Source: a virus. Taken from it: a DNA stretch of 64,000 nucleotides. The notes under the pieces are model-generated. The model ran no database searches and was not told the origin of the DNA. It saw only the letters and a program-made list of their open reading frames with translations. The position numbers and the translations under genes are program-made. The stretch is taken from the IMG/VR virus record IMGVR_UViG_3300022903_000002, positions 41,083 to 105,082 of that record; one strand, given 5' to 3'. Shown piece after piece: positions 1 through 64,000 of this stretch. Positions within the stretch are counted from its first letter, which is position 1. The number at the start of each line of letters is the position of its first letter.

Positions 1-1
1 A

Positions 2-346
2 CACGGCACTGGATACGGGCACAAGGACGGCGATCCGCGTGTGAAGCGTCTCCAGGAGGCGTTGAACAGGCTCGGGTTCACGGACTCCAAGAGCCGCCAC
101 CTCGAGGTGGATGGGCAGCTGGGGCCGTTGACGACGCAGGCTGTTAAGGCCGCGCAGAAGAAGCTCGGGGTGAAGGAAGACGGGCGTGTCGATGCGGCGC
201 TGCTGAAGCGGCTGGCGAGCCTGTCGAAACACAACGTCGCGAGTATCGGCATGGACTCGCTGCTTCGTAGCGCGGCGAAGAAGACCGCTGCGAAGCGCGT
301 CAAGAAGGCTACGACGGTCGCTACTGTCCGCAAGCCCGCGAAGTGA
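2..346 (+). CDS. C-terminal end of a phage protein with a peptidoglycan-binding-1 domain (partial)
   Basis: The frame is open to the left edge, so the start lies outside the window. The visible 114 residues hold one PG_binding_1 type repeat (GDPRVKRLQEAL ... VDGQLGPLTTQAVKAAQ ... LGVKEDGRVDAALLKRL), followed by a Lys/Ala-rich basic tail. Its place directly before a MuF-like gene and a scaffold gene suggests the C-terminus of a capsid-maturation protease or portal-linked protein of the XkdF kind; that is inferred from order only. The stop overlaps the next start (GTGA), so the two genes are probably translationally coupled. Confidence 0.65.
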   Translation, partial: HGTGYGHKDGDPRVKRLQEALNRLGFTDSKSRHLEVDGQLGPLTTQAVKAAQKKLGVKEDGRVDAALLKRLASLSKHNVASIGMDSLLRSAAKKTAAKRVKKATTVATVRKPAK

Positions 347-1119
347 CAAGTCGGCATGCCGCTGACCAGTATCGCCGACAGCAGGTGTTGATCTCAGCGA
401 CTCTGAGCCGCGACGTCGTCCGCCTGTTGAAGAACCTGTTCAACCCTGCGAACCCTGGCCCGTCTTGGGCTGCAGCACGTTCGGTTGTCGCGGCGCTGGT
501 TCGCGATCAGCGGCGCAGGTCAGCGGATCTCGCGGCACGGTTCTATCGAGATGCTCGGCTCTCAGCGGGTGTATCCGGCGGGTTCACACCGGCGGCACCG
601 CTTGAGCTTGACGAGGAGCGGCTGGTCAAGTCGCTCGACGCGACCGGGATCGGGGCGTTCCAGAAGTCGCTGCGGGCTGGTGCCTCGCCGGATCGGGCGG
701 TGGACAGATCCGCGGTGACGTTGTCCGGTAGCGCGTCGAATCTCGCTCTCGAGGGGGGCCGGTCGGTTGTCGACCTGAGTGTCCAGGCTGACGACGAGGC
801 GATCGGGTGGGCGCGCGTCACGGACGCTGATCCGTGCCCGTGGTGCCTGATGATGGCTTCCCGCGGCGCCATCTACCGTTCGGCGGGATCCGCTGGCGGG
901 GCGAAGAGCTCCCGCTTCATCGGCGATGGTGACTTCAAGTGGCACAACCATTGCGGGTGCGTCGCTGTCGCCGTGTGGCACGACGATGATCCGGTGTTGA
1001 AGACCGCCGACGACCTGTACGACCAGTGGCTGCAGGTCACTGCCGGGCATTCCGGGCGGGACGCGGTCAACATCTGGCGTCGCTACTGGGAGAACCGCGA
1101 CGACCAGCCGGCCCCATAG
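343..1119 (+). CDS. MuF-like minor capsid / head morphogenesis protein
   Basis: 258 residues. The diagnostic part is the C-terminal half: CPWCLMMASRG (C165, C168) and, 33 residues later, KWHNHCGCVAV (H201, H203, C204, C206). These are the Cys/His pairs seen in actinophage MuF / VG15-type head proteins, which sit inside the procapsid near the portal. The N-terminal half is helical and rich in Arg/Ala. It starts with GTG overlapping the previous stop. A rho-independent terminator follows the stop. Family assignment is firm; the exact role in the capsid is inferred. Confidence 0.75.
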   Translation: MTSRHAADQYRRQQVLISATLSRDVVRLLKNLFNPANPGPSWAAARSVVAALVRDQRRRSADLAARFYRDARLSAGVSGGFTPAAPLELDEERLVKSLDATGIGAFQKSLRAGASPDRAVDRSAVTLSGSASNLALEGGRSVVDLSVQADDEAIGWARVTDADPCPWCLMMASRGAIYRSAGSAGGAKSSRFIGDGDFKWHNHCGCVAVAVWHDDDPVLKTADDLYDQWLQVTAGHSGRDAVNIWRRYWENRDDQPAP

Positions 1120-1137
1120 CCGTCGCTCCTTAGACCA

Positions 1138-1160
1138 GGCGCCTTCACGGGCGCCTTTTT
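1138..1160 (+). terminator. Rho-independent terminator between MuF-like and scaffold genes
   Basis: A GGCGCC stem (1138-1143 with 1150-1155) closes a 6-nt loop and is followed at once by five T. It separates the portal/MuF transcript from the scaffold-capsid transcript. Confidence 0.75.
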
Positions 1161-1240
1161 CATGCCCGCAGCCAATGAGGTGACGGGCTGACCTGCCACG
1201 CCTACGCGATGTGGGTGTGGCTGACCGGAAGAAGAAAACG

Positions 1241-1873
1241 ATGAGCCAGGACGCGACGTCCGACGCATCTGAAAACACCACCACTGCCTCGGCGACCGAG
1301 GCCGATGACACCACCCAGACCGAGCAGGTAGCCGGAAGCGCCGTCCAGAACGATCAGCAGAGCGATGGCAAGGGCGAGCAGCCCGCCAAGAGCAAGTCCG
1401 GCACGGATGAGGACAAGCTCGGCGATGGCGGGAAGCGGGCTCTACAGGAAGAGCGGAAGGCTCGGCGCGACGCCGAGAAGAACCTCACCGCACTTCAGGC
1501 ACGTCTGCAGGAGTTCGAGGACCGCGACAAGACCGAACTGCAGAAGGCCATCGAACGTGCTGAGGCGGCCGAGAAGGGCGCTTCGAGCATGCGGGTGACG
1601 AACACCCGCCTGATGGCCGCAGCTACGCACAACATCCCGGCGAACCTGATCGAGTTGCTTGGCGACGGCACCGACGAGGAGATCGACGCGAAGGCGGCGT
1701 CCCTTGCTGCGGCTCTCGCGTCTGCCGCACCGCCTCCCACTCCGGCCGAGCCGGAGAAGAAGGCACCCGCACAGACGCGCCCTGTCGAGTCCCTCACTGC
1801 CGGTGCACAGCCCGCGGGCGAGACGCCCACTGACATGAACACGATTCTGCGGCAGATGGCTGGCCGCGGCTAA
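1241..1873 (+). CDS. Capsid scaffolding protein
   Basis: 210 residues from the ATG at 1241, chosen because GGAAGAAG lies just before it; an in-frame upstream GTG at 1211 has no such site. The protein is acidic and of low complexity at the N-terminus (many T, D, E), then has a long charged coiled coil (about residues 65-115, ALQEERKARRDAEK...) and a Pro/Ala-rich linker with a short conserved-looking tail (TDMNTILRQMAGRG). This architecture and the position directly before the capsid gene are those of siphophage scaffold proteins, which guide procapsid assembly and then leave. No protease signature is present. Confidence 0.8.
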   Translation: MSQDATSDASENTTTASATEADDTTQTEQVAGSAVQNDQQSDGKGEQPAKSKSGTDEDKLGDGGKRALQEERKARRDAEKNLTALQARLQEFEDRDKTELQKAIERAEAAEKGASSMRVTNTRLMAAATHNIPANLIELLGDGTDEEIDAKAASLAAALASAAPPPTPAEPEKKAPAQTRPVESLTAGAQPAGETPTDMNTILRQMAGRG

Positions 1874-1947
1874 CCCCCTGATTGATCGCAGCAACCGGAC
1901 CGTTGGCACGGGCCGGGGCCGCTGCATGCCTGAAAGGAAGTCCCCCC

Positions 1948-2916
1948 GTGCCGACCTACAACTCTGGTATCACTCGGGATGGCAGCGACGACCCGCTGAT
2001 CCCCGTCCCGGTCTCCAACCAGATCATCCAGGAGATGCCGACGAGCAGCTTCATGCTGCAGCGCGCCGGCCGCGTCCAGATGTCCACGAAGTCCCAGCGT
2101 CAGCCGGTCCTGGACGTTCTGCCGATGGCCTACTGGGTCTCCGGTGACACCGGGATGAAGCAGACCTCGGCCGTGGACTGGAAAAACGTGTCGCTGGTCG
2201 CTGAGGAGCTCGCGGTCATCGTCCCGATCCCCGAGTCGTACCTCGACGACGCGCAGGTCCCCCTGTGGGACGAGGTCCGGCCGCGGATCGTAGAGGCGTT
2301 CGGCGCGAAGATCGACGGAGCCGCGATGTTCGGTCTCGATAAGCCGTCCTCGTGGCCCGCCGCGATCTACCAGTCGGCGGTCGCCGCCGGCAACACCGTC
2401 CGGACCGGAGCGGCAGCGGACTTCGGCGTGGACGTCGCCGCGATCGGTGAGGTCGTCGCCCGCGACGGTTTCGCTGTCAACGGCTTCGCGGCCCGCCCGG
2501 GTCTGACGTGGAAGCTCGTGGCGATGCGGTCGTCGCAGGGCGTGCCGCTGTACCAGCCGAACCTGCAGGACGGCACCGGCCCCGGCCAGCTGTACGGCTA
2601 CCCGGTCAGCGAGGTCAACAACGGGTCCTGGGACTCCGACGAAGCCGAACTCATCGCCGGTGACTGGACGAAGGCGATCATCGGGATGCGGCAGGACATC
2701 ACCTGGAAGATGTTCGACCAGGGTGTCATCTCCGACGGTTCCGGTGCTGTGGTCCTGAACCTCATGCAGCAGGACTCGGTGGCGCTGCGCGTCACGATGC
2801 GCGTCGCCTACGCCACGTCGAACCCGGTCACCACCCTCAACACCACCGAGAACACCAGATTTCCCTTTGGGGTCGTACAGGCCTCGACGGCGGACAGTGT
2901 CGCGGGTTCTGCCTGA
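1948..2916 (+). CDS. Major capsid protein (HK97 fold)
   Basis: 322 residues from GTG 1948, preceded by GAAAGGAAG; longer in-frame starts (1882) lack a ribosome site and add an unlikely leader. Sequence features fit actinophage HK97-type capsid proteins: an N-arm, the E-loop/P-domain stretch around SSFMLQRAGRVQMSTKSQRQPVLD, and the helical spine around IPIPESYLDDAQVPLWDEVRP-like residues. Order (scaffold-capsid-connector genes) supports this. It forms the icosahedral shell and is probably the substrate of the glycosyltransferase encoded next. Confidence 0.85.
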   Translation: MPTYNSGITRDGSDDPLIPVPVSNQIIQEMPTSSFMLQRAGRVQMSTKSQRQPVLDVLPMAYWVSGDTGMKQTSAVDWKNVSLVAEELAVIVPIPESYLDDAQVPLWDEVRPRIVEAFGAKIDGAAMFGLDKPSSWPAAIYQSAVAAGNTVRTGAAADFGVDVAAIGEVVARDGFAVNGFAARPGLTWKLVAMRSSQGVPLYQPNLQDGTGPGQLYGYPVSEVNNGSWDSDEAELIAGDWTKAIIGMRQDITWKMFDQGVISDGSGAVVLNLMQQDSVALRVTMRVAYATSNPVTTLNTTENTRFPFGVVQASTADSVAGSA

Positions 2917-2983
2917 TCCGTGTTGGTCGGGCGTCGTGGCTGCTGCGCGCTGGCTGCGGCGCCTGACCTTTCGGAGGTGACTG

Positions 2984-3970
2984 ATGCGGATCCTGGCGAT
3001 GGTCGCGGCGTATCCACCTGACCGCTGTGTGGGCTCGTGGATCATGACGCATGCGCTGCTGCGGGCACTCGTCGCCCGCGGCCATCAGGCGGATGTGGTG
3101 CTCACGGCGGCGTCAGGGGCTCCGTATGCCCTCGACGGTGTGAACGTGTGGCCGCACGTCGACAAGGGCGACCCGTTCCGGTTCATTCAGGACGCCGATG
3201 TGCTGGTCGCACATGCGGAGTCCGCAGGCCGGGCGGTGGCGCTGGGGGAGATGTGGGGTGTACCGGTCGTGAGGCTGGCACACAACACGAGCCCGACCAC
3301 GGAGTCGTCGATGCGTCGCCGTGCGGCGGCGCTGACGGTCTTCAACTCCCAGCACATGGCGGACCTGTTCGCCGCGGAGGCGGGACCGTCGATCGTTGTG
3401 CGTCCACCGGTCGACCCAGCGGAGTACGCGACGACACCGGGTGATCACGTCACACTCATCAACGTCACACACGACAAGGGCGCCGAGACGTTCTACTCGC
3501 TCGCCGAACGGTTCCCCGATGTGCCGTTCCTCGGTGTTGAGGGCGGCTACGGCGTACAGGTCACCGACGACCTGCCCAACGTCGAGATCGTCCCGCACAC
3601 GCCCGCGGATCGGATGCGGAACGTCGTGTATGCCCGCACCCGGGTCCTGTTGATGCCGTCCGCTTACGAGTCGTGGGGTCGTACCGGTGTTGAAGCGATG
3701 ACGAGCGGCATCCCGGTTCTCGCACATCCCGCGGCCGGCCTAAAAGAGTCACTCGGCGACGCGGGCGTGTTCGTGGACCGAGACGACATCAATGGGTGGG
3801 AGCGGGAGCTCCGGCGCCTGTTGGATGGCCGCCGGTGGCGTCATGCGTCGAAACGCGCGAAGGCGCGGGCTGTCGAGCTCGACCCGTCCCCTGACCTTGC
3901 TGTGTGGTGTGCGGAGCTCGAGACGCTGGGTGCGCAACGTGCCCGGTTCCGTCCTCTCACCCGTGCCTGA
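2984..3970 (+). CDS. GT-B (GT4-like) glycosyltransferase inside the capsid module
   Basis: 328 residues. It has an N-terminal Rossmann start (MRILAMVAAYPPD), a donor-side half with the EX7E signature of retaining GT4 enzymes (E229 SWGRTGV E237), and VLLMPSAYES / GIPVLAHPAAGLKE motifs typical of this clan. No membrane segment is seen, so it should act in the cytoplasm on a nucleotide sugar. Glycosyltransferases next to structural genes are known to glycosylate virion proteins in several mycobacteriophages; capsid or tail modification is the likely role here. The acceptor and sugar cannot be read from sequence. Confidence 0.8.
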   Translation: MRILAMVAAYPPDRCVGSWIMTHALLRALVARGHQADVVLTAASGAPYALDGVNVWPHVDKGDPFRFIQDADVLVAHAESAGRAVALGEMWGVPVVRLAHNTSPTTESSMRRRAAALTVFNSQHMADLFAAEAGPSIVVRPPVDPAEYATTPGDHVTLINVTHDKGAETFYSLAERFPDVPFLGVEGGYGVQVTDDLPNVEIVPHTPADRMRNVVYARTRVLLMPSAYESWGRTGVEAMTSGIPVLAHPAAGLKESLGDAGVFVDRDDINGWERELRRLLDGRRWRHASKRAKARAVELDPSPDLAVWCAELETLGAQRARFRPLTRA

Positions 3971-3982
3971 GTGGAGGTGAGC

Positions 3983-4597
3983 GTGGACGCTCTCGCAACC
4001 GTCGAGGACCTCGAGGCGCGGCTCGGACGCGACCTCACCACCGAAGAAGCCGTGCGTGCCAGCGCGATGCTCGCGGACATGTCCGCGATGATCCGTTCGT
4101 ACACGGGCCAGGACTTCACGGTCACCGACGATGACCAGGTGACCTTGCGGGGGGTCGGCGGGGAGATTCGCCTGCCGCAGCGACCGGTAACAGAGGTGTC
4201 CACGGTCGTCGCGATTGGCGGCGACGGACTCCCCGATGTTCCACTGGTCGACTGGGTATGGGACGGCATCGACACCATCCGCGTCGGTGACGGCAGCTTC
4301 GTCATCAACCTGCCCGAAGTGTGGTGGGACGATGACGGATACCCGGGCACCTACCGGGTCACATACAGCCACGGATACGAGGAGACACCCGGGGACGTCC
4401 TCGCGGTCATCTGCGGGGCGATCCTGCGGGTCTTCATCAACCCGAACGGCTACCGCTCCGAGACTGTCGGGTCCTACTCGGTGACCTACGCGTCCCCTGG
4501 TGCGGGCGAAACCGTTGGTACATCCCTGACGCGGGCCGACCGGTTGGTTCTCGACCGCTACCGGCGTAAGGCCGGGACGATCAAGGTCAGGCGTTGA
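3983..4597 (+). CDS. Head-tail connector (adaptor) protein
   Basis: 204 residues starting at GTG 3983, which has GGAGGTGAG just upstream; the GTG at 3971 would overlap that ribosome site. The N-terminal helices (ATVEDLEARLGRDLTTEEAVRASAMLADMSAMIRSYTGQDF) are the usual opening of HK97 gp6-like adaptors, followed by a beta-rich domain (RLPQRPVTEVSTVV). It would dock onto the portal. The stop overlaps the next start (TGATG). Confidence 0.75.
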   Translation: MDALATVEDLEARLGRDLTTEEAVRASAMLADMSAMIRSYTGQDFTVTDDDQVTLRGVGGEIRLPQRPVTEVSTVVAIGGDGLPDVPLVDWVWDGIDTIRVGDGSFVINLPEVWWDDDGYPGTYRVTYSHGYEETPGDVLAVICGAILRVFINPNGYRSETVGSYSVTYASPGAGETVGTSLTRADRLVLDRYRRKAGTIKVRR

Positions 4598-4911
4598 TGC
4601 TCGGCCCACACACCGTCACCGTCATCCAGCCCGCGAGCCGGGACAACTGGGGTGACACCCAGACTGGCGACACCGAGACCAACGTGCCGGGGTGTTTCTG
4701 GCAGCCGCGCTCCACCTCGGAACGGACGACCGGCCAGGACACCGTGATGATCAACCCGTGGGTGTCGATGCCACCGTCAGCACCAATCGCAGCGACGAGC
4801 CGCGTCCGGTTCGACGGCGTCACCTACGAGGTCGTCGGCGAACCCGCCCTGCACCACACACCCAGAGGACCGCACCACTTCGAGGTGGAGCTGAACGAGG
4901 TCAAGGGGTGA
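4597..4911 (+). CDS. Head-tail connector (stopper / head closure) protein
   Basis: 104 residues starting at ATG 4597 within TGATG. Small all-beta protein (HTVTVIQPASRDNWGDTQ ... VRFDGVTYEVVGEPALHHTPRGPHHFEVELNEV), a pattern common to head-closure proteins (SPP1 gp16 / lambda FII type). Assignment rests on size, fold-like pattern and gene order. Confidence 0.65.
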   Translation: MLGPHTVTVIQPASRDNWGDTQTGDTETNVPGCFWQPRSTSERTTGQDTVMINPWVSMPPSAPIAATSRVRFDGVTYEVVGEPALHHTPRGPHHFEVELNEVKG

Positions 4912-4914
4912 GCT

Positions 4915-5211
4915 ATGGCCCGGGAAATCTCCTACACGCCTGATTACAAGGGCACGGGCAAGCTGATGCGCGGTAAGGAGATGGAGGCCTTCATGCGCCT
5001 CAAAGCGCAGGAAGGCAAGCAGTACGCCGAGGTGATCGCACCGCGCGAAACAGGCGAGTACGCGTCGGCTTTCCGTGTCGCCTCGACCCGCTCCGGCGAC
5101 CGCGCTACCGCCTACCTGTACAACGACTCTGATCACGCGTACCTCGTCGAGTACGTCGATGACTACCGAACCCTCGGCGTCGTCGCGGACATCATCGAGA
5201 ACGGTCTGTGA
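4915..5211 (+). CDS. HK97 gp10-like neck protein
   Basis: 98 residues. Helical N-terminus (LMRGKEMEAFMRLKAQEGKQYAEVIAPRETGEYASAFRV) followed by beta strands with AYLYNDSDHAYLVEY, the hallmark of HK97_gp10-like proteins in which the molecule is 'bound to a DxxHAxxVEY' strand. It lies between head closure and tail terminator genes and overlaps the next gene by one base. Confidence 0.7.
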   Translation: MAREISYTPDYKGTGKLMRGKEMEAFMRLKAQEGKQYAEVIAPRETGEYASAFRVASTRSGDRATAYLYNDSDHAYLVEYVDDYRTLGVVADIIENGL

Positions 5212-5591
5212 TGACCGTCCTCGCACCGTTCCCGGACGTGGAACGCGCGGTTGGCGACCTCGTAACCGGCCTCGGAACGGCAGGGTCGGAAACGAACATC
5301 ACCCTGCAGTCCACGCTTCCGTACATCCGGATCCGCCGCCTTGGCGGTTCCGATGACCGCGTCACCGACGCCGCCCGCGTGGACGTGCACGTGTACGACA
5401 CGAATGCCACGTCGGCGAAAGAGATCTCCGAGCAGATCCGGCAGCGGCTGATCTCAGGGCCATCTATGACCGCCCATGGCGTCATCGACCGGGCCTGGAC
5501 CGAGATCGGCCCGCAGACGATCCCAGCCGATGACACCGCGGATATCCGTCAGGTCGTCGCCACTTACCGCATTTCGATGCGCCGCCGCTGA
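5211..5591 (+). CDS. Tail terminator / tail completion protein
   Basis: 126 residues from ATG 5211 in TGATG. Alpha-beta pattern with an acidic N-terminus (PFPDVERAVGDLV) and DARVDVHVYDTNATSAKEISEQIRQRL, as in lambda gpU / phiE125 gp-type tail terminators. The stop codon is buried in a terminator hairpin. Assigned by size and position just before the major tail gene. Confidence 0.65.
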   Translation: MTVLAPFPDVERAVGDLVTGLGTAGSETNITLQSTLPYIRIRRLGGSDDRVTDAARVDVHVYDTNATSAKEISEQIRQRLISGPSMTAHGVIDRAWTEIGPQTIPADDTADIRQVVATYRISMRRR

Positions 5592-5607
5592 CCAGCGGCT
5601 CCTTTTT
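5584..5607 (+). terminator. Terminator overlapping the tail-terminator stop codon
   Basis: GCCGC (5584-5588) pairs with GCGGC (5595-5599), followed by TCCTTTTT. The TGA stop is inside the hairpin. It probably partly insulates the highly expressed major tail gene. Confidence 0.6.
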
Positions 5608-5670
5608 CAGGCCCGCCAGCCTGTCCCAGCCCCGCCCGCGGGGCCACCTATCCCGCAGAGGGGAACATCC

Positions 5671-6339
5671 ATGGCTGGCGTCAGCTATGACGATCTTCAA
5701 CAGCGCAATGCCGCGCTGATCTTCAAGGCCCTGCAGGGGTCCGTGTTCGTCGCCCCGTCGAGCGTCGCAGCGATCACCGCACTGACCGACACCGACAAGC
5801 TCCTCAAGGAACTCCCCGAAGGGTACGAGGACGTCGGCTGGATCAGCGACGACGGAGCCCAGTTCTCCCGCGACACCGACACTAGCGACATCACCGGCTG
5901 GGGAAGTGTGGAGCCGCTCCGCTCGGACGTCACACAGGACACCACCACGCTGCAGATGGAAGCCCTGGAGACCAAGAAGTCGACGATCGGTCTCTACACA
6001 GGCGCCGACATGGACGCGGTGACCCCGGACCCGGTCTCCGGTGAGGTCAGCATCCAGAAGCCCGCCCGGCCCGGGTTCCGCTACTACCGGGTCCTCGCTG
6101 TTGCCGTGGACCTCACCGATGACGGCGAGTACTACGTCGCCCGGTTCCTGCCGCGGGCCCGCGTCACGGACTACGACGACCAGAACATGCAGTCCAGCGA
6201 CGACTCGCCGATCACCTGGCCTGTCACGATGACGGGCTACGAGGACCCCCTTCTCGGCTACTCGGAGAACTACCTGTTCGGAGGCCCCGGCTGGGCGACG
6301 AGGCTCGCCGCGATGGGCTTCGAGCCCATCGGCTCCTGA
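5671..6339 (+). CDS. Major tail (tube) protein
   Basis: 222 residues from ATG 5671, with GCAGAGGGGAAC upstream. Beta-rich protein (DVGWISDDGAQFSRDTD, GWGSVEPLRSDVT, PARPGFRYYRVLAVAVDLTDDGEYYVARFLPRARVTDYDDQ) of the actinophage phage_TTP family. It would stack as hexamer rings into the tail tube. The stand-alone leader and a following perfect hairpin are consistent with separate high expression. Confidence 0.8.
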   Translation: MAGVSYDDLQQRNAALIFKALQGSVFVAPSSVAAITALTDTDKLLKELPEGYEDVGWISDDGAQFSRDTDTSDITGWGSVEPLRSDVTQDTTTLQMEALETKKSTIGLYTGADMDAVTPDPVSGEVSIQKPARPGFRYYRVLAVAVDLTDDGEYYVARFLPRARVTDYDDQNMQSSDDSPITWPVTMTGYEDPLLGYSENYLFGGPGWATRLAAMGFEPIGS

Positions 6340-6342
6340 TAC

Positions 6343-6385
6343 GTCGCGGCGGCCGGTCTAGCTGGCGGGCCCCGGCCGCCGCGAC
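6343..6385 (+). terminator. Perfect 14-bp hairpin after the major tail gene
   Basis: Arms 6343-6356 and 6372-6385 are exact inverted copies (GTCGCGGCGGCCGG) around a 15-nt loop. There is no T-tract, so it is more likely an mRNA 3'-end stabiliser or attenuator than a full terminator. Confidence 0.5.
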
Positions 6386-6420
6386 TCCAAGGCCCGCCAG
6401 CACAAGAGAAGGGTCCGGCC

Positions 6421-6606
6421 GTGGCCGCAGCAAGCTCCCAATACCCCGTCTACGTGTCACCGGACGGCGAGAAGGAACAGTTCGCGACGTCGCCAGCCCG
6501 TGAGGTGCAACTCAGGCATGCGGGCTGGCGGCTCAAATCCGAACCTCGCAAGAAGAAGACGCCGAGCGGTGACCTGAGCCGCTGGCAGCAACCCACCACC
6601 AACTGA
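6421..6606 (+). CDS. Small protein after the major tail gene
   Basis: 61 residues, GTG start with AGAGAAGGG upstream. Basic, soluble, with YPVYVSPDGEKEQFATSPAREVQLRHAGWRLK. Proteins of this type recur between tail tube and chaperone genes in actinophages; the function is not known to me. The linker before it shares the decamer AGGCCCGCCA with the leaders of its two neighbours. Confidence 0.65.
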   Translation: MAAASSQYPVYVSPDGEKEQFATSPAREVQLRHAGWRLKSEPRKKKTPSGDLSRWQQPTTN

Positions 6607-6621
6607 CAGAGAGGCCCGCCA

Positions 6622-6903
6622 ATGGCCGCCAAGAAGAACCAGTTCCAGCTCGCCGTCTACCGGGCGGAGGCCGTCAAGGCGCCGTTCGAGCTGATCATCG
6701 ACGAGAAGACCAGCGTCATGATCCCGCCGCCGAGTACCGATGATGTTCTCGCCGTCGCCGAGGCGGCCACTCCGCGCGAGCAGTTGCGGCTCCTCGCCGG
6801 CGACCAGTTCGGGACACTGATGGAGCACATCAGTGATGAGCCCGGCGGGATCTTGAAGCCTCTGCTGAACGATATGACCAGTCACTTCAAGCTGGGGGAA
6901 TAG
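6622..6903 (+). CDS. Tail assembly chaperone, short (G-type) form
   Basis: 93 residues ending in LGE-stop at 6901. Sequence (FELIIDEKTSVMIPPPSTDDVLAVAEAATPREQLRLLAGDQF) is that of siphophage G-like chaperones, which coat the tape measure during tail assembly. Its last codons form the slippery run GGGGGAA, allowing a fraction of ribosomes to shift -1 into the downstream frame. Confidence 0.8.
   Translation: MAAKKNQFQLAVYRAEAVKAPFELIIDEKTSVMIPPPSTDDVLAVAEAATPREQLRLLAGDQFGTLMEHISDEPGGILKPLLNDMTSHFKLGE
6894..6900 (+). other. -1 programmed frameshift site (slippery GGGGGAA)
   Basis: Zero-frame codons here are GGG GAA followed by the TAG stop at 6901. Slipping back one base from GGG gives GGA ATA GCG and continues in the frame of the next gene with no stop, yielding AGLIDRYGSAIRADLRRFYGVD, a typical gpT-like N-terminal stretch. 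Confidence 0.8.
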
Positions 6904-7358
6904 CGCGCGCTGCTGGCCTGATCGACAGGTACGGCAGCGCGATCCGCGCTGACCTGCGCCGATTCTACGGCGTGGACATGCTTGATTTCTTCCGGGACAG
7001 ATTGTCGGCACAAGAGATCCTCGACTATCTCGAGCACATGCCGCGCACGTCCGCGTATCACACGGCCATTGCGGAGGACGAGGACCTTGCCGAGCAACTG
7101 GCGGGAATGCCAGATCAGAAGCCGGGACCGCCGCGGCTAGCGGAGTTTTCACCAGAGGTGCAGGTCCTTGCTGAGGTGCGGGATCTGGTGGCGACGCTCA
7201 TCAACGTGCAGATCGCCCGGGCCGGCAAGAAACCATCGAAGGTGAAGCCTTACCCGCGGCCCGTATCGGCGGTTGAGCAGGTCCGCCGGCGGGAGCGGTA
7301 CCGGAAGCACACGTCGCTGGTCGCACAACTCATTCCCGGGTCGGATCGACAGCGGTAG
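6897..7358 (+). CDS. Tail assembly chaperone, frameshift extension (GT-type)
   Basis: This frame has no good independent start; the conserved segment begins before any start codon (LIDRYGSAIRADLRRFYGVDMLDFFRDRLS), which shows it is read by -1 frameshifting from 6622. The fused product runs 6622-7358 (about 245 residues). The C-terminal half is basic (KKPSKVKPYPRPVSAVEQVRRRERYRKH). The G/GT pair recruits the tape measure protein encoded directly downstream. Confidence 0.8.
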   Translation, partial: GIARAAGLIDRYGSAIRADLRRFYGVDMLDFFRDRLSAQEILDYLEHMPRTSAYHTAIAEDEDLAEQLAGMPDQKPGPPRLAEFSPEVQVLAEVRDLVATLINVQIARAGKKPSKVKPYPRPVSAVEQVRRRERYRKHTSLVAQLIPGSDRQR

Positions 7359-7391
7359 CCCACGGCACGAGTCCCAGACGGGGGTGGTGTC

Positions 7392-10300
7392 GTGGCCGCT
7401 CAAGTCGGTGCTGCTTACATCAAGGTCGCTCCGAACCTCGCCGGTTTCCACCGCACGATCACCAAAGAGCTAAAAAGCCTCAGCCCGCAGGTCAAGAAGA
7501 TCGGGTTGGGGCTCGGCCGGAACCTTGGCGACGGCATCAAGGTCGGCCTCGGCGACCCGCTTTCCGGACCGCTGGATGAGTCCACCAAGAAGCAACGGCA
7601 GAAAGGCCCCAAGCAGGGCGAAGAGGTCGCTGGGGCGTTCGCGAAGGGTTTCGAGAAGCGCCTGAAGGCAGCGTTTCAGGCCCTGCCGAAAGCCGAAATC
7701 GACGCTGATTCCTCACCCGCCGACAAGAAGATCGCGGAGCTTCGGCGACAGCTTGAGGCACTCTCCGGCAAGACCGTCGGTGTCGACATTGACGCGGGTG
7801 CGGCTCTCTCAGAGGTCGCCGCGATCCGGTCCGAGTTGGAGGCACTGGACGGCCACGAGTCGATCCAGGTCGATGTCGACGCCGCTGCGGCCCTGGCGGA
7901 GCTCACCGCGGTACAGGTCGAGGTCGATCGGGTAGATGGGCGCACAGCCCGTGTGAACGTCAACGCGGACGTGTTGCCGGCGTTGGCTGGTATCGGGCTT
8001 GTCAGCACGGCGTTGCTTGGTCTGACGGCGATTCCGATTGCGGCGACGGTCGGTGTGGGGATCCTGTCGCTGGTCGGTCCGCTTGGTGCGGCGGGAGCTG
8101 GGTTCGCTGGTCTTGCTGCGGTCGCGACTCCGTCGATCAACCGTATCGGCGAGGCGCTGAAGGTCCAGAAGCAGGCGCAGGACGCGTCGACGGGTAGTGC
8201 CGCGCAGGCCGCGGCGGCGAACAAGAAGCTCGCCGCGACGATGGCGGCTCTGTCGCCTGCTGAGCGCGACGTGCTCAAGTCGTGGAACGGGCTGCGGACG
8301 GCGTTCACGGGCTGGGCGAAGGAACTGCAGCCTGCCGTGCTCCCGCTGTTCACGCGCGGCATCAACCTGGTGAAGCAGGCTCTGCCCGGGTTGACGCCGA
8401 TCGTGAAAGGCGCGGCCGGCGCGGTCAACGGTCTCCTCGGGGACGTTACCCGCGCGGCTCAGTCGCCGTTCTGGCGGCAACTACGGACGAATATCACAGG
8501 TCTGGTGCCGACGTCGATCACGGGTTTCGGGAAGATCGCCGGGAACATCGCGACGGGTCTGGCTGGGATCGTGTCCGCGTTCTTGCCGTATGCGCCCACG
8601 ATCTTGTCGTTCATCACCCGGATCACCGCGGGTTTCGCCCGTTGGGGCCAGGGGCTGGGGACCTCGAACGGCTTCGCGAAGTTTATGGCCTACGTCAAGC
8701 AGAACGCGCCGCTGATCCTCGAGACGGTCAAGCAGCTCGGCTTGTCGATCGCGCACATTGTGTCGTCGCTGGCACCACTCGGCCCGGCCGTCCTCGGCGG
8801 CTTCGGGCTGCTGCTGCGGTTTATCGGCATGCTGACGCCCGGCGAGATCCAGGCCATCGCGATCGCGTTCACGCTCCTGTCGGTGTCGATCTGGGCCGTG
8901 AATTTCGCGCTTGAAGCCAATCCGGTGGTGCTTGTCATAACGCTGATCGTCGCTCTTGTGGCGGCGGTCGTCTTGGCGTTCAACCACGTGACGTGGTTCC
9001 ACAATGCGGTGGTCGCGGCGTTCAACGGCATCAAGGCCGCGGTCCTGTTCGTCTGGAATTCGGTCTTGAAGCCGACGTTCTCGGCTCTCGTGGTCGCTTT
9101 CCAAGCGATCAGCACGGTCGTGATGTGGCTGTGGCGGAACGTGATCTCCCCGGCATTCAGCGCCATCTCGCTGGCCGCACGGATCCTGTTCGCGATCGTC
9201 GCCGTTGCCGTCCTGGCGCCGCTGGTCATCGCGTTCAACATCCTCAAGGCCGTGATTCTGGCTTGGTGGCACATCGTTGTGGTGCCAGCGTTCGCGGCGG
9301 TGCAGGCGGTCATCGCGGCAGCATGGGTGGTGATCCACCCGATCCTGGCCGCGCTCGGCGTCGCGGTCCGCGCTGTTGGCGCTGCGGCGATGTGGCTGTG
9401 GCACAACGCGATCGTGCCGGCCTGGAACGGCATCAGCCTTGCAATTGCCACCGTGTACAACACGGTGATTCACCCGATCTTGAACGCGCTGAACGCGGTG
9501 CTACGGAACGTGATCGCCCCGGTTTTCCGGTGGATCTACACATCGGTGATCAAGCCGATGTTCCAGGCGGCGGGCGCTGTGATCCGTAACGTCTGGAACA
9601 CCGCTATAAGTCCGGCGTTCAACGCTCTTAAGTCGGGTGTGAACGCGGTCAAGAACGCGTTCTCCACCGCTGTCTCGGCAATCGGGCGAATCTGGAAGGG
9701 CCTGGAGTCCGCCACCAAGAAACCCGTCCAATTTGTTGTCAACACGGTCTACAACAACGGCATCCGTTCCGTGTGGAACAAGGTCGCCGGCCTAGTTCAC
9801 CTGCCTCAGCTGCCTGCGGCGAAGTTCGCTCAGGGCGGTATCTTCCCGGGCTACACGCCCGGCAAGGACCCGTACTCCATGCCGATGGCCGCCTTCTCTG
9901 GCGGCGAGGCCGTCATGCGGCCCGAGTTCACCCGAGCGGTCGGCCCCGGGTTCGTGTACGCGGCGAACAAGGTAGCTCGCAAGCGTGGGCCTGGCGGTGT
10001 CCGGGATTTCCTCGCGAACGGTGAGATGAAGTTCGCGACGGGCGGGATCCTGCCCGGACGGCATGTGGCGGCATTCGCGAATGGCGGCATCATCGGAGGG
10101 ATCCTCGGGGCCGTCAAGCGTGCCAGCAGTCTCGTGGTTCGCGGCGCGTCATCGGTCCTCGGCGGGGGTGCGAGCGCGTTCGCGAAGACCGTCCTCAACC
10201 CGATCCTGTCTCGGATCCCGGGGGCGGATTCGCCGTGGGCGCAGGGCATCCTGTCCCTGCCGAAACGGATGATCGATGGGTTCATCTCCTGGCTGCACAC

Positions 10301-12134
10301 AGCCATCGATCCGAAGCTCGGCGGTGACGCGCATGGTGTTGTCGCCGCAGCGAAGAAATACATCGGTATCGGCGACGATAGAGGACCTAACAACAACATC
10401 TTCAGCCGCTGGTGGGGAATGCCGGGCGGGCCTTGGTGCTTCGCGGCCGGAACACTTGTGGACACCCCACAAGGCTTGGTCCCGATCGAGAACCTCAAGG
10501 TCGGCGACCCGGTCTACACCGGAACCGGCAATGTCCAGCGGGTGTCGTGTCTGTACAGGAGGCAGAAAGAGCTGTGGCGCGTCGTCGCCATGGGAATGCC
10601 CGAGACCTTCACGACCGAAGACCATCCGTATCTTGTGCGTAAGCGCCTCGCTGGGCGGAAGCGGGCGTTTGCGGAGCCGCAGCGCACATCGGTCAAGGAC
10701 CTCCGGAAGGGGGACCTGATCGGCCTTCCGCTCGGGCCGGAAGGAACGACGAAGTACGACCCGGACCTGAGTTACGTCCTCGGCATGTATGTCGCCGACG
10801 GATGCCGGAGCAAGGGCACCGTGATCTTCTCGGATGCCCCTGGTGAGACCGAACGGATCCTAACCGCCCTCAAGCGCGCCGGCTTCGATCGAGCATGGAC
10901 CACACGTAACGGCGGTGGGACGAACACGGGCATCACCGACAGCGGCCTCTACGAACTGTGCGGGAAGTTCGGGGACCTGGCACACAACAAGGAGATCCCC
11001 GATGAAGTCCACGCTTGGGATGCCGCCGCCAGGACCGCTTTCGTAGAGGGGTTCCTCGCCGGGGACGGGCACCTGAACGATGCGATCTCGTGCGGTGGTT
11101 CGCCGCGCTGGGAGGTCACGACCGTTTCACCGAAGTTGGCCGTCGGGCTGGCCAAACTACTGCGGTCCCTGGGGTTCCTCCCGTCGGTGAATGACGGTCG
11201 CCCTGAACAATCGCTGACGATCTGCGGACGGGATACACACTGCCGGAAGCAGTTCAAGCTGAGCTGGCGGAACGCCCATCGCGATGAACTTACCTATCAC
11301 CATTACGTCGAAGAGGACGGTGTCATCTGGGTTCCGGTTCGTGAGGCGGAGCCGACGGGGCGAGTCGAGTGCGTGTATGACATCACCGTTCCTGGCGAGC
11401 ACACATTCATCGCTAACGGAGCGTATTCGTTCAACTGCGCCATGTTCGTTTCTCGTGTCATCAAGGACGCCCACGCCGAGAAGTACTACTCCGGATATCC
11501 GACGGCGCTGGCCGCCGGGTACAACTCGATGCGGCATGTCAGTAGCGGGCAAGCTGGTGACCTCGCCACATACAACGGCGGCGGTCACATCAACATCATC
11601 GAGAAACCCGCTGGCGGGGCGTACATGACGATCGGCGGGAACCAGAACGCGCTCGTACAGCGCGGTATCCGGTCTCCCGGCCTGATTTTGCGCCCGGCGT
11701 TCGCGAACGGCGGGATCATCGGCCGAGAAGCGCAGCGCCTGTTCAAGCACGACGCACCGCGGCAGATCGACAAGCACGAACTGCAGACGCCGATGGTGCA
11801 ACTCATGCGTTCGCTGCCGTCCGGGCAGATGAGCAACGTTGTCCGCGCGATCACGAAGAAGCACCTCACCGTCGCGAACGCCGGCGTCTACGACGACGGA
11901 GGTGTTATTGCCCCTGGGTTGAACCTTGTCGCGAACGCGTCACGAAAACCGGAAGCGCTGCTGAGCAACGCGCAGTGGCGTGGCATCACCGAGGCCGCCG
12001 CTGGTGGCGACACGCACTATCACGCGCACCTGGACGAGATGACGCAGGCGGCCTACGGCACGCAGATCCGCTCGACATTCCACGCGATGGAAACCCAGCG
12101 GGCCATGAAAGAGCGCATCGGACGGAGGCGCTGA
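7392..12134 (+). CDS. Tape measure protein with C-terminal CHAP peptidase domain, interrupted by an intein
   Basis: 1580 residues (about 1247 after splicing). N-terminal helical/basic region, several hydrophobic segments around residues 200-260 and 470-680, and repeated Trp motifs (MWLWRN, MWLWHN, VWNxxxxPxFxA) typical of siphophage tape measures that set tail length and enter the cell membrane. Near the C-terminus a CHAP-type amidase/peptidase domain is split: GGPW at 1012-1015 and CAMFVSRV from 1349, then GGGHINIIEKP supplying the His. The intein occupies 1016-1348. The CHAP domain probably helps cell-wall penetration on DNA entry. Start GTG 7392 follows GGGGGTGG. Confidence 0.85.
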   Translation: MAAQVGAAYIKVAPNLAGFHRTITKELKSLSPQVKKIGLGLGRNLGDGIKVGLGDPLSGPLDESTKKQRQKGPKQGEEVAGAFAKGFEKRLKAAFQALPKAEIDADSSPADKKIAELRRQLEALSGKTVGVDIDAGAALSEVAAIRSELEALDGHESIQVDVDAAAALAELTAVQVEVDRVDGRTARVNVNADVLPALAGIGLVSTALLGLTAIPIAATVGVGILSLVGPLGAAGAGFAGLAAVATPSINRIGEALKVQKQAQDASTGSAAQAAAANKKLAATMAALSPAERDVLKSWNGLRTAFTGWAKELQPAVLPLFTRGINLVKQALPGLTPIVKGAAGAVNGLLGDVTRAAQSPFWRQLRTNITGLVPTSITGFGKIAGNIATGLAGIVSAFLPYAPTILSFITRITAGFARWGQGLGTSNGFAKFMAYVKQNAPLILETVKQLGLSIAHIVSSLAPLGPAVLGGFGLLLRFIGMLTPGEIQAIAIAFTLLSVSIWAVNFALEANPVVLVITLIVALVAAVVLAFNHVTWFHNAVVAAFNGIKAAVLFVWNSVLKPTFSALVVAFQAISTVVMWLWRNVISPAFSAISLAARILFAIVAVAVLAPLVIAFNILKAVILAWWHIVVVPAFAAVQAVIAAAWVVIHPILAALGVAVRAVGAAAMWLWHNAIVPAWNGISLAIATVYNTVIHPILNALNAVLRNVIAPVFRWIYTSVIKPMFQAAGAVIRNVWNTAISPAFNALKSGVNAVKNAFSTAVSAIGRIWKGLESATKKPVQFVVNTVYNNGIRSVWNKVAGLVHLPQLPAAKFAQGGIFPGYTPGKDPYSMPMAAFSGGEAVMRPEFTRAVGPGFVYAANKVARKRGPGGVRDFLANGEMKFATGGILPGRHVAAFANGGIIGGILGAVKRASSLVVRGASSVLGGGASAFAKTVLNPILSRIPGADSPWAQGILSLPKRMIDGFISWLHTAIDPKLGGDAHGVVAAAKKYIGIGDDRGPNNNIFSRWWGMPGGPWCFAAGTLVDTPQGLVPIENLKVGDPVYTGTGNVQRVSCLYRRQKELWRVVAMGMPETFTTEDHPYLVRKRLAGRKRAFAEPQRTSVKDLRKGDLIGLPLGPEGTTKYDPDLSYVLGMYVADGCRSKGTVIFSDAPGETERILTALKRAGFDRAWTTRNGGGTNTGITDSGLYELCGKFGDLAHNKEIPDEVHAWDAAARTAFVEGFLAGDGHLNDAISCGGSPRWEVTTVSPKLAVGLAKLLRSLGFLPSVNDGRPEQSLTICGRDTHCRKQFKLSWRNAHRDELTYHHYVEEDGVIWVPVREAEPTGRVECVYDITVPGEHTFIANGAYSFNCAMFVSRVIKDAHAEKYYSGYPTALAAGYNSMRHVSSGQAGDLATYNGGGHINIIEKPAGGAYMTIGGNQNALVQRGIRSPGLILRPAFANGGIIGREAQRLFKHDAPRQIDKHELQTPMVQLMRSLPSGQMSNVVRAITKKHLTVANAGVYDDGGVIAPGLNLVANASRKPEALLSNAQWRGITEAAAGGDTHYHAHLDEMTQAAYGTQIRSTFHAMETQRAMKERIGRRR
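10437..11435 (+). mobile_element. Intein with LAGLIDADG homing endonuclease inside the tape measure gene
   Basis: 333 residues. It starts at C1016 (block A: CFAAGTLVDTPQGLVPIENL), has block B (TTEDHPYLV, with the T-x-x-H pattern), two LAGLIDADG motifs (LSYVLGMYVADG at intein 111-122; FVEGFLAGDGHL at 202-213), block F (VYDITVPGEHTFIANG) and ends SFN before extein Cys1349. The penultimate intein residue is Phe, not the usual His, while block F keeps its His. Splicing restores PW-CAMF, so the +1 nucleophile is also the predicted catalytic cysteine of the CHAP domain. The bounds are set by these motifs. Confidence 0.9.
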
Positions 12135-13079
12135 ATGCCGCTGCTCGTCAAACGGCCGTCCGCGCCGGCGGCTCCGCAGTCACCGGGGTTCAACCCGGAT
12201 CGGCTCGGTGTGACGTACATCGATCCGGACGGGCATGCGTGGGCGTGGGGTGATCTGACGGCGAAGGTGTTCGCGACGGCGGTGGCCGGTCTCGGTTCAC
12301 CACCTGTCGCGTTCACCCAGCTCGGTTTGCCGTCCGGGGGTGCCTTCGCGCAGTCACATCTGGCCGCGGCTCGTACCATCACGGTCGGCCTGTATGCCTA
12401 CGACGATGAGGACCAGGGCGCGTTCCTTGCGCTGGTGGACCGTCTCGCTCGAGCTCTATGGTCGCAGCGGGATGGGAAGCCCGCGCCGGGGATCCTGGTG
12501 ATCGCACGCCCGGACGGGACAGCCCGGCAGATCCAGGTGTACTGCACTGACGGCATGGACCTGTCCGACGACGACCGGACGAAGTCAGGCCTGATGTGGG
12601 CGACGTATCCGGTCACGCTCGCGGCCCCAGACCCGTTCTTCGAGGACGCTGACGCGACCTCACGGGAGTTCGGCTCCTCGACTACTGCTGGCATTCCACC
12701 GATGCCACCGATCGTGTTGTCGCCGTCGTCGCTGCTCGGGGATACGACGGTCGACAATTCCGGTGACGCTGACGCGTACCCGATCTGGACGATCCACGGG
12801 CCCGGCACACCCACCTTGTCGAACGTCACGACGGGCCGATCGTTCGGGCTGGATGTGAGCCTCGGCGATGACGAGGTCGTTGTGGTCGACACTCGGCCCG
12901 GTATGCAGTCCGCGGTCGACCAGGACGGCGTTAACCGTTGGGCGGATCTGGTCCGGTCGAGTCCGCGTGACTTGTGGCAGCTCGTCCCGGGCGTGAACGA
13001 GCTAAGCCTGACGATCGGCGATTCCGATGCCGGGTCGAAGATCAGCCTGTCGTTCACGCGCCGCTGGTTGAGGGCCTGA
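12135..13079 (+). CDS. Distal tail protein (Dit / siphovirus tail component)
   Basis: 314 residues; starts one base after the tape measure stop (TGAATG). Pattern of an N-terminal beta hub (LGVTYIDPDGHAWAWGDLTAKVF...) and a C-terminal domain with VDNSGDADAYPIWTIHGPGTPTLSNVTTGRSF, which is the characteristic galectin-like region of sipho_tail/Dit proteins. It would link the tail tube to the baseplate. Its first eight residues (MPLLVKRP) are repeated at the start of a small gene at 15185. Confidence 0.8.
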   Translation: MPLLVKRPSAPAAPQSPGFNPDRLGVTYIDPDGHAWAWGDLTAKVFATAVAGLGSPPVAFTQLGLPSGGAFAQSHLAAARTITVGLYAYDDEDQGAFLALVDRLARALWSQRDGKPAPGILVIARPDGTARQIQVYCTDGMDLSDDDRTKSGLMWATYPVTLAAPDPFFEDADATSREFGSSTTAGIPPMPPIVLSPSSLLGDTTVDNSGDADAYPIWTIHGPGTPTLSNVTTGRSFGLDVSLGDDEVVVVDTRPGMQSAVDQDGVNRWADLVRSSPRDLWQLVPGVNELSLTIGDSDAGSKISLSFTRRWLRA

Positions 13080-13080
13080 C

Positions 13081-14253
13081 ATGGCCGTGATGGTCGAAGT
13101 CCGTGACGGTGACCTGAACAGTATCGGCCCGCTGACGTGGACGAAGGTTGACCTTACGGCCCGCTACAACGCGGTCGGGGCGTGGTCGATCACCGTCCCG
13201 GCTACCGATAAGAACATCGAGTTGACGAACATCCCGAGCCTGGGTGTGGTCGTGGACTGGAACGGCGTCTATCGGTTCACGGGCCCTATGGAGACGTGGG
13301 CACCGTCGAAGTCCCTTGACGATGCCGGGCAGGTCACGGACACGATCACCCTTTCCGGTGCCGATGACCTGGCGCTGATCGCGAACCGGACCGCGTACCC
13401 GGACCCGGCGTCGTCCTGGGCGTCACAAACGGTGTCGGGTGAGGACGCCCAGACGGCGGTGCCATGCGAAACCGCCATCAAACACTACGTGAACGTCAAC
13501 GCAGGCCCGGGCGCTCTCGCAGCCCGCAGGGCACCGCATCTGACGGTCGCGTCGAGTCTCGGCATGGGCGGCACCGTGTCCTACAGCGCCCGCTTCGCTG
13601 ACGGCGTCGACCTTGAGCTGATGGACATCATCCGGCTGCTCATCGCCTCCGGTGGGCCGCTCGGTGTGACGGTCACTCAGCAGGGCGGGTCGCTGGTGTT
13701 CGACACCTACGAACCCCGCGACCTGTCCGAAACCGCCTGGTTTTCGTTCGCGCTCGGGAACCTTCGTGGCGTCGACCTGTCCGATGCGGCGCCGACGATC
13801 ACCAATGCGCTTGTCCGCGGCTCGACGACGTTCGTTGAGGTCGCCGGCGCCGGCGCGGGTGATCCGTGGCGGCGTATCGAGACGATCGTCGACCAGTCCA
13901 GTTCCACCGACTCAACGGAGATGACGCAGGCCGGCCAGGACGCCCTCAGCCAGGGCGCGGGCGCGGCACAAATGTCGATCTCGACGGTTGACCTGCCGTT
14001 GCTGTCGTTCGGGACTGACTACGGGCTGGGGGACACGGTCACGGTCGAGGTCCGAGATGGCGTCACGTACCAGGACATCGTGTCCGCAGTGCAGCTCACC
14101 GCGGATGACAGCGGCCAGAACTACGTGGAGACCGCGACGCCGACGGTTGGCGCGTCGGAGTCCGACATCGGCGATGACCAGACCGCCTCAGCGCAACTCG
14201 CAGCGCGAGTCAGGGCGCTTGAGAAGCAGATCCGACGACTTCAGGCAGGATGA
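13081..14253 (+). CDS. Minor tail protein, ReqiPepy6 Gp37-like
   Basis: 390 residues. MVEVRDGDLNSIGPLTWTKVDLTARYNAVGAWSITVP is the usual opening of Gp37-like actinophage tail proteins, with a beta-rich body and a C-terminal coiled stretch (AARVRALEKQIRRLQAG) that may trimerise the tip. It follows Dit, where Tal-like tip proteins normally sit. The gene overlaps the next by four bases. Confidence 0.75.
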   Translation: MAVMVEVRDGDLNSIGPLTWTKVDLTARYNAVGAWSITVPATDKNIELTNIPSLGVVVDWNGVYRFTGPMETWAPSKSLDDAGQVTDTITLSGADDLALIANRTAYPDPASSWASQTVSGEDAQTAVPCETAIKHYVNVNAGPGALAARRAPHLTVASSLGMGGTVSYSARFADGVDLELMDIIRLLIASGGPLGVTVTQQGGSLVFDTYEPRDLSETAWFSFALGNLRGVDLSDAAPTITNALVRGSTTFVEVAGAGAGDPWRRIETIVDQSSSTDSTEMTQAGQDALSQGAGAAQMSISTVDLPLLSFGTDYGLGDTVTVEVRDGVTYQDIVSAVQLTADDSGQNYVETATPTVGASESDIGDDQTASAQLAARVRALEKQIRRLQAG

Positions 14254-15185
14254 GCATGGCCTACGACGAACCGATGCCGACCCCGGACGGCAACACCGTT
14301 TCGACGATGACTGACTGGGAGGCGTACTGGGTCGGTGGTCTCGGCGGAGCGTCTGGTGTCGTCGCGGGGAAGCTCGGGGAGTTGGCCCCGTCGATCAACT
14401 CCGGTTCCCGGACGGTGTCGACCGCGACCGGCGCCGCGTTCGTCAGAGGGTTCTACGTGCAGAACCCGACTACCACCCACACGGCGAGTGTGCCGGCGCA
14501 GTCGGTCGGGGATCGCGTGGACCGTCTGGTTTTGCGGCTCGATCGGACTGCGAGCGTCGCAGCGAATTGGTTGAAGCCCGTGATTTTGCAGGGCTCTTCG
14601 GGGTCGTCGACGCCACCGACGATGCAGGTGTCCACTGACGGGTCCTACGACGAACCGATCGCACGGTGGACCACGAAAGCGGACGGATCCCTGACGGGCC
14701 TCGTTGATGAGCGGCGCAGGTCCGGCGGCCAGTTCCTCGTGTTCAACTCCGCGGCGAGACCGCCGGCGTCGCCGCCCCGGCAGGGCTACGAACTCGACAC
14801 CGGCCGTCCCGTATACGCGGACGGCAGCAACTGGAACTACTACGAAACCGATACCGGCTTCCAGAATGTGGCGATCACCGGGTTCTGGGCGGTCGGCGGG
14901 TTCACACCACAGATCCGTCTGCGGAACGGCTGGGTGTACCTGCGCGGATCTATCGCGCGGACTACGAACACGCTGCAGTCCACGGACACGAATTCACCGA
15001 TCGGCACGATCCCGACCCAGTTCCGGCCGGCGGGTACACACAACTGGGCGGCTGTGACGTCGTCGATGGGCCATGTGCGGCTCCAGGTGGACTACAGCAC
15101 GGGCGCGTTGGCAGTTGTTGATCTGTCCGCTGACATCACGGTCGGCCGCACGGTGTACCTCGACACGGCATGGATCGCTGGCTGA
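14250..15185 (+). CDS. Minor tail / baseplate protein, candidate receptor-binding
   Basis: 311 residues, ATGA overlap with the previous gene (an alternative ATG lies six bases on). N-terminal part (YWVGGLGGASGVVAGKLGELAPSINSGSRTVSTATGAAFVRGFYVQN ... RVDRLVLRLD) is a common actinophage baseplate upper domain. The C-terminal 110 residues (TGFWAVGGFTPQIRLRNGWVYLRGSI ... IPTQFRPAGTHNW) resemble a jelly-roll tip. Role in adsorption is inferred. Confidence 0.65.
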   Translation: MSMAYDEPMPTPDGNTVSTMTDWEAYWVGGLGGASGVVAGKLGELAPSINSGSRTVSTATGAAFVRGFYVQNPTTTHTASVPAQSVGDRVDRLVLRLDRTASVAANWLKPVILQGSSGSSTPPTMQVSTDGSYDEPIARWTTKADGSLTGLVDERRRSGGQFLVFNSAARPPASPPRQGYELDTGRPVYADGSNWNYYETDTGFQNVAITGFWAVGGFTPQIRLRNGWVYLRGSIARTTNTLQSTDTNSPIGTIPTQFRPAGTHNWAAVTSSMGHVRLQVDYSTGALAVVDLSADITVGRTVYLDTAWIAG

Positions 15186-15304
15186 TGCCGCTCCTCGTCA
15201 AGCGTCCAGTGCGGCCAGAGTCCCAGTGGGTGCTGCCACCGATGCCTCCGATCGGCTCGGCCAGCGAAGAATCCGATGACGACCCAGAGCAGGAGACGGT
15301 GTGA
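15185..15304 (+). CDS. 39-residue tail-region protein
   Basis: Starts at ATG 15185 inside the previous TGA (TGATG) and ends in a GTGA overlap with the next gene, so it is coupled on both sides. It begins MPLLVKRP, identical to the Dit-like protein at 12135, then a Pro stretch and an acidic tail (EESDDDPEQETV). Function unknown. Confidence 0.6.
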   Translation: MPLLVKRPVRPESQWVLPPMPPIGSASEESDDDPEQETV

Positions 15305-15858
15305 GGCACATGTTCGGCGGCGACTTGGCCGCTTGGTCCACTGATCTGGGTGACGAAGCAACGAGTATCAACGGTCAGGATGGGCGCGTCGCCCTGTTCA
15401 TCCCCGACGCACCCATCGAGTTCTGGTCGGCGATCACAGGCGGTACACCGTACACGGATCTCCTCGACAACCTCGGTACGCCGACGACATCGGTTACGAC
15501 CGACACGAACGGCGAGTTTCCGCAATTCCAGGGGCCCGATGATGTCTGGTACATGTGGGCGGACGGCTCCGGTGACGGCTCCGGCCCGCGCCGGCTGATC
15601 GTCGCCACGGACCTCGCTGACACGGTCGCGGCGAACAAGGACTCCCTCACGGACCTGATCGGCACTGTCACTGACCTGCAGTCTCTCGTCGCCTCGTCGC
15701 TGGGGATCATCGAGTACGACAGCGTCGGTGCGGCGTGGCCGGACCGACCTGAGGATTCGCGGATCTACATGTGGGTGGGGCCGACGGCACCGACGGTGGG
15801 CGGCACGGGAATGCAGGATGGCCGGGACTTCTGGCTCAACCCGGTGCCGGTGAGCTGA
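15301..15858 (+). CDS. Minor tail / baseplate protein
   Basis: 185 residues from GTG 15301. Contains a beta domain with GGTPYTDLLDNLGTPTTSVTTDTNGEFPQFQGPDDVWYMWAD, a segment seen in actinophage minor tail proteins, and ends with a short AAWPDRPEDSRIYMWVGPTAPTVGG module. Probably part of the tail tip; no enzymatic motif. Confidence 0.6.
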   Translation: MRHMFGGDLAAWSTDLGDEATSINGQDGRVALFIPDAPIEFWSAITGGTPYTDLLDNLGTPTTSVTTDTNGEFPQFQGPDDVWYMWADGSGDGSGPRRLIVATDLADTVAANKDSLTDLIGTVTDLQSLVASSLGIIEYDSVGAAWPDRPEDSRIYMWVGPTAPTVGGTGMQDGRDFWLNPVPVS

Positions 15859-15859
15859 G

Positions 15860-16798
15860 GTGCCTTACGCACGCCTGTATGCAGCGTCGGGTCTGCGGCT
15901 ACTGCCGTTGGATGGCGGCCCGGCAGTCGTTCCGGGCGGGGGAGGTGGGGAAGGGCCGCCGGACAACCCTCCGCCGACTGGGAACCGAAATTCGATGCTG
16001 GTCGGTGCTGCCGGGGTCAACTTGTCCGGCTCGGATTTCCCTGCGCTGGATGCGGCGGCCGGGCCGTTCACGGTCCGCAGGAGCTACGACACGAGCCTCC
16101 CTGCGACGTTCGCTGCGAGTGTCGCTGGGATTGATGTGGGTGTCCGCGCGTCGGTGTGGTCATGTAAGCCCGATCTGGCCCAACTCGCTAGTGGTGCTCT
16201 CGACTCAGCGATCCACGCTTTCGTGACGTCGATCCCGGACACACATGTGGCCTGGCTGACGGTGTGGCACGAACCCGACGGCAAGATCCGCAAAGGCCAG
16301 TTCACATTGGCCGCGTACCTCCCAGCGTTCAAGCGGTTCTGCGAGGTCGTCAAGAGCGTCGGCAAGGCTCACGTGTATACGACGCAGATCCTCGAAGCGT
16401 GGTCAGGGCAGCATCCGGCGGTCGGGACGACGTATGCGGATCTGTGGCCGGGTGATGGGCTTGTGGACTGCTACGGCGTGGACGGCTACTCCAACACCGG
16501 TAGCGGGTCGGCTCTGTGGGGTCCTGCGGTGACGTTCGCGACGGGCAAGGGGATCCCGTGGGGGATCGCTGAGGTCGGGTGTGCGGGGGCGATGGACACG
16601 TCGTGGATGCAGGCGCAGGCGGACTATGCCGGGACGCATAAGGCTGGTGGGTTGCACACGAAGTGCGCGTACTTCTGCTGGTTCAGCAACACAACCGGTG
16701 GTGTCCTCGCGACGCCCGGCACCGACTCGGCCGCGGTAGCGAAGGCGAAGAGTATCTCGCAGGCCTACTTTACGGACGTAAACAGCTACCTGCTCTGA
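15860..16798 (+). CDS. Tail-associated glycoside hydrolase-like protein (TIM barrel)
   Basis: 312 residues, GTG start. After a Gly/Pro-rich linker (residues 22-43) comes a barrel-type domain with LTVWHEPDG (E138, candidate acid/base) and GIPWGIAEVGC (E238, candidate nucleophile), the spacing of clan GH-A enzymes such as GH26-like phage tail proteins. It could degrade surface polysaccharide during adsorption. It is the last + strand gene before the inserted leftward pair. Confidence 0.7.
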   Translation: MPYARLYAASGLRLLPLDGGPAVVPGGGGGEGPPDNPPPTGNRNSMLVGAAGVNLSGSDFPALDAAAGPFTVRRSYDTSLPATFAASVAGIDVGVRASVWSCKPDLAQLASGALDSAIHAFVTSIPDTHVAWLTVWHEPDGKIRKGQFTLAAYLPAFKRFCEVVKSVGKAHVYTTQILEAWSGQHPAVGTTYADLWPGDGLVDCYGVDGYSNTGSGSALWGPAVTFATGKGIPWGIAEVGCAGAMDTSWMQAQADYAGTHKAGGLHTKCAYFCWFSNTTGGVLATPGTDSAAVAKAKSISQAYFTDVNSYLL

Positions 16799-16874
16799 GC
16801 AGCGCCAACGAACAATGCGGCTAGCGCAAGGTTTGGATCCACGGTTGCCTCCTGGGTGGGGTCGTCCAGGTGGG

Positions 16875-17234
16875 TCAGTTGCGCCCAGTCCGGCGCCGCT
16901 CACGCCACGCGGCGCGCTCGGCAATATTGATTTTTGCGATCCGGTCGGCCTCGACCAGTTGCGGTTGGAACTGGGCCACGATCTGATCGTCGAAACCCAG
17001 GCCGTATGCGAGTGTCCTCATAGTGACGATCGTGCTTATCGATTCCTCGACAGCGACCGGCATGTCGTCAGAGTTCGCCTGCGTGCTCCGGCCGATCTCC
17101 ACGAGGCGGTTGTATCCCCCGCACTCCAAGCAAGAGGGCGCGTGGTGCCCAGCGAAGTGCCAAGAGGTCTCGCGGGCCAACGCTTGCCACTGCCGGCTGG
17201 TCAGCGTGATTCGGTAGGACTCGATCAGTTCCAC
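16875..17234 (-). CDS. Unknown protein downstream of a Phd-type antitoxin, with a CxxC
   Basis: 119 residues, GTG start, 15 bases after the stop of the antitoxin-like gene. It contains one CLEC pair plus nearby His (AGHHAPSCLECGGYN), a helical middle and a very basic C-terminus (AERAAWRERRRTGRN). It matches no toxin family I recognise. Orientation and pairing suggest the effector of a two-gene cassette inserted in the tail genes. Confidence 0.55.
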   Translation of the reverse strand: MELIESYRITLTSRQWQALARETSWHFAGHHAPSCLECGGYNRLVEIGRSTQANSDDMPVAVEESISTIVTMRTLAYGLGFDDQIVAQFQPQLVEADRIAKINIAERAAWRERRRTGRN

Positions 17235-17249
17235 AGCGTCTCCATTCGG

Positions 17250-17603
17250 TCAGGCGGCGGTGTAGCCGTCGCCGCGCAGTTCAGTCTCGCGCCCGCGCAG
17301 ATAGCTGTCAGCATCATCGCTGCATACGACCGAGTCGTCGCAAACATCACCATCGACCGTGTAGATCTCGCGGACCTCTTCGCCGTTCCGGATGACCTTG
17401 ACGGCCTCGGTTCCTTCGTCGGTGGTGCGGGTGTAGGTGGTCTCGGTCACGGCGGTCTCCTTGATGCGGTCGAGGGGGACTATTGCGGCGTATCGCCTGC
17501 CGCGTCGGGTCAGGTAGGTAACGGCCCCTTCGAGGGCGGCATCGTCAACGAGGCTCCCGAGGGTTTTCCGGGCTTCCTCGACTCCGATCTCTTTCTCACT
17601 CAC
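17250..17603 (-). CDS. Phd/YefM-type antitoxin-like protein
   Basis: 117 residues, GTG start. N-terminus GVEEARKTLGSLVDDAALEGAVTYLTRRGRRYAAIVPLDRI is the Phd/YefM DNA-binding fold pattern (EAR...LgxLVd...tRrGrr.AaivP). The C-terminal 65 residues are acidic and longer than usual, the region that normally wraps the toxin. A perfect palindrome lies just upstream and would be its operator. Against the direction of all late genes, so it is expressed separately, probably in the lysogen. Confidence 0.65.
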   Translation of the reverse strand: MSEKEIGVEEARKTLGSLVDDAALEGAVTYLTRRGRRYAAIVPLDRIKETAVTETTYTRTTDEGTEAVKVIRNGEEVREIYTVDGDVCDDSVVCSDDADSYLRGRETELRGDGYTAA

Positions 17604-17609
17604 AGGCTC

Positions 17610-17631
17610 AACCTTACCGAACCTTAAGGTT
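17610..17631 (-). promoter_or_regulatory. Palindromic operator upstream of the Phd-like gene
   Basis: AACCTTAAGGTT (17620-17631) is a perfect 12-bp palindrome, with an extra half site AACCTTA at 17610-17616. It lies 7-28 bases before the GTG start. Autoregulation through such sites is usual for Phd-type antitoxins. Confidence 0.55.
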
Positions 17632-17690
17632 CCTGTCTATCGCTATCGCGCCGCCGTGCGCATTCCTCCGTATCTACCTGAAGGAGCCGC

Positions 17691-18746
17691 ATGGCTATCG
17701 CGTTTCGTGCGTCCGCTGAGGCGCACGTCACCTCCGGGTCACTCACCCTCACGATCCCCGGCGCTGTCCAGGCCGGTGACCTCCTCGTCCTCGTCGGCGG
17801 TATGAACAACGCAGGCAACGCCGCCTACGACTGGAGTACGCCGTCCGGGTGGACGAAGAAGGATGATCGCAGCGTCGGCTCCAACCTGTACGGCGTCGTC
17901 TACGTCAAAACCGCCACCAGCGGCGACTCCGGCGCCAGCCTCACCCTCGCCTCCAGCAACACCGGCAAGAGCTGCGCGATCATCGCCGCATACTCCGGAC
18001 TCGACCAATCCGCGCCCGTCGACGTCATCGCAGGCCTCTCCGAGACGACCTCCACCGTCTCCCACGCCACCCCAACCGTCGCGTCGACACTGGACCAGGA
18101 CTGGGTGATCATCGCCGCGGTCCAGTCCAACTCGGTAGCCGAGTCGTGGGGCACCGCATCCGGCTACACGAAACGGCAGGACTCCCTCGACAACACGCTC
18201 CCGTCCGGGCACGTCACCGCGACACTCCAGGACAAAGGACCGGAGTCGGTCGGCACGTATGGGGGAGAGGTCCTCACCGCCGCGTCCGCGTCGTCGAAGG
18301 CGGCGATGTGGACGATCGGGATCTCCCCGCAGCAGTCCACGCAGACCGCGCGCCCCACCTCCGACATCGATATCACCAGCGCAGTCGGCGTCCCAAGCCC
18401 TGGGGTCGGCAGCGGCGTGTACGCGCGCCTCGCCGAGAACACCGACTCCAGCTACGCCGAGATCAGCAACGGCGGCGACGTCGAGGTCGGGTTCGCCTCG
18501 CTGATCGATCCGCAGGCCAGTACCGGGCACACCCTCACCTACCGCGCTTGGTACGCCGGCGGGGCATCGAGCGGCACCCAGACGGTCACGCTGAAACGTG
18601 GGTCGACGACGATCGCGTCGTGGACGGACACTCTCACCGCGAGCCCGCAGACGTTCACCCACACCCTGAACGGGACGCAGGCTGACAGCATCCCGACGGG
18701 GGACTACTCCAACCTTCGGGTCCGGTTCGCGCCGAGCGTGAGCTGA
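17691..18746 (+). CDS. Minor tail protein with beta-sandwich repeats
   Basis: 351 residues, ATG after GAAGGAG. N-terminal domain (TLTIPGAVQAGDLLVLVGGMNNAG ... GWTKKDD) is the same kind as the N-terminal domain of the following gene, and occurs in actinophage tail proteins and cell-surface proteins. The C-terminal half adds a second sandwich (YARLAENTDSSYAEISNGG). Likely a tail fibre/tip decoration. Rich in Ser, Thr, Ala, Gly. Confidence 0.6.
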   Translation: MAIAFRASAEAHVTSGSLTLTIPGAVQAGDLLVLVGGMNNAGNAAYDWSTPSGWTKKDDRSVGSNLYGVVYVKTATSGDSGASLTLASSNTGKSCAIIAAYSGLDQSAPVDVIAGLSETTSTVSHATPTVASTLDQDWVIIAAVQSNSVAESWGTASGYTKRQDSLDNTLPSGHVTATLQDKGPESVGTYGGEVLTAASASSKAAMWTIGISPQQSTQTARPTSDIDITSAVGVPSPGVGSGVYARLAENTDSSYAEISNGGDVEVGFASLIDPQASTGHTLTYRAWYAGGASSGTQTVTLKRGSTTIASWTDTLTASPQTFTHTLNGTQADSIPTGDYSNLRVRFAPSVS

Positions 18747-19651
18747 TGGCCCACATCTCCAGCATCACCAAAGTCCAGAACTCCTCCGCGACCGTCGTCA
18801 CGATCACGCTCACCGCGGCCGTCTCCGCCGGCCACACGCTGATCGGCGGGATCTGCTGGGAAGCCGCCGCCGGGACGGTCCCGACGATCTCGAGCATCGT
18901 CGACTCCCGCAGCAACACGTGGACGACCACACCCGATGACAGCGTGGTCGCGGCGACGACACTCGCGGTCGCGGTCATCCGGGCGAGGGTGACGACGGCG
19001 CTGCAGGTCGGCGACACGATCACCATCACGATCAGCGCCGCCCGTTCCAAATGGGCGATCCAGATCGACGAGTTCGATGATGTCAACGCCTCAAGCCCGA
19101 AAGACGTCGTCGCACACAACGCGCCAGGGTCCTCTACCTCCCTGGCGTCGGGTACGACAGCGACGACCGCGCAGGCCTACGAACTCCTGTACGCGGTGTT
19201 CGGTCTCGGCACGGGCCGCACGATCACGATCCCGTCAGGCTGGTCCGGCGGCGCGTCTGTTGAGACGACCGGCGGCACCGACCGTGCCCTGCAGGCCGCC
19301 TGGAAATACCAGGCCACGACCGGCGCGCAGTCGGTGACGTTGACGCTCAACACGGCATCGACCTACGGCGGGGTCATCGCCGCCTACAAAGCGACAAGCC
19401 TCGCCCCACCGCTCGGCCGCGTATCGCAGGTGAAACTGCAGGTGCCGCAGGCGACAGCACCCGCTGTGGGTCGTGTCTCCCAGGTCCGGCTCGCTGTCCC
19501 GGTAGGCGCTACCGGCGTGGTCCGCGTCGCACAGGTCAAACTCCGGGTCCCGACCCTCACCGGCCAGACGCCGTATTCGGGCATCAAAGGCGCGGTCGAC
19601 GGAGTACTCACCGACTCCGCGATCTCGACCGCGCAGAACGGAGCGGTGTGA
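18746..19651 (+). CDS. Minor tail protein with short C-terminal repeats
   Basis: 301 residues, ATG in a TGATG overlap. N-terminal sandwich domain (TVVTITLTAAVSAGHTLIGGICWE) paralogous to that of the previous protein. Residues about 215-270 hold three imperfect repeats of GRVSQVKLxVP separated by Ala/Pro/Thr linkers. The repeats are also found as tandem tails in other Streptomyces-type phage fibre proteins; a binding role is inferred. Confidence 0.6.
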   Translation: MAHISSITKVQNSSATVVTITLTAAVSAGHTLIGGICWEAAAGTVPTISSIVDSRSNTWTTTPDDSVVAATTLAVAVIRARVTTALQVGDTITITISAARSKWAIQIDEFDDVNASSPKDVVAHNAPGSSTSLASGTTATTAQAYELLYAVFGLGTGRTITIPSGWSGGASVETTGGTDRALQAAWKYQATTGAQSVTLTLNTASTYGGVIAAYKATSLAPPLGRVSQVKLQVPQATAPAVGRVSQVRLAVPVGATGVVRVAQVKLRVPTLTGQTPYSGIKGAVDGVLTDSAISTAQNGAV

Positions 19652-20091
19652 TGCGCCACCCCGGCTGGCGGCTCCGTTTCGAAACCAACCCGTTCGGCAC
19701 CATGGCCGCGTTCGCCGCAGTCGTCCTCGGCTCCCTCGGCGTGATCCTCGGTGACGGCGTGAGCCAGGGTATGACGCTCAGCTTGCATGCCACCGCGAAC
19801 GTCACCGCGCACCTGTGGGGTGCGGCGTTCGCCGTCGGCGGGATCTTGAAGCTGGTCGGCCTCTACGCGGGCCGCACGACCATCGAAACGCCAGGCCTGT
19901 GGGCGATGACCGGAGGCTATGCCTTCTATTCGATCACCGTCACTCTCGGCCTGGGCATGCACGGCCTGGCCGCAGGGATCATCTCCGGCGCGATGACGAT
20001 CGGATGCCTGATCAAAACCCACATCATCATGGCTCGAGCGAGGCAGGTGACACGCCGCGTCGAGGCGACCGGAGGCGATGAGGAGGCGTGA
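19651..20091 (+). CDS. Four-helix membrane protein in the lysis region
   Basis: 146 residues from ATG 19651 (TGATG). Four predicted membrane spans (around residues 19-36, 50-72, 84-108, 110-126) and a basic C-terminal tail (ARARQVTRRVEA). Position between fibre and endolysin genes suggests a holin or holin regulator, but no family is recognised. Confidence 0.55.
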   Translation: MRHPGWRLRFETNPFGTMAAFAAVVLGSLGVILGDGVSQGMTLSLHATANVTAHLWGAAFAVGGILKLVGLYAGRTTIETPGLWAMTGGYAFYSITVTLGLGMHGLAAGIISGAMTIGCLIKTHIIMARARQVTRRVEATGGDEEA

Positions 20092-20093
20092 GC

Positions 20094-20432
20094 GTGCACA
20101 CATCAGATGTGATCGTCTCAATCGCTCAGGTCGCCGCAGGAGGCACGATCGTCCAAGGCGTACTGGCGTTCTTCCGCCGCCGTACAGAACTACGGCAGCT
20201 CGACACTCAGTCCGACAGCGTCATCGTCGGGACCGCCGAACACGTCGTGGTTTTGCTGCGGACCGAACTCGACGCCGCGAAGGACGAGATCAAAAAGCTC
20301 AAAGCGGATCACGCCAGTGAACGCGCGGATATGCAGCGTCAACTCACGCGCCTCGGAGACCAGATCTCAACGGTCCGCGCGGAGAACGTGGTGATGAAAG
20401 CGGAGATAGAGCGCCTGCAAAAAGAAGCATGA
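20094..20432 (+). CDS. Single-span membrane protein with coiled coil
   Basis: 112 residues from GTG 20094, placed seven bases after AGGAGG (GTG 20088 would touch the ribosome site). One N-terminal membrane span (DVIVSIAQVAAGGTIVQGVLAFF) then a long coiled coil (about residues 60-112, RTELDAAKDEIKKLKADHASERADM...). This plan resembles haemolysin XhlA-like or spanin-like accessory lysis proteins. Confidence 0.5.
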   Translation: MHTSDVIVSIAQVAAGGTIVQGVLAFFRRRTELRQLDTQSDSVIVGTAEHVVVLLRTELDAAKDEIKKLKADHASERADMQRQLTRLGDQISTVRAENVVMKAEIERLQKEA

Positions 20433-20460
20433 CATGCCATTGCTCGGTTAGGGGCTGCTC

Positions 20461-20952
20461 GTGGCTGATCATGTCTGCTCGCTGAAGTACGACCCGGCCG
20501 TAGATGGGTCGCAGTCGATCCCGGGCGACGGCGCATACCACCTCGTCAGGTTCCCCTACGGGGGTCACGAGTCGTATGACCCGGACAACATGCACGCCCA
20601 ATCCCGCGGCGGCAGCGACCACCCGTTCAGCAGCCAACAGGCCGGGCTGATCTGGCCGGCGCTCCCATCTGGCAGATCAGCGTGGGCCGAGATCAAAGCG
20701 ATGATCCAGTGGAAGCCAGGGAACGCGACCGAGTACCGAGACCGGTTCACCCGCGACCCGCTGAACCTGTCGACCGGAGCGGACTCCACCTGCACTGAAC
20801 ACCGTCCACCATCGCCGGGCATGCAGTGCTTCGCGAAGGCCTGGGCGATGTGGATGTCCCCAGAGACCCCCCTCGGGCTGATGGTCGCCCACAACTCCTC
20901 CTCGCCGATCCGGCTTGACGTGTGCGAGTTCAAGATCTCCTACCGCACGTAA
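20461..20952 (+). CDS. Conserved-looking phage protein of unknown role
   Basis: 163 residues, GTG start. Soluble, with four Cys and several Trp (LIWPALPSGRSAWAEIKAMIQWKPGN; CTEHRPPSPGMQCFAKAWAMWMSPE). No signal peptide, no catalytic motif recognised. It sits between membrane protein and endolysin genes and is followed by a terminator. Confidence 0.5.
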   Translation: MADHVCSLKYDPAVDGSQSIPGDGAYHLVRFPYGGHESYDPDNMHAQSRGGSDHPFSSQQAGLIWPALPSGRSAWAEIKAMIQWKPGNATEYRDRFTRDPLNLSTGADSTCTEHRPPSPGMQCFAKAWAMWMSPETPLGLMVAHNSSSPIRLDVCEFKISYRT

Positions 20953-20972
20953 ACCCCCGAACCATCCCACCG

Positions 20973-21001
20973 AAGCCTCAGGCACCCGCCTGGGGCTTTT
21001 C
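20973..21001 (+). terminator. Rho-independent terminator before the endolysin gene
   Basis: AAGCCTCAGGC pairs with GCCTGGGGCTT across an ACCC loop (one mismatch) and runs into TTTT. Confidence 0.7.
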
Positions 21002-21019
21002 GCATTGAGAGGGGCGACC

Positions 21020-21904
21020 ATGCCCGATCAGGACGTCGAAGAGTTCGTTCCGCCGCCGGCAGGGGAGACGGTCCCGCCGCCCGGCCCGTCTGACCGCGGC
21101 GCACCCGACCTCCCGGACCCGCCCGATGACGGCGTCGAGTACGTCGACCCGCTCGCACACGAGGAGGGGGACCGCCGGAAGCTGACCGCTGCGGCGACAG
21201 CACCGACGGGTTCGCAGGTGCTGGCGTATGCCCGCACATTCAAGGGCGTCGCGGACGGCCGACGGCGGGAGAACGAGAACGACTTCACCCACTGGTACTA
21301 CGGCAACTCCACCGCCGCATCGTTCTGCCTGATCTTCATCTGTTACGTCTTCAACCACTTCGACGTGCTCGTGACGTTCCTGGGCGGGAAGATCGCGTAC
21401 TGCCCGGACGTGAAGAAGCGCGTCGGCTCCAAGTTCCACACCACCAGATCCGACATCCGGCCGGGCGACCCGGTCCTGTTCGACTTCAACAACACGAACG
21501 AGCCCGAGCATGTCGGCCTGTTCGTGAAGTGGCTGAACGACTCCCACACCATGTTCGAGTCGTTCGAGGCGAACACGACCGGCGGTGGCAGCAGCGACTG
21601 GATTGGCGCCAAGACCCGCTACTGGTCGGACGTGTTCGGCTACGTCAAGCCTGGTCTCGCCCCGGAGAACCCCAATGCGTACCCCGGCAAGATCTACCGG
21701 TATGTCAAGGGTGACCTGATGCACGATGACCACATCGAGTGGGCGCAGGGCCGCCTCAACGCGAAGGGCGCATCGCCGAAGCTTGTCGCGGACGGCGTGT
21801 ACGGCACGAAGACCCGCGACGAGGTTAGCGATTTCCAGTCCGCGAACGGACTCACGAAGGACGGGGAAATCGGCCCGAAGACCTGGGCGAAGCTCGGGGC
21901 CTAA
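21020..21904 (+). CDS. Endolysin: CHAP-like domain plus peptidoglycan-binding domain
   Basis: 294 residues from ATG 21020 after GAGAGGGGC. A Pro/Asp-rich N-terminal linker (1-50) precedes a papain-fold amidase/peptidase domain with candidate Cys103 (SFCLIFICYV) and His164 (EPEHVGLFV), and a DIRPGDPVLFD motif as in CHAP enzymes. Residues about 230-293 are a PG_binding_1 repeat (LVADGVYGTKTRDEVSDFQSANGL...). It would cut the host wall at lysis. No signal peptide, so a holin is needed for export. Confidence 0.75.
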   Translation: MPDQDVEEFVPPPAGETVPPPGPSDRGAPDLPDPPDDGVEYVDPLAHEEGDRRKLTAAATAPTGSQVLAYARTFKGVADGRRRENENDFTHWYYGNSTAASFCLIFICYVFNHFDVLVTFLGGKIAYCPDVKKRVGSKFHTTRSDIRPGDPVLFDFNNTNEPEHVGLFVKWLNDSHTMFESFEANTTGGGSSDWIGAKTRYWSDVFGYVKPGLAPENPNAYPGKIYRYVKGDLMHDDHIEWAQGRLNAKGASPKLVADGVYGTKTRDEVSDFQSANGLTKDGEIGPKTWAKLGA

Positions 21905-21965
21905 CCCCCCGTTTCCTGCCCTCGCTGATTCCTGCCGGGGGCTTTCGTCGTGTCTGGAGGGCAAT

Positions 21966-22817
21966 TTGACGATCAAGTTCCAGGGCGGCCGGCTCGCACC
22001 GGACCGCAGCAAGCCGCGGCTGTTGCTGCGCCCGTTCATGGGCACTGTCACTGCGGCTCCCTCTTCGGTGGATTGGCACAGCAACGTCGCTGACTGGCCC
22101 ATGTACCTCAACGATCAGGTGGGGTCCTGCACGGAAGCGATGGTCGGCCACAACCTGCAGAACACCTCCACCTACGGCGACGGTGCGACCGTCACCATCG
22201 GCGACGATGACGTCCTAGCCGCCTACGTGCGGGTGTCCGGCTACCGCCCAGGCGACCCGTCGACCGACAACGGTGCCGTCCTGCAGAACGTGTACAACGA
22301 CTGGCGGAAGAACGGCGTCGGCGGACACCGGACCCTGGCGTTCGCTGAGGTCGATGTCTCGGATCTGAACGAGGTCAAGACCGCCGTTGCAACGTTCGGG
22401 GCCGCAGGCTTCGGCATCACTGTGACGCAGCAGATGATGACGGATTTCAACGCCGGGAAGGGCTGGACCCGTGCCGGCGACAGGAAGCTCGGCGGGCATG
22501 CGGTCGTCGCGGTCGGCTACGACGTCGACGGCGTAGACATCGTCACGTGGGCGACTGCGATCCGGATGACGTGGACGGTGTTCCAGAAGGTCTGCGAGGA
22601 AGCCTGGATAGCTGTCCTGCCCGAATGGCTCAATGATCAGTCCGGCAGGGACCCGCTGGGCGTGGACCTGCTCGGGCTCGGTGAGGCCTTCTCGGCACTC
22701 ACCGGTGAGGTGAACCCTTTCCTCCCGTCCCCAGCCGCAAGCCCGGCCCAGGCCCTTCCGCAGCGCCTGTTGACGTGGCTGATCAGACTCTTGCAGCGGC
22801 TGCTCGGGCGTGGCTGA
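21966..22817 (+). CDS. Papain-like (C1/C39-clan) cysteine protease-like protein
   Basis: 283 residues from TTG 21966, preceded by TGGAGGG. NDQVGSCTEAM (Q51, C55) and LGGHAVVAVGYDVDG (H178) reproduce the Gln/Cys and His elements of papain-fold enzymes; the third motif is TWATAIRMTW rather than the usual NSWG. The C-terminus is a hydrophobic/basic helix (RLLTWLIRLLQRLLGRG). In actinophages such proteins are annotated near lysis genes; a wall or host-protein target is possible. Confidence 0.65.
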   Translation: MTIKFQGGRLAPDRSKPRLLLRPFMGTVTAAPSSVDWHSNVADWPMYLNDQVGSCTEAMVGHNLQNTSTYGDGATVTIGDDDVLAAYVRVSGYRPGDPSTDNGAVLQNVYNDWRKNGVGGHRTLAFAEVDVSDLNEVKTAVATFGAAGFGITVTQQMMTDFNAGKGWTRAGDRKLGGHAVVAVGYDVDGVDIVTWATAIRMTWTVFQKVCEEAWIAVLPEWLNDQSGRDPLGVDLLGLGEAFSALTGEVNPFLPSPAASPAQALPQRLLTWLIRLLQRLLGRG

Positions 22818-22891
22818 GGCTGCGCCACCTCGGCGCTAACGAATCGATGGCCAAGGAACTCATCGCGTGGATAGCGGCGAAGAATCTATGA
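22775..22891 (+). CDS. Possible 38-residue helical peptide overlapping two genes
   Basis: GTG start in the 3' end of the protease gene in another frame; its TGA overlaps the ATG of the next gene (ATGA). Predicted helix MADQTLAAAARAWLRLRHLG... with even Ala/Leu/Arg spacing. Coupling geometry supports it, but overlap with a real gene makes composition uninformative. Confidence 0.3.
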   Translation: MADQTLAAAARAWLRLRHLGANESMAKELIAWIAAKNL

Positions 22892-23121
22892 GTGAAGTGC
22901 GTCGCGTCGAGCGCGACGAGGACGGCCACCCCGTCTGGGTGCACTACTGCTCGGCCACATCACCGGGATTCGATCCGGTGGCCCGGGTGACGCTGCCGCT
23001 CGGCCCGCAGGGCTGGGAATGGACCGAAGACGGCGGGCTGACGCCGTCGATCCTGTGCCACGGCTGCGGCGCGCACGGCTTCTGGGTCGGCGGCGAGCGT
23101 CCGTACTGGCGCGCCTGCTGA
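22888..23121 (+). CDS. Small zinc-ribbon-like protein
   Basis: 77 residues from ATG 22888 (a GTG at 22867 is an alternative with AAGGA nine bases upstream). Holds CHGCGAHGFWVGG near the C-terminus and a further Cys at position 21 and at the end. Unknown role; similar tiny Cys/His proteins are abundant in the - strand operon to the right. Confidence 0.55.
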   Translation: MSEVRRVERDEDGHPVWVHYCSATSPGFDPVARVTLPLGPQGWEWTEDGGLTPSILCHGCGAHGFWVGGERPYWRAC

Positions 23122-23229
23122 CAATCGGATTTCAACCCAAGCGGCTCCGGCTTACATTCCGAGCCGCCAAATGTAAGTGCCCCGGCCCGCCGTCGCGCGG
23201 GCTTCTCTCATGTAAGGGGAGGAACCTCC

Positions 23230-23574
23230 GTGAAGCACATCAGCTTTTCCAAAGATCCGGCCCTGTGGCTTACGCTCGCCCTGGCGGTCGCTCAGTTCGT
23301 GTCCATGTCGCTGCACCTGTCGACGGACCAGCAGAATGCGACGTCCGTGATCGTGACGGGCGTGTACACGATCATCCTGGCGTTCACGACCCGGCCTCTG
23401 CAGGTGGGTCTGATCACCGGATCGATTGCGACGATCGCCACGGCGATGGGCGCGTACTACGTGCACATCGGCCCGGACTGGGTGTCCGCGATTAACGCCC
23501 TCGTCGTCGGGGTGCTCGGCGCGCTGACGATGCTGCGCGTGTCGCCGGCCCCGTCGTTGGCCGCCAAGCCGTAA
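23230..23574 (+). CDS. Holin-like membrane protein
   Basis: 114 residues, GTG start after GTAAGGGGAGG. Three membrane spans (about 10-32, 42-60, 62-100 with a short turn) and a short C-terminal tail. Size, topology and place after the endolysin and protease genes fit a class I/III holin. Followed by two hairpins that end the late transcript. Confidence 0.65.
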   Translation: MKHISFSKDPALWLTLALAVAQFVSMSLHLSTDQQNATSVIVTGVYTIILAFTTRPLQVGLITGSIATIATAMGAYYVHIGPDWVSAINALVVGVLGALTMLRVSPAPSLAAKP

Positions 23575-23580
23575 AGACCT

Positions 23581-23669
23581 CCGCTGCGCGTCATCGCCTG
23601 CGCGTAGCGGAGCCCAACAAGAAGCCCCACCCCCTGTCGCCTTTCGCGGCGGGGGTGGGGCGGCTTTTT
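23581..23669 (+). terminator. Double hairpin ending the late region
   Basis: First hairpin 23581-23610 (CCGCTGCGCG with CGCGTAGCGG). Second 23623-23669: GCCCCACCCC pairs with GGGGTGGGGC, followed by GGCTTTTT. It lies between convergent genes (23230 + and 23681 -) and should stop the late transcript. Confidence 0.8.
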
Positions 23670-23680
23670 GCTGCCTGGAG

Positions 23681-24469
23681 TCAGTGCTGGTTGCGTCGCC
23701 GCCACATCAGCAGGCCCGTACCGCCGCCAAGCGCGACCACCAGACCGCCGGCGACCATCAGCGCCGTGTTCGCGCTGCCGCTGCTCGACCCGTCACCGGT
23801 CTGCGGTGCACCCGACGGAACAGTCGTGGGTGTCGACCCGCCGCCACCGCTCGGGCTCGTCGGTGTGGTGCTCGGGGTTGGTGTGGGGGAGTGGCTCGGC
23901 TTATGCGGCCTGCACCCCAGCGAGTAGACGTGCCCATCGAACGACACCGAGGTCACCAAAGCCGTGTTGCCTGCGTCGTTCGCATACCCCACCCCGAAGC
24001 TGAGAATGGTAGTGGCCGCCGTGTAGTTCCACTTCCCGACCAGGTCGGCTGGGGAACTGGCTGGCTGACCCTGACTACCCTCACCTGATGCGATCTTGCT
24101 GGACCACCACTTGCCGTCCGCGGTCTTGTTGATGGTGCTGTAGGGCGCGGTGGTTTCCAGTTTGAACAGCGGCAGCACGCCCTTAAACAGGTGCGCTTGG
24201 AATCCGCTGTTGGGCACGTGTGTCAGCGTGTACGCCGCTGCCGGTTTGTGGTGGATCAGCGACGGCCCGTCGAACAGCATGCCGCGGCGGAGCTGCTTTG
24301 GTTTCAGCGCGGTCTCGTCAGGGTTGACGTACCAGTCGGCGTTGCAGGTGCTGTGATCGCCGGTGCTGCCCGTTTGTGCACTCGCGTAGGTGGCGGGTGC
24401 TATCGCGAGCATGGCCGCGGCGACGACGCCAGCCATAGCGAGGATGCGTCTCATACGACAGGTGCTCAT
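23681..24469 (-). CDS. Secreted cell-wall-anchored (sortase-type) surface protein
   Basis: 262 residues from ATG 24469. Signal peptide with a twin-Arg start and hydrophobic core (MRRILAMAGVVAAAMLAIAPATYASA). The mature part has two Cys and a DGKWWSSKIASG stretch, then a Pro/Thr/Ser/Gly-rich stalk (about residues 185-225), then a C-terminal sorting-like signal: APQTGD, a membrane span (TALMVAGGLVVALGGGTGLLMW) and RRRNQH. APQTG differs from LPxTG at position 1. Opposite orientation to the late genes suggests expression in the lysogen, changing the host surface. Confidence 0.75.
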   Translation of the reverse strand: MSTCRMRRILAMAGVVAAAMLAIAPATYASAQTGSTGDHSTCNADWYVNPDETALKPKQLRRGMLFDGPSLIHHKPAAAYTLTHVPNSGFQAHLFKGVLPLFKLETTAPYSTINKTADGKWWSSKIASGEGSQGQPASSPADLVGKWNYTAATTILSFGVGYANDAGNTALVTSVSFDGHVYSLGCRPHKPSHSPTPTPSTTPTSPSGGGGSTPTTVPSGAPQTGDGSSSGSANTALMVAGGLVVALGGGTGLLMWRRRNQH

Positions 24470-24716
24470 TTCTGCGGGGAATGACGTAATGAGACGCCTG
24501 TTGCTGGTGTGGGGTTGGCGGTTGGCGCATTCAGGACACCCATGACCGATAGTCATGCGAACGTGACGGGTCGTGTCGCACCCCGTACTAAGGGAGGCGG
24601 CTGGCGGCGCGACCGGCATGAGTCCACGGTTCCAGGACGGCGGCGATACCTGGCGCTCTTTATGCTGTCCCGGACCCTATAGACCGCTAGAGAGCGCGAG
24701 ATCCGGCGCTCCGCCG
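24470..24716 (+). other. 247-bp intergenic region between the surface protein and the leftward small-gene operon
   Basis: No gene recognised. It holds a CATGAC/GTCATG inverted repeat (5-nt spacer) near 24543-24559 and a GAGCGC/GCGCTC hairpin near 24693-24712. The surface-protein promoter should lie here. No tRNA-like or obvious att sequence was seen. Confidence 0.4.
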
Positions 24717-25262
24717 TCAGCGTCGCCTGAGGAGACGTTCCCACCAGGTCGGAGGGACGTAGTCGAAGATGTAAGCCCCATCCTCAGTAACAGCGCCAGT
24801 CCTCGACTTCGCGTAGACCGGACCGCGATCGTCTCCAGTTACCGGCTTCATCCCTGCGATATCTGGGAGGACATTGAGCTCGGACACCTCACCGTCATAC
24901 GGTCCGCCGGACAGGAGGATACGGTATTGCTGGGCAGCGGACGCCTCATCGCCGGCCGGCTGAGGGACAGCGTGAAGCGCTGGCTTTGCCGGTTCGTTGC
25001 GAGCCGCCGCGGAGTGTTCGAATGCGAAGACGTGGGCACCGTCGGAGGTCGTCTGCCCCGTAGGGACGTAGAACAGGTTCACGCCCCTTTGCCTCGGGTG
25101 GCGCAACTGGACGATGTCAGGGAATTTGCGGATCCGCACTCGTTCGCCGTCGCACGGTCCGCCGAACAGGTGGATCCGGTACTCCTGGCCGCCGGAAGTC
25201 ATCGGTCGCTCCGTCTCTGGGCGGGTGGCGCGACACCTCAGCGCGAAGATCAGGTTCCGCAT
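24717..25262 (-). CDS. Protein with two copies of a GGPxDG domain
   Basis: 181 residues, ATG with GGGAGGGGGC upstream. Two tandem copies of one domain: YRIHLFGGPCDGERVRI...FPDIVQL...GAHVFAFEH (about 28-83) and YRILLSGGPYDGEVSEL...LPDIAGM...GAYIFDYVP (112-172). Single copies of this fold are common in actinophage small proteins. Function unknown; the duplication suggests an internal dimer-like protein. Confidence 0.6.
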   Translation of the reverse strand: MRNLIFALRCRATRPETERPMTSGGQEYRIHLFGGPCDGERVRIRKFPDIVQLRHPRQRGVNLFYVPTGQTTSDGAHVFAFEHSAAARNEPAKPALHAVPQPAGDEASAAQQYRILLSGGPYDGEVSELNVLPDIAGMKPVTGDDRGPVYAKSRTGAVTEDGAYIFDYVPPTWWERLLRRR

Positions 25263-25305
25263 GCGCCCCCTCCCGCCCTGTTCAGCGTTGTGAAGCAGGG
25301 GGGCG

Positions 25306-25506
25306 TTACGGGAGCGGCACGAACTCAGCGCCCAGCCGCCTCAGTTTCTCCGCCGCGGCCTGCTCGTCCATGCCGACGAGCCGTAGCCCCCGGCCGCGTC
25401 CGTAGGGTGCAGCGTCCACGACCTTCCCGTTCCGGATGACGATGCCGAACGTCGCGCGGGGGAGCGATACCCAAATCATGCGGTCAGCAGGATCGACCAG
25501 CTTCAC
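25306..25506 (-). CDS. Small conserved phage protein
   Basis: 66 residues from GTG 25506, chosen because it overlaps the upstream stop as GTGA and has CCGAGGAC before it; longer starts would overlap the upstream gene by 37-70 bases. Core ATFGIVIRNGKVVDAAPYGRGRG is a pattern I have seen in many actinophage small proteins; the role is unknown. Confidence 0.6.
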   Translation of the reverse strand: MKLVDPADRMIWVSLPRATFGIVIRNGKVVDAAPYGRGRGLRLVGMDEQAAAEKLRRLGAEFVPLP

Positions 25507-25745
25507 GATGCGCTGTCCTCGGTGATCCCGCACGCCCCGCATGTCCACCCCGAAAGGGCGCAGTCCGACCCGCAACCATTCCAGTTACGGCACGTCGAAC
25601 ACTCTCGCCCGTTATGAAGCGCCCTCGCGGGCTGGCCGCACGTAAGGCATACGGCGACCTGGCCAGAGCCTCCACCCATCGCGCGGGGAAGGACGTTGCC
25701 GCTGTGGTCGGTCTCGTGGACGTCGCGGACCTCGAAGTTGCTCAC
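25503..25745 (-). CDS. Cys-rich zinc-binding small protein
   Basis: 80 residues. Eight Cys in CLTCG, CSTCRNWNGCGSDC and CGACG arrangements plus one His, likely two zinc sites. GTGA overlaps with both neighbours place it in the integrase transcript. Confidence 0.6.
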   Translation of the reverse strand: MSNFEVRDVHETDHSGNVLPRAMGGGSGQVAVCLTCGQPARALHNGRECSTCRNWNGCGSDCALSGWTCGACGITEDSAS

Positions 25746-26755
25746 GTCTCGCTCGCTTCCTGGTGGAGAGGCTCAGCCTCGCGGTCAGCCAACGTCTTTC
25801 GTCTGCGGGCCGCCAGGACGAGCCCAGGTCGCTTGTCGCGCCGGTTGCGCGCCCGGTCGTACCGACGAGTGGTCTTCGGATCCCGATGCCCCAGGGCGTC
25901 CTGTACGTCCACCAGCGGCACGCCTTCGTCCAGCGCGTGCGTGGCCATGGTGTGTCGCAGCGAGTGTGGGCCGAGCCGTTCCCACGACTTGATGCCCGCC
26001 GTGCGGGCGAGATGCCGGATCAGCCTCCAGGCATACGCCTGATCGATGCGGAAGCCGGAGACGTTCAGGAACAGAGGCTCATCTTTTGCGGGCTTGCCGC
26101 GCTCCGCGAGGTAGGCATCGAGCGCTTCGGCGGCAATCTCCTCGATATGGCGGTGCGTGATGCTGCCGCCCTTCATAGTCAGGGCGATGGTCCGCTCGCC
26201 CTCGTTCCAGCCGAGGTCTCCGATGTTGGCGGCTACCACTGAGCCGACGCGTAGGCCGGCGTAGAACAGGACGGCGATCAGGGCCGCCGAACGCTTGCAG
26301 TCAGCCTCTGCGGCGTCGAGCAGCTGGTTGAGTTCGGCTTCGCTCAGCCCGACGGCGTTAGAGACGCTCTGGTCGATCTTGGGCCGCTTCACGGCCTTGG
26401 CGGGGTTGGTCTCGATGACCTCTTCGTCGGTGAGGTACTGGTACCACGAGGACACGACGGCCAGGCGGCGGGAGATCGAAGCGGGGGAGTAGCTCACCTG
26501 CTGGAGTGCGTGCTTGTAGGCATCCACGTGAGCGCGGCGGACCTTGAGCGGGTCGAGGTCGCGCTCGGCGCACCAGGGGAGCCAGCCGGGAACCTTCATA
26601 CGTGGGGCGGTGCTCATGAGGTCGCGAGCGTAAGCGACCTTGGTGTGTTCGCTGCCCTGGGCGAGTAGCCATGCAGCGACCATCTGCCGGATCGTGTCTT
26701 CAGCATCGTTTGACCGCGCGGGAAGAGGCGCGACAGTCGGTTCGAGGGCGGTCAT
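25742..26755 (-). CDS. int: Tyrosine recombinase / integrase (first of two)
   Basis: 337 residues from ATG 26755 (ATGA overlap with the gene before). N-terminal SAM-like core-binding domain (about 20-115), C-terminal catalytic domain with Arg169 (AGLRVGS), Lys195, His264 and Arg267 (HSLRHTMATHA), His290 (LGHRD) and Tyr299 (RRYDRAR). All catalytic residues are present. It is more XerD/phage-like and unrelated in detail to the integrase at 54.8 kb. No attachment site is evident beside it and it is embedded in an operon by overlaps on both sides. Confidence 0.85.
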   Translation of the reverse strand: MTALEPTVAPLPARSNDAEDTIRQMVAAWLLAQGSEHTKVAYARDLMSTAPRMKVPGWLPWCAERDLDPLKVRRAHVDAYKHALQQVSYSPASISRRLAVVSSWYQYLTDEEVIETNPAKAVKRPKIDQSVSNAVGLSEAELNQLLDAAEADCKRSAALIAVLFYAGLRVGSVVAANIGDLGWNEGERTIALTMKGGSITHRHIEEIAAEALDAYLAERGKPAKDEPLFLNVSGFRIDQAYAWRLIRHLARTAGIKSWERLGPHSLRHTMATHALDEGVPLVDVQDALGHRDPKTTRRYDRARNRRDKRPGLVLAARRRKTLADREAEPLHQEASET

Positions 26756-27654
26756 CTCTTCCACAAGTGGACCTTCTCTCCGCCGAGCATCGGCGCTCCC
26801 TCGGGGCCTTTAACATGGGGGGCGATCCAAACCGGGCGATGAACCTCACGCTTTGGGTGCCATTGCTGTCGCCAGTGTCCCCTGACGATCCACTGGTGGT
26901 GGTATTCCCGTCCTGATGCTTCGGATTCGTCCGAGGATGTCTGGGAGCGTCGCAAGGTGATGATCCTCACGGGGGCCGCTTCAGGATCGATCCGAGCTAT
27001 ACGTTTGCGGTCAGCGCGAGAGTAGGTCGCGTCTTCAATGTTCAGGATCGACTGCTGCATCAGTGTCCAGAATGTCTTCGTGACCGCGCCGTGTTTCTGG
27101 GCGCTATCGACATCGGCTGGCTTCCCGGGTTCTTGTCCGAACGACCACCAGCCGGGGACATGTGTCTCGTGAACTAGCGGGAGCATCCGCCTTGTCGCTT
27201 CGACCAGTTTGGGATACGCGGAGATCTGGTCCGTGTAGTCCCGGCGCTCTGTCAGCCAGATCGTTTGAACACCCTGGCCTTCGAGTACAGCCCAAGCGAA
27301 CCCGTGGACTCTCTCCGTAATGGGTTCGAACACGTTTGGAGCTACTTCGACTTCGTAGTCTCGATTCCAAAGAGGTTCGGGAGTGTAGAGCAGGCCGACC
27401 ATCGAGGGAAGATCCTCTTGTTGCAGAGAGTAGTCAGGGATGGTTTTTGCAGCCTCGACCGCCAGTTGGGCCATCTGCGGAGCGACGTAGTAGAGGTCAA
27501 CGCTCACGGAGGCGAGAAGATCAGCAAACTTGATCCGCATTGCTGTAGGCGTCTCAGATGGGTAGACGTTGTCGAAGAACGCCTCGGCGCGACCGTCTCG
27601 GTACCAGGCCAAGAGGTCATGCTTGATCATCGGTAGATCGACTGCGCGGATCAT
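26752..27654 (-). CDS. Protein of unknown function upstream of the integrase
   Basis: 300 residues. C-terminus holds HHQWIVRGHWRQQWHPKREVHRPVWIAPHVKGPEGAP, a motif recurring in actinobacterial mobile-element proteins of unknown function; the N-terminal 200 residues are helical with several Trp. Overlaps int1 by four bases, so they are co-translated. A defence or regulatory role is a guess. Confidence 0.55.
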   Translation of the reverse strand: MIRAVDLPMIKHDLLAWYRDGRAEAFFDNVYPSETPTAMRIKFADLLASVSVDLYYVAPQMAQLAVEAAKTIPDYSLQQEDLPSMVGLLYTPEPLWNRDYEVEVAPNVFEPITERVHGFAWAVLEGQGVQTIWLTERRDYTDQISAYPKLVEATRRMLPLVHETHVPGWWSFGQEPGKPADVDSAQKHGAVTKTFWTLMQQSILNIEDATYSRADRKRIARIDPEAAPVRIITLRRSQTSSDESEASGREYHHQWIVRGHWRQQWHPKREVHRPVWIAPHVKGPEGAPMLGGEKVHLWKR

Positions 27655-27684
27655 GTCTCATTCTCTCATTTCCGCAGGTCAGAT

Positions 27685-28425
27685 TCAGATAAATGGAATT
27701 ATCCTTGCACTGATTAGGGGCCCCGAACCCCTGTTGAGCCGGGTTTCTGTCTGGTCGAGCATGCGTAGAAGTAGGTCCGCCAGCAGGACCGCCTCACTGG
27801 CTATCACCGGATCGTCGTAGTCGACGGCCCGGTGAGACGTCGGGTTCTTGAACAGTCCGATCGCGCCGGCGAAGAGAAACATCGCCGCTTCCTGCTCGCC
27901 GCCGTCCGCTGCCGTGTCGACCAGCGGTCCCGGGCCCTGCCGAGAGAACGCCTGCTTCATCAGTGCTACGCCCAGTGTCGAGCCAGGCAGATTAGCGAGT
28001 TCGCGTACTCGGATTTCGACTTCGCGCATAGCCGCGAAGACCGCCAACTCGTACTCACCAAGGAGGAACTGTTGCTCTACCTGCTGAGCAATCCGGGAAT
28101 GAAGGGCCATCCCGAGCCGTTCGGCTGCCGCAAGCTTGGCTATTCCGTACTTCAGTGTCTCACGACCAAGCCTGCTTACGCGGTATGCGTCTGGGGACAT
28201 CTGAGAGGGATCAGGTGTTACTAGTCCGTGTGTCATGAGCCACCCCCAACCCTCGCCGAGCGCGGCGCTGATCTCTGGGTCCTGTGCAGTGCCGTAATTC
28301 TCTGCCGCGCGCATCCAGTTCCGCCAGTTCGAACCTCTGCTAGAGGCATAGCTCTGGAGGATGAGGAGAGCCAGCGCATCGATTGGTAGGGCAAGTGTCT
28401 CTTGCTTCGAACGGTTCCAACTCAT
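27685..28425 (-). CDS. TIGR02391 (Ymh) family HEPN-like protein
   Basis: 246 residues. The C-terminal half matches the family pattern: FLLGEYELAVFAAMREVEIRVREL, ALMKQAF, then FLFAGAIGLFKNPTSHRAVD. The last piece is the HEPN-like R-x4-H ribonuclease position, but the Arg is Lys193 (KNPTSH, His198). The family is found in mobile elements and defence loci. Local composition and codon use are a little less GC-biased than the surrounding phage genes. Suggests abortive-infection-like or superinfection function, by inference. Confidence 0.65.
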   Translation of the reverse strand: MSWNRSKQETLALPIDALALLILQSYASSRGSNWRNWMRAAENYGTAQDPEISAALGEGWGWLMTHGLVTPDPSQMSPDAYRVSRLGRETLKYGIAKLAAAERLGMALHSRIAQQVEQQFLLGEYELAVFAAMREVEIRVRELANLPGSTLGVALMKQAFSRQGPGPLVDTAADGGEQEAAMFLFAGAIGLFKNPTSHRAVDYDDPVIASEAVLLADLLLRMLDQTETRLNRGSGPLISARIIPFI

Positions 28426-28490
28426 CCGGGCATCATCCTTGGCGGCGGGCGTGGGGGGCTAGCTTCCTCAACTTTCTAATCTCGACAAGA

Positions 28491-28742
28491 TCAACTATCG
28501 CTCGGCCGGTCCCACGTCTCCCGAATCTCAATGACCTCTACCCGCTTCTCGACCGGAAGGTCATCAAGGAACCGCGCGTCGCCGTAGGCCGCCCGCTTGG
28601 CTTCAATGGCCTGTTCCTCGCTGGCTGCGATGAAAGGCACCCATGTTGCGGTGCACCACGCGCCGTTTGGGTTCTCGCGGCGGAGGTGGAATGTATGTAT
28701 GGAGTCGTCCGTGGCTGAAGCACCATGCGTAGGTCTGCTCAA
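28491..28742 (-). CDS. Small unknown protein
   Basis: 83 residues; the start (TTG 28742) is uncertain because the AAGGAGAGG upstream is about 15 bases away. Central core AWCTATWVPFIAASEEQAIEAKRAAYGDARFLDDL looks like a folded alpha-beta domain seen in phage small proteins. No function recognised. Confidence 0.45.
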   Translation of the reverse strand: MSRPTHGASATDDSIHTFHLRRENPNGAWCTATWVPFIAASEEQAIEAKRAAYGDARFLDDLPVEKRVEVIEIRETWDRPSDS

Positions 28743-28788
28743 GCATCGCTGCCGCCTCTCCTTGGTGATCTTGGGGGTTTGTTTTGCG

Positions 28789-29160
28789 TCACCCGTATTG
28801 GAGTGCGCAGCCGTGGTCGGCGCAGTGCTCCATGCCGTCGATGAGCGACCGCAGCGCCTGAAGGTCGAACGACTCGTTCTCGTTCAGGTTCGGTGCGATC
28901 CCCCACTGCTCGGCGACGACACGGAGGCGCGGCAACATCCGCCGGCAGTTCTCGGAGGAGATGAACCCATGCACGTCACTGGAGTTCAGGAGCGGCTCCA
29001 GCGCGGTCGGGTGGTCTTCCCAGTCGCGCGGGAGTACTTCGGTGCTGAAGCCGCGCATCTTGTCGAGGTCGATGCCGTCAAGCGAGGCGAGGCGCTTACG
29101 GAACATTCCGTAGCCGACGTAGTCCCACTGGGCGCCGCCGGGGCTGAACGAGACTCCCAT
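28789..29160 (-). CDS. Conserved actinophage-type hypothetical protein
   Basis: 123 residues. MGVSFSPGGAQWDYVGYGMFRKRLASLDGIDL... with two Cys near the C-terminus (CADHGC). Mixed alpha-beta, soluble. I recognise the type as frequent in Streptomyces phages, without known function. Confidence 0.55.
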   Translation of the reverse strand: MGVSFSPGGAQWDYVGYGMFRKRLASLDGIDLDKMRGFSTEVLPRDWEDHPTALEPLLNSSDVHGFISSENCRRMLPRLRVVAEQWGIAPNLNENESFDLQALRSLIDGMEHCADHGCALQYG

Positions 29161-29170
29161 ATTCGCCCCC

Positions 29171-29464
29171 CTATCTATCGCTGGTGGGCGGTTCGTTGAT
29201 GCTGGCTGGTTGCGGCTGATGGCCCTTGCCGTTGCCGCCGCACTTCTCGGTAAGCATGCGTCCGCGCGGGAGATAAAGGGCTCCGCCGCAGTCGCCGCAC
29301 CGGGTGATCATCCAGACCTTGTCGACGCCCGCGCCGCATTCGCACATGGCGGGCGGGTTGTAGCCGTCGAAGTGGAGACCGTCGTGGTCGCACCGATATC
29401 TCACGTATCCGGCAGGCCGGGACGTGTCGTTGCCGTAGGTGGCGGCATAATTGGGGGTGAGCAT
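29171..29464 (-). CDS. Zinc-ribbon small protein
   Basis: 97 residues with CxH (YRCDHDG), CECG, CGDCGG and a further Cys (EKCGG), enough for one or two zinc sites. Its start is separated from the next gene by three bases. Unknown role. Confidence 0.55.
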   Translation of the reverse strand: MLTPNYAATYGNDTSRPAGYVRYRCDHDGLHFDGYNPPAMCECGAGVDKVWMITRCGDCGGALYLPRGRMLTEKCGGNGKGHQPQPASINEPPTSDR

Positions 29465-29467
29465 GGG

Positions 29468-29809
29468 TCAGGCTCCTACTGGTCGCGTGATCCACTGGAC
29501 TCGGATACGGGGGTGCTCCCCCGCGTGCTCGTTAGCGGACCTCTCGGCGCCGCGGCGGGTCTTGTAGTTGTTCGCAGTCCACGGGCAACTCCCGCAACGC
29601 CACGAGTACGTATCGTCACGGAACGGGTTCGCATACACGTTCATGGACGAGCCGACGATGATCGAGCCGGCAGGTGGCGGGGCTGCCTTGGCGACGGTTT
29701 GGACGATCTCGCTGATGGAGGTCCGTTCCGCAGCGGACCTGAAGACGCGTTGCGCGGTGTCGATGTCACCGCGGGCGATCGCAGCGATGACGGCCTTGGC
29801 GTCGCTCAT
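29468..29809 (-). CDS. Zinc-finger-like protein with helical N-terminus
   Basis: 113 residues. Helical N-terminal 40 residues (AVIAAIARGDIDTAQRVFRSAAERTS), then a C2H2-like finger (WRCGSCPWTANNYKTRRGAERSANEHAGEH). Could bind nucleic acid. GTGA-type overlap with the next gene at 29806. Confidence 0.6.
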   Translation of the reverse strand: MSDAKAVIAAIARGDIDTAQRVFRSAAERTSISEIVQTVAKAAPPPAGSIIVGSSMNVYANPFRDDTYSWRCGSCPWTANNYKTRRGAERSANEHAGEHPRIRVQWITRPVGA

Positions 29810-30678
29810 GCCGCCTCCCGCTTCTCCGGGTAACGGCGGTGGGTTGCCCAGCCGTCCTCGGTGAGGACGTAGCGGCCCTTCTGGTAGCCGAGGTGTGTTG
29901 GGACCGGTTCGGAGAGTAGGCCTGCGTCAATGAGCGGGTGGATGTATTCCTCGGCTCCGCGAGGCAGGCGATCCGGATACCAGACATGCTTGGCGTCCGG
30001 CCGGTCCGGATTCGTCATCATGTCCAGTAGGTCGTCGCCAGCCTTCGCGACCTGTACGCGCGTGAGGTGGCAGCCGAGTTCGCCACGGGCGGCCATGGCG
30101 AGGATGCGGCGTTGTGTCGCGTTCGGCTTGCCCGTGTACGGGTCGTACCAGCCGAGGAACGGCTCACGCCCGGCTTCGGCCTTGACCCACTCTTCCTGGT
30201 AGGTCATCGCGCCATGGCGGCAGTCCTGGATACCGGTGTGGAACATTGCGGGCGGGCCACCGGGAAGTTTCAGGTTGTCGCCGGGGAACGTCACGGGCTT
30301 CTGTCGGGTCGAGATCGGTTCCTCGCAGTACCAGCAGGCGCCCTCAGGGATCGACATGAGGCGTCGCGCTCGGCGGAGGGCATGGCTCGCTTTCGACTGC
30401 TCGCGCAGGTCCCGGCACGGCACGGGTTCGCCGCAGTGGGCGCAGACGGCGTAGTGCTCGGGCAGGACACGCCACGCTTGGTGGTCCTCGCCGTAGATGG
30501 AGATGCCTTCGGCTGCGGGGTCGTCGGCGCGCTGGAGGAAGATCTGCCCGGAGCCAGCGAGGACATCGATGACGCGGTACACGCGATCTTCGTGGGCGAT
30601 GAGCCGGCCGACTGGTGGCGTGCGGCCGTACACGCGTCGCTCACCGATCTCATCGAGGACGTGCTGGTACTCGCTCAC
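29806..30678 (-). CDS. Multi-zinc protein with C-terminal winged-helix-like domain
   Basis: 290 residues from GTG 30678, which overlaps the tiny upstream gene (GTGA) and has AGGAGG before it. Two CxxC pairs (CAHCGEPVPC, CWYCEEP) in the middle, a DCRHG segment, and a C-terminal region (residues about 210-285) ending in LGYQKGRYVLTEDGWATHRRYPEK that looks like a winged helix. Unknown; possibly a nucleic-acid-binding regulator. Confidence 0.55.
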   Translation of the reverse strand: MSEYQHVLDEIGERRVYGRTPPVGRLIAHEDRVYRVIDVLAGSGQIFLQRADDPAAEGISIYGEDHQAWRVLPEHYAVCAHCGEPVPCRDLREQSKASHALRRARRLMSIPEGACWYCEEPISTRQKPVTFPGDNLKLPGGPPAMFHTGIQDCRHGAMTYQEEWVKAEAGREPFLGWYDPYTGKPNATQRRILAMAARGELGCHLTRVQVAKAGDDLLDMMTNPDRPDAKHVWYPDRLPRGAEEYIHPLIDAGLLSEPVPTHLGYQKGRYVLTEDGWATHRRYPEKREAA

Positions 30679-30740
30679 TGGCCCTCCTGGTCGGTGATGG
30701 ACTGCCGGGTCCGCTCGATCAGCGCAGCGAGTGCGATCAC
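30675..30740 (-). CDS. 21-residue peptide coupled to both neighbours
   Basis: GTG start with AGGAGGGC upstream; start overlaps the previous stop (GTGA) and stop overlaps the next start (GTGA). Sequence MIALAALIERTRQSITDQEGQ. The double coupling and its own ribosome site argue that it is translated, if only to relay ribosomes. Confidence 0.45.
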   Translation of the reverse strand: MIALAALIERTRQSITDQEGQ

Positions 30741-31096
30741 GGGGAGCCCTCCTGTGTCTCTCCAGCCCTACCGGGGGCATCGGGCGTCTCGCGGTTGATC
30801 AGGATTAGCTCGCGGACGCAGGTCGCCCGGATGTCGCGGACGCAACCGGCGATGAAGCGCTCACCGCGCCGGTTGAGTTGGACTGTGGTCTTAACACCAG
30901 CCAAGCCGTGCAGGTTGGTCCACTCCGGATCGTCGGAGTGGATGTGCAGGTCGATGAACAGGTTCGGGCCCCGGTTCTGACGGCAGAGCGCTCGGTAGTC
31001 ACGCTCGGCCCTCCTTTGTTCGCGGACGAGCCGACCTGCTTCGAGGATCGCGCGGGCGACGACTCGGGGTGCGGCGATCACGCCGGACATATCCAT
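30737..31096 (-). CDS. Unknown alpha-beta protein
   Basis: 119 residues from ATG 31096, six bases after AGGAGG that lies in the end of the upstream gene. Contains RGPNLFIDLHIHSDDPEWTNLHGLAGVKTTVQLNRRGERFIAGCV. No known family. Confidence 0.55.
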   Translation of the reverse strand: MDMSGVIAAPRVVARAILEAGRLVREQRRAERDYRALCRQNRGPNLFIDLHIHSDDPEWTNLHGLAGVKTTVQLNRRGERFIAGCVRDIRATCVRELILINRETPDAPGRAGETQEGSP

Positions 31097-31097
31097 C

Positions 31098-31409
31098 TCA
31101 GCCCTCCTGAGCCTCTGTGGCCCCGCCGGTCGCCTCCGTAGCCGCAGACACGGGAGAGGGGGCGTCAGCGTTGCTCTCAGGCTCGCTGCGGTAGTCGAGG
31201 TGTGGCACGCCTGCCACGCACATCGCCCCGCAGTGCTGGCAGTGGAACTGGCCCAGCGGCGCGCCAACGAGCTGTTGCGGCTCCCACGGCCATGGGCAAC
31301 GCTCGCCCATCTCGTTCAGCGGGGCGTCGATGCTCATGTCCCTGGACAGGTCCAGGGCGACGGCATCCTTCGGTGCAATGTCTTTCCAAGATCGGACGGT
31401 CTCAGCCAT
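31098..31409 (-). CDS. Small zinc-binding protein
   Basis: 103 residues. CPWPWEPQQLVGAPLGQFHCQHCGAMCVAG gives four Cys and one His in a ribbon-like array; the tail is acidic/Ala-rich. Frequent type in Streptomyces phages. One base separates its stop from the next start. Confidence 0.55.
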   Translation of the reverse strand: MAETVRSWKDIAPKDAVALDLSRDMSIDAPLNEMGERCPWPWEPQQLVGAPLGQFHCQHCGAMCVAGVPHLDYRSEPESNADAPSPVSAATEATGGATEAQEG

Positions 31410-31413
31410 CGGT

Positions 31414-32619
31414 TCAGTCCTCTCCGCCCGTGGGGGCGTCCGGGGTCGTCTCAGGGAGGAGATTGCCGCTCCAGTCGACTCCGGCTCGGCGGGTTACCTC
31501 GGCGTCTCCGGGGGCCTCAGGGGCGTCCAGGGCGGCAAGGACTTCCGTGGCGAGACATTCGTAGGCCGTCCGCCAGGCGTTCCACCTGACCTCCTCGACG
31601 CCGTTCTTAGCCTCGTTCACACGCGTCGCTGCCGAGCGGGCTCGCCTCTTCCAATCGGACGTGAGCGCTCGGATGGCGGCCTTGAGCGCGTCCCGCTCGG
31701 TCTCGGCCGCGACAACACGGTCATCGTCAGGTGGCGGGACGTCCAGCGGAACCCACACGCCGCCGCGCTGCTCCTCGGTGCGGAAGACACCGAACGCGCG
31801 GCGGTAGCGGATGCGGTCACCGGTCTCTGGGCTCCACACTTCGTGCCAATTCTCGCGGTGACTACGCGGCAGGTCGCACTGGATCGGGAATGACCAATGG
31901 ACGGAGATGCAGCGGCTCTCGTCGGACAGGTCCGGTGTGATCTCAGCGCTCATCGTTTGTCTCCTCGGTGGTGGCCTGTCGCCCTCGGCCGCTATCGCGC
32001 GGGTCACGGCCCGCTGGTGCTGCTCGATACGGGAGGACAGCTCGGCCTCGGCGTGCTCGGCGCGGGCGGTCAGGTGAACCAGGTGCTCGTCCCGGACCGA
32101 CAGGGCGGCAGCAGCCAGATCGGCGAAGCTCGCACCGACGAAGTGGGCGAGGCCGACGGAGCCGTCGTATGGCGGGCGCTCCGGCAGGACGCTCGCCTTG
32201 ACGCGCGCTTCGATCGCTTCGGCCATCCGGGCGGGCAGGTCACCGGGATCACCAGCCAGAGCGGCCAGCATGCGGTCGGCGATGTCACGGCCCCAGGCCG
32301 CAGCGATGCTGTCCGCGATCGTGTGGACCTGCCCAAGGGAGTCGCCGTCAGCGCAGGAGAAGAACCCGTAGTTCGCGAACGGGTACATCCGCATCCAGTT
32401 CGTGGCGACCTCGGTCAGGCGCTCGCGCAGGCCCTCAGCGGTTACGGGTGCGCGCTCGCTGGCGGCACGAAGAGCGTCGAGGAGACGGCAGGCGGAGTGC
32501 CAGACCTCACCCTCCCCGTAGGTCTTCAGGTGCTGAGCGACCTGAGCGACATCATCGAACGAGGCTGTCACAGTCGCCGGGTCAGCGGTTACGGGTGCGG
32601 TTGTGTCGTCCGTGGTCAC
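31414..32619 (-). CDS. 401-residue unknown protein with an internal ribosome site
   Basis: GTG start in a GTGA overlap. The N-terminal 220 residues are helical (coiled-coil region around 190-220); the C-terminal 179 residues contain SVHWSFPIQCDLPRSHRENWHEVW and another helical region. At residue 223 an ATG (31953) is preceded by GAGGAGACAAACG, a strong ribosome site, so the C-terminal part could also be made alone, or two genes have fused. No function recognised. Confidence 0.55.
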   Translation of the reverse strand: MTTDDTTAPVTADPATVTASFDDVAQVAQHLKTYGEGEVWHSACRLLDALRAASERAPVTAEGLRERLTEVATNWMRMYPFANYGFFSCADGDSLGQVHTIADSIAAAWGRDIADRMLAALAGDPGDLPARMAEAIEARVKASVLPERPPYDGSVGLAHFVGASFADLAAAALSVRDEHLVHLTARAEHAEAELSSRIEQHQRAVTRAIAAEGDRPPPRRQTMSAEITPDLSDESRCISVHWSFPIQCDLPRSHRENWHEVWSPETGDRIRYRRAFGVFRTEEQRGGVWVPLDVPPPDDDRVVAAETERDALKAAIRALTSDWKRRARSAATRVNEAKNGVEEVRWNAWRTAYECLATEVLAALDAPEAPGDAEVTRRAGVDWSGNLLPETTPDAPTGGED

Positions 32620-33041
32620 GATCGCTCCTCACCGGTTGCTGCCATTCGGTAGGTATCGCACGGCCACATGTCTCCACACGCCACGCAGTAGTTGCCAGTC
32701 ATGCCGCCCGGCGCGGTCTCACGCGCGTGCCATGCGCCGATCCTGGACAGGCGCTCTTCCAGGGTCTGGATCCGCTGTATGGCGAGGTAGGTCCGCGCGT
32801 CGAGGTTCCGCTCGTCGATCCATGCACCTCGACCGCGAGGAATGTTGGCCAGGTCGAGTAGATGGTGCGCGACGACCGCGAACATGAGTTGCTCGGCGAC
32901 GGCCGTCGGCAGGTCCGGCGGCCCAGGGTTCGGGAGGATCGGGTGTGGCTTGCCCTGGAGGATCTGGAGGAGCGTCCAGTTGATCTCCCCCGGCTCGGTG
33001 GTGTCGTCCTGCGGTGTGCGCTCGGGTGCGGGCTCAAGCAT
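32616..33041 (-). CDS. Small protein with C-terminal Cys cluster
   Basis: 141 residues from ATG 33041 (GGAGGC upstream). Helical, with NYCVACGDMWPCDTYR near the end (three Cys). Unknown. Confidence 0.55.
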   Translation of the reverse strand: MLEPAPERTPQDDTTEPGEINWTLLQILQGKPHPILPNPGPPDLPTAVAEQLMFAVVAHHLLDLANIPRGRGAWIDERNLDARTYLAIQRIQTLEERLSRIGAWHARETAPGGMTGNYCVACGDMWPCDTYRMAATGEERS

Positions 33042-33294
33042 CGTTGCCTCCTGCCGATGCGCTCTGCGGTACCTGCGTGTGATGCTCGGCCTGCCACGCC
33101 ACGATCTGCTCACGAGCCGCAGCGATACCGTCTAGATGCCGCTGCGGCGATCCCGCCCGGCGGCACAGGTCCTCGTACTCGACCAGCAGCCACGGCGTCA
33201 CCTGATCCTGAGCGCGGAACACGAACACGGGCTCGTCCTCGCCGATGTCGCCGCACTCCAGCTCGACACGTCCGTACTTACGATCACAGGCCAT
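33034..33294 (-). CDS. Small unknown protein
   Basis: 86 residues from ATG 33294. MACDRKYGRVELECGDIGEDEPVFVFRAQDQVTPWLLVEYEDLCRR... a compact alpha-beta core found in several actinophage small proteins. Overlaps the next gene by eight bases. Confidence 0.55.
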   Translation of the reverse strand: MACDRKYGRVELECGDIGEDEPVFVFRAQDQVTPWLLVEYEDLCRRAGSPQRHLDGIAAAREQIVAWQAEHHTQVPQSASAGGNDA

Positions 33295-33597
33295 CTCAGG
33301 TCTCTTTCTTTTTGGGTGATGGCGGGGTTTTCTGCGGCGCTCCTTACTGCGGAGGATTCGCATTCGCGTGGTATCGAGTTTGAGGGGAAGTCGCTATCGG
33401 ATACGCTCCCGCCATTTTATCAAGTTCGACGTGATCGGCAGGCGTTAATGAATGGCTACCGGGAAAGCGTGATTAAGCTGATTGCGGAATCCAGCTAGTT
33501 CCGCACCTACGACAAAGACAACTGCGGGATCTAGCGTGAATAGGTGTCGGCTGCTCGCAGTTCGGCCAGGGCGGCTGAGCGAGAAGCAGCGGATCGC
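33295..33597 (+). other. 303-bp low-GC gap with a doubtful + strand ORF
   Basis: Base composition drops visibly here (T runs such as TCTTTCTTTTT). A + strand frame 33319-33498 (ATG, 59 residues, GFSAALLTAEDSHSRGIEF...YRESVIKLIAES) is open but has third-position GC far below the neighbours and only GGGTG before its start. It may be a foreign remnant or the promoter gap for the leftward genes at 33.3 kb. Confidence 0.35.
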
Positions 33598-33804
33598 TCA
33601 CCGGATCACCCGGTCCCGGTCGGCGTCCCACGCGGTGCAATGCGAAGCGGTCCGGCCGTCGTCCCAGCGGATCGTGATCTGCCATGCCGGCCATACGGGA
33701 CGGTCGGTTTCGATGCCTAGGACGTCGTACTCCTGCCCCCAGTAGCCGCAGTAGTAGCGGCCACCGACGCGCTGGGGGCCGATCTCGCGGGCGAAGGCGG
33801 TCAC
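33598..33804 (-). CDS. Small unknown protein
   Basis: 68 residues: RYYCGYWGQEYDVLGIETDRPVWPAWQITIRWDDGRTASHCTAWD, a small beta-barrel-like pattern with many aromatics. GTGA overlap with the gene upstream. Unknown role. Confidence 0.55.
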   Translation of the reverse strand: MTAFAREIGPQRVGGRYYCGYWGQEYDVLGIETDRPVWPAWQITIRWDDGRTASHCTAWDADRDRVIR

Positions 33805-34022
33805 CGGTTGAGCCTTTCGCAGTTGCTGCAGTTAGGTGCGCCGAGGTTCATGGGATCGGCCCTGTCCGGGTCGGCGACGAGAAGGACGCCGCACAAGGCC
33901 CGCGGCACTTTCAGCCCGAGGCGGTCCAGCCAGTACTGGATGTCTCCGACGATATGGACGTAGTTGTCGTCGCTGCTGCTGGGGGCGAGGCGGGTGTCGG
34001 TCTGTGGAGCGGATCTGGCCAT
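33801..34022 (-). CDS. Small protein with C-terminal CxxC
   Basis: 73 residues, with DIQYWLDRLGLKVPRALCGVLLVADPDRAD and CSNCERL at the end. Conserved type in Streptomyces phages (a residue of a zinc ribbon). Unknown role. Confidence 0.55.
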   Translation of the reverse strand: MARSAPQTDTRLAPSSSDDNYVHIVGDIQYWLDRLGLKVPRALCGVLLVADPDRADPMNLGAPNCSNCERLNR

Positions 34023-34065
34023 GGTCTTCCTTCTCTCTGCTAGCTGATGGTGTGGCCGTAGACGT

Positions 34066-34317
34066 TCATGGGGTGACTTCTTGGCAACACGAGATCAGGG
34101 AGGTATCGCGGTGCCTCTGCTGGTGTTTCCCTGCGGCGGTGCGCGCCTTATCGATGCCTTTGACGTGCTTGATCGCCTCGCATCGGCCGCAGTAGACGAA
34201 GTCGTGGCGTGGTTCCGGCCCGGGCCCGTAGCCGATCGCGTCTTCTATCGGAACGCTGACTTCGGCAGCGAAGTGGGCCAGTAGAGCGGCGGCGGCGTCT
34301 TTGCTGATTCGGCTCAT
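34066..34317 (-). CDS. Small protein with CGRC motif
   Basis: 83 residues from ATG 34317 (CAGGTCAGGC upstream; ATGA overlap with the gene before). Helical start (KDAAAALLAHFAAEVS), then YCGRCEAIKHVKGID and a His-rich C-terminus. Unknown. Confidence 0.55.
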   Translation of the reverse strand: MSRISKDAAAALLAHFAAEVSVPIEDAIGYGPGPEPRHDFVYCGRCEAIKHVKGIDKARTAAGKHQQRHRDTSLISCCQEVTP

Positions 34318-34424
34318 GCCTGACCTGCCCTGCAGGCGCAGTACACGGTCCGGCCTCGGCCGCCGTTGCGGTACTCGACCCACTCCCCGCGGTCCCAGCA
34401 CTCAGTGCAGTCATACGGAGGCAT
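34314..34424 (-). CDS. 36-residue zinc-finger-like peptide
   Basis: MPPYDCTECWDRGEWVEY...TVYCACRAGQA: two CxxC/CxC pairs 20 residues apart, the spacing of a minimal zinc ribbon. ATGA overlap with the next gene. Unusual for such a small protein to be complete, but the codon use fits. Confidence 0.55.
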   Translation of the reverse strand: MPPYDCTECWDRGEWVEYRNGGRGRTVYCACRAGQA

Positions 34425-34427
34425 GCC

Positions 34428-34595
34428 TCAGCCCCGCTTCCATGGGTCCGGAAGGCGAGCCGCGCGGGATCCCTGCGTGACCATCGTCGCGAAATCCAGC
34501 TGCGTCATCTCGAAGCTCATCAGGAGCTTGCCTCGGGCGTAAACCTCGACCTGCACGCCGCCGCCACAGGGCTTGAACTGAATCGTGTCTGTCAT
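34428..34595 (-). CDS. 55-residue unknown protein
   Basis: ATG 34595. MTDTIQFKPCGGGVQVEVYARGKLL...MTQLDFATMVTQGSRAARLPDPWKRG. Short beta hairpin plus helix pattern. Three bases separate it from the next gene. Confidence 0.5.
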   Translation of the reverse strand: MTDTIQFKPCGGGVQVEVYARGKLLMSFEMTQLDFATMVTQGSRAARLPDPWKRG

Positions 34596-34598
34596 GGC

Positions 34599-34739
34599 TC
34601 AGGCCACCTCCACGTCGGAGACGGTGAAGTCAGGCCAGTCATCCGCTGCCATGCCTCTGACGGCGTCCTCGTTCGCGCCGCGGTAGTCCATGTCGAAGCT
34701 GCCGTTCGAGCTTGAGAGGGTGACGACGAAGAGCGCCAT
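34599..34739 (-). CDS. 46-residue unknown protein
   Basis: ATG 34739. MALFVVTLSSSNGSFDMDYRG...WPDFTVSDVEVA; acidic, beta-rich. Packed between neighbours by two- and three-base gaps, which supports it being translated in the operon. Confidence 0.5.
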   Translation of the reverse strand: MALFVVTLSSSNGSFDMDYRGANEDAVRGMAADDWPDFTVSDVEVA

Positions 34740-34741
34740 GT

Positions 34742-35047
34742 TCAGGCCGCCTTAAGGAACGCGTAGAAGACCTCCGCCTCGGCGATCAACAGCGCCGGGT
34801 CATCATCCGGATCGCGATCGAAGTCGCGGTTGTTGGACGCCCTGAACAGAGACCGGTAGCGGGCGTCCTGCTCCGCTGCGTCTCCGGTCTCCACCCAGTC
34901 GATGAGGACCTTCGCGTTAGCTGCGACCGCGCCCGGGTTGCTTCGCTCGGTGGTCAGGTCGCCGGCGTAGCCGAGTACGTGATCGCGGCGGATCCGGACG
35001 GTACTCTCCCGAGGTTTTTCGGGGGCGTTGATCGAGTTGAGTTCCAT
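34742..35047 (-). CDS. Small acidic unknown protein
   Basis: 101 residues. Helical, VLGYAGDLTTERSNPGAVAANAKVLIDWVETGDAAEQDARYRSLFRAS..., ending in a helical EVFYAFLKAA. No family recognised. Confidence 0.55.
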   Translation of the reverse strand: MELNSINAPEKPRESTVRIRRDHVLGYAGDLTTERSNPGAVAANAKVLIDWVETGDAAEQDARYRSLFRASNNRDFDRDPDDDPALLIAEAEVFYAFLKAA

Positions 35048-35050
35048 AGT

Positions 35051-35302
35051 TCAGGCCATCGCTTTCATGTTGGCGAGGTGGCGCTGGCCGACCTCGGTGA
35101 TCGTGTACGACGTGTGCACCGCACCGCGGACCGCGGACAGATAGCCGGAGTCGGCGAGCTGGTGCAGGGCCGCGCGGATGTAGGAGGCCGGCACGCCAGG
35201 CTGGACGCGCTGCAGATCCCCGATCGTGTGCGGCAGATCGTTGGTGAAGGCGGCCAGGACCGCGTTGTTCACGTCATTCCAGGCGGCGTCGGTAGAACCC
35301 AT
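35051..35302 (-). CDS. Winged-helix DNA-binding protein
   Basis: 83 residues. Helix-turn-helix pattern LPHTIGDLQRVQPGVPASYIRAALHQLADSGYLSAVRGAVHTSYTITEVGQRHL, a typical winged helix with a C-terminal wing. The same type of domain forms the C-terminus of the FtsK/TraB protein encoded just upstream, so the two may share a DNA target. Confidence 0.6.
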   Translation of the reverse strand: MGSTDAAWNDVNNAVLAAFTNDLPHTIGDLQRVQPGVPASYIRAALHQLADSGYLSAVRGAVHTSYTITEVGQRHLANMKAMA

Positions 35303-35338
35303 GGCGGGTGTGTCCTTTCGGGAGTGGGGGGAGGAGGG

Positions 35339-37282
35339 TTAGGCGGCGACTGACGCCAGCCGCTGTTTGCCCCGTTCGGTGATGCGATACAGTCCGCGAC
35401 CGGTCTTCTCGATCTCGCCCGAGGCGACCAGGTCGGTGAGAGCCTTGGTGATAGTGCGGAGCGCCGGCGGCGGGGACATGTGGGTCTGGATGAACCCGAC
35501 CATCTCCCCTCGGTTCACTTCCTGGCCGTCCCGCTCCGCCAGATAACTCAAGACGGCGTCTTCGCCGATGCGGGACTGGTCGGAGTCGTCCTGTGTGTCC
35601 GCCTTCGATGACTGGCTTTGTGGGGTGTGGGCGCTGGCTCCGTCGCCGCCGGCGACAGGACCGACGAACGGCTCGAGTTGCGCCGGCTCCCCGCTCGTTG
35701 CCCAACGTCGCGGCTTGATGATCAGGAACGTTCGCATCGTCGCGGGACGGTCAGCGCCGGGCCCGAACACGTAACCGAGACCTGAAGTCGTGTCTCCGTT
35801 CGGCCATTCCTTGGGCAGCGTGCACGGGTCGACGGGCATCGACCCGTTGAACGCGACCTGGCCCGAGAGGCGGTTCGCGGTGCGGAACACGATGACGTTC
35901 CCGGCGGCGACTGCGTCACGGATCGCCATGGAGTTGCCCAGGCTGTTCAACAGCGGCACTTGGGTGATTAGCCGGAATTTGATCCCGCACTTGCGGGACA
36001 TCGCGATCATTTCCTCAACGAGCGCACAGCAGACAGGGTCACCGAGGACGGTCTGCGCCTCGTCGACTGTGACGCTGATCATTGGCAGGCCGTGACGCGG
36101 GTCGCCGGGGGTGAACTCCTCGATGCCCTCGATCTCTTCGCCGTCCTCATCGACCCACCGGATCGTGGACATGAGTTCGTTGCGGGCGTACATACGGTCG
36201 CGGAGTTCACGGAGCCGGCCGCGGATCGCGTCGAGGCCACCAGCGAACTGAGCGACAGCGTTCTTCCACCCAGACTCGGAGTAGGACTGCCCGCGTTGCG
36301 GGTCCAGAAGGATCGAAGCGATCACACCAGAGTGGCGTTCCTCGGCGAGGAGGAGTTTGACGAGGACAGACTTCCCGGCGTCGGTGGATCCGGCGATGAG
36401 GTCGTGGACCGGCCCGGACCGTGGCCGGTAGTGCCGGTACGAGACAGGATTCCCGTCGGTGTACACGCCGATACGGGAGACACCAGTGGCGGTTTTGAGA
36501 GTCGGCCCAGGCCAGTGGTGAACCTCCTGGAGCGGGTTCTCGGCCTGCACGAGCACCCGGAAGTGCCGAAGGGACCCGTCGGGGGCCGGTTCGATACTGA
36601 TCGAGCCGGTCTTCAGGTGGAGTGCGCCACCGATGTCCTCGGTCGCCATAATCGCGCGCTTGTAGGTGCCTTTGGTGACTTCGCCCAGTCCGGCCCAGCC
36701 GCCGCGGATCTTCTCTACTTCGAGGATCCGCGAGTGCTCGAGCGGGCCGCCTGAGCAGGAGACATGGAGGCGCCACGACTCGACCAGCTCCGGGTCCTCC
36801 GCGACGGGCGCGACCTCGGGCGCCTGGTGGTTGCGGATGCGGTAGCGCCACCACCACGGCAACGCGAACGCCCCACCGACGATCGCGAGCCACGCGGGCA
36901 TCGGCTTGCCGACACCGTGCGCTGCGGCTTCCATGAGCCACAGCGTCGCCGCGATGATTGAGGTGACCGCGTGCAACTGCCGCCAGATATTCACGGCCTT
37001 GGCGTAGAGGGCCCACCATGTGCCGCCGGCGGTTACCGCGCCGGTTGCGAGGACCGCCCACCACGGGGCACTGAACACCTCCAAGGCGAACCCAGTGACG
37101 TAGGCGCCGCCCATGACCTCGACGGGGATGAGTTGGCGGCGGAACCGTCTCCCGACCTTGAACGTCCCGGCGAGGGCCCGGTGCTCCTTCTTCGGAGCGG
37201 ACGCCGCAGCGGCAACCGCTGGCTGGGACACGTCAACGCGAACCGTCTGCGGGTCCCGCTGCTCAACTGCTACGGCGTCCAT
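35339..37282 (-). CDS. FtsK/SpoIIIE-type DNA translocase (TraB-like conjugation protein)
   Basis: 647 residues. N-terminal hydrophobic segments (about 52-70, 73-93, 105-120, 128-145) anchor it in the membrane. Central motor domain has Walker A at 297-305 (AGSTDAGKS), Walker B at 401-408 (MISVTVDE) and the LITQVPLLNSLG sensor region. The C-terminal 75 residues form a winged helix, as in TraB proteins that bind short repeats (clt) and move double-stranded DNA between hyphae. Length and domain order fit AICE/plasmid TraB rather than a phage packaging ATPase or the longer cell-division FtsK. Confidence 0.85.
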   Translation of the reverse strand: MDAVAVEQRDPQTVRVDVSQPAVAAAASAPKKEHRALAGTFKVGRRFRRQLIPVEVMGGAYVTGFALEVFSAPWWAVLATGAVTAGGTWWALYAKAVNIWRQLHAVTSIIAATLWLMEAAAHGVGKPMPAWLAIVGGAFALPWWWRYRIRNHQAPEVAPVAEDPELVESWRLHVSCSGGPLEHSRILEVEKIRGGWAGLGEVTKGTYKRAIMATEDIGGALHLKTGSISIEPAPDGSLRHFRVLVQAENPLQEVHHWPGPTLKTATGVSRIGVYTDGNPVSYRHYRPRSGPVHDLIAGSTDAGKSVLVKLLLAEERHSGVIASILLDPQRGQSYSESGWKNAVAQFAGGLDAIRGRLRELRDRMYARNELMSTIRWVDEDGEEIEGIEEFTPGDPRHGLPMISVTVDEAQTVLGDPVCCALVEEMIAMSRKCGIKFRLITQVPLLNSLGNSMAIRDAVAAGNVIVFRTANRLSGQVAFNGSMPVDPCTLPKEWPNGDTTSGLGYVFGPGADRPATMRTFLIIKPRRWATSGEPAQLEPFVGPVAGGDGASAHTPQSQSSKADTQDDSDQSRIGEDAVLSYLAERDGQEVNRGEMVGFIQTHMSPPPALRTITKALTDLVASGEIEKTGRGLYRITERGKQRLASVAA

Positions 37283-37354
37283 GGGTCTCCGTCCCTGGAA
37301 AATGTGAGATGTGGGGTGGGCCCGGGCGCGTCACCGCCCGGACCCGAATGCAGG

Positions 37355-38272
37355 TCAGCCGCTGTAGAAGCTCGTGTCGCCGACCTTCGCCGTGGCGCCC
37401 TGGACGGACTGCTCGACGTTCTCGTGGCCCTGCGTCCGCAGCTTTGTGCGCGCCGCCTCAGCGTTCGCGACGGTCTGCTCCGCGGCCTGCAGGCGCTGCG
37501 TCGCCGCGGTGCGCCGCTGCATCGCTGCATCCATCAGATCCGTCATCCCGCCGGCGGTCTCAGAACCCAGGCCCGCGTTCAGCAGGCTCGTGTTCGTGGA
37601 CTCGTGCGCGGCGATCTCCTTGTCCGCTGCGGCGATCTCCGCTCGGGCTTCCTCGATCCGCCCTGCCGCTGCGCTGATCGTCGCGTCAAGGTGGGTGCGG
37701 TAGGTGCCGATGTTGGTGGTCTCACCGGTCATCGTGTCGGTCACTGTCGTTTCCTTTCCTGTTGGAGACTCACTGCCTGCCCCGGCCGGGACAGCCCGGA
37801 GAACGGCCGCGCCTCGAACACGCGACGTCGGCTCCTCTGGTTTCGGGGTGGGTGTCGTCGGCTCCGGCTCGCTCGCCTCGGCCGCAGCGCCTCGCCGGAA
37901 CTTCGCTTTGGCTCGTTCCCAGCCAGCGCGGATCGCGTTCCGCAGCGGCGGTACCGGCTCTCCGGTCGCGGCGCGGCGTTCCTGCCATTCCTGGTGCTGC
38001 TTCTTGGCAGCGACGAATCCGTCCCGCATGTCGGCGACGGTCGGCGACCAGCCGTGCCGCAATTGGTATGCGAAATGACCGAGGGCGTTTCTTCGGGCAC
38101 CCCACCACAGAGCGCGGGCGCGCCGGGATTTGTCCCAGCTCGGGTGTCGGCTTTTCAGTTCTTTGTTGAGTTGTTTCCGGTAGCGGTCTTGGGCGGTCCG
38201 GTATTCGGCGGCTTTGCCTTCGAATATGTGGCACAGCGCCCAGCCGATTGCGACGAGCAGTAGAAGTCCCAT
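37355..38272 (-). CDS. Membrane-anchored coiled-coil protein of the transfer module
   Basis: 305 residues from ATG 38272. N-terminal span (LLLLVAIGWALCHIF), a basic central part (KELKSRHPSWDKSRRARALWWGARRNALGHFAYQLRHGWSPTVADMR), Pro/Glu linker, then a long coiled coil (about 205-300, RIEEARAEIAAADKEIAAHE...). The type occurs between traB and spd-like genes of actinomycete conjugative elements; intercellular spread is the likely role. Confidence 0.6.
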   Translation of the reverse strand: MGLLLLVAIGWALCHIFEGKAAEYRTAQDRYRKQLNKELKSRHPSWDKSRRARALWWGARRNALGHFAYQLRHGWSPTVADMRDGFVAAKKQHQEWQERRAATGEPVPPLRNAIRAGWERAKAKFRRGAAAEASEPEPTTPTPKPEEPTSRVRGAAVLRAVPAGAGSESPTGKETTVTDTMTGETTNIGTYRTHLDATISAAAGRIEEARAEIAAADKEIAAHESTNTSLLNAGLGSETAGGMTDLMDAAMQRRTAATQRLQAAEQTVANAEAARTKLRTQGHENVEQSVQGATAKVGDTSFYSG

Positions 38273-38276
38273 TACG

Positions 38277-38744
38277 TCACACCCCGAACAATTTTCCGAT
38301 GACGGCGGCACCAGTCACCGCGACGGTTGACAGGAAAGTGGCGAGCCAGCTACCGATGGTCCCGCCGATCTGCGGCCCGAAAGCGGGAAGTAGAAGCGCG
38401 GAAATCTCGGTGGTCCGGTTCGACTGGTGTTTCGGCCACAAGTCGTAGATGACGATGTAGGCGAGGACGAACGCGATCACAACGGGGATGGCAGCACCGA
38501 CGTAGGGGATGGTGACGGCCCACCGCATCACGGTGACGGCCCACGAGGCGAGGAACGCGGCGGCGAACCCCACCCCGGCGATCAGGTACAGCCACGGCTT
38601 CAGGAACTCGATCTTGCCGAGGGGCTTCCAGTTCAGCAGCAGCGCGAACGTGATGCAGATGCCAGCGGCGCCGAGCGAGATGGCGGTGAAGTGGTGCGGG
38701 ACAGACGCCGATACGGCGGCCTGCCTCGCAGCTACGGATGTCAA
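38277..38744 (-). CDS. Spd-like polytopic membrane protein
   Basis: 155 residues from TTG 38744, eight bases after AAGGAGAGG. Four membrane spans around residues 22-42, 50-75, 80-105 and 125-150, with a short loop KHQSNRTTEIS. Small multi-span proteins next to traB (SpdB type) help spread conjugative elements along hyphae; assignment by position and topology. Confidence 0.55.
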   Translation of the reverse strand: MTSVAARQAAVSASVPHHFTAISLGAAGICITFALLLNWKPLGKIEFLKPWLYLIAGVGFAAAFLASWAVTVMRWAVTIPYVGAAIPVVIAFVLAYIVIYDLWPKHQSNRTTEISALLLPAFGPQIGGTIGSWLATFLSTVAVTGAAVIGKLFGV

Positions 38745-38770
38745 GGGACCTCTCCTTCTGTGAGCAGGGA

Positions 38771-39244
38771 TTAGTGGAGTCGCCACACGATGACGGCGAA
38801 GATCAGGAAGCAGATCGAGCGGGCGGGTCGCTGGATCAGCCATGCGGCTGCGTACAGCGCCCAGGACGCGGGGATCGCGATGAGGAAGCAGTGGATGCGT
38901 TGCGCCAGGCGGAGGAACGGAACGCCGCCAGCCATGGGGGCGGCCTTCGCGTAGGCGAGGAGCTCGTAGGTCGACGCAGGGTGCTCGGCTTTGAAGCCGG
39001 AGTTGCGCCCGGGCCAGTTCCCGAGCTTCGCGAGGGTCTCTTTGGCTTGGGAGATCCACAGGTCGACGACCTCGTCTACGGCGCTGAAGTCCTCTTCCTC
39101 ATCGGTGTCGGCGCCGCGTTCGCGGTCACCTTCGGTTACACTCTCCTCGCGCGCACCCGGGCGCGCCCGCGCGTCGCGCCCCTCCGTCGCGTAGGGGACC
39201 TCTTCTTCGAGCAACGGCCCGTTGCCCATTGCGCTTTGCCTCAT
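38771..39244 (-). CDS. Membrane protein of the transfer module
   Basis: 157 residues (ATG 39244 in TGATG). Acidic N-terminus (TDEEEDFSAVDEVVD), helical middle, and two C-terminal membrane spans (CFLIAIPASWALYAAAWLI; RSICFLIFAVIVW). Partner of the Spd-like protein by position. Confidence 0.5.
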   Translation of the reverse strand: MRQSAMGNGPLLEEEVPYATEGRDARARPGAREESVTEGDRERGADTDEEEDFSAVDEVVDLWISQAKETLAKLGNWPGRNSGFKAEHPASTYELLAYAKAAPMAGGVPFLRLAQRIHCFLIAIPASWALYAAAWLIQRPARSICFLIFAVIVWRLH

Positions 39245-39465
39245 CACTGCCCGTCACCTCCTTCCAGATACTGGATGCGCGTGTTGATGAGCCTGATCAT
39301 CTGGTCGACCTCCGTTACGGACAGGCCTGCTGGCAGGTCGGCGACGATCCGCCGCCAGCGGTCGAACTGGACCGCGACGCGCTCCTGCGGGGTCCGCACC
39401 CGGCGGGCCTTCCGGTCAAGGAGTGCCTGGCGTCGCTCGGCGCGTGCCTCGGATCGAGTGCTCAC
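39244..39465 (-). CDS. Small basic helical protein
   Basis: 73 residues, Arg-rich start (MSTRSEARAERRQALLDRKARRVRT) then a helix-turn-helix-like stretch. Translationally coupled to its neighbours. Unknown. Confidence 0.5.
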   Translation of the reverse strand: MSTRSEARAERRQALLDRKARRVRTPQERVAVQFDRWRRIVADLPAGLSVTEVDQMIRLINTRIQYLEGGDGQ

Positions 39466-39695
39466 GGGGTCGCCTCGACGTCTGACTGCTCGGCGTGAGC
39501 GCCCTGCGGCTTGATGTAGGTCCGGTACGCCCAGATGGCAGCGATGCCGAGTGTGATGATCACGATCAGCCCGACGAATCGCATGTACGTGTGGAGGTTG
39601 CGATCCATAGCGGTCGCGACCACTCCGCCGGCGACCGCCCCGGAGATGGTTGCGGCAACAACGGTCGTGACCACTGGCCTGATGTTGGTGGTCAT
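39462..39695 (-). CDS. Small two-span membrane protein
   Basis: 77 residues with two hydrophobic helices (VVTTVVAATISGAVAGGVVATA; FVGLIVIITLGIAAIWAY) and a short acidic tail. Fits Spd-type small membrane proteins of AICEs. Confidence 0.5.
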   Translation of the reverse strand: MTTNIRPVVTTVVAATISGAVAGGVVATAMDRNLHTYMRFVGLIVIITLGIAAIWAYRTYIKPQGAHAEQSDVEATP

Positions 39696-41218
39696 CCGGT
39701 CTTCACCTCACTGGTCTGCTGGTGGTCTTTTGGGGTGGTCGCGTCCGCCTGGTCGTTGCCGCGGTGTCCGCCTCCGACCGGTCGCGGACCGGCCTCCTGG
39801 ATCCGCTTGAGAGCCCAACTCGGGGAGAACCCGAACCGCTTGGCGAGGGCACGCTTCGACAGCGGCGACCCTGCCTGGACACTGGCGAGGTACGCGTCCA
39901 CTGCACGCTGGTTGTCCTCGGTGGATGGTTGCGGCTTGGTGGTCGCGTTCACATGGTCGCGTCCGGTCTTCCGGGTGGACTTCTTGGCCGGTCGCGTCCG
40001 GTTGGCCGGGTGGTCTTTTGGGGTGGTCGCGTCCGCCTGGTCACTGGACGCAGGAGGCTGGACGTTCGGGTAGTCGCGTCCACTGGTTTCGATGGCGGCG
40101 CGTCCGGTCGCGGTAGTGGTCGCGTCCACCGGTCGCGGGGTGGTCGCGTCCACCGGTCGCGGGGTGGTCGCGTCCACCGGTCGCGGGGTGGTCGCGTCCA
40201 GGTGGTCGCTCGGCCGCGTCCGGGTGGTCGCGGACAGGGTGGTCGCGGCGCCGTCCGTCCAGAACAGCCGGACGCGGGTCTTGGGTCCGGTGACCGGACG
40301 CGCGACGGTGGACGCGACCACCAACCGGACGGAGGGCCGGCGGTCTTTCGCGAGCCGCTTCTGGTTCTTCGCGATCGCCCTCTTGCGGTCGATCCTGTCG
40401 ATCTCCGTGACGGCCGCGGTCCACGCCTCGTCAACGGTTCTGATGCCGTAGCGGACCGCGAGGGACCATGCATGCCACGTGATGCGCGGGAACCGCAGCC
40501 ACCGGAGGATCCCGAACCGCGGCCGGGCCTCAGCGACCTTCCCTTTCGCGCGCAGGTGCTTGCGGTGAATCAGCGAGGAGTACAGCTCCCACAGGGCGAT
40601 GCCGACGAGGCTCATGGCACCGTAGGAGACCGCTTTGGGGTTGGGGTCGAGGTTGATGTGCTGACGTATCGTCTGCGCGTTAAGGCGTTCGGTGACGACA
40701 GGGCAGGCGTGCCAGTAGTTCATCGCGCCGGCCGAGCAGGCGAACAGCCAAGTCGCGAACCGGAATAGTGCGCCCCGGTCACCATCTTTGCGCGCTTGGT
40801 GGTACATCCAGCCGGTGAAAGCGGTCGTCAGCTCCCATGCGGCGGCAAATATCAGGGCGCCGAGAAGGGGCCAGCCGAGTTTGTCGTGCGCGAATCCGAT
40901 CTGCCCAATCCACGCGACCGCCATAGGAGCGAGAATCGGCCCCGTGATCATGACTCGCCGACCGACCGTTGGCATTAGCGCCTGGATCTTCTTCGCAAGT
41001 TTCTGCCGGGCGTGCTGGCGTCGAATGCGGCGCTTCGCCTGTTCGTTGGCGCGGGTCTGCTTCTTCTCCTCGTCGAGGATCAGTTTCTGCCGCTCGCGCT
41101 GAAGGCGCAGCTGTTCCCGTTCGTGGCTGAGACGAACACGGGTCTCTTCGGTGATGCGTGCCTGCTCGGCGGAGACCTGGATACGGGTGGCTTTGCGGTC
41201 GGCGGGGATCTCGCTCAT
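39692..41218 (-). CDS. DUF2637-type membrane/DNA-binding protein with DATTPRPV repeats
   Basis: 508 residues. N-terminal basic coiled coil (RLSHEREQLRLQRERQKLILDEEKKQ), four hydrophobic segments in about residues 88-215 (the DUF2637 region common in AICEs), a basic cytosolic part, then a low-complexity region with three exact DATTPRPV repeats and many other DATT units, and a C-terminal helix-turn-helix (SPLSKRALAKRFGFSPSWALKRIQEAG). Such proteins are found beside FtsK/TraB in actinomycete elements; the HTH implies DNA contact at the membrane, perhaps with the transferred element. Confidence 0.6.
   Translation of the reverse strand: MSEIPADRKATRIQVSAEQARITEETRVRLSHEREQLRLQRERQKLILDEEKKQTRANEQAKRRIRRQHARQKLAKKIQALMPTVGRRVMITGPILAPMAVAWIGQIGFAHDKLGWPLLGALIFAAAWELTTAFTGWMYHQARKDGDRGALFRFATWLFACSAGAMNYWHACPVVTERLNAQTIRQHINLDPNPKAVSYGAMSLVGIALWELYSSLIHRKHLRAKGKVAEARPRFGILRWLRFPRITWHAWSLAVRYGIRTVDEAWTAAVTEIDRIDRKRAIAKNQKRLAKDRRPSVRLVVASTVARPVTGPKTRVRLFWTDGAATTLSATTRTRPSDHLDATTPRPVDATTPRPVDATTPRPVDATTTATGRAAIETSGRDYPNVQPPASSDQADATTPKDHPANRTRPAKKSTRKTGRDHVNATTKPQPSTEDNQRAVDAYLASVQAGSPLSKRALAKRFGFSPSWALKRIQEAGPRPVGGGHRGNDQADATTPKDHQQTSEVKTG
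40116..40200 (+). repeat. 24-bp tandem repeat in the DUF2637-type gene
   Basis: Three perfect 24-bp copies (40116-40139, 40140-40163, 40164-40187) plus a 13-base partial copy, encoding DATTPRPV on the - strand. The decamer GGTCGCGTCC recurs outside the array (for example near 39733, 39956, 39970, 40026, 40075), so the whole C-terminal third is built from this unit. Confidence 0.85.
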
Positions 41219-41532
41219 GCCGCCACCTCGTCGCGTTGCTGCTGGATCTTCTGGCGTTCGTCGATGTTGTAACCGCCCCAGATGCCGTACTGGTCGTGAC
41301 GGTCAAGCGCGTCTTCCAAGCAGTCGACACGGACCGGGCAGCCCTCGCAGATCGACCTAGCGAGCGGCGCACGCCGTCCCTTCGCCGGGTACCAGGCGTC
41401 CCCTCCGACGTCACGGCACGCGGCGTCGTCCTGCCATTCGAGGCCCCGCATGTCCAAGGCGAGGGCATGGAGGAAGGAGGCGACACCACTGCCCCAGGGG
41501 GAGGATGCGTGGTGGCGTTGGCGGGCGGTCAT
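41215..41532 (-). CDS. WhiB-family iron-sulfur regulator
   Basis: 105 residues. Four cluster-binding Cys: C39, C62, C65, C71 (AACRD ... ICEGCPVRVDC), then the GIWGG turn (83-87) and a basic tail. Start at ATG 41532, directly after the previous stop with GAGG upstream. WhiB proteins are specific to Actinomycetota and bind the sigma factor; in mobile elements they tune host or element transcription. Confidence 0.85.
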   Translation of the reverse strand: MTARQRHHASSPWGSGVASFLHALALDMRGLEWQDDAACRDVGGDAWYPAKGRRAPLARSICEGCPVRVDCLEDALDRHDQYGIWGGYNIDERQKIQQQRDEVAA

Positions 41533-41535
41533 GGC

Positions 41536-41970
41536 TCAGACCTCTTCGTTCGCGTTGTCGGGGAACAGCTCGGCGTCCAAGGCGGCGAGCCACTCTTCGT
41601 CCTTGCGGGACAGTTCGACGGTCATGGACTCGGGATGGCCAGCCGGCGGGGCGTCGAAGGAGCGGACGACGCTGCAGCAGGAGCAGGTCTCCCCGTACTG
41701 GCGGAGCTCGCCATCGGTCACGTACTCCAGCGGCACCCAGCCGTGCCCGTCCCGGACGCAGTCCTCGATCTGCGTGCATGACGCGCACAGCATCTGCAGG
41801 GACCCGTCCGGCTGCTCGGTGATCGACCACATGAAGTCGACGGGCAGGAGGCGGAGGGCCGTACCGCGGGAAGTGAAGAGCGGCTGGACGTCCTCGTAGC
41901 CCTTCCACCAGTCCGGTCCACACATGTCGCAGGTTGCGGTGGTCGCACCATAGGTTTTGCCGAACGTCAT
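41536..41970 (-). CDS. Zinc-binding protein upstream of whiB
   Basis: 144 residues from ATG 41970, which is preceded by GGGAGG at a good distance. Cys pairs CDMCG, CASC and CSCC are spread over the first 100 residues. Beta-rich middle (FMWSITEQPDGSLQMLC). Unknown role. Confidence 0.55.
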   Translation of the reverse strand: MTFGKTYGATTATCDMCGPDWWKGYEDVQPLFTSRGTALRLLPVDFMWSITEQPDGSLQMLCASCTQIEDCVRDGHGWVPLEYVTDGELRQYGETCSCCSVVRSFDAPPAGHPESMTVELSRKDEEWLAALDAELFPDNANEEV

Positions 41971-41975
41971 CGGGT

Positions 41976-42095
41976 TCACCTCCCGTTGGTGGTCGTGTCG
42001 GTGGTCTGGGTGTTGTCGGCGGCCTGCTGCTCGAGCTGGCGACGCAGGAACTGCTGATCGACTCCGTGGCCGACCGGGTCGGTGTAGGCGCTCAT
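41976..42095 (-). CDS. 39-residue peptide ending in NGR
   Basis: ATG 42095 with GAAGGAGG upstream. MSAYTDPVGHGVDQQFLRRQLEQQAADNTQTTDTTTNGR. The last codons (AAC GGG AGG TGA) double as the ribosome site of the next gene. A second peptide at 43500 ends the same way. Confidence 0.55.
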   Translation of the reverse strand: MSAYTDPVGHGVDQQFLRRQLEQQAADNTQTTDTTTNGR

Positions 42096-42472
42096 GACCG
42101 ACCTCCTTCGGCGCGGGCGGGGTAGTGGTCGCCGAGGTGGTAGCGCTTGTACGTGCCCTCTGGCACGTTCAGGGAGTGCCGCTTGCCGTTCTTGCCGCGA
42201 ACCACGAGGACCCACACAGACCGGCACTCCACCGGGAGGGGCATCTGCTTGCAGTACGGGGCGGGGCTCACCATGCGCAGGGAGCGTCGAGCGGTGACGA
42301 CACCGGTGATGTTGGGCTTCGTCGTGGGCCTTGCGCTGGTGGGCCCTGGGTGGGTGGGTGCTGCGCTCGGAGGCTTTGTGGGCTCCGTGCGCGGCGCCGA
42401 GCCGGTGCTGGCGCATCCAGCCGTACCTACGAGCAAGCCAGCGGCAGCGACCACGCTGATGAGTTTCGTCAT
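42092..42472 (-). CDS. Small lipoprotein
   Basis: 126 residues. Signal peptide and lipobox (LISVVAAAGLLVGTAGC, lipidated Cys20), a Pro/Thr-rich linker (25-55), then a globular part with two Cys (APYCKQMPLPVECRSVWVLVV). Exported and membrane-anchored; might mediate entry exclusion, by analogy only. Confidence 0.7.
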   Translation of the reverse strand: MTKLISVVAAAGLLVGTAGCASTGSAPRTEPTKPPSAAPTHPGPTSARPTTKPNITGVVTARRSLRMVSPAPYCKQMPLPVECRSVWVLVVRGKNGKRHSLNVPEGTYKRYHLGDHYPARAEGGRS

Positions 42473-42609
42473 GCCGTCACCGCCCGGTCAGGGTGGAACT
42501 CGTGGTCGACGTCAGCGGCGCGGACGGTGTGTCCACCGTCGTCCCAGCAGTCGAACTGGATCGGGCCGCCGGTCAGGGACGTCTGGTGAATTGGGCAACG
42601 AGCGTTCAT
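42469..42609 (-). CDS. 46-residue Cys/His peptide
   Basis: ATG 42609, ATGA overlaps on both sides. MNARCPIHQTSLTGGPIQFDCWDDGGHTV... has CxxH and CxxxxxH elements, so one zinc site is possible. Confidence 0.5.
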   Translation of the reverse strand: MNARCPIHQTSLTGGPIQFDCWDDGGHTVRAADVDHEFHPDRAVTA

Positions 42610-43229
42610 CGGACGTCACCGCCCGCGCTGTAGAGCGAAGCGATGACCTCATCGAGGTCGACGCCATCGTCCGCACTCAGATCCGAGAACGCCGGATCGG
42701 TGCTGTAGCCGTGGCGTCCCAGCACCTCACTGATCTCAGCGAGTGCCTCGGTGGCGTTCGCCGGGACCGGCCCGCCGCTCCCGCTGAGGCCCTCCACGAT
42801 CCGGCTGACCGAGCCGGCGAGCACCGCCAGATCCATGTCGGCGCGCACCGCGGCGGGAATCCGCAGGTTCGGGTGAGGGGCGTGACCCTCGTGCTCGTGG
42901 CACTCGACCGTGGTGACGACGAGGGAGTGAGTGGTTCCGCGGGTCTCGACGCGGCCCGTGGCGGTGACAGTTGGCGGTTGCAGGATCCTGCCCGGTCCGC
43001 GGACCGGACCGATCAGATCACGGAACTCCTGGTAGTAGAGCGGGAAGACGATGATGCCGATGGATACGTGTTCGCCGCTCAGGCGGAACTCTGCCCAGTC
43101 GTTGCCTTGCCTGGTGCGGTGGGGGCTGTGGCCGTTGAGGATGCCGGTGACAGTGACGATCTCGCCGTCCTCGTGGAGACCGGCAGCGATCGAGGTGATC
43201 GACGGTCCCTGGATGGTGTAGGTCTTCAT
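42606..43229 (-). CDS. OB-fold-like protein
   Basis: 207 residues. The stretch DGEIVTVTGILNGHSPHRTRQGNDWAEFRLSG...GIIVFPLYYQEFRDLIGPVRGPGRILQPPTVTATGRVETRG reads as an OB-fold nucleic-acid-binding domain like those next to DNA polymerase alpha subunits. The C-terminus is helical and acidic. It may act in element replication or repair. Confidence 0.55.
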   Translation of the reverse strand: MKTYTIQGPSITSIAAGLHEDGEIVTVTGILNGHSPHRTRQGNDWAEFRLSGEHVSIGIIVFPLYYQEFRDLIGPVRGPGRILQPPTVTATGRVETRGTTHSLVVTTVECHEHEGHAPHPNLRIPAAVRADMDLAVLAGSVSRIVEGLSGSGGPVPANATEALAEISEVLGRHGYSTDPAFSDLSADDGVDLDEVIASLYSAGGDVR

Positions 43230-43495
43230 CGGTTCGCACCGCCGTCCTCGTCACCGAGGAACGTGCCGAGCACCTGGATGCCGTTCGAGATCGGAACCTC
43301 ACGGACCGCAGGCTTGGAGATGCGGTCGCGGATCACGGAGACGAAGATCGCCAGGACGATGGCACCGAACGGGACGATCAGAATCGACGCTTCCGTGTAA
43401 CGGATCCATGCGGGTGCGCTCATCGGGGTGAGGAGTGTGAGACCGAGGACCGCGTAGTAGGCGCCGACCGCAACGGTGGGCTTGTAGAGGGTCAT
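43226..43495 (-). CDS. Small membrane protein
   Basis: 89 residues from ATG 43495. Two or three hydrophobic helices (VAVGAYYAVLGLTLLTP; ILIVPFGAIVLAIFVSVI) and a soluble C-terminus. Unknown. Confidence 0.5.
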   Translation of the reverse strand: MTLYKPTVAVGAYYAVLGLTLLTPMSAPAWIRYTEASILIVPFGAIVLAIFVSVIRDRISKPAVREVPISNGIQVLGTFLGDEDGGANR

Positions 43496-43499
43496 GTCG

Positions 43500-43607
43500 T
43501 CACCTCCCGTTCTGGTGTTGGGTCTTGTCGTACTGGTCGCGGAGGAAGTCGCTCTCGCTGCTGTCGAAGTCGTCGCCGTAGTGCATGACGATGGGGAGGG
43601 CACGCAT
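43500..43607 (-). CDS. 35-residue acidic peptide ending in NGR
   Basis: ATG 43607 in a TGATG overlap. MRALPIVMHYGDDFDSSESDFLRDQYDKTQHQNGR. As at 41976, the last codons AAC GGG AGG TGA form the ribosome site of the following gene. Confidence 0.5.
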   Translation of the reverse strand: MRALPIVMHYGDDFDSSESDFLRDQYDKTQHQNGR

Positions 43608-43834
43608 CAGGACACCCCCGGCAGGTTGCGCTGGTGCTCCATGCCCATCGCGAACGCACCAGCGACGGCAGCGAGGAAGCCATCGACCTCGTCGGTGACG
43701 TCCGCGCCGTTCAGCTGAGCGTCCAGCGCGGCAGCGAGAGCGGTCACGTTGATGGAGGCGGGTACCCGGAACTGCGGGATGCTGTCGTCGTCCGCGATGG
43801 GGCGAGGAACGCCATGCTCTAGAGTGAGTGCCAC
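43607..43834 (-). CDS. Small unknown protein
   Basis: 75 residues from GTG 43834 with GAGAGGAAC upstream. Helical SINVTALAAALDAQLNGADVTDEVDGFLAAVAGAFAMGMEHQRN. No family recognised. Confidence 0.5.
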   Translation of the reverse strand: MALTLEHGVPRPIADDDSIPQFRVPASINVTALAAALDAQLNGADVTDEVDGFLAAVAGAFAMGMEHQRNLPGVS

Positions 43835-43877
43835 AGGATCGGTTCCTCTCGTGATGGGGCGGTGACAGGTCCTGCTC

Positions 43878-43910
43878 GCCCCGTTCCGGTGTTCGCGCAC
43901 CGGGCGGGGC
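43878..43910 (-). terminator. GC-rich hairpin between two leftward genes
   Basis: GCCCCGTTCCGGTG (43878-43891) pairs with CACCGGGCGGGGC (43898-43910) with one mismatch/bulge. No T-tract on the - strand, so it probably attenuates rather than stops the operon. Confidence 0.4.
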
Positions 43911-43932
43911 TTCTTGCTGTTCGCGAGGGCGG

Positions 43933-44079
43933 TCACCATTCGGCTCGCCCCACATCGGTGATCTCTTGTTGACACCGGCAGGTCTGGCAGAAGGCGGTCT
44001 CGCCGATCGTCCACATCGATGCACTACCGGTCGGCCACAGGTAGTGGGCGCAGACGAGCACGACTCGTAAGGCAGCCAT
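43933..44079 (-). CDS. 48-residue Cys-rich peptide
   Basis: ATG 44079 in TGATG. MAALRVVLVCAHYLW...AFCQTCRCQQEITDVGRAEW, four Cys and one His in CxH/CxxCxC form. Second gene of the leftward operon. Confidence 0.5.
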   Translation of the reverse strand: MAALRVVLVCAHYLWPTGSASMWTIGETAFCQTCRCQQEITDVGRAEW

Positions 44080-44297
44080 CAGGCGACCGCCTCAGGTAGT
44101 GGGGGGCTGATCCGACGCCGCTCCAAATATTCGGCGACCGACTGCTTGTAGATCTTGATGGGGGCGTTACGGGCAGGCCCCTTGACGGCCTGAAGCTCCC
44201 CGTTCCTGACGAGCCGCCTCACGGTCCACCGTGAGAGATGAAGCTCTTTGCAGGTCTCCGCTGTCGAAAGGAACACGTTGCTACCCTCGCTCTCCAT
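44079..44297 (-). CDS. Excisionase-like helix-turn-helix protein
   Basis: 72 residues from ATG 44297. LSTAETCKELHLSRWTVRRLVRNGELQAVKGPARNAPIKIYKQSVAEYLERRR is the MerR/Xis-type winged helix used by excisionases and small AICE regulators. It is the first gene of the leftward operon that ends with int1. An inverted repeat overlaps its start codon and there is no clear ribosome site, so it may be translated from a leaderless mRNA. Confidence 0.65.
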   Translation of the reverse strand: MESEGSNVFLSTAETCKELHLSRWTVRRLVRNGELQAVKGPARNAPIKIYKQSVAEYLERRRISPPLPEAVA

Positions 44298-44390
44298 GTA
44301 GCAGTACGCTACAAGATGCACCAAGATGCTGCAAGGGGGTCTGGCCAAGAGGTTGTTCCAACTTGTTGCAAGGCGCTACAACAGACCTAT
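44297..44390. promoter_or_regulatory. Divergent control region between the Xis-like and XRE genes
   Basis: TGTAGC-AGTAC-GCTACA (44297-44313) is a perfect 6-bp inverted repeat at the leftward start codon. Related half sites follow on the + strand: GATGCACCAAG, GCTGCAAGG, GTTGCAAGG, GCGCTACAAC (44371-44382). The shared element is roughly yTTGyAGC. Both promoters must lie here. Confidence 0.55.
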
Positions 44391-44742
44391 GAGCGCAGAT
44401 GAACCGGGCGCCCGTTTCGCAGCCGAGGTCGACGCCAGACGGAAAGCGATGGGTCGCGCGGTCGGGTGGCTGGAGGATCGATCGGGTATCGCTCGCAGCA
44501 CGGTTGGCCGCTGGCGAAGAGGCCTTGCTGCGCCAACACCAGAGCCGGTGATCGCGATTGCCGATGCCCTCGGCATGGACCGGACGACAGCGCTGCAACT
44601 CGCTGGGCTCTCTCCGGCGATCGCGGTGGGTGAGGCGGGCGAGCCGATGGCGTTGACCAGGATTCACATTGATGTCCTGCTGGCCGAAATACGTAGGCGA
44701 ATCCCCAATGCTGACGACACTGCGTCTGAAGGCTCGGACTAG
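44389..44742 (+). CDS. XRE-family regulator
   Basis: 117 residues from ATG 44389. Helix-turn-helix RRKAMGRAVGWLEDRSGIARSTVGRWRRGLAAPTPEPVIAIADALGMDRTTALQLAGLSP fits the Cro/CI type. No ribosome site precedes it, consistent with leaderless translation. It is divergent from the leftward operon and flanked by repeat sites, so it probably controls both. Confidence 0.75.
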   Translation: MSADEPGARFAAEVDARRKAMGRAVGWLEDRSGIARSTVGRWRRGLAAPTPEPVIAIADALGMDRTTALQLAGLSPAIAVGEAGEPMALTRIHIDVLLAEIRRRIPNADDTASEGSD

Positions 44743-44822
44743 TAAGTGGTGGCAGGTTGTGGTTTCTTGGCGCACGACACCACCGTCCGCCTTGCGGGCG
44801 AACCACTGCCATGTAGCAAGGC

Positions 44823-44893
44823 TGCAACTCGCTGCAGTAACCATGGAGGGATACTGCAGTTCTGTGCACCATCCGCAGTTACCCTGCAATTAC
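44823..44893 (+). repeat. Helically phased TGCAgttac direct repeats before the Nudix gene
   Basis: Related 9-mers start at 44823 (TGCAACTCG), 44833 (TGCAGTAAC), 44855 (TGCAGTTCT), 44874 (CGCAGTTAC) and 44885 (TGCAATTAC). Spacings of 10, 22, 19 and 11 place all of them on one DNA face. Likely operator for the XRE or Nudix-HTH protein. Confidence 0.5.
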
Positions 44894-44920
44894 ACGTTGA
44901 GAAGCCTCTAGGGAGGCGGG

Positions 44921-45583
44921 ATGGACCCGGCTCAGGAGTGGACGGGGCGCACAGCCACCGCGCTCCGCAAAGCCCTACGATTGACCGTCGACCGGTTCGC
45001 CAGCCGACTCGGAGTAGCACCGCGGACTGTCGCGAATTGGTCAGCGCAGCCCGATATGGTCCCGCGCGTAAGCGTGCAGGACGCACTCGACGACCTGCTC
45101 GGCCAGGCGACTCCCGCCGTCCGAGAGCGCTTCACGGAACTTGCTGATGGCAATGAGGGTGCGTCGGTAGGCCATGCTCAATCGCTCCGTGTCGCGATCT
45201 CGGTGGTAACCCGGAATCGAGACGTGCTGCTCGTGAAGCGCCGTGATGACGGGGCAGGGATCTCTTGGCAGTTCCCGGCCGGCGTCATCAAACCGGGCGA
45301 ACGCGGCGAAGACGTAGCCGTGCGGGAGACCCTTGGGGAGACCGGCGTTCACTGCATCGTGCAACAGCCGATCGGCTCCCGGCTCCACCCCGTGACGGGT
45401 GTGTACTGCGACTACTACGCCTGCGACTTCCTCACGGGAGAAGCAGTGAACCGGGATACCGTGGAAAATGCCGGTGTCGCATGGGTGTCGCGCCAGGATC
45501 TGACCCGGTTCGTCGCCCGTGACAAGGTGTACCCGCCGATCTTGCGCTTCCTGGAGGAACAGCGTGACGCAGCCCACCGATAG
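44921..45583 (+). CDS. HTH-Nudix fusion protein with degenerate Nudix box (Pif-like)
   Basis: 220 residues, ATG after GGGAGGCGGG. Residues 10-70 form a helix-turn-helix (RLTVDRFASRLGVAPRTVANW). Residues 88-215 are a Nudix fold, with the box G121x5E127x7R135E136xxG139E140xG142: the first Glu of the metal-binding EE pair is Gly139. In the AICE pSAM2 the Nudix protein Pif blocks transfer into cells already carrying the element; a similar regulatory or sensor role is plausible. Coupled to the next gene by overlap. Confidence 0.7.
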   Translation: MDPAQEWTGRTATALRKALRLTVDRFASRLGVAPRTVANWSAQPDMVPRVSVQDALDDLLGQATPAVRERFTELADGNEGASVGHAQSLRVAISVVTRNRDVLLVKRRDDGAGISWQFPAGVIKPGERGEDVAVRETLGETGVHCIVQQPIGSRLHPVTGVYCDYYACDFLTGEAVNRDTVENAGVAWVSRQDLTRFVARDKVYPPILRFLEEQRDAAHR

Positions 45584-46001
45584 CCGCCCCGTCATCGCAG
45601 CGGCCGTGATCGTCAAAGACGGTCGCTTCCTGCTCGTGCAGCGGGCCGTCTCGGAGGGCAGCCTGTCGTGGCAGTTCCCGGCCGGCGAAGTCGAGCAGGG
45701 CGAATTGGTAGAGGACGCGGCTGTTCGGGAGACCGCCGAGGAGGCCGGGCTCGTCGTTGTCGCTAAGAGCAGGCTGGGGGAACGGATCCATCCCGCCACG
45801 GGCCGCGAGATGGTCTACGTCGAGTGCGAAGTCATCGACGGAGAAGCGCACGCCGCGGACGATGAGGAGATCGCTGCAGTCTCCTGGATCCGTCTCGACG
45901 AGATCCCCGAGTACGTCCCCTACGGCTTCTACAGGCCGGTGCACGAACACCTTGCCGAGAGGCTGGGAGGCGGACCGCGCGAGCGCACCACCGGCGAGTG
46001 A
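45564..46001 (+). CDS. Nudix hydrolase
   Basis: 145 residues from GTG 45564 (GGAGG seven bases upstream, inside the previous gene). Complete Nudix box G41x5E47x7R55E56xxE59E60xG62. It is clearly paralogous to the Nudix half of the preceding protein (both contain SWQFPAG at the same place), so the pair arose by duplication, one copy keeping the active site. Would hydrolyse a nucleoside diphosphate derivative. Ends at a terminator. Confidence 0.8.
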   Translation: MTQPTDSRPVIAAAVIVKDGRFLLVQRAVSEGSLSWQFPAGEVEQGELVEDAAVRETAEEAGLVVVAKSRLGERIHPATGREMVYVECEVIDGEAHAADDEEIAAVSWIRLDEIPEYVPYGFYRPVHEHLAERLGGGPRERTTGE

Positions 46002-46014
46002 AGTTCGGCTCACC

Positions 46015-46046
46015 CGAAGCCCTGGCCTAACGGCTGGGGCTTCTGT
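46015..46046 (+). terminator. Terminator after the Nudix pair
   Basis: GAAGCCCTGGCC pairs with GGCTGGGGCTTC (two mismatches) over a TAAC loop, followed by TGTC. Ends the rightward XRE-Nudix transcript. Confidence 0.5.
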
Positions 46047-46358
46047 CATCTCTGGGGTCGATGTAGCAGCGGGGCGCTGAGAGCCACCAGGAACTCCCAT
46101 ATGGCTCGGACCTATAGTCGCCCATGAGCAAGGGGCTTTGCGGCCCGCACGTTCCTCCTGGGTGTCGTTTTTGAGGGCATGGCGAAACATGCGCCTCGCT
46201 GTCGAAGGCATAGCAATGGACTCCGTCCTCTCGGAGCGCCGTTCTCGCGTGCGCACGCGCGAGGGGCTCCTGGAAGGGGAAGGGGATAGGGGAAGGGGAA
46301 ACCAATACTTCCCACCGTTACTACTCCCCTTCCCCTGTGCCCGACGGGTATCCCTCGC
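46047..46358 (+). other. 312-bp gene-free stretch with purine-rich run
   Basis: No gene recognised on either strand. It contains a G/A-rich run near 46270-46303 (GGAAGGGGAAGGGG units) and a matching C/T run near 46323-46335, which could fold back or form a triplex. It leads into the AAGGGTT repeat clusters. Confidence 0.4.
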
Positions 46359-46415
46359 TTAGGGTTCCCGGAAGGGTTCGCTAAGGGTTCTTGGAACCCT
46401 TAGCGAAGGGTTGTG
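46359..46415. repeat. AAGGGTT repeat cluster 1
   Basis: Five copies of the AGGGTT core: TTAGGGTTC at 46359, AAGGGTTCG at 46372, TAAGGGTTC at 46382, inverted GAACCCTTA at 46394, and AAGGGTTGTG at 46406. The middle two form a perfect 13-bp-arm palindrome (46378-46406, TTG loop). The cluster ends GAAGGGTTGTGACCTGC, the same as cluster 2. Confidence 0.8.
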
Positions 46416-46612
46416 ACCTGCAAGGACGCTGGTTCACGGGCTTGCGGCGAACCATGACCTCCCGCCCTCGAAACGGTTGGCCGAAATAGGGGTAGGAAAG
46501 CTGCAAAAACAGGGCCGGTGGCCGCAGTCAGCACGTCCGGTTGTGAGCCTCGTGAACTGCGAGCAGGAAAAATGCGGCAGGGCTTATGTTTCCCCAGGTA
46601 GAAACCCCCGGC
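46416..46612 (+). other. Spacer between the two repeat clusters
   Basis: 197 bp with no credible ORF. It opens with a decayed copy of the small ORF at 46668 (GTGACCTGC followed directly by AAGGACGCTG) that stops after 14 codons. AT content rises around 46500-46590. Confidence 0.4.
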
Positions 46613-46670
46613 GAAGGGTTCCCGTAACCCTTTATAGAACCCTTGGGGGAACCCTTAGAGAAGGGTTGTG
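46613..46670. repeat. AAGGGTT repeat cluster 2
   Basis: Five copies: GAAGGGTT at 46613, inverted TAACCCTTT at 46625, inverted GAACCCTTG at 46637, inverted GAACCCTTA at 46649, direct AAGGGTTGTG at 46661. Spacing of 12 bases between consecutive sites is regular. The last copy overlaps the ribosome site of the small ORF at 46668. Confidence 0.8.
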
Positions 46671-46790
46671 ACCTGCGCTTTCGCGTATCTCGCGCACAAC
46701 ACTGAGAAGGACGCTGATCGGCGCGTGGTGGACTACCTGATCGAGCATGACCGGCGGGATCTGCTCGCGCCAGCCGTGTCCCGCGGCTAG
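46668..46790 (+). CDS. 40-residue protein after the repeat cluster
   Basis: GTG start with GAAGGG before it. MTCAFAYLAHNTEKDADRRVVDYLIEHDRRDLLAPAVSRG, charged and helical with normal high-GC codon use. Its 3' end overlaps the stop of the leftward gene by four bases. It may be a truncated relic, since a shorter copy of its start exists after cluster 1. Confidence 0.45.
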   Translation: MTCAFAYLAHNTEKDADRRVVDYLIEHDRRDLLAPAVSRG

Positions 46791-46993
46791 ACCCGCACGC
46801 CGTGGATCACCCAAGGGCGAATCTGGTCCTGCGTCGCTGACCCGCTGTACACCGATGCCGCTACGTTCGCGAGCGTTGCATGGACCTGGGCCTCAAGCAG
46901 AAGGTTCGTCTTCGTGGTCTCGTTCTTCTCGAACCTCGCCTTGTTGAGGAGGCTCTCGGCTTCCTTGACGTGCTGTGGTCCGTTCATCGCCAT
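46787..46993 (-). CDS. Small helical protein of the MNGPxH type
   Basis: 68 residues from ATG 46993 (an ATG two codons later is equally possible). MNGPQHVKEAESLLNKARFEKNETTKTNLLLEAQVHATLANVAASVY is a widely distributed helical protein of Streptomyces chromosomes and mobile elements with unknown function. Confidence 0.6.
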   Translation of the reverse strand: MAMNGPQHVKEAESLLNKARFEKNETTKTNLLLEAQVHATLANVAASVYSGSATQDQIRPWVIHGVRV

Positions 46994-47144
46994 GTGCTCA
47001 TCGTGCCCGATCGTTAGCTCTGCGAGCACCTGGTGACCTATGGCCGGTACCGGACCGATGCTTGCCCGGCCAGTCCCGTGAGCCCTGAAGGTGGCTGGGT
47101 TTAACGTGACGAACCGAGACGAGATCCGATCAAAGGAGATCGCT

Positions 47145-47468
47145 GTGACTACTGATGCGCGCTCCGGCGCCGCCCCCGCCGAGAACCCCCAGGTCGATCG
47201 GGCCATGGCTGTATACGACAACCTGAACGCGGCCGAGCAGCGTGAGGTGTTCCGGACGGTCTACCGTGCCGTGGCCGAGTACGGCCGTACACGCCACGTT
47301 GACCACCTCATCCGCCTCGCGGAAAGTGTGGAAGGGATGGTCCGCATCGAAAGTCACGACCCGGGCGCGCGCGAAGCGATCCGAGACAGCGCCAGTCGGC
47401 CGCTACCTCACAGCGCAGCCGAGGGCACTGACCTCGATGACGTGATCAAGGAGCTGCGGGAGGCGTAA
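47145..47468 (+). CDS. First gene of a two-gene unit, possibly antitoxin-like
   Basis: 107 residues from GTG 47145 (AAAGGAGA upstream). Helical, acidic: VDRAMAVYDNLNAAEQREVFRTVYRAVAEYGRTRHVDHLIRLAESVEGMV... ending in DLDDVIKELREA. The TAATG overlap with the next gene and the small sizes recall antitoxin-toxin pairs, but no family is recognised. Confidence 0.55.
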   Translation: MTTDARSGAAPAENPQVDRAMAVYDNLNAAEQREVFRTVYRAVAEYGRTRHVDHLIRLAESVEGMVRIESHDPGAREAIRDSASRPLPHSAAEGTDLDDVIKELREA

Positions 47469-47782
47469 TGGGCGGGTGGCGGTTAACCCCACACGGTGAG
47501 GCTGTCTTAGCCGAGTGGAAGAAGACCGCCACTCCCGCCCACCAGCACCGCTTAGGTGAGGTCCTCGACTCGATCGGAGATGGGTCGTGGGAAGGCCGCT
47601 GGTGGAATGAGCCGTACCCACCTAACCCGGACTTCACGGAACTCCGCGCCGGCGACGGGCTCATCGTCCTGGCGAAGGGGACCCTCGACGGCGAGGAAGA
47701 GCTCACGTGGATCGACTTCGCCGGGATCTGGGTCGTGGACCGTGACGACGCAGACCTGCCTATTTCCGAGGGCACCGACTAG
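47468..47782 (+). CDS. Second gene of the two-gene unit, possible small toxin
   Basis: 104 residues, ATG in TAATG. TPHGEAVLAEWKKTATPAHQHRLGEVLDSIGDGSWEGRWWNEPYPPNPDFTELRAGDGLIVLAKG looks like a compact alpha-beta protein of RelE/HigB size with several Trp. Function is a guess from context only. Confidence 0.5.
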   Translation: MGGWRLTPHGEAVLAEWKKTATPAHQHRLGEVLDSIGDGSWEGRWWNEPYPPNPDFTELRAGDGLIVLAKGTLDGEEELTWIDFAGIWVVDRDDADLPISEGTD

Positions 47783-48034
47783 ATTCACCGCGTGTCCCGC
47801 GGTCGTGCGGAGTCCCCGTAAGCCAGGCCCGGCGTCCTGAACCCCACAGGATCCCGGCGGAGCGAACATTCCTGACTTTGGACAATCCTTCAGAATCACC
47901 AAAGGTTAGAAGTTACTCTGGCCGAGCAGGCGACCGAGCGACCGCCTACCTGGGAGCAAATCCCGATCCGGCAAGTTGTAAACGAATCGCCTCAAGGCCG
48001 CCCGGACTGGTGCACGTCTGGTCTGGGACACAGA

Positions 48035-48066
48035 ACGAGGCGCCCTCCACTGGAGGAACGCCTCGT
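48035..48066. terminator. Hairpin between convergent genes
   Basis: ACGAGGCG (48035-48042) pairs with CGCCTCGT (48059-48066), with an inner CCTCCA/TGGAGG stem. It lies between 47782 (+) and 48096 (-) and can act on both strands; no long T-tract. Confidence 0.5.
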
Positions 48067-48095
48067 CTGTCCGGACGGTCGGTCGGGTCAGGGGA

Positions 48096-48245
48096 TCAAA
48101 TCTGAGCCCGACCGGCCATCCGCTTCAACCTTCTCGCTGCGAGGGTGACTCCGAGGGCGAAGCCCCCGGCGCCGATCGCGAGTGCGCTGGCATAGAGTGC
48201 CGTCGCGTCGCAGCCCCGCAACGCTCTTCGTGCGTGCCGGTCCAT
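48096..48245 (-). CDS. 49-residue single-span membrane protein
   Basis: ATG 48245 after GGAGAGGAGGTG. MDRHARRALRGCDATALYASALAIGAGGFALGVTLAARRLKRMAGRAQI: one hydrophobic helix between basic ends. Unknown. Confidence 0.5.
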   Translation of the reverse strand: MDRHARRALRGCDATALYASALAIGAGGFALGVTLAARRLKRMAGRAQI

Positions 48246-48439
48246 ATGGTGGTTCACCTCCTCTCCGTCTTCGTGCGGACTGTTGACGTCCGCTGTGGAG
48301 GTGAGTGCCGCATGGGCGACGAGGGGAACGTTAGTCGTGCCAGGGGTGGTGAGGTGGGGGATCGGACATTTGTTGCATGTGTCCGGTTTGGGGGGATCCT
48401 GCCCGCTGGGCTGTCGGGGGCGGTTCCTAGGATGCGGTC
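48246..48439 (+). other. Intergenic promoter region
   Basis: 194 bp between divergent genes 48096 (-) and 48440 (+). No gene recognised. GTTGACGTCC near 48281 is a possible -35 element; otherwise no clear signal. Confidence 0.3.
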
Positions 48440-48655
48440 ATGGCCGACTTCGACATCCCTGCTGACCTCGTACAACTACGTCGTGACTTCGTGAAGGCCG
48501 ATGCTGCCCGGGCCGACGAGGGCGAGTCCGCTGCGGAGGCGCACCGTGAGGCGCAGAGACTCGCGGAGGCGATCCACGACCACCCGTGGTGGGCCGTGTG
48601 CGGCGGGAACCGGTTCGACGCCCGTATGGCGCTGATCGCCGCGGCGAAAGCCTGA
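48440..48655 (+). CDS. Small helical protein
   Basis: 71 residues. DIPADLVQLRRDFVKADAARADEGESAAEAHREAQRLAEAIHDHPWWAVCGGNRFDARMALIAAAKA, a type common in Streptomyces genomes. No function known to me. Confidence 0.55.
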   Translation: MADFDIPADLVQLRRDFVKADAARADEGESAAEAHREAQRLAEAIHDHPWWAVCGGNRFDARMALIAAAKA

Positions 48656-48758
48656 TATCGGGGGTTCAGGTCGCCCGCAACTAGACGACTTTCCGCAGGT
48701 CACTTCACATGCGACCGTGCGCGGGTACCGTCCCCATTGACACCCCTGGGAGGGCTCG

Positions 48759-48890
48759 ATGGGCGCACACGGCGGCGGTGGCAACTCGGACGGCAAAGGC
48801 GGGGACGGGAACAACCCGCGAGGTGGCTCCCACAGCGGCGGTTCCGGATCCGGCGGTAACGCCGGCGACGGCAACAAGCCCGGCAAGTGA
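48759..48890 (+). CDS. Gly-rich 43-residue peptide, candidate RiPP precursor
   Basis: ATG 48759 with GGGAGGG upstream. 19 of 43 residues are Gly, five are Asn; there is no Cys and hardly any hydrophobic residue. It holds three Asp-Gly pairs (SDGK, GDGN, GDGN), the dipeptide most prone to aspartimide formation. The stop overlaps the start of the PIMT-like methyltransferase (GTGA), so peptide and enzyme are made together. This is the layout of imiditide-type clusters, in which a PIMT homologue installs aspartimide in a short peptide. Lack of a clear leader/core split is a caution. Confidence 0.55.
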   Translation: MGAHGGGGNSDGKGGDGNNPRGGSHSGGSGSGGNAGDGNKPGK

Positions 48891-50059
48891 CACCTGGCGA
48901 CCTCGCCGCACGCATCGACCGCCTGTGCGACCAGCTCGTCTCCAGCGGGGATCTACGAAGCCCTGTCTGGCGGGCTGCATTCCACGCGGTCCCGCGGCAC
49001 CTGTTCGTCCCTGACAGGGCCTGGGCTTCCCCGAACGGCCCCGAAGCCGGCTACTCGATCGACCGTTCCTCCGACATGGACGGCTGGCTCGACGCCGTGT
49101 ACTCCGACGCCGCGATCATCACCCAACGCAACGACGGGCGAGCGGACGTCAACGGCGGTGGTGAACCGTCGAGTTCATGCTCCGCGCCGGCGACCGTCGC
49201 AGAGTTCCTCGAGTATCTGACCCCGGACGACTTCAACCGGGTCCTCGAGATCGGCACAGGAACCGGCTGGACTGCGGCGCTACTGTCGCACCGGGTCCGG
49301 GCCTGCAACGTCACATCCATCGATATCGATCCGGTCGTGTCCGAGACGGCAGCGAAGAACCTCGCGGAGACGGACTACCATCCGCGGCTGATCGTGGGCG
49401 ACGGGACGGCCGGCCACGGGTCCGGGGCGCCGTTCGACCGGGTTCATGTGGCGGTGGGCGTCGCGGACATCCCTCATGCGTGGGTCGACCAGACACGCCC
49501 GGGTGGGGTGATCGTGTTGCCGTTCATGCCCGGGTACGGCTTCGGGTGGCTCGCCCGCCTGCACGTCCTCGGTGACGGCACGGCGGTGGGCCGGTTCGTT
49601 GGGTCTGCCGGGTACATGATGCTCCGCGGGCAGCGTCCGGCATGCCGGGCGATCCCAGATCTGCCGAAGGCCGGGCTGGTCGAGTCGACTACGCGACTGG
49701 ATCCGCGGCGGGTCCACACGGACACGAACGTCGACCTGTTCATCGCTGCGTCGATGCCGGGCGTTCAGGAGCGCCTCTTCTACGGCGACGGTGATGCGGC
49801 GGACGAGTGCACGCTGTGGCTCATCGAGTCGGGTGACACGGGGTCGTGGGCGTCCGTGGACTACGTCCCGGGCCGGGCCGAGTTCGTCGTGGAGCAGTAC
49901 GGTGCGCGCCGTCTGTGGGACGAGGTTGAGGGGACGTACATGCGGTGGCTTGGCTGGGGGCGGCCGGGCATCGAACGGCTCGGGCTAACGGTCTCACCGG
50001 ACGGCCAGTACGTGTGGTTGGACTCCCCGGACCGCGTGTTGACGCCGGGTGGGGGATGA
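48887..50059 (+). CDS. PIMT-like O-methyltransferase (aspartyl)
   Basis: 390 residues, GTG start coupled to the peptide gene. Residues 1-200 match protein-L-isoaspartate methyltransferase: AVPRHLFVPDRAW, SAPATVAEFLEYL (substrate loop), and the SAM motif VLEIGTGTGWTAALL (119-133) followed by VTSIDIDP. The C-terminal 190 residues are an extra domain absent from housekeeping PIMT (about 210 residues) and present in the RiPP-associated homologues. Likely methylates Asp in the upstream peptide, leading to aspartimide/isoAsp. Confidence 0.75.
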   Translation: MTPGDLAARIDRLCDQLVSSGDLRSPVWRAAFHAVPRHLFVPDRAWASPNGPEAGYSIDRSSDMDGWLDAVYSDAAIITQRNDGRADVNGGGEPSSSCSAPATVAEFLEYLTPDDFNRVLEIGTGTGWTAALLSHRVRACNVTSIDIDPVVSETAAKNLAETDYHPRLIVGDGTAGHGSGAPFDRVHVAVGVADIPHAWVDQTRPGGVIVLPFMPGYGFGWLARLHVLGDGTAVGRFVGSAGYMMLRGQRPACRAIPDLPKAGLVESTTRLDPRRVHTDTNVDLFIAASMPGVQERLFYGDGDAADECTLWLIESGDTGSWASVDYVPGRAEFVVEQYGARRLWDEVEGTYMRWLGWGRPGIERLGLTVSPDGQYVWLDSPDRVLTPGGG

Positions 50060-50240
50060 CCTCGACGAGGCTCGTCACGTCAACGAGGGCGAGCGCCTGG
50101 TCCATTTCGCTGCGGCGGTAGTAGCCACGCCCGAGGAGGATGCGGTGGTGCCAGGACACCCTGATCCACTGCTGCGGGCCGTGGCCACGGTCGAGGACAA
50201 CTATCTCAAGGCGTCGTCCGTCTGCGTCGACCATGACCAT
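49821..50240 (-). CDS. Small protein antisense-overlapping the methyltransferase 3' end
   Basis: 139 residues if read to its stop. The first 65 (MVDADGRRLEIVVLDRGHGPQQWIRVSWHHRILLGRGYYRRSEMDQALALVDVTSLVEVI) look like a genuine conserved small-protein type. The rest is Pro/Arg-rich and lies antisense to the methyltransferase gene, so it is probably a run-on after loss of the original stop. Start 50240 (or 50234) has a poor ribosome site. Confidence 0.4.
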   Translation of the reverse strand: MVMVDADGRRLEIVVLDRGHGPQQWIRVSWHHRILLGRGYYRRSEMDQALALVDVTSLVEVIPHPASTRGPGSPTTRTGRPVRPLARAVRCPAAPSQATACTSPQPRPTDGAHRTAPRRTRPGPGRSPRTPTTPCHPTR

Positions 50241-50356
50241 GGCGGACAGAGTACCTACCTGGCAAAATGCGGTGTGGAGCTTAGCGCCCCCGCTTACTAC
50301 TGGCCGGCGGGGGACTTCCAGGCGAACTTGTTGTTCCGGTTCAGGTCCCGCATCGG

Positions 50357-50683
50357 TCAGTCCTCCAGCTTGATCGCTCGCAGGGCCGCGTTGACCCGCT
50401 GCTCCCGTGCCGTGTTCGCGTGACTCGGGCGCGGCTTGCAGCAGGCAAGCTGCACACGCCATCGATCCTTGCCGAGATGGTCAGGAACGAGCTTCCACGA
50501 CGCGGTTGTCGGTTCATCCACGATCAGTTCGAAGCCGCGCCACTGCAGTTCGGCGTTCCGGCCTACCTGCTCCAGCACGATCAGTTCCAGTGTCCGGCCG
50601 GCAAGGCGAAGGAACTCTGCGACGAGGATGCGATGAACGGCTGCGGCATAGCGCTGGGCGGCCTGCTCTGTGATCGTCGCCAT
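50357..50683 (-). CDS. Small unknown protein
   Basis: 108 residues from ATG 50683. TEQAAQRYAAAVHRILVAEFLRLAGRTLELIVLEQVGRNAELQWRGFELIVDEPTTASWKLVP..., helical then beta, with two adjacent Cys. No family recognised. Confidence 0.5.
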   Translation of the reverse strand: MATITEQAAQRYAAAVHRILVAEFLRLAGRTLELIVLEQVGRNAELQWRGFELIVDEPTTASWKLVPDHLGKDRWRVQLACCKPRPSHANTAREQRVNAALRAIKLED

Positions 50684-50687
50684 CGGG

Positions 50688-50891
50688 TCAGTCCTCAACT
50701 TCCTGCCAGTCGGACACGACCGTGTGTGTCGTGGCGTCGTAACTCAGGACGACGAGGACGCCCTCGCCTCGCTCGTTCTCCACGATCGCGTCCTCGGCAT
50801 CCTCGCGCGAACCGAAGGGGAAGACGACACCTGTCTTCCAGCGGGCGCCGTACTGCTGCTTAATCTCGGGCTGCTTCTTGCGTGTGGCCAT
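50688..50891 (-). CDS. Small unknown protein
   Basis: 67 residues. ARWKTGVVFPFGSREDAEDAIVENERGEGVLVVLSYDATTHTVVSDWQEVED, a small alpha-beta fold. In line with the tiny leftward genes on both sides. Confidence 0.5.
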   Translation of the reverse strand: MATRKKQPEIKQQYGARWKTGVVFPFGSREDAEDAIVENERGEGVLVVLSYDATTHTVVSDWQEVED

Positions 50892-50894
50892 CAG

Positions 50895-51056
50895 TCAGCG
50901 CTCCAGCTCTGCCAGGTAGGCGTTCAGGCTCTCGACCGTTGCCCGGAGATGCTGGACATTGATGACACCGCCGGTCTTGAGGATCTCGGCGGCCTTCTGG
51001 ACGTCCCAGAGCGCGCGGTAGTAGGGCCTGTCGTCCGCCGCCGTGTTGGTACTCAT
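50895..51056 (-). CDS. 53-residue helical protein
   Basis: ATG 51056. MSTNTAADDRPYYRALWDVQKAAEILKTGGVINVQHLRATVESLNAYLAELER; starts like the next gene upstream (MSTN). Unknown. Confidence 0.5.
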   Translation of the reverse strand: MSTNTAADDRPYYRALWDVQKAAEILKTGGVINVQHLRATVESLNAYLAELER

Positions 51057-51149
51057 CTCGTTTTCCTTTGCTGCTGGGGGATGGTCTTGTCTGGTGCCCT
51101 CCCGTGTCTCGCTCACGGTGCCCGGCAGACCGGGAAAGGGCTGTGGAGG

Positions 51150-51446
51150 TCAGAAGAACTCGTGCCGGACGAACAGGACGCCTTCTTCCATCCACTCACC
51201 CCTCTCGGCGCGCGGACGGCGGATGTTCCGGCGGCCCGGCTCCGTGGGAACTACCTCTGCGATCATCTCCTCCGGGCTGTACTCAACGCCGTGCTCGGCG
51301 AAGATCCGGTGACCAGCCAGCATCGCCTTCCAGTCGGCGAAACTGTCGACACCCTCGGGGGCCTTGGCCGTGAAGTGCCCGGCGGCCCACTTGCCGATGT
51401 GGTCTGCCTCGTTGTCGGGGCTGTCGAGGTAGTAGTTGGTGCTCAT
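51150..51446 (-). CDS. Conserved phage-type small protein
   Basis: 98 residues from ATG 51446 with GAGAAGGAG upstream. MSTNYYLDSPDNEADHIGKWAAGHFTAKAPEGVDSFADWKAMLAGHRIFAEHGVEYSPEEMIAEV is of a type frequent in actinophages. Unknown role. Confidence 0.6.
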   Translation of the reverse strand: MSTNYYLDSPDNEADHIGKWAAGHFTAKAPEGVDSFADWKAMLAGHRIFAEHGVEYSPEEMIAEVVPTEPGRRNIRRPRAERGEWMEEGVLFVRHEFF

Positions 51447-51538
51447 CCGGAACTCCTTCTCACTGGGGGTCGTATCTGGTGCCCCCCCGCGTCGTGAACG
51501 CGGAGCCGGTCTCACCGGAAAGGGCTAGGAATCAGGCT

Positions 51539-51667
51539 TTACCAGCTGCGGCGTCCCGAGACGACACGATCCGCATGCTCCCAGGCGCCCTTCACGTCGA
51601 ACCCCCACCCGCGCGCCTCATCGAAAGCGGCGGCCCAGAGGTTCTTCTCGATGTCCTTGATCTCCAC
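51539..51667 (-). CDS. 42-residue protein
   Basis: GTG 51667 after GAGGAG. MEIKDIEKNLWAAAFDEARGWGFDVKGAWEHADRVVSGRRSW. Helical. Unknown. Confidence 0.45.
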   Translation of the reverse strand: MEIKDIEKNLWAAAFDEARGWGFDVKGAWEHADRVVSGRRSW

Positions 51668-51717
51668 CGCACGGTCTCCTCGCTCGTTTCGGGGCTGGCT
51701 GATGCAGGCAGGCAAGG

Positions 51718-51990
51718 TCACCCGCAGGTCGGGCACGCCTCGTTGTTGTGCTCGACACCGCACCCACGGCACCTGTGGAACGACGCCCAGTACGCCTTCG
51801 CGTCGATGCGAGTGAGGGAGGACTCGCGGACCCCGCGGAGCTGAACGTCCCGGTCCGGGTCGGTGGCGAAGGCGATGTCGTAGTGGCCACACATGGCGCC
51901 GACGATCACGACCGTGCCGTGGTAGTTCGGCTTGGAGCCGTGGTACTCGGCGACGTCTCCGACCCGGAGCGTCATGGTCGCAGCGGTCAT
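51718..51990 (-). CDS. Small protein with C-terminal zinc ribbon
   Basis: 90 residues. N-terminal SH3-like barrel (RVGDVAEYHGSKPNYHGTVVIVGAMCGHYDIAF), C-terminal CRGCGVEHNNEACPTCG with two CxxC pairs. Nucleic-acid or protein binding is possible. ATGA overlap with the gene upstream. Confidence 0.55.
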   Translation of the reverse strand: MTAATMTLRVGDVAEYHGSKPNYHGTVVIVGAMCGHYDIAFATDPDRDVQLRGVRESSLTRIDAKAYWASFHRCRGCGVEHNNEACPTCG

Positions 51991-52079
51991 CTCGGTCTCC
52001 TCGGGTCGCAGTGGCGGGTGACCTCTACCCAGACCGTGTCGCCGGTGTGGGGGTCGGTTCCGATCTCGGTGCGGGTCAT
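51987..52079 (-). CDS. 30-residue peptide at the operon start
   Basis: ATG 52079 with GAGGGAGTACGG upstream; ATGA overlap with the next gene. MTRTEIGTDPHTGDTVWVEVTRHCDPRRPR. First gene after the divergent promoter region. Confidence 0.45.
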   Translation of the reverse strand: MTRTEIGTDPHTGDTVWVEVTRHCDPRRPR

Positions 52080-52096
52080 CCGTACTCCCTCGTGCT

Positions 52097-52173
52097 GTTT
52101 CTGTACTAACAGATTAAGGCTCGACATGCTGGTCATGCAAGGGTTCAGCTGATATTTTTGTGAGTACAGAAAC
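52097..52173. promoter_or_regulatory. Divergent promoter with a long inverted repeat
   Basis: GTTTCTGTACT (52097-52107) and AGTACAGAAAC (52163-52173) are perfect 11-bp inverted copies 55 bp apart, one near each of the two divergent starts. The region between is AT-rich for this DNA (GATATTTTTG). It fits one repressor controlling both directions, probably the RHH protein at 52199. Confidence 0.55.
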
Positions 52174-52198
52174 TGATCTCCAGCGGGAGGGTACGGCT

Positions 52199-52453
52199 AT
52201 GATTCCGTTCTCACAGAAACCAGCCCCGAGGAGCGCCGTGCCACGCCCGCCAACAGGCGAAACCCCGATCCAGCACACCCGGGTTGACCAAGACGATTGG
52301 GACGACCTGGAGTCGGCGGTCGGACGCCAGCGCGCGAGGATCGTGCGCGACCTCATCCGCTGGTACCTGCGACGACCTGGCGCGGCATTGCCTGAGCGCC
52401 CATCCCGCGAACAGATCGCCGAAATCGCGCGGGCGCGGATCACGGGCGAATGA
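52199..52453 (+). CDS. RHH-like DNA-binding protein
   Basis: 84 residues from ATG 52199 (GGGAGGG upstream; a GTG at 52160 is weaker). Core IQHTRVDQDDWDDLESAVGRQRARIVRDLIRWYLRRPG reads as a ribbon-helix-helix (Arc/MetJ) domain. Overlaps the nuclease gene by four bases, so the two form one unit. Confidence 0.6.
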   Translation: MIPFSQKPAPRSAVPRPPTGETPIQHTRVDQDDWDDLESAVGRQRARIVRDLIRWYLRRPGAALPERPSREQIAEIARARITGE

Positions 52454-52773
52454 GCCGAGGGACCGCCGTCTACCGCCTCTACGATGCCGCCGACGTTCTC
52501 CTGTATGTGGGGGTAGCGAACAGGCCCGACGAGCGCTGGGGAACACACCGGAATAAACCCTGGTGGTCTCAGGTGGCACGGACCGAGATCGAGTGGCATC
52601 CGACCCGGGACATTGCGCTGCGGTGTGAAGCCGCAGTGATCCACGAGAAGAATCCGCTCCATAACCAGGTGGTCCCGAATCTGGATGGGTCAACAAAAGG
52701 GGCTCGTCTTCGGAGTGACGCATCATGCCTCGCTATACGGCGTGGTCCTCGCCCCCGGAAGAGCCGGGGCTGA
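52450..52773 (+). CDS. GIY-YIG nuclease-like protein
   Basis: 107 residues. VYRLYD (7-12) and LLYVGVA (17-23) stand for GIY and YIG; R29, H33 (DERWGTHR), E60 (LRCEAAVI) and N72 (NPLHN) follow at the right spacing. Compact stand-alone form frequent in actinobacterial mobile elements. Could be a homing or restriction-like endonuclease. The last 30 residues (Arg/Lys/Pro) may be a fused tail. Confidence 0.7.
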   Translation: MSRGTAVYRLYDAADVLLYVGVANRPDERWGTHRNKPWWSQVARTEIEWHPTRDIALRCEAAVIHEKNPLHNQVVPNLDGSTKGARLRSDASCLAIRRGPRPRKSRG

Positions 52774-52831
52774 GAGAGAGCCGGGCCCGCTGCCACCCCT
52801 CAAGCGGAAACGGGCCCGGCGGTCTATGGGG

Positions 52832-52981
52832 TTACGCAGCGACCGTGACATCAGCAGCAGCGAGGACCCGGTCACGCCACTCCCGATACCGGGCCATCTC
52901 CTCCTCCGCCGCACCCTCAGCCAGGAGCTCACGCCCGAGGTCATGGACCGCGAGGATCTCAATGGTCGACGTCTCATCCAT
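52832..52981 (-). CDS. 49-residue acidic protein
   Basis: ATG 52981 with GGGAGACGGC upstream. MDETSTIEILAVHDLGRELLAEGAAEEEMARYREWRDRVLAAADVTVAA. Helical; unknown. Ends the leftward operon. Confidence 0.45.
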   Translation of the reverse strand: MDETSTIEILAVHDLGRELLAEGAAEEEMARYREWRDRVLAAADVTVAA

Positions 52982-53537
52982 TGCCGTCTCCCGATGGAAC
53001 CTCGACGGTGAAGTACCTGTAGCCGGCATCATTCCCGGTCCGGGTGCCGGGGCTGTCCGCACGCCACACGACGATCCCCACATCCCGCATGGCCGTGACG
53101 AGCCGCTCAACGTCATCGTTGTTGCCGCGGAGGCTCATCTTCGCGATGCCGGGCACGAGCGTGACCCCGGAGCGCTCACGATCCTCAGCGCGTGGCGAGG
53201 GTTCGCTGGCGCGCACGGCAAGCGCCTCATGCTTCGTGCGTTCCCACGAGTCGGAGGCGTAGCGGCTCTGATCTTCGCTCACGGCCCGCTCAACCGCGGT
53301 CCCGGCGGCGCGTCGCTGGAGAGACTCGCACGTCACGTTGCCTGCCTCGACGATGTCCTCGTATGTGGAGGTCACCCAGTGGTCGCCCCGGCAGGTCTGC
53401 ACGAGACGCTCGACGCGGATGGCCGGCTCATTGAGGCTGGACACCGACAAGTACGCCTCTACCGCGGACTCGCGTACCGTGCCCGAGTACAGGACGTCCT
53501 CGCCTGGGTGCTTCACGGTGTAGCGGTAGTCGCTCAT
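52974..53537 (-). CDS. Unknown 187-residue protein
   Basis: ATG 53537. Helical/beta protein (TVKHPGEDVLYSGTVRESAVEAYLSVSSLNEPAIRVERLV ...) with two Cys. The C-terminal half contains RLVTAMRDVGIVVWRADSPGTRTGNDAGYRYFTVEV. No family recognised. Confidence 0.5.
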   Translation of the reverse strand: MSDYRYTVKHPGEDVLYSGTVRESAVEAYLSVSSLNEPAIRVERLVQTCRGDHWVTSTYEDIVEAGNVTCESLQRRAAGTAVERAVSEDQSRYASDSWERTKHEALAVRASEPSPRAEDRERSGVTLVPGIAKMSLRGNNDDVERLVTAMRDVGIVVWRADSPGTRTGNDAGYRYFTVEVPSGDGNG

Positions 53538-53788
53538 CGGCCGCTCACCCCTGTGGCCCGGCCGTCGCCATCCACCTGCCCCTGGAGTTCACGGGCCTGC
53601 CGCCATGCAGCAGAGGCGACCTCCCGCGACTCCTCATCCCCGTGCTCGCAGGCGATGAGCGTCAGCGTCTCGGCCTTGCGGCGCTGGTAGGGGAGAAGCT
53701 CGGCGGCAGGGACACCGTGGCGCTGCCCGAAGGCGGTGGCGATACGGGCGATCTCGCCGATCTCGGCGGCCAGACTCTGGGCGCTCAC
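53534..53788 (-). CDS. Small helical protein
   Basis: 84 residues, overlapping both neighbours by four bases. AAEIGEIARIATAFGQRHGVPAAELLPYQRRKAETLTLIACEHGDEESREVASAAWRQAREL. Unknown. Confidence 0.5.
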   Translation of the reverse strand: MSAQSLAAEIGEIARIATAFGQRHGVPAAELLPYQRRKAETLTLIACEHGDEESREVASAAWRQARELQGQVDGDGRATGVSGR

Positions 53789-54012
53789 TGCTCCACCGCC
53801 TCGTGGTCGTCGCAGGCGAAGAGCGGGGAGTTGTCAGGCAGCGACCCGATGAACGTCTTCGGTCCGATGAGGGCGCGCTGGCAGTTCGCGTACACGCACC
53901 GCATGCCGGAGCGCTGGGCGAGGGTGAGGTTGGCGGGGTCGATCACTCGGCCTGGTTCGGCGGCCAGCAAACTTGGAGTCATTTCGACTGAGTCGAAAAT
54001 CGCGTCGCTCAC
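53785..54012 (-). CDS. Small zinc-finger-like protein
   Basis: 75 residues with CVYANCQRALIGPKTFIGSLPDNSPLFACDDH, three Cys and one His in a ribbon pattern. Unknown. Confidence 0.5.
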   Translation of the reverse strand: MSDAIFDSVEMTPSLLAAEPGRVIDPANLTLAQRSGMRCVYANCQRALIGPKTFIGSLPDNSPLFACDDHEAVEQ

Positions 54013-54542
54013 GAAGCCACCTCCGTAACAGCTCCCAGTCGCTGCGCTCTCTTGCGCTCGGCTCGCTTACGCTCCCATTCGTTGTGGCACTTGCGGCACT
54101 TCCGCTCGCCGTGCGACCCGAGCTTGATGTTCTCGGGGGTATAGGCATGGCCGGCGGGGCATTCAGTCTTCAGGGTCTGCCAGTTCTTCCGCTGACCCTC
54201 TGTATTTATGCGGCCCCTGTTCACCTCAGGTGTTACTGCACGGAGGTGGAACGGGTTGCAGCAAGACCGGTGAGGGCACCTGTCTCCTGCGACACAACTC
54301 GGATTCCAGCTATGGCAGATGTGGTCGATCTCCAGGCCAGGAGATATCGGTCCCACCATCTGCTCATAGACGAACCGATGTGGCCGGATCGTGGTGGTCT
54401 TTCCGCCACCCAGCCCGATGGAATGGATCCCGTAGCCTCGGCCGTTCTGTGTGCCGAGCCACGGCCAACATTCGTCGGGACCTCGTTTTTGGATCCGGGA
54501 CCAGATCCGGTCCGCGAGTGGGATGCGAGATGCGCGCGACAT
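54009..54542 (-). CDS. HNH endonuclease
   Basis: 177 residues from ATG 54542; the frame stays open another 384 bases but that part is the att region read as protein. Pattern CWPWLGTQNGRGYG, LEIDHICHSWNPSC (His74) and CCNPFHLRAVTPEVN (Asn96, His99) is the HNH fold with paired Cys zinc sites. The C-terminal CPAGHAYTPENIK...CRKCHNEWERKRAERKRAQ is a second zinc module often seen with HNH homing enzymes. First gene of the leftward operon next to the att site. Confidence 0.75.
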   Translation of the reverse strand: MSRASRIPLADRIWSRIQKRGPDECWPWLGTQNGRGYGIHSIGLGGGKTTTIRPHRFVYEQMVGPISPGLEIDHICHSWNPSCVAGDRCPHRSCCNPFHLRAVTPEVNRGRINTEGQRKNWQTLKTECPAGHAYTPENIKLGSHGERKCRKCHNEWERKRAERKRAQRLGAVTEVAS

Positions 54543-54559
54543 CAGGTTGACCTCCGGTC

Positions 54560-54797
54560 GGGAGCACGGGGAGCACGGACGTGCTTTTCGGGGGTGCTCT
54601 CGGTCCTCTGCTGTCCGAGCCTGTCCGGTCTCAACCAGGAGATTTAGGGTCTGACCTGCGTGGAGGTTTAGGGAAACCTCGTTCACACCGAAGAGGTCAC
54701 TGGTTCGAACCCAGTATCGCCCACCCAAGGTCAGGCCCGCTTTTCCGGTCAGGACAAGATCGGCTAGAGCGGTTCTCGGGAGCACATCTGGGAGCAC
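54560..54797. other. Attachment site: tRNA-Val(CAC) 3' half flanked by paired arm repeats (attP-like)
   Basis: 54679-54725 equals the 3' part of a tRNA-Val gene: anticodon loop TTCACAC (anticodon CAC), stem, variable loop, T arm GGTTCGAACCC and acceptor strand ATCGCCCACC. No 5' half is present upstream. GGGAGCAC occurs at 54560 and 54569 on the left and at 54778 and 54790 on the right, as expected of integrase arm-binding sites. The integrase gene ends 102 bases to the right of the core. Confidence 0.75.
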
Positions 54798-54826
54798 GGT
54801 AACACGGCAGAGAGACATTTCGCCTG

Positions 54827-56308
54827 TCATGCGGTCCCACCATCCGTGTCGCTGAGCAGCTTGTGTAGCAACGGTACGGGCGATGTCGGACAGATCTCCC
54901 GACGTGCAGCGAGTGTTCTCAACCACCGACGTTGCAGCGCATCGATCAGTTCCGCTCGCATCGCGTCGGACACATGGGTATACCGGCCGCCCATGCCTGG
55001 CTCGCGGTGCCCCATCCGCTCACGCTGCAGAATCCGCGGGATGCGGTCTTCTTCCATGTGCGTGTTGTGTCCATGCCGAAGCCCGTGCGGAACGACGCCC
55101 TTCTTGACGGGTAGCCACGACGCGAGCGCAACATCCTCGGGGATCCGGGAGCGCCCTTTACCCTGCCCGACCGCGGGCGGGGAGAAAGGAACACCGGGTT
55201 CGGCCATCGGCCATGCCTGTAGCGGTCGTCCCGGCCACGGATCTGCGTCGACCAAGACAGGTCTTGCCGGCACCTCAACGTCGCCGCGCTTGCGGGCAGG
55301 GTAGATGCCGTCCCAAGCCGGATGCCAAAACCGGCGCGCGTAGTTGCTTCGACGGAAGTGTCCACCATTTGGTCCCAAGAAGACCCAGCCGGTGCCGCCG
55401 CAGTCTCTGCCACGTCCATCGCACTCGCATCGCCCGCTGTGTTCGCCCGAGACGCCCTGGAGAAGATCGTGGAGGAACGGGGGCAGATCGACCCGGGAGA
55501 TGCCGTCGCCGGGGTCGTGCGTGCGGTAGGAGTCGCTCTTAAGCGGCTCGCGGAGGAACTTCCCTGCGACCTCAGGTAGTTGCCAGTCGAGCTCGTAGAA
55601 GTATCCGACGCCGTCAGCCTGGAGGTACTTCCGCTGCATCCCCTGGACCTCAGCCCACCGCATGCCTGTCCAGCCGATGGTGACGACCATGGCGAAGTCC
55701 AGGTCCCGGCCGGACAGGACCGAGATCCGCTCCGCGGCGAGTACCACCTCGAGCGAGGAGGGCCACTTCTTCGCTGCACGGCCGCGCCCCACTCTCCCCG
55801 AGCGACGGCCGCGAGCTCGAGGTGGCCGGGCGGCTGCGTTGGTTCTCAGGTTCGTGTTCGGGTCGAGAGCAGCGTCTCCGAGGATGGTGAACAGAAGGCT
55901 CCGTGCAGACGCGGCGGTGGTGGCGGCGTAATCGCGTTTGATGCCGTTCTCCCACACTGTGATCTCCAGTGTGGTGAGCGTCTCGAGAGTGCGGCCCCCG
56001 AACGCGGGCAGGATGAACGCTTCGATGTACCAGCGGTAGTTGTTGGTGGTGTTCCGGCTGAGATCTTGCGCCGGCCACCACATGTTGACCCATGTACTCA
56101 CCGTCAGGCTCTCTGGGCTGGCTGGATCGATAGGTGCTGCCTGGCCGAGCTGCTCCCAGCCGTACTTCTCAGCAGCGACTTTGTCGGCGAATGGCACGCC
56201 TTCGCCGTCGCGGGTGGCGGAGCGTAGGTCACCGTTCTGGTCGGGCCAGCGGACACGCCAGCGGTCGCCACGTCGCTCGACGAACGGGCGTCTACGGTTC
56301 GGCGGCAT
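54827..56308 (-). CDS. int: AICE-type tyrosine integrase (second of two)
   Basis: 493 residues. N-terminal AP2-like arm-binding domain (ERRGDRWRVRWPDQNGDLRS), core-binding domain (about 65-150), catalytic domain with Arg217 (TGMRWAE), His408 and Arg411 (HGLRHGHNTH), His434 (MGHREP) and Tyr443 (GRYTHV). Two insertions, a Cys cluster (C294, C296, C303) and a long Pro-rich linker before the HxxR box, are typical of Streptomyces AICE/prophage integrases. Stop lies beside the tRNA-Val core, the classical int-attP layout. Confidence 0.9.
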   Translation of the reverse strand: MPPNRRRPFVERRGDRWRVRWPDQNGDLRSATRDGEGVPFADKVAAEKYGWEQLGQAAPIDPASPESLTVSTWVNMWWPAQDLSRNTTNNYRWYIEAFILPAFGGRTLETLTTLEITVWENGIKRDYAATTAASARSLLFTILGDAALDPNTNLRTNAAARPPRARGRRSGRVGRGRAAKKWPSSLEVVLAAERISVLSGRDLDFAMVVTIGWTGMRWAEVQGMQRKYLQADGVGYFYELDWQLPEVAGKFLREPLKSDSYRTHDPGDGISRVDLPPFLHDLLQGVSGEHSGRCECDGRGRDCGGTGWVFLGPNGGHFRRSNYARRFWHPAWDGIYPARKRGDVEVPARPVLVDADPWPGRPLQAWPMAEPGVPFSPPAVGQGKGRSRIPEDVALASWLPVKKGVVPHGLRHGHNTHMEEDRIPRILQRERMGHREPGMGGRYTHVSDAMRAELIDALQRRWLRTLAARREICPTSPVPLLHKLLSDTDGGTA

Positions 56309-56317
56309 GGTCAGAGG

Positions 56318-57031
56318 TTACGGCCGGCTGCGGCTCAGGACTCTGCCGCAGCCGACCTTGATGTGAGTGACGAGGTCGACGGTGAGGCAGACGCGATGTA
56401 GCGGGGTCCTTGGTGGGACGGTCGGGGCGACTTTGACCGGCGGGGCCTTGACGGGAGGTGGTCTCACCGGCCGGGGCATCGACGGTTCTAATGCGGGCGC
56501 CTTCCCGCTCGTAGCGCGTTCGGTTGGAGTGGTCCTCTCGGGTGGTGGCGTGCTCCTGGCGGGCGGTGGCGTGTCGGTGGATGGATCTACATCTGGTGGC
56601 GTCACTAGCGGATGCGCGTGCTGCGGCGGGGGCGTTTGTCTCGGTGCCGGGGCTGCGGCGGGCGGATGACGCTGGCCCGCGTCGCTGTCGAACGCCGTCG
56701 GCACGATCGCGGCGGCGGCAACACCGGCTACTAATACTGCGGCACAGGCCGCTACGACGGCTTGCCGCTTCGGGCTCACGTGGCGGATCCCACCGGCCGG
56801 CAGCAGGAACGGGATCGCGATGCGTCGTCGCGTGGATTCGATGCCGTGCTCGGCTTTGGCCTGGGTTATGTACCGTTGCCGGGTGACCTCGTCGAGATCG
56901 CCGGCGAGCTCGATCACGAGTGTGTCCCCTGTGGTGTACACGTTGGCTTCGATACCTTCGGGTGCCTCCCGGATCTCGACCTTCAACGCTGGGTCCTCCT
57001 CGCGCGAATGGACGAGCTTGCTGCTGTCCAT
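56318..57031 (-). CDS. Membrane protein with Pro-rich extracellular tail
   Basis: 237 residues from ATG 57031 (overlaps the upstream gene by 49 bases). Charged N-terminal domain (DPALKVEIREAPEGIEANVYTTGDTLVIELAGDLDEVTR), one membrane span (VVAACAAVLVAGVAAAAIVPTAF, about 97-119), then a Pro/Thr/Ser-rich tail with a short Cys-containing end. Unknown; anti-sigma-like topology. Confidence 0.5.
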   Translation of the reverse strand: MDSSKLVHSREEDPALKVEIREAPEGIEANVYTTGDTLVIELAGDLDEVTRQRYITQAKAEHGIESTRRRIAIPFLLPAGGIRHVSPKRQAVVAACAAVLVAGVAAAAIVPTAFDSDAGQRHPPAAAPAPRQTPPPQHAHPLVTPPDVDPSTDTPPPARSTPPPERTTPTERATSGKAPALEPSMPRPVRPPPVKAPPVKVAPTVPPRTPLHRVCLTVDLVTHIKVGCGRVLSRSRP

Positions 57032-57474
57032 GCGGCGTCCGCGTCGGTGCCCGGCCGGGGGAACACGACAGCTCCGTACTCGGGCAGGTCGACTCGCTGG
57101 GCGCCTTTCGCGGGGTCGACGGCGACGGCGTGGTCGATCTCTGGGGGCCGCGGGTCGCCCGGCTGGGGAGTCTCCGGTTCTGAGGCGGGTGCGCCCAGCT
57201 CCGCGAACGCGGTCGTAGCGAGGACTTTGGTGATGCCGGTGTCCTTGCGGATGGCGACGGCCCACCGGTCGAAGACGTTGGCGGCGTTGTCGACGCGTTC
57301 CTCCACTGTCGCCATCCGCCGGGCCAGTTCCTCGTGGAGAGGGTCGAAGTGTTCGGCTAGTTCCTGTCGCAGTTCTTGTTTGAGCGCTGCGATGCAGGTG
57401 TCGACATGATCGGTGATGCGTCTGCACATCAGCTCTACCGCAGGGTCGGCTGCGGGTTTGGTCTCGCGCTGCAC
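56983..57474 (-). CDS. Unknown coiled-coil protein
   Basis: 163 residues from GTG 57474 (AGGAGG upstream). N-terminal coiled coil (CIAALKQELRQELAEHFDPLHEELARRMATVEERVDNAANVFDRW), low-complexity Pro/Glu middle. Precedes the Pro-rich membrane protein in one operon. Confidence 0.5.
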   Translation of the reverse strand: MQRETKPAADPAVELMCRRITDHVDTCIAALKQELRQELAEHFDPLHEELARRMATVEERVDNAANVFDRWAVAIRKDTGITKVLATTAFAELGAPASEPETPQPGDPRPPEIDHAVAVDPAKGAQRVDLPEYGAVVFPRPGTDADAAWTAASSSIRARRTQR

Positions 57475-57743
57475 TCCTGGTGCCTCCTGTCACATCGTTG
57501 TGGCAGACATGGCGTGCCCCCCAGGCATACGTTGGACGCTCTCACATTCCGGACGGTTGTCACAGGTTGATACGGCCATACAGGGTGTAAAGGTGCTGGT
57601 GATGACGGGTCGTCATCGTCTGTGAGCTATCGAAAATCCGTCTAATTGCGGGCAATCCGGGCCCTCTGGGGCCGGTTGGCGACCGGGTGTCCGAATCCGG
57701 ACAGGCGTGTATCGGGCGTCCGGAATCCCTCTGGTGCGCTCGC
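57475..57743 (+). other. Intergenic control region
   Basis: 269 bp without a gene. GATGAC/GTCATC inverted repeat near 57600-57616, and two TCCGGA palindromes near 57693 and 57719. The promoter of the 57474 gene should be here. Confidence 0.4.
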
Positions 57744-58199
57744 CTAAATGGACCGTTGATCGTCCTCGCTCTGTGTGGTCGTCTCCAGGGTGAACCGGTC
57801 ACCTGGGAGAACCTCGACCTCGCCGTCCCGCTCAACGATGAAAACCGGAACGCTCTCCGGTATGGGGCGACCCTCGGACTCACTCAAAGCTGTGCGTTCT
57901 TGCGCGGTGGGCAGCCGGCAGCTGATGGTGGCACCGGGAAGGATCTTCACGACTACACGCTCCGGCATCTCCAGTACCCGGGACCCTCGGCCGCGCTCCG
58001 TGACGATGAGGCCTTCGCTGCGAAGAACACTCAAGCCTTGCCGGATCGAGACCAGGCTCACGTCATAGCGCTCAGCCAACACCCGCTCGGGTGGGAGTAG
58101 GTGTCCTGGAGTCAGCATGCCGCTCGCGATGGCGCTGCGGATGTCGTCTGCGACCAGGTGGTATAGCGGTCGCCGGAGCGACCGTCCCCTCTGACGCAT
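57744..58199 (-). CDS. GntR-family regulator (KorSA-like)
   Basis: 151 residues. GntR winged helix: PLYHLVADDIRSAIASGMLTPGHLLPPERVLAERYDVSLVSIRQGLSVLRSEGLIVTERGRGSRVL (about 11-76). Short C-terminal effector region. In AICEs and phages such proteins (KorSA type) hold the element in the integrated state. A perfect 16-bp palindrome lies 45 bases before its start. Confidence 0.8.
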   Translation of the reverse strand: MRQRGRSLRRPLYHLVADDIRSAIASGMLTPGHLLPPERVLAERYDVSLVSIRQGLSVLRSEGLIVTERGRGSRVLEMPERVVVKILPGATISCRLPTAQERTALSESEGRPIPESVPVFIVERDGEVEVLPGDRFTLETTTQSEDDQRSI

Positions 58200-58243
58200 G
58201 GTCGGTCACGATAGGAGCGGGCCGTGATGGGGGCGCTGAGTGA

Positions 58244-58259
58244 ACTTATTGCAATAAGT
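58244..58259. promoter_or_regulatory. Perfect 16-bp palindrome before the GntR gene
   Basis: ACTTATTGCAATAAGT is its own reverse complement. It is AT-rich in GC-rich DNA and sits 45 bases upstream of the GntR start, the usual form and place of a GntR-type autoregulatory operator. Confidence 0.65.
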
Positions 58260-58311
58260 CGTGTCGCCTTCATGGCGTGGCGAGTTACGCTGATTCTGCG
58301 GCTAGATCACA

Positions 58312-58346
58312 ACGGCGCCCCCGGCCGGGTCAGCCGGGGGCGCCGT
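58312..58346. terminator. Strong hairpin downstream of the DUF397 gene
   Basis: ACGGCGCCCCCGGC and GCCGGGGGCGCCGT are perfect 14-bp arms around CGGGTCA. No T-tract, but very stable; ends the Scr1/DUF397 transcript on the - strand. Confidence 0.6.
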
Positions 58347-58363
58347 CGCTTGTTGTCAGCCCG

Positions 58364-58468
58364 TCAAGGGCGCCGCACCGCCACGACCGCGATGTCTACG
58401 CAGTCGTTGCCGTTCGGTGTGCTCTTGCTGGACTTGCGCCACACAGGGGTGGTGGTGAGGTCGATCAT
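58364..58468 (-). CDS. Short DUF397 protein
   Basis: 34 residues from ATG 58468 (AGAGAGG upstream). VWRKSSKSTPNGNDCVDIAVVAVRR is the DUF397 signature; family members are usually 60-70 residues, so this is a short form missing the C-terminal W..F part. Encoded just after the Scr1-type regulator, the standard pairing (toxin-antitoxin-like or regulator-modulator). Confidence 0.6.
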   Translation of the reverse strand: MIDLTTTPVWRKSSKSTPNGNDCVDIAVVAVRRP

Positions 58469-58485
58469 GCGGCTGATCACCTCTC

Positions 58486-59349
58486 TTACGCGAGCGCAGC
58501 AATGAACTCTGCGCTTTTACTTGGTGTAAGAGCAGCGTCGGTGACGCTGCCCCATGCGAGTCTAAAGCGCTGAACCGCCGTTTTACTCTCCGAGTAGGCA
58601 CTTCCGGACAAATTCTCGGTATGTACCACATCGGGATAGTCTTCATGGTCGAACTCGAAAATGATGAACGGGCCGCCAAGCCCAGCGTGTGCGCCTGCAC
58701 TGTACGGCAGCACTTGAAGGGTGACGTTCTCACGTTGCCCCATTTCCATCAGGTGCCTGAGTTGCGCACGCATAACATCGGTACCGCCAACCTGCTGGCG
58801 TATCGCTGTCTCGCCTAGCACAGCGTGCAATTGTGGCGGATTTATTCGGTCAAGGATGGCGCGGCGTTCACGGCGAGCACGGACGCGCCGTTCGAGATCG
58901 TCGGTCTCCCACGTGTCCGGTGCCGCGAGTCCGTCTGCGAACAGCGCGCGAGCGTAGGCGTCGGTTTGCAGGAGGCCCGGCACGACCTGAGACTGAAATG
59001 ACAGGATCTGGTGTGCTTCGTCTTCTGTGACGGCGAACACGTCATGGAGGACGTCGCCGTATTCCAGCCACCAGCCCGATCGGAATGCCTCGGCAGCGAG
59101 GTCGAGGAGTTCGCGTTGTTGATCGAACGTCAGGTGGTAGCGGTTGAAGAGCGCCTTCATGGTCTCTTGGTCGCTCTGGTGGAGGCCTCTTTCGATGCGG
59201 CTCACGGTTGAGGCGTTGACGTCGATGTCGGCCGCGACCTGCGCAAGGTCCAGTCCGAATTGTTCACGGGTTGCTTTGAGGATCGCGCCGAGACGGCGGG
59301 CCTTAATGGTAGGGGTGTGCCCTCGCGCCATGGCTGTTGAGTCTGTCAT
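58486..59349 (-). CDS. Scr1/DUF5753-family XRE regulator
   Basis: 287 residues. N-terminal HTH (RLGAILKATREQFGLDLAQVAADIDVNASTVSRIERGLHQSD), then the DUF5753 body (AEAFRSGWWLEYGDVLHDVFAVTEDEAHQILSFQSQVVPGLLQTDAYARALFADG ... GPFIIFEFDHEDYPDVVHTENLSGS). This family regulates development and antibiotics in Streptomyces and acts with DUF397 partners. As an element gene it is a candidate immunity repressor. Tandem 20-bp repeats lie before its start. Confidence 0.8.
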   Translation of the reverse strand: MTDSTAMARGHTPTIKARRLGAILKATREQFGLDLAQVAADIDVNASTVSRIERGLHQSDQETMKALFNRYHLTFDQQRELLDLAAEAFRSGWWLEYGDVLHDVFAVTEDEAHQILSFQSQVVPGLLQTDAYARALFADGLAAPDTWETDDLERRVRARRERRAILDRINPPQLHAVLGETAIRQQVGGTDVMRAQLRHLMEMGQRENVTLQVLPYSAGAHAGLGGPFIIFEFDHEDYPDVVHTENLSGSAYSESKTAVQRFRLAWGSVTDAALTPSKSAEFIAALA

Positions 59350-59395
59350 GGCGTAGGTGGTTCACCGCGCAGGGTGGCCGGTCCGGGCCAAAAGA

Positions 59396-59435
59396 ATCTT
59401 GCAAGCGGCATGGTGATCTTGCAACCGGCACGGTA
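59396..59435. repeat. Tandem 20-bp repeats in the divergent promoter
   Basis: Two adjacent 20-mers starting ATCTTGCAA and sharing CGGCA and GGT (59396-59415, 59416-59435; three differences), with a partial third copy (GCAACCGGCAT) at 59453. They lie between the Scr1-type gene and the rightward gene at 59480 and probably bind the Scr1-type repressor. Confidence 0.6.
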
Positions 59436-59479
59436 ATCATGGGAACCGTGACGCAACCGGCATCCACGTTAGGCGCACG

Positions 59480-59710
59480 GTGACGACAGTGATAGAGGTC
59501 GACCCCAAAGACCCGCGGACCGTGCGGGTCGGCGCCACGTTGTGGCGGCTCATGCAAAGCGACACGGGAGCCTGTTATGCGACACGCGGCGGCTTCCTCA
59601 CTGACGACCAGCTCATGTGCGGCTACGAGATGACGCTGGACGCTGACACTCAAGAGGAACTACACGAACGTCTCCTGGCCCAGCCCGACGCGCACACCGC
59701 GGAGGACTGA
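59480..59710 (+). CDS. Small protein divergent from the Scr1-type regulator
   Basis: 76 residues, GTG start. VIEVDPKDPRTVRVGATLWRLMQSDTGACYATRGGFLTDDQLMCGYEMTLDADTQEELHERLLAQ. Two Cys. First gene rightward of the operator repeats. Unknown. Confidence 0.5.
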   Translation: MTTVIEVDPKDPRTVRVGATLWRLMQSDTGACYATRGGFLTDDQLMCGYEMTLDADTQEELHERLLAQPDAHTAED

Positions 59711-59905
59711 CCCATGGACCGGGACCGCCGGGGGCGGAATGCCCGCAAGGGCGCTTGGCGGTCCCCGTGTGGTAGCACGACGAGACGCTCCGGCCGGTCC
59801 GTCCACGGATCTGTGTGCTGCCACACGAACCCACCCCGCACGGCTCAGGCCTGGCGTGCCCCCCAGGCCGCCACTGTCCAGGGTCGTGCGGGGCCGGGGG
59901 TTACC
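59711..59905 (+). other. Intergenic region with hairpins
   Basis: 195 bp. CCCCGCACG and CGTGCGGGG (outer), and GGCCTGG with CCCAGGCC (inner), form a large fold-back that should end the leftward gene at 59906. A - strand frame near 59650-59841 is open but overlaps the + gene and has no ribosome site; not called. Confidence 0.45.
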
Positions 59906-60466
59906 TCAAGCCTTCTTCCGCCGTGTCGGACCTTGCTTCGCGCGGCGGGCGGCCAGTTCCCGAAGCATCAGGACCGCGCCAGCTACCTCTGCCGGCGCGT
60001 AGTCCATATTGCGGAGCATGGTGACTGTCGCGTGCTCGTTGTCGGAGAGCTTGCCGAGACGCTTGATGGCCTGCTCCATGGTGACGCCGGTGTCGACGAC
60101 GACGTCCGCGTGCAGGCGTTGATCGTCGTACTGCTCGACGTGGACGCCCTGTGTTCGTTCGGGGGCTGTGAACTTGACTTGACTCACGTGGAGAACTGGT
60201 TCGGGTAGCTCGCCTGGTTCGGCTAGCCCGGCGAAAACCATCATCTGGCCGAGGCCGTAGCCGAGTGCCTTGCCGATAGCCCGTAGGGCGGGGAGGTCGG
60301 GAACGCGGTCATCGTTGAGGATGCGGGAGATGATCGAAAGAGAGATCCCACTCTTCTTGGCGAGCAGTGTTCGGCCTCCGGCTCGCGGACCGTCGACCTC
60401 GTAACCCTGGCGGAGCATCTCCTCGCGGAGCCATAGCCCGAAGGGCTTTTCTGCTTCGGTGCTCAC
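59906..60466 (-). CDS. XRE-family repressor
   Basis: 186 residues from GTG 60466. HTH LREEMLRQGYEVDGPRAGGRTLLAKKSGISLSIISRILNDDRVPDLPALRAIGKALGYGLGQMMVFAGL, then a helical C-terminal part and a basic tail. Divergent from a small Cro-like gene across GCAAG operators, the usual repressor/cro switch of temperate phages. Confidence 0.75.
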   Translation of the reverse strand: MSTEAEKPFGLWLREEMLRQGYEVDGPRAGGRTLLAKKSGISLSIISRILNDDRVPDLPALRAIGKALGYGLGQMMVFAGLAEPGELPEPVLHVSQVKFTAPERTQGVHVEQYDDQRLHADVVVDTGVTMEQAIKRLGKLSDNEHATVTMLRNMDYAPAEVAGAVLMLRELAARRAKQGPTRRKKA

Positions 60467-60468
60467 GG

Positions 60469-60633
60469 GCAAGCACTCTAACTTGCTTGACAGCATGAAG
60501 TCGATGACTTGCTCACGAGCAAGCTAGGGTTCCCTACCTGCATGTATGGCTCGCCTGCGGATTTACCCAGCTTGTCAGAGGGATCTGCAGGTCAAAAGAT
60601 CTCCGCTGAATCCCTTGCATGCTCGACAGCAAG
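60469..60633. promoter_or_regulatory. Three GCAAG/CTTGC operator sites in the lysogeny switch
   Basis: GCAAG...CTTGC at 60469-60486, the perfect CTTGCTC-AC-GAGCAAG at 60508-60523, and CTTGC...GCAAG at 60614-60633. A shared GCTyGACAGCA element occurs at 60485 and 60621. They fill the gap between the XRE repressor and the Cro-like gene. Confidence 0.65.
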
Positions 60634-60652
60634 CAGACTAGCGTTACGTGCC

Positions 60653-60907
60653 ATGGAGCAAGTAACGCCTCACGTAGCGCTCCGGCTCAGGGAATTCTCC
60701 AAACTCTGCGGCCGGAAAGGGTGGACCAACCAGGCCCAGCAGGCCAGGGCCCTCCGCCACTCCGAGGCGTACATCAGCCGCCTCGTTCGAGAAAAAACAG
60801 CCCCCACCGCTGCCTTCATCGCAGTCGCGCTTGAGGTTCTGGAATGCCGCTTCGAAGAGGTCTTCGAAGTCACCTCCGAGGCAGCTGAGATGCGGAGGGC
60901 GTCGTGA
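60653..60907 (+). CDS. Cro-like HTH protein
   Basis: 84 residues from ATG 60653. VALRLREFSKLCGRKGWTNQAQQARALRHSEAYISRLVREKTAPTAAFIAVALEVLECRFEEVFEV, a short XRE-type HTH. First gene of the rightward early operon; GTGA overlap with the next gene. Confidence 0.7.
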   Translation: MEQVTPHVALRLREFSKLCGRKGWTNQAQQARALRHSEAYISRLVREKTAPTAAFIAVALEVLECRFEEVFEVTSEAAEMRRAS

Positions 60908-61239
60908 TTCTCGAAGACGGTCCGCTCTACACCCCCGAGCAGGTGAGCGAGAACCAGTGGCTCGGGGACCGGTCTCCTGCCGCAATCCGTCGGGCAGTGA
61001 GCCGCGGTCAGCTTCAGCACACCAAGTCCGGCGGGAAGGTCTGTTTTTCGCGGGCGAACATCCTCGCGAACCAGGCGGCTGGTCTGGAGTTGGCCGATTG
61101 GGACCAGCCGGCCCACATGGTCGCGCCACACCGGAAGCGGCGCACCTCTGATGCTGCGGCAAAGCCGAGCGTGACGGTTCTTCAGCCGCGCCCGAATGCG
61201 GCCCGCCGACGTAGCCGACGTGACCAGGCGGCCTCCTAG
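60904..61239 (+). CDS. HTH / excisionase-like early protein
   Basis: 111 residues, GTG start. LYTPEQVSENQWLGDRSPAAIRRAVSRGQLQHTKSGGKVCFSRANILANQ reads as a MerR/excisionase-type winged helix; the C-terminus is basic (RRRSRRDQAAS). Possibly the Xis partner of one integrase. Confidence 0.6.
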   Translation: MILEDGPLYTPEQVSENQWLGDRSPAAIRRAVSRGQLQHTKSGGKVCFSRANILANQAAGLELADWDQPAHMVAPHRKRRTSDAAAKPSVTVLQPRPNAARRRSRRDQAAS

Positions 61240-61250
61240 CCCAAAGCAAA

Positions 61251-61274
61251 GGCCCCGGGAGGCACCCCGGGGCC
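61251..61274 (+). terminator. GC-rich hairpin in the early leader
   Basis: GGCCCCGGG pairs with CCCGGGGCC over AGGCAC. No T-tract; probably an attenuator between early regulators and the next operon. Confidence 0.45.
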
Positions 61275-61305
61275 GGACCACGAGAACGCAAAGGAGCCAG
61301 GACTC

Positions 61306-61374
61306 GTGACCACTGACAGACAGGTTAACAGCCGACCGGCCCCCCGCCCGGTTGACGGCAAGGGGGAGAAGTGA
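61306..61374 (+). CDS. 22-residue leader peptide
   Basis: GTG with AAGGAGCC upstream; stop overlaps the start of the next gene (GTGA). MTTDRQVNSRPAPRPVDGKGEK, basic. The coupling and the upstream hairpin suggest a leader that controls the early operon. Confidence 0.45.
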   Translation: MTTDRQVNSRPAPRPVDGKGEK

Positions 61375-62024
61375 ACGACCGCGACAAAGCCATCCGGGAG
61401 CGGTTCCAGCGTGAGACCGCCAACCACGAGATGACTGTCCTGCAGGACAACGGCCTGTACCGGCACATCCGGTTCGAGCAGCCGGATCAGAGAGGCGACT
61501 GGTTCTCGATCGTCACGTGGCCGCAGAAGATCGTCGTCAACGGCACCGTCGGCACTTATGTGTTCTCACGCATGGAGGACATGTTCGAGTTCATCCGCTC
61601 GTCGTGCCCAACTGGCGTCCCGAACTTCTCCTACTGGGAAGAGAAGGTTGTCGCTGCAAGTGACGGTCCCGTCACCTACTCGATGGACCTGCTGGACAAG
61701 CAGGTCGCCGAGGATTTGGCCGAGGCTGAGAAGGACTGGCCGGGTGTCACCGCGTCGTGGGATGAGAAGGTCAACGGCTTCTTCCCTGAGTACGACACCA
61801 CGAACGAGCATGGCGCCCGGTACGCACTGAACGACTTCAGCTACAAGCCGGAAGACGCTGGTGCGGACGACGAGCCGTTCCAGTTCTACGACACCGGCGA
61901 CTGGGACCTGCGCGACTACGACTGGAAGTACCTCTGGTGCTGCCACGCCCTCTTCTGGGGCATCCGCCAGTACGACCAGCACAAGGCCGCGAGCAAGCCA
62001 GCTGACGCTGGGGCGGTGGCGTAA
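61371..62024 (+). CDS. Early phage protein of unknown function
   Basis: 217 residues. IRFEQPDQRGDWFSIVTWPQKIVVNGTVGTYVFSRMEDMFEFIRS ... YWEEKV ... AEAEKDWPGVTASWDEKVNGFF, then an acidic C-terminus ending in WCCHALFWGIRQYDQHK. Clearly of phage early-gene type; role unknown. Confidence 0.6.
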   Translation: MNDRDKAIRERFQRETANHEMTVLQDNGLYRHIRFEQPDQRGDWFSIVTWPQKIVVNGTVGTYVFSRMEDMFEFIRSSCPTGVPNFSYWEEKVVAASDGPVTYSMDLLDKQVAEDLAEAEKDWPGVTASWDEKVNGFFPEYDTTNEHGARYALNDFSYKPEDAGADDEPFQFYDTGDWDLRDYDWKYLWCCHALFWGIRQYDQHKAASKPADAGAVA

Positions 62025-62233
62025 TGGTCGCCGACCTGCCCGCACGCGTCGCCGCGAACGTCCGCGACGGTCACACCTTCGAGAACGACCCGCCGCATGC
62101 CCTGTCCTCCGCATCCCGCTGGACATGCACCACATGCGGTGACGCGGTCCTGGAATCCAGGGGCAACATCTACGGCGGCGCGACGGAGCGGACGTGTGAT
62201 GAGTCCGTCGCGTTCTGGGGGCGGCTGTCATGA
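62024..62233 (+). CDS. Small zinc-binding early protein
   Basis: 69 residues, ATG in TAATG. WTCTTCGDAVLESRGNIYGGATERTCDE: two CxxC-like elements. Unknown. Confidence 0.55.
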   Translation: MVADLPARVAANVRDGHTFENDPPHALSSASRWTCTTCGDAVLESRGNIYGGATERTCDESVAFWGRLS

Positions 62234-62508
62234 CGCTCACCGAAGAAACCCTGGAGATCCTCGGGATCAACCTGCCGCGCATGGTCTGCCCGTTCCAGGT
62301 GCAGATCGGCGACCTAGTCCGCATCGACAACGAGCACCTGCCCGTGTTCATCACCGACAGCCACCTCGATGGGGTGGAGCGGGTCCTGGAGTACGTGTCG
62401 GAGATCCGCAAGTCGGACGGTGAGCCGGTGTTCGAGGGCTCGCGGGTGTTCGAGCCGGGCACGCCGATCCTGTTGATGCGTCGCGCAACTAGGGGCGTGG
62501 CCGCATGA
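62230..62508 (+). CDS. Early unknown protein
   Basis: 92 residues. FQVQIGDLVRIDNEHLPVFITDSHLDGVERVLEYVSEIRKSDGEPVFEGSRVFEPG, beta-rich. ATGA overlaps on both sides show a tightly coupled operon. Confidence 0.55.
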   Translation: MTLTEETLEILGINLPRMVCPFQVQIGDLVRIDNEHLPVFITDSHLDGVERVLEYVSEIRKSDGEPVFEGSRVFEPGTPILLMRRATRGVAA

Positions 62509-62861
62509 AGACCCTCCTGGTTGTCTCCGAGATCCAGGCGCGAGCCGCGGACCTCATCGAGGAGCGCGGACTCCACAAGGGCGACTTCGTTCCCGATGAT
62601 GCCGCAATCGACCTGGCCGCATGCCCGCTGTGCGTGCTCGCCGCGTTCAACGTCGCGGTCGGTGCGCACATCGAAGGCGAACTCAACGAGGACGCGGACC
62701 GGGCAGCGCGAGCGTTCGCGGACTGGCTCGGTGTCGACCCCGGCCGGGATCTGGTCGGGGCGCTCGGAGATGAGTGGAACGACAGGGCCGAGCAGACCCA
62801 GGCGAACGTCGTCCGGCAGCTCCGCCGGTGCAGCACCGAGTTGGCGAGGGCCGGCCGATGA
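62505..62861 (+). CDS. Early protein, DUF6197-like
   Basis: 118 residues. VVSEIQARAADLIEERGLHKGDFVPDDAAIDLAACPLCVLAAFNVAVGAHIEG resembles the DUF6197 pattern (small actinobacterial/phage proteins). Unknown role. Confidence 0.5.
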   Translation: MKTLLVVSEIQARAADLIEERGLHKGDFVPDDAAIDLAACPLCVLAAFNVAVGAHIEGELNEDADRAARAFADWLGVDPGRDLVGALGDEWNDRAEQTQANVVRQLRRCSTELARAGR

Positions 62862-63184
62862 CCGACCCCCGAAACAGCCAGGTCGACCGCACCCACGCGC
62901 TCCTCCAACTCCTCGCACGCACCGACCTCCCCACAGTCAGCACCTGGTCCATCGACGAACTCAGCAACCGCCTCGCAGGCCTGATCTACGCCGACTACCG
63001 CGACCGGGACAGCTCACGGCAGCGGGCGAAGGTCGAAGCCTGGGCTGCCTTCCTCGGCACTGACCTCATCGAGACCCGCACCCGGAGCCGAGTCGAGCTC
63101 TCCGCCGAAGGGGTCTTCCACCAAATCCCCGTTCGTATCTGGGCGCTACTGCGCACCGACATCCCCCAGGAGGCCGCCGCATGA
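62858..63184 (+). CDS. Early unknown protein
   Basis: 108 residues from ATG 62858. Helical (HALLQLLARTDLPTVSTWSIDELSNRLAGLIYADYRD...). Coupled to both neighbours. Confidence 0.5.
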   Translation: MTDPRNSQVDRTHALLQLLARTDLPTVSTWSIDELSNRLAGLIYADYRDRDSSRQRAKVEAWAAFLGTDLIETRTRSRVELSAEGVFHQIPVRIWALLRTDIPQEAAA

Positions 63185-63735
63185 GCAGCACCGGTACGAG
63201 GCGCCGCAGACGCGGCCACCACAACACCCCGCCGCCGGCCGAGCCCACCCCGATCGAGGAGCCCACATTGAACCTTCAGGACCCGGACGCCTACATCGCG
63301 TGGCTGGCCACAAACGCCGACGGCTTCCAGCGCAACGGAGAGCAGCTGCGCGAACAGTCCCGTCAGGTGTGGACCGCCGCCGCCGAACACGACCGGAACG
63401 TTCAGACCCTCGACGGTCAGATCAAGGACATGCAGGACCAGCTCAAGGGGCTGGAGGCGAAGCGCGAACAGGAGCGGCAGGCCAAGGAGATGCGGGCCGC
63501 CGAAGCGCAGCAACTCGACGACCGAGCACAGAACTCCGAGAACGCCGCAGCTGACATCCAGTCGTCCATTCCCGTGATCCAGCAGGCGGTGGCCAACGGG
63601 AGCGGCCAGTCGCCAACCACCACAGCGATCGACCTGGACCCAAAAGAGACCGCGCGGATCGACAAGTCACTCGCCGCCATAGACGCCGCCCGCGCGGAGC
63701 TGCCGGCCGACCAGCGCGACGAGGGGGAGCTGTGA
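63181..63735 (+). CDS. Coiled-coil early protein
   Basis: 184 residues. After a short Pro/Arg start, residues about 40-160 are a coiled coil (NGEQLREQSRQVWTAAAEHDRNVQTLDGQIKDMQDQLKGLEAKREQERQAKEMRAAEAQQLDDRA). Next to a P-loop ATPase gene, where recombination or replication partners are often encoded. Role inferred. Confidence 0.55.
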   Translation: MSSTGTRRRRRGHHNTPPPAEPTPIEEPTLNLQDPDAYIAWLATNADGFQRNGEQLREQSRQVWTAAAEHDRNVQTLDGQIKDMQDQLKGLEAKREQERQAKEMRAAEAQQLDDRAQNSENAAADIQSSIPVIQQAVANGSGQSPTTTAIDLDPKETARIDKSLAAIDAARAELPADQRDEGEL

Positions 63736-63884
63736 GCGGCTTCCGACGCCTGGTCAAGGGCTGCCGCCACGCCCGCCTGATCTCGCTGAAGCGCGAGTAC
63801 TCGCCCGGCTTCACGCCCCGGCACGCGAAGCCCGCCCCGGTCGAGGGGTCCACGCTCACACCAGAGATGGGACTCGCGGCATGA
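63732..63884 (+). CDS. 50-residue basic protein
   Basis: GTG 63732 (GTGA). MSGFRRLVKGCRHARLISLKREYSPGFTPRHAKPAPVEGSTLTPEMGLAA. Stop overlaps the ATPase start (ATGA). Unknown. Confidence 0.5.
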   Translation: MSGFRRLVKGCRHARLISLKREYSPGFTPRHAKPAPVEGSTLTPEMGLAA

Positions 63885-64000
63885 CCGAGATGGATTTCGT
63901 CGACGCCACTCCCGAAGCGGAGAAGGCGCGCATCGCACTGCAGGGCCCGTCCGGCTGCGGGAAGACATGGTCCGCGCTGCGGATCGCCGGCGGTCTCGGC
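63881..64000 (+). CDS. P-loop ATPase, N-terminal part (partial)
   Basis: Runs off the right edge after 40 residues. RIALQGPSGCGKTWSALRIAGGLG is a Walker A of the AAA/RecA-like type found in phage recombination/replication ATPases (Sak4-like and related). The gene order (early, after coiled-coil protein) fits. Exact family needs the rest of the gene. Confidence 0.65.
   Translation, partial: MTEMDFVDATPEAEKARIALQGPSGCGKTWSALRIAGGLG

Follow-up and report, generated by a model that had tools for sequence, protein, structure and literature searches.

The question raised by this locus is whether a set of conjugation-type genes lying within a phage-like genome belongs to the phage, and what it would do there. 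Movement of DNA by phages is generally regarded as distinct from its movement by conjugative elements. The window (the whole 64-kb stretch of DNA analysed) forms the right-hand part of an IMG/VR record of 105,082 bp, and a preliminary description had placed a conjugative-element module at 35339–46001 within a phage-like genome. Profile matches and gene order confirmed the gene set at these positions (Table 1), and the module is of plasmid/ICE type. The window element is probably a temperate siphophage of ~105 kb with a stable, resident TraB/Spd dsDNA transfer module.

Table 1. Features of the 64-kb window, numbered from its first nucleotide
Feature	Position	Strand	Evidence or remark
Siphophage late region: capsid, connector, tail tube, tape measure, Dit, minor tail proteins, endolysin	1..23600	+	
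XerC/D-like tyrosine recombinase, resolvase or second integrase	25742..26764	-	PF00589 3e-29
traB-like FtsK-family DNA translocase, 647 aa	35339..37282	-	N-terminal membrane helices, P-loop motor, winged-helix C-terminus
Conserved GC hairpin directly upstream of traB	37283..37354	-	9-pair stem
~305-aa protein, 1 TM, fixed slot upstream of traB	37355..38272	-	Gene order in all relatives
Spd-like membrane protein, 155 aa, 4 TM	38277..38744	-	Slot and length common to phages, plasmids and ICEs
152-aa module protein, 1 TM	38771..39229	-	74-75% identical in MAG, order kept
77-aa membrane protein of module	39462..39695	-	Slot conserved
DUF2637-like protein, 508 aa, repeats in coding sequence	39692..41218	-	PF10935 18.6 bits; phrog_10376 6.3e-12
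WhiB-like regulator	41215..41532	-	PF02467 5.7e-20
Excisionase-like HTH_17 protein, head of leftward block	44079..44297	-	PF12728 1.5e-10; phrog_66 excisionase 1.4e-6
Divergent XRE-Nudix fusion protein	44921..45583	+	PF00293 3.8e-15 plus HTH_31
Nudix hydrolase	45564..46001 (start 45519/45564)	+	PF00293 6.6e-21
Iteron-like AAGGGTT cluster	46352..46676	.	In 666-bp intergenic region
attP core	54679..54725	+	Identical to nt 28-74 of tRNA-Val(CAC)
Phage integrase	54827..56308	-	PF14659, PF00589, phrog_1 4.4e-29
Early region	60653..64000	+	Ends inside AAA ATPase gene continued by the record's left end

The siphophage genes (terminase, portal, HK97-type capsid, tail tube, tape measure and endolysin) were found in order, with the terminase and portal just to the left of the window on the same record. 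Both record ends fall in one AAA ATPase gene, the N-terminus and Walker A motif being encoded at the end and the remainder at the start with ~15 residues missing between the two parts, and the record therefore represents a siphophage genome that is essentially complete and either circular or permuted. No host genes or host DNA were recognised in its 105 kb. Relatives of the integrase are located at the att ends of prophages, and the adjacent attP core is a 47-nt exact match to A. violacea tRNA-Val; the phage would most likely integrate at tRNA-Val(CAC) by means of this enzyme. The XerC/D-like recombinase matched TIGR02224/02225 at ~1e-40, below cut-off. A phage-type DnaB (contig positions 11606–12916) was the only replication initiator or helicase found in the record, Prim-Pol was absent from all 105 kb, no Rep family was found among the proteins scanned with profiles other than RepSA and RepAM, and no ParA or ParB was seen among the window-element proteins scanned. 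Eight of the nine AAGGGTTNY sites in the window lie inside the iteron-like cluster, against 1.3 sites expected per window, and nine sites were reached in none of 100 shuffles; the cluster (46.35–46.68 kb) is a candidate origin, partition or TraB-binding site. The window element is most likely a complete temperate siphophage (Caudoviricetes) of a Streptosporangiales-type soil actinomycete.

The TraB-like protein contains Walker A (GSTDAGKS) and Walker B (SVTVDEA) motifs and a C-terminal winged helix. It matched NCBIfam NF041214 plasmid_TraB at 2.7e-16, far below the 800-bit equivalog cut-off, and 135 plasmid records when used as a query. An AF2 model showed the helix layout and a confident winged helix (residues 561–646), at an overall low confidence (pLDDT 52.7) that applies to the motor and makes the model unfit for fold comparison, and the winged helix was the sole match in a PDB sequence search. 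Spd-type membrane proteins are found in operon with TraB. The 155-aa protein with four TM helices gave profile matches to the ICE and plasmid slots (hhalign 78–82%), and the ~305-aa protein is 67–70% identical in a Streptosporangiaceae MAG. The PF10935 score of the DUF2637-like protein is sub-threshold (cut-off 22.8 bits) and weak alone; the same slot exceeds the cut-off in relatives, with 133 bits in an ICE and 38.7 bits in phage G021. The hairpin upstream of traB occurs at the matching place in phages, the MAG and an ICE, with double-sided changes in two of its pairs. Genes 53–60% identical to the XRE-Nudix fusion occupy the same divergent place on contigs G002, G003 and G006, where the neighbouring Nudix genes are 51–54% identical to that of the window; by analogy, the Nudix hydrolase is possibly a counterpart of the pSAM2 conjugal immunity protein Pif. 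Across the module the gene order agrees with ~30 related loci, far above chance expectation, and the MAG holds orthologues (43–80% identical) in the same order.

The linkage of tra and phage genes in the window itself comes from a single virus record without read evidence, and the MAG with orthologues of both parts is fragmented, as might be expected if two elements had been joined in a metagenomic contig. Such an artefact is nevertheless very improbable, since the record ends close in one gene, base composition across the window is even, and the same arrangement exists in a closed circular replicon. This replicon, plasmid III of Nonomuraea gerenzanensis (59,257 bp), carries TerL, portal, capsid, tail tube and the module, with late genes, an opposite-strand tra block and then integrase and repressor laid out as in the window; joint presence of capsid and traB in one circle of a relative was a check set beforehand. 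An opposite-strand tra block with other TraBs is also present in phages G021 and G022, which argues further against misassembly. Together with G033 these are the closest phages by terminase, and all three have TraB/FtsK-like and DUF2637 or WhiB genes of other lineages.

The module coexists with virion genes in ~14 different elements (phage contigs or prophages), most of them from Streptomyces, and direct repeats bound three of them. The prophage of Streptomyces sp. H27-H1 (62.4 kb) has 16-bp repeats splitting an ABC-transporter gene, an integrase at one end, TerL, portal, capsid, tape measure and the entire module; that of Streptomyces sp. SA15 (66.5 kb) has 31-bp repeats, and G006 (59.7 kb) has 48-bp repeats similar to the 3' end of a tRNA. 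Eight further IMG/VR contigs carry both gene sets. Query sets A2, A5 and A6 were productive; set A1 was too diverse as a query, and IMG/VR scans with the single TraB protein or set A3 returned no matches. G039 and SA15 have identical traB, are probably one element and were counted once. Excluded from the count were G009, whose terminal repeats lie inside a pentapeptide-repeat-like coding sequence and are not att sites, and G001, which contains an ICE next to virion genes. The finished chromosome of Actinomadura WMMA1423 was dropped as proof, host- or cargo-like genes (a kinase, a P450 and a methyltransferase, read by eye) separating the module from the late genes.

Insertion of an ICE or AICE into a phage, or fusion of the two, giving a passenger or decaying chimera, would also place such genes beside one another. 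The two ends of the leftward block are occupied by an ICE-type tyrosine recombinase (25742–26764) and the Xis-like gene, and DnaB-type ICEs with the same module but no virion genes exist (WMMB 322 and S. abyssalis). We consider this origin improbable. A second att pair at 24–46 kb, named beforehand as its sign, was not found: direct repeats flanking 25.7–44.3 kb do not rise above chance, the longest being 14 nt compared with a shuffled mean of ~12 and maximum of 16. The module is combined with virion genes of no fewer than three types, and the traB tree contains a phage-dominated clade of 14 members with 100/100 support (G004 and G002 are labelled unclear, their virion sets being unproven). 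Phages have probably gained traB on several occasions. The genes are intact, and sequence comparison places traB under purifying selection (dN/dS ~0.2), with a dN/dS of 0.17 against the MAG orthologue and a range of 0.17–0.27 compared with 0.28–0.30 for the terminase. Because the pairing of tra and phage genes is shared by many phages and purifying selection maintains it, it does not represent a recent one-off fusion.

A cluster of clt-like 8-bp repeats, which the preliminary description had suggested near the winged-helix gene, was not found beside traB. Neither the pSVH1 clt motif GACCCGGA nor the FtsK motif GGGNAGGG was enriched, and the hairpin was the only short repeat in the traB intergenic gaps. 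No clt has been described even for pSAM2 (PMC9513070). The failure to find a clt is among the points consistent with a real, resident module whose TraB serves the phage, segregating or moving phage or prophage DNA through septa of the growing mycelium, for vertical stability or intramycelial spread and with no transfer between individuals. Isolated Streptomyces phages (Wofford and relatives) likewise have FtsK-like translocases without a tra module. Spd/TraB systems also operate inside a mycelium. This purely internal role is a less probable reading, though clearly a stronger one than insertion or misassembly; against it, the whole plasmid-type operon is kept as in plasmids and ICEs, with the 4-TM, ~300-aa and DUF2637-like proteins, the regulators and the Nudix pair maintained alongside the motor.

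From homology we infer that the TraB module mediates transfer between or within hyphae; of the proposal that the phage can conjugate, the homology of the module stands and the ability is what that homology suggests. After excision, the circular element would be bound by the winged-helix domain of membrane TraB hexamers, which would then drive dsDNA through a septum or into a hypha in contact. Support for the channel and for intramycelial spread, in an Spd role, may come from the 155-aa, 305-aa and DUF2637-like proteins, and the XRE-Nudix and Nudix pair may control the module and block redundant transfer. The phage would thus have two exits, virions for distance and TraB transfer through the mycelium without lysis. 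Because the pairing of virion and tra genes recurs in related prophages, such viruses may propagate in two ways, as particles and through a conjugation-like process. Whether they form a recurrent class of actinomycete temperate phages, with virions and TraB-driven dsDNA conjugation in each genome and TraB lineages gained several times from plasmids or ICEs, is evenly poised.

A close TraB is encoded by none of the isolated phages in 50,697 records, and no virion-proven carrier is therefore known. Phage-type traB appears uncommon in Streptomyces, as full-score matches were absent from 149 other species genomes surveyed, in which two more distant matches were seen. If the preferred reading of a maintained, resident module is correct, a complete temperate phage with TraB would be a dual-mode vehicle, spreading through the mycelium without lysis and as particles at a distance, and its TraB could carry host genes along as well; members of the group in cultured Streptomyces strains put this within reach of direct testing. 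Standard mobility typing calls TraB elements non-mobilizable because they have neither a relaxase nor a type IV secretion system, and PLSDB so labels Nonomuraea plasmid III; tools seeking these functions would then miss all such phages.

The literature searched yielded no complete phage that encodes a TraB system of its own. AICEs of the pSAM2 type share with the window element an integrase with a tRNA attachment site, TraB (their main transfer protein) and XRE and Nudix (Pif) genes (PMC3218068, PMC9513070). They carry RepSA, RepAM or Prim-pol (PMC3218068), and in one Streptomyces population their traB regions are 11.9–36.2 kb long (PMC9513070). The window element, in contrast, has DnaB and no Prim-Pol and is not an AICE, given its virion genes, its 105 kb and the finding of no AICE Rep among the proteins scanned. 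The 'AICE module' of the preliminary description is thus real as a transfer module but not strictly of AICE type, because its closest TraB relatives are encoded by linear Streptomyces plasmids, DnaB-type ICEs and other phages. The linear plasmids of Streptomyces and Kitasatospora (among them NZ_CP106800.1, NZ_CP119148.1 and NZ_CP108405.1) have TraBs 33–37% identical over the motor and a matching operon order (regulators/WhiB, DUF2637, ~90 aa, ~155-aa multi-TM, ~400 aa, TraB); they are without virion genes in the regions read, whereas the window element combines an integrase with complete virion and lysis gene sets. Two DnaB-type ICEs located at tRNA-Thr, one of 35.3 kb in Streptomyces sp. WMMB 322 and one of 33.1 kb in S. 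abyssalis, have the same module, a TraB 38–40% identical to that of the window and iteron-like repeats adjoining dnaB, but differ in their size of 33–35 kb and lack of virion genes. Stanwilliamsviridae (Streptomyces phages Wofford and Yaboi) also have an FtsK/TraB-superfamily motor in an actinophage, at 22–24% identity, and its surroundings have no annotated tra operon. Phage-plasmids (P1, pZL12 and other groups) carry virion genes on elements also able to be circular replicons, and their reported acquisition of mob/oriT mostly accompanies loss of phage genes (PMC10879196, PMC12977533). The phage-plasmid pattern is seen in Nonomuraea plasmid III and NZ_CP108705.1, and set against its traits the window element has an integrase with attP and an iteron-like cluster.

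The record is an essentially complete phage genome in which a TraB-type transfer module is maintained. It is 105,082 bp long (window, G000:C1:41083-105082), and the 41 kb to the left of the window encodes phage replication proteins (AAA ATPase, DnaB and SSB) together with a terminase and a portal. The AAA ATPase is split over the record ends, with the N-terminus and its Walker A motif in the last bases and the remainder in the first. The two pieces align to residues 23-56 and 86-308 of a protein from the related contig G002, with a gap of ~15 residues between the two reading frames. Because both ends encode one AAA ATPase, the genome was taken to be essentially complete, and either circular or circularly permuted. 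Base composition is even and no host genes were recognised in the record. The tape-measure ORF includes Hint/intein-splicing and LAGLIDADG homing-endonuclease sequences, and therefore an intein lies within the tail protein. The glycosyltransferase gene of the head operon is retained in the related contigs G021 (two copies) and G022.

The gene set reported in the preliminary description was recovered. From operon start to end, the leftward block encodes an Xis-like HTH protein, small proteins, WhiB, a DUF2637-like protein, small membrane proteins, a 155-aa protein with four transmembrane segments, a 305-aa protein and TraB, with XRE-Nudix and Nudix genes divergent to it. TraB possesses Walker A (GSTDAGKS) and Walker B (SVTVDEA) motifs and a winged helix. 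Its match to NCBIfam plasmid_TraB (NF041214), 2.7e-16 over residues 73-557, falls well under the equivalog cut-off. The DUF2637 match is sub-threshold, while proteins in the same slot of relatives exceed the threshold. The hairpin upstream of traB occupies the same position in phages, in one ICE and in a Streptosporangiaceae metagenome-assembled genome (MAG).

Features of the window and of related replicons
Sequence	Position	Feature	Detail
Window	2984-3970	GT4-type glycosyltransferase gene	In head operon, flanked by capsid and head-tail adaptor genes
Window	7392-12134	Tape-measure ORF, 1580 aa	Hint/intein-splicing and LAGLIDADG region, ~residues 1012-1351
Window	16875-17603 (-)	Phd/YefM-like antitoxin gene and 119-aa partner	Within plus-strand tail operon
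Window	35.3-46.0 kb	Transfer module	Leftward block, 35.3-44.3 kb
Window	37283-37354	GC-rich hairpin	Immediately upstream of traB
Window	46352-46676	AAGGGTT sites, n=8	In 666-bp intergenic region with two near-identical 29-bp units spaced 255 bp; candidate for an origin, a partition site or a TraB site
Window	48887-50059	PCMT-type protein methyltransferase gene	Between Nudix region and integrase
Window	54679-54725	attP core, 47 nt	Exact match to tRNA-Val(CAC), nt 28-74
Window	54827-56308	Integrase	Adjoins attP core
Nonomuraea plasmid III	16838-16997	Seven TGTCCACA sites, DnaA-box-like	Within 160 bp, upstream of large gene; likely plasmid origin
NZ_CP108705.1	1517-7610	717-aa P-loop/winged-helix and 399-aa membrane proteins	Apparently another TraB-type module
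Actinomadura WMMA1423, finished chromosome (locus L101)	1501-1532	Exact attP core	Without whole tRNA gene

Virion genes and the module occur together in ~14 distinct elements (the window element, G022 and the twelve that follow). The Streptomyces sp. H27-H1 prophage (62.4 kb) has flanking 16-bp repeats at which an ABC-transporter substrate-binding gene is split; an integrase stands at one end, and the entire module lies inside along with terminase, portal, capsid and tape measure. That of Streptomyces sp. SA15 (66.5 kb, 31-bp repeats) carries capsid and module, with an integrase at one of its ends, and contig G006 (59.7 kb) has 48-bp repeats at both ends resembling a tRNA 3' end, one adjoined by an integrase. 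Nonomuraea gerenzanensis plasmid III, a closed circle of 59,257 bp, carries terminase, portal, capsid, tail tube and module, providing the circular form with both capsid and traB that had been proposed as a check; a core one base off the attP core of the window adjoins an integrase fragment. Eight further contigs pair the module with terminase, portal, capsid or tape measure (G003, G005, G008, G036, G037, G038, G044 and G045). The closely related traB genes of Streptomyces members (74-92% identical) occur with three or more different sets of virion genes. Separately, the Streptomyces phage-plasmid NZ_CP108705.1, a circle of 88 kb, encodes ParAB and has virion genes.

Among long contigs, G021 (80%), G022 (74%) and G033 (59%) come closest by terminase identity. 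The G022 TraB is 27-29% identical to that of the window (NF041214, 4.5e-12); G021 encodes a P-loop/winged-helix protein, spotted by eye, with DUF2637 and WhiB, and G033 an FtsK gamma domain protein and a DUF2637-like protein. The tra genes lie opposite in strand to the late genes in the window, G021, G022 and Nonomuraea plasmid III, so the layout persists across a change of TraB lineage. Of the 12 remaining terminase relatives searched, mostly shorter contigs and possibly fragments, none gave a TraB match except G023, where it was weak.

The window TraB matched 135 plasmid records, almost all of them from Streptomyces or Kitasatospora, and none of the isolated-phage records searched. Operon order is identical across the plasmids read. 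The module is also present, without virion genes, in ICEs of Streptomyces sp. WMMB 322 (35.3 kb) and S. abyssalis (33.1 kb), both bounded by tRNA-Thr repeats. In the MAG, the module genes keep their order and are 43-80% identical, and a different contig encodes a ~60% identical terminase adjoining a portal. Phage-type traB is uncommon, given that a survey of 149 other Streptomyces species genomes gave no full-score match. In a 32-row tree, a phage-dominated clade of 14 rows (support 100/100) is sister to linear-plasmid TraBs, the window and MAG TraBs are sister to Actinomadura loci, and the phage label requires at least four changes counting well-supported branches only; deep placements are unsure because several branches are long.

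Judged by the MAG and the Actinomadura and Nonomuraea relatives, the host probably belongs to the Streptosporangiales. In Actinomadura WMMA1423, a one-mismatch copy of the attP core lies ~9 kb from the exact core, which suggests another element at the same tRNA-Val.

The dN/dS of traB is 0.17-0.27, that of three neighbours 0.24-0.40 and that of terminase 0.28-0.30. In actinomycete TraB/Spd systems, a TraB hexamer translocates dsDNA without a relaxase or type IV secretion (PMC9513070). By analogy, TraB would move the circular element, once excised, across septa or into a touching hypha, assisted by the module membrane proteins. In the main rival reading, TraB would act only internally, segregating phage DNA or spreading it inside one mycelium. 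Under transfer by TraB, the XRE-Nudix pair would regulate the module and may confer transfer immunity like pSAM2 Pif (PMC3218068).

The literature searched yielded no complete phage that has a TraB system, which is weak evidence because only open-access papers were covered. The likeness to an AICE noted earlier does not extend to class: virion genes and size (105 kb) fail the definition, and no Prim-Pol was found in the 105-kb record. In the papers covered, phage-plasmids acquire mob/oriT mainly while shedding phage genes (PMC10879196, PMC12977533, PMC11652158). The element described here is conjugative-like by gene content, yet belongs to the temperate phages.

Follow-up and report, generated by a model that had tools for sequence, protein, structure and literature searches.

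The repeat locus and its surroundings

The window that we analyzed is a stretch of 64,000 nucleotides, positions 41083-105082 of a 105,082-bp virus record that we call G000. Because G000 encodes terminase, portal, and tail genes together with DnaB and an integrase, we regard it as a temperate tailed phage. The record lacks a terminal repeat and is possibly a fragment. Coordinates below are those of the window unless the record or another sequence is named. We found no convincing gene between 46002 and 47090, in agreement with an earlier note on this DNA that had described the region as gene-poor. Rfam and tRNA searches of the locus gave no match, and we found no close DNA relatives of it in the plasmid and phage collections that we searched.

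This region contains ten AGGGTT cores in mixed orientation, arranged as two clusters of five (Table 1), and their positions reproduced those in the earlier note. Nine of the ten sites are exact copies of AAGGGTT, and the first is TTAGGGTT, which reads TAGGGTT. Start to start, the clusters are separated by 254 bp, a correction to the previous figure of roughly 250 bp. Cluster 1 includes a palindrome (46377-46407) that is perfect, as had been claimed, with arms of 14 bp around a 3-bp spacer instead of the 13-bp arms given before. That both clusters end in a common sequence was also borne out: GAAGGGTTGTGACCTGC closes each of them and has no further copy in the 105-kb record, even when two mismatches are allowed. 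Two exact 17-mer matches in viral contigs were set aside as chance matches; both lack arrays. We counted 12 copies of AAGGGTT in the window as a whole, where 2.3 are expected. Nine exact copies fall within 296 bp, whereas in 60 Markov-simulated windows no 320-bp segment held more than two.

Table 1. Repeats at the locus and genes discussed in the text (window coordinates)
Feature	Position	Strand	Description
TraB/FtsK-like gene	35339-37282	-	NF041214, E 2.7e-16 (below curated cut-off)
XRE gene	44326-44742		HTH protein
HTH-Nudix gene	44921-45583	+	Adjoins the Nudix gene
Nudix gene	45519-46001	+	Adjoins the HTH-Nudix gene
GA-rich inverted repeat	46276-46335	-	GGGGAAGGGG at 46276-46285 and 46289-46298, CCCCTTCCCC at 46326-46335, around a low-G+C loop
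Iteron cluster 1	46361-46412	.	Five AGGGTT sites (46361+, 46373+, 46384+, 46395-, 46407+); steps of 12, 11, 11, and 12 bp; 14-bp-arm palindrome
GAAGGGTTGTGACCTGC, copy 1	46405-46421	+	Closes cluster 1
Iteron cluster 2	46613-46667	.	Five AAGGGTT sites (cores at 46615+, 46626-, 46638-, 46650-, 46662+); steps of 11, 12, 12, and 12 bp
GAAGGGTTGTGACCTGC, copy 2	46660-46676	+	Closes cluster 2
PCMT-like methyltransferase gene	48887-50059	+	TIGR04188, E 1e-86 (below cut-off); phrog_13505
Gene for 121-aa protein	51150-51515	-	76% identity to its G031 counterpart

The coordinates of the earlier note begin to the right of a GA-rich inverted repeat and so missed this third part of the locus. Its arms enclose a loop (46299-46325) with a G+C content of 41%, a value in the bottom 0.3% for the 27-mers of the record, and the loop carries CACCGTTACT, which is AGTAACGGTG on the minus strand. 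The inverted repeat and its low-G+C loop form a putative unwinding or loading region.

The HTH-Nudix and Nudix genes lie directly upstream of the array, and the HTH proteins are encoded within 2 kb of it. We found two weak relatives of the XRE gene and none of the TraB-like gene in viral contigs. The TraB/FtsK-like protein, here encoded in a tailed-phage record, has a homologue in G031 (described below), a match in Thermobifida phage P1312, and a strong match in G034 (E 5e-117); these would be phages that carry DNA-transfer ATPases of the Streptomyces type. The PCMT-like methyltransferase gene is also near the array, and TIGR04188 is the methyltransferase family of ATP-grasp peptide maturases. 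The identity of the 121-aa protein to its G031 counterpart is far above the genome average, and its sole other match is a weak one to phrog_12436 (function unknown). The best-conserved long proteins relative to G031 (59% identity) are encoded by two galactosyltransferase-like genes of the phage (record 32104-35171; 12104-12811 and 14368-15171 of the stretch L115).

The initiator gene of the same phage contains a degenerate copy

G000 encodes a replication initiator of the phrog_3171 family (record 10662-11609; E 1e-53), and a DnaB-like helicase gene comes after it. We found AAGGGTT sites within the initiator gene at record positions 11110, 11121, and 11143, together with degenerate ones in 11-bp phase. 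In the predicted structure of the protein, a winged-helix N domain modeled with confidence (residues 6-149) is joined by a disordered linker (157-200) to a helical domain at the C terminus. The in-gene iterons and purine tract begin at the end of the N-domain code and extend across the linker. A search of PDB folds with residues 6-95 of the N domain returned winged-helix chains as best matches; the plasmid Rep initiator chains 4pql, 4pt7, and 5kbj were among the top matches, tied with general winged-helix regulators (Z ~6.5).

The window site and the in-gene origin share more than the iteron word. Both carry GGGGAAGGGG, the low-G+C loop with AGTAACGGTG, and CCCCTTCCCC, and neither the order of these parts nor their orientation with respect to the iterons differs between the two. 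All five copies of GGGGAAGGGG in the 105 kb fall at one of these two places, and the record has exactly two copies of AGTAACGGTG, one at each. A Herbidospora phage gene (L077) has an in-gene origin with nearly the same layout. The earlier note had expected an origin or transfer locus to have a motif unique to this locus; this holds for the remainder of the record, and the exception, the initiator's own gene, is informative. The two places are 76 kb apart along the record, or ~29 kb if the record is circular. The cumulative GC skew of the record does not turn at either of them.

AAGGGTT arrays are widespread in phage initiator genes

We scanned viral and genome contigs for arrays of three sites in phase, allowing spacings of 9 to 14 bp and applying no protein criterion. 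The scan yielded 59 stretches from viral and 48 from genome contigs, more than 100 phage and bacterial loci, many of which have longer arrays with exact 11- or 12-bp spacing. When we clustered the open reading frames (ORFs) around the arrays, a single dominant family emerged, which was by far the largest (45 loci) and came from several phyla. Its ORF midpoint lies a median of 74 bp from the array centre, and at least two sites are inside the ORF in 42 of the 45 loci. Neighboring sites in these loci are spaced by 11 bp (50 cases) or 12 bp (132 cases) and never by 9, 10, 13, or 14 bp. All 10 members that we tested match PHROG families of replication initiators or helicase loaders (phrog_3171/8064/1701), and some members have DnaT or Phg_2220_C C-terminal domains. 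Among the hosts are Mycobacterium, Gordonia, Rhodococcus, Curtobacterium, Herbidospora, Pluralibacter, Salinisphaera, and Syntrophomonadaceae. We found no report of the AAGGGTT word as a phage-origin motif in the literature.

At 12-bp spacing the in-gene repeats translate as EPF/EGF tetrapeptides. The in-gene iterons are followed by a period-6 or purine-rich tract, and period-6 repetition was greater after than before the iterons in 29 of 29 nonredundant in-gene origins. Tandem 3- or 6-bp repeats (AGTAGC, GGAACA, CTCTAC, GTGTAG) directly follow the iterons in L012, L018, L027, L052, L081, and others; they may serve, like DnaA-trios, as a tract that the initiator binds in single-stranded form. 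Arrays of AAGGGTT in 11-12 bp phase also occur with no large ORF over them, as in L066, L105 (Staphylococcus), L110 (Halonatronum), L067/L088/L095 (Prevotellaceae MAG), and L068/L099 (Ruminococcus).

Among isolated phages, AAGGGTT sites lie in or just after the gene in 7 of 12 homologues of the N domain, compared with 0 of 6 proteins that share the C domain only; the array is absent in the other 5 N-domain homologues. In JonJames and prophiGD43A-5 this place is occupied by different repeats, after which comes a purine tract. Copies of the purine word fell at the in-gene origin in GAL1 (1/1), prophiGD43A-5 (3/3), and JonJames (2/3).

The window site has the AAGGGTT/AACCCTT word in 11-12 bp phase that characterizes the iteron origins of phrog_3171/8064/1701. 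It has the purine tract beside the iterons in a GA-rich form, and G000 supplies a cognate initiator with DnaB adjacent.

Two other records have a distal array

G031 (104,772 bp) is a distant relative of G000, collinear but inverted, with ~40 protein matches that are mostly 25-60% identical. Its initiator gene occupies 87754-88503, and the collinear place (10097-10400) holds a noncoding array of two clusters. Cluster 1 of the window aligns to G031 10072-10138 with 84% DNA identity. The G031 array is flanked by two copies of GCAGGTCA and by GGGGAAAGGGG/CCCCTTTCCCC. A search for further records that combine an array with TGACCTGC gave G031 only; TGACCTGC/GCAGGTCA flanks both G031 distal clusters and the distal site of G017. 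Pairwise comparison found no proteins common to G000 and G031 among the genes immediately beside the array.

G017 is a Nocardia flavorosea contig of 76,323 bp in which the initiator gene spans 9764-10495 and the distal array 72926-72976. Here the in-gene iterons are ATTGGYRAT in 12-bp phase instead of AAGGGTT. We found 10 copies of ATTGGYRAT in the 76 kb: six in the initiator gene, four at the distal noncoding site, and none elsewhere. The distal copies adjoin the AAGGGTT array and GACCTGC. At this locus (L133; G017 72926-73044) two iteron words stand side by side, five AAGGGTT in 11-bp phase followed by four ATTGGYRAT and then TTGACCTGC. The matching change of word is indirect support, and the strongest that the sequences offer, for recognition of the distal site by the initiator. 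The distal array is mainly AAGGGTT despite the different in-gene word, which could reflect two initiators or a remnant.

Discussion

We propose that 46276-46676 is a second, noncoding, origin-type site bound by the initiator of a ~105-kb temperate tailed phage, and we put the probability of this at about 0.8. Of the functions raised in the earlier note, an origin is the best supported, because the word, the phase, and the flanking parts are common to phage initiator genes, including that of G000 itself. According to this model, the first copy of the origin lies within the initiator gene, over the linker, and the second lies at the window site. The phrog_3171 initiator would attach to the AAGGGTT iterons, which recur at roughly one per helical turn, and would open the neighboring low-G+C loop that the GGGGAAGGGG/CCCCTTCCCC arms enclose. 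Opening would then allow loading of the DnaB-type helicase encoded beside the initiator. At the window site this could serve to fire an origin, to stall forks and thereby switch the replication mode, or to titrate the initiator. The sequence is compatible with each of these roles.

Because the in-gene copy is degenerate in both G000 and G031, it may be that only the window site works as an origin. Most array-bearing phages have the in-gene array alone; thus, a second site is no general requirement.

Extra iterons titrate the initiator or restrain over-replication in some plasmids. The same initiator may likewise bind the window site without starting replication there, titrating the protein or pairing with the in-gene origin to prevent over-replication. 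We regard this as possible but doubtful. The window has ten near-perfect sites compared with three in the gene, paired clusters suit looping, and the site is noncoding and distant from the gene. However, a site for titration only would have no need of the GGGGAAGGGG/AGTAACGGTG inverted repeat, which has the same orientation at both loci and recurs with GGGGAAAGGGG arms in G031; titration leaves unexplained why it is retained.

Other functions proposed for the locus fared far worse. A clt of the TraB/FtsK type, recognized by the TraB-like protein of G000, is very improbable. That protein is present and has a homologue in G031, but of the 16 array-bearing records tested, 12 gave no TraB match, among them G017, which has a distal array apart from its initiator gene, and arrays elsewhere track the initiator gene. 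Equally improbable is an operator array for the XRE or the HTH-Nudix regulator: these HTH genes are close by, but neither has a counterpart in G031 by pairwise protein comparison even though G031 keeps the array, and the word and its phase are common to unrelated phages across phyla. Least credible is a parS-like centromere; arrays of short repeats would suit one and prophages with parABS are known among phages (PMC7157519), but we found no ParB N-domain in G000 or G031, the repeats lie in initiator genes elsewhere, and an integrase is present.

An initiator-bound, origin-type site has parallels in known phages. In lambda, iterons and an unwinding tract (ori lambda) lie inside the gene for the initiator O, over the linker between its DNA-binding N domain and its C domain. 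The in-gene iterons and tract of G000 likewise lie over the linker between N and C domains. Unlike lambda, G000 has a shorter word (7 bp) in mixed orientation at 11-12 bp steps and a further copy outside the gene.

Bacillus phage SPP1 has two origins bound by G38P that are similarly organized, oriL inside gene 38 and oriR in noncoding DNA, and according to one proposal it is a fork halted by G38P at oriR that sets off concatemer synthesis (PMC6316719, PMC3485210). G000 resembles SPP1 in having two sites of similar build, repeats plus an AT-rich unwinding part, one in-gene and one noncoding elsewhere; like oriR, the window site is an additional noncoding site assembled from the parts of the in-gene origin. 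SPP1 is lytic and 44 kb long with origins ~13 kb apart, whereas G000 is 105 kb long and has an integrase and sites 76 kb apart, and its window site has two clusters plus a GA-rich inverted repeat. The resemblance of the window site to oriR is one of anatomy, with SPP1 taken from its published description.

For actinobacteriophages with RepA-like initiators, an origin has been suggested just upstream of or within repA; that study reported neither repeated motifs in the region that it searched nor a second origin (PMC7157519). Like actinophage RepA, the G000 initiator has an N-terminal HTH, and some of its homologues are annotated as RepA-like; the likeness to the RepA of that study (PMC7157519) is one of annotation and N-terminal HTH.

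Most phages have a strong in-gene copy, whereas that of G000 and G031 is degenerate and that of G017 is built from another word; all three records have a strong distal site. We tentatively suggest that large actinophages may have moved, or be moving, their working origin stepwise from the initiator gene to a noncoding site, with the binding word and both sites changing together; we consider this less likely than not.

These findings tie a very common family of phage initiators to a specific word, AAGGGTT repeated at 11-12 bp, which we saw in phages and prophages of Actinomycetota, Pseudomonadota, and Firmicutes hosts. Origins should therefore be locatable by sequence in hundreds of phages. They also suggest that the two-origin layout of SPP1 is no curiosity and that large actinophages retain an additional origin in noncoding DNA; the theta-to-sigma switch would thereby become testable in another lineage.
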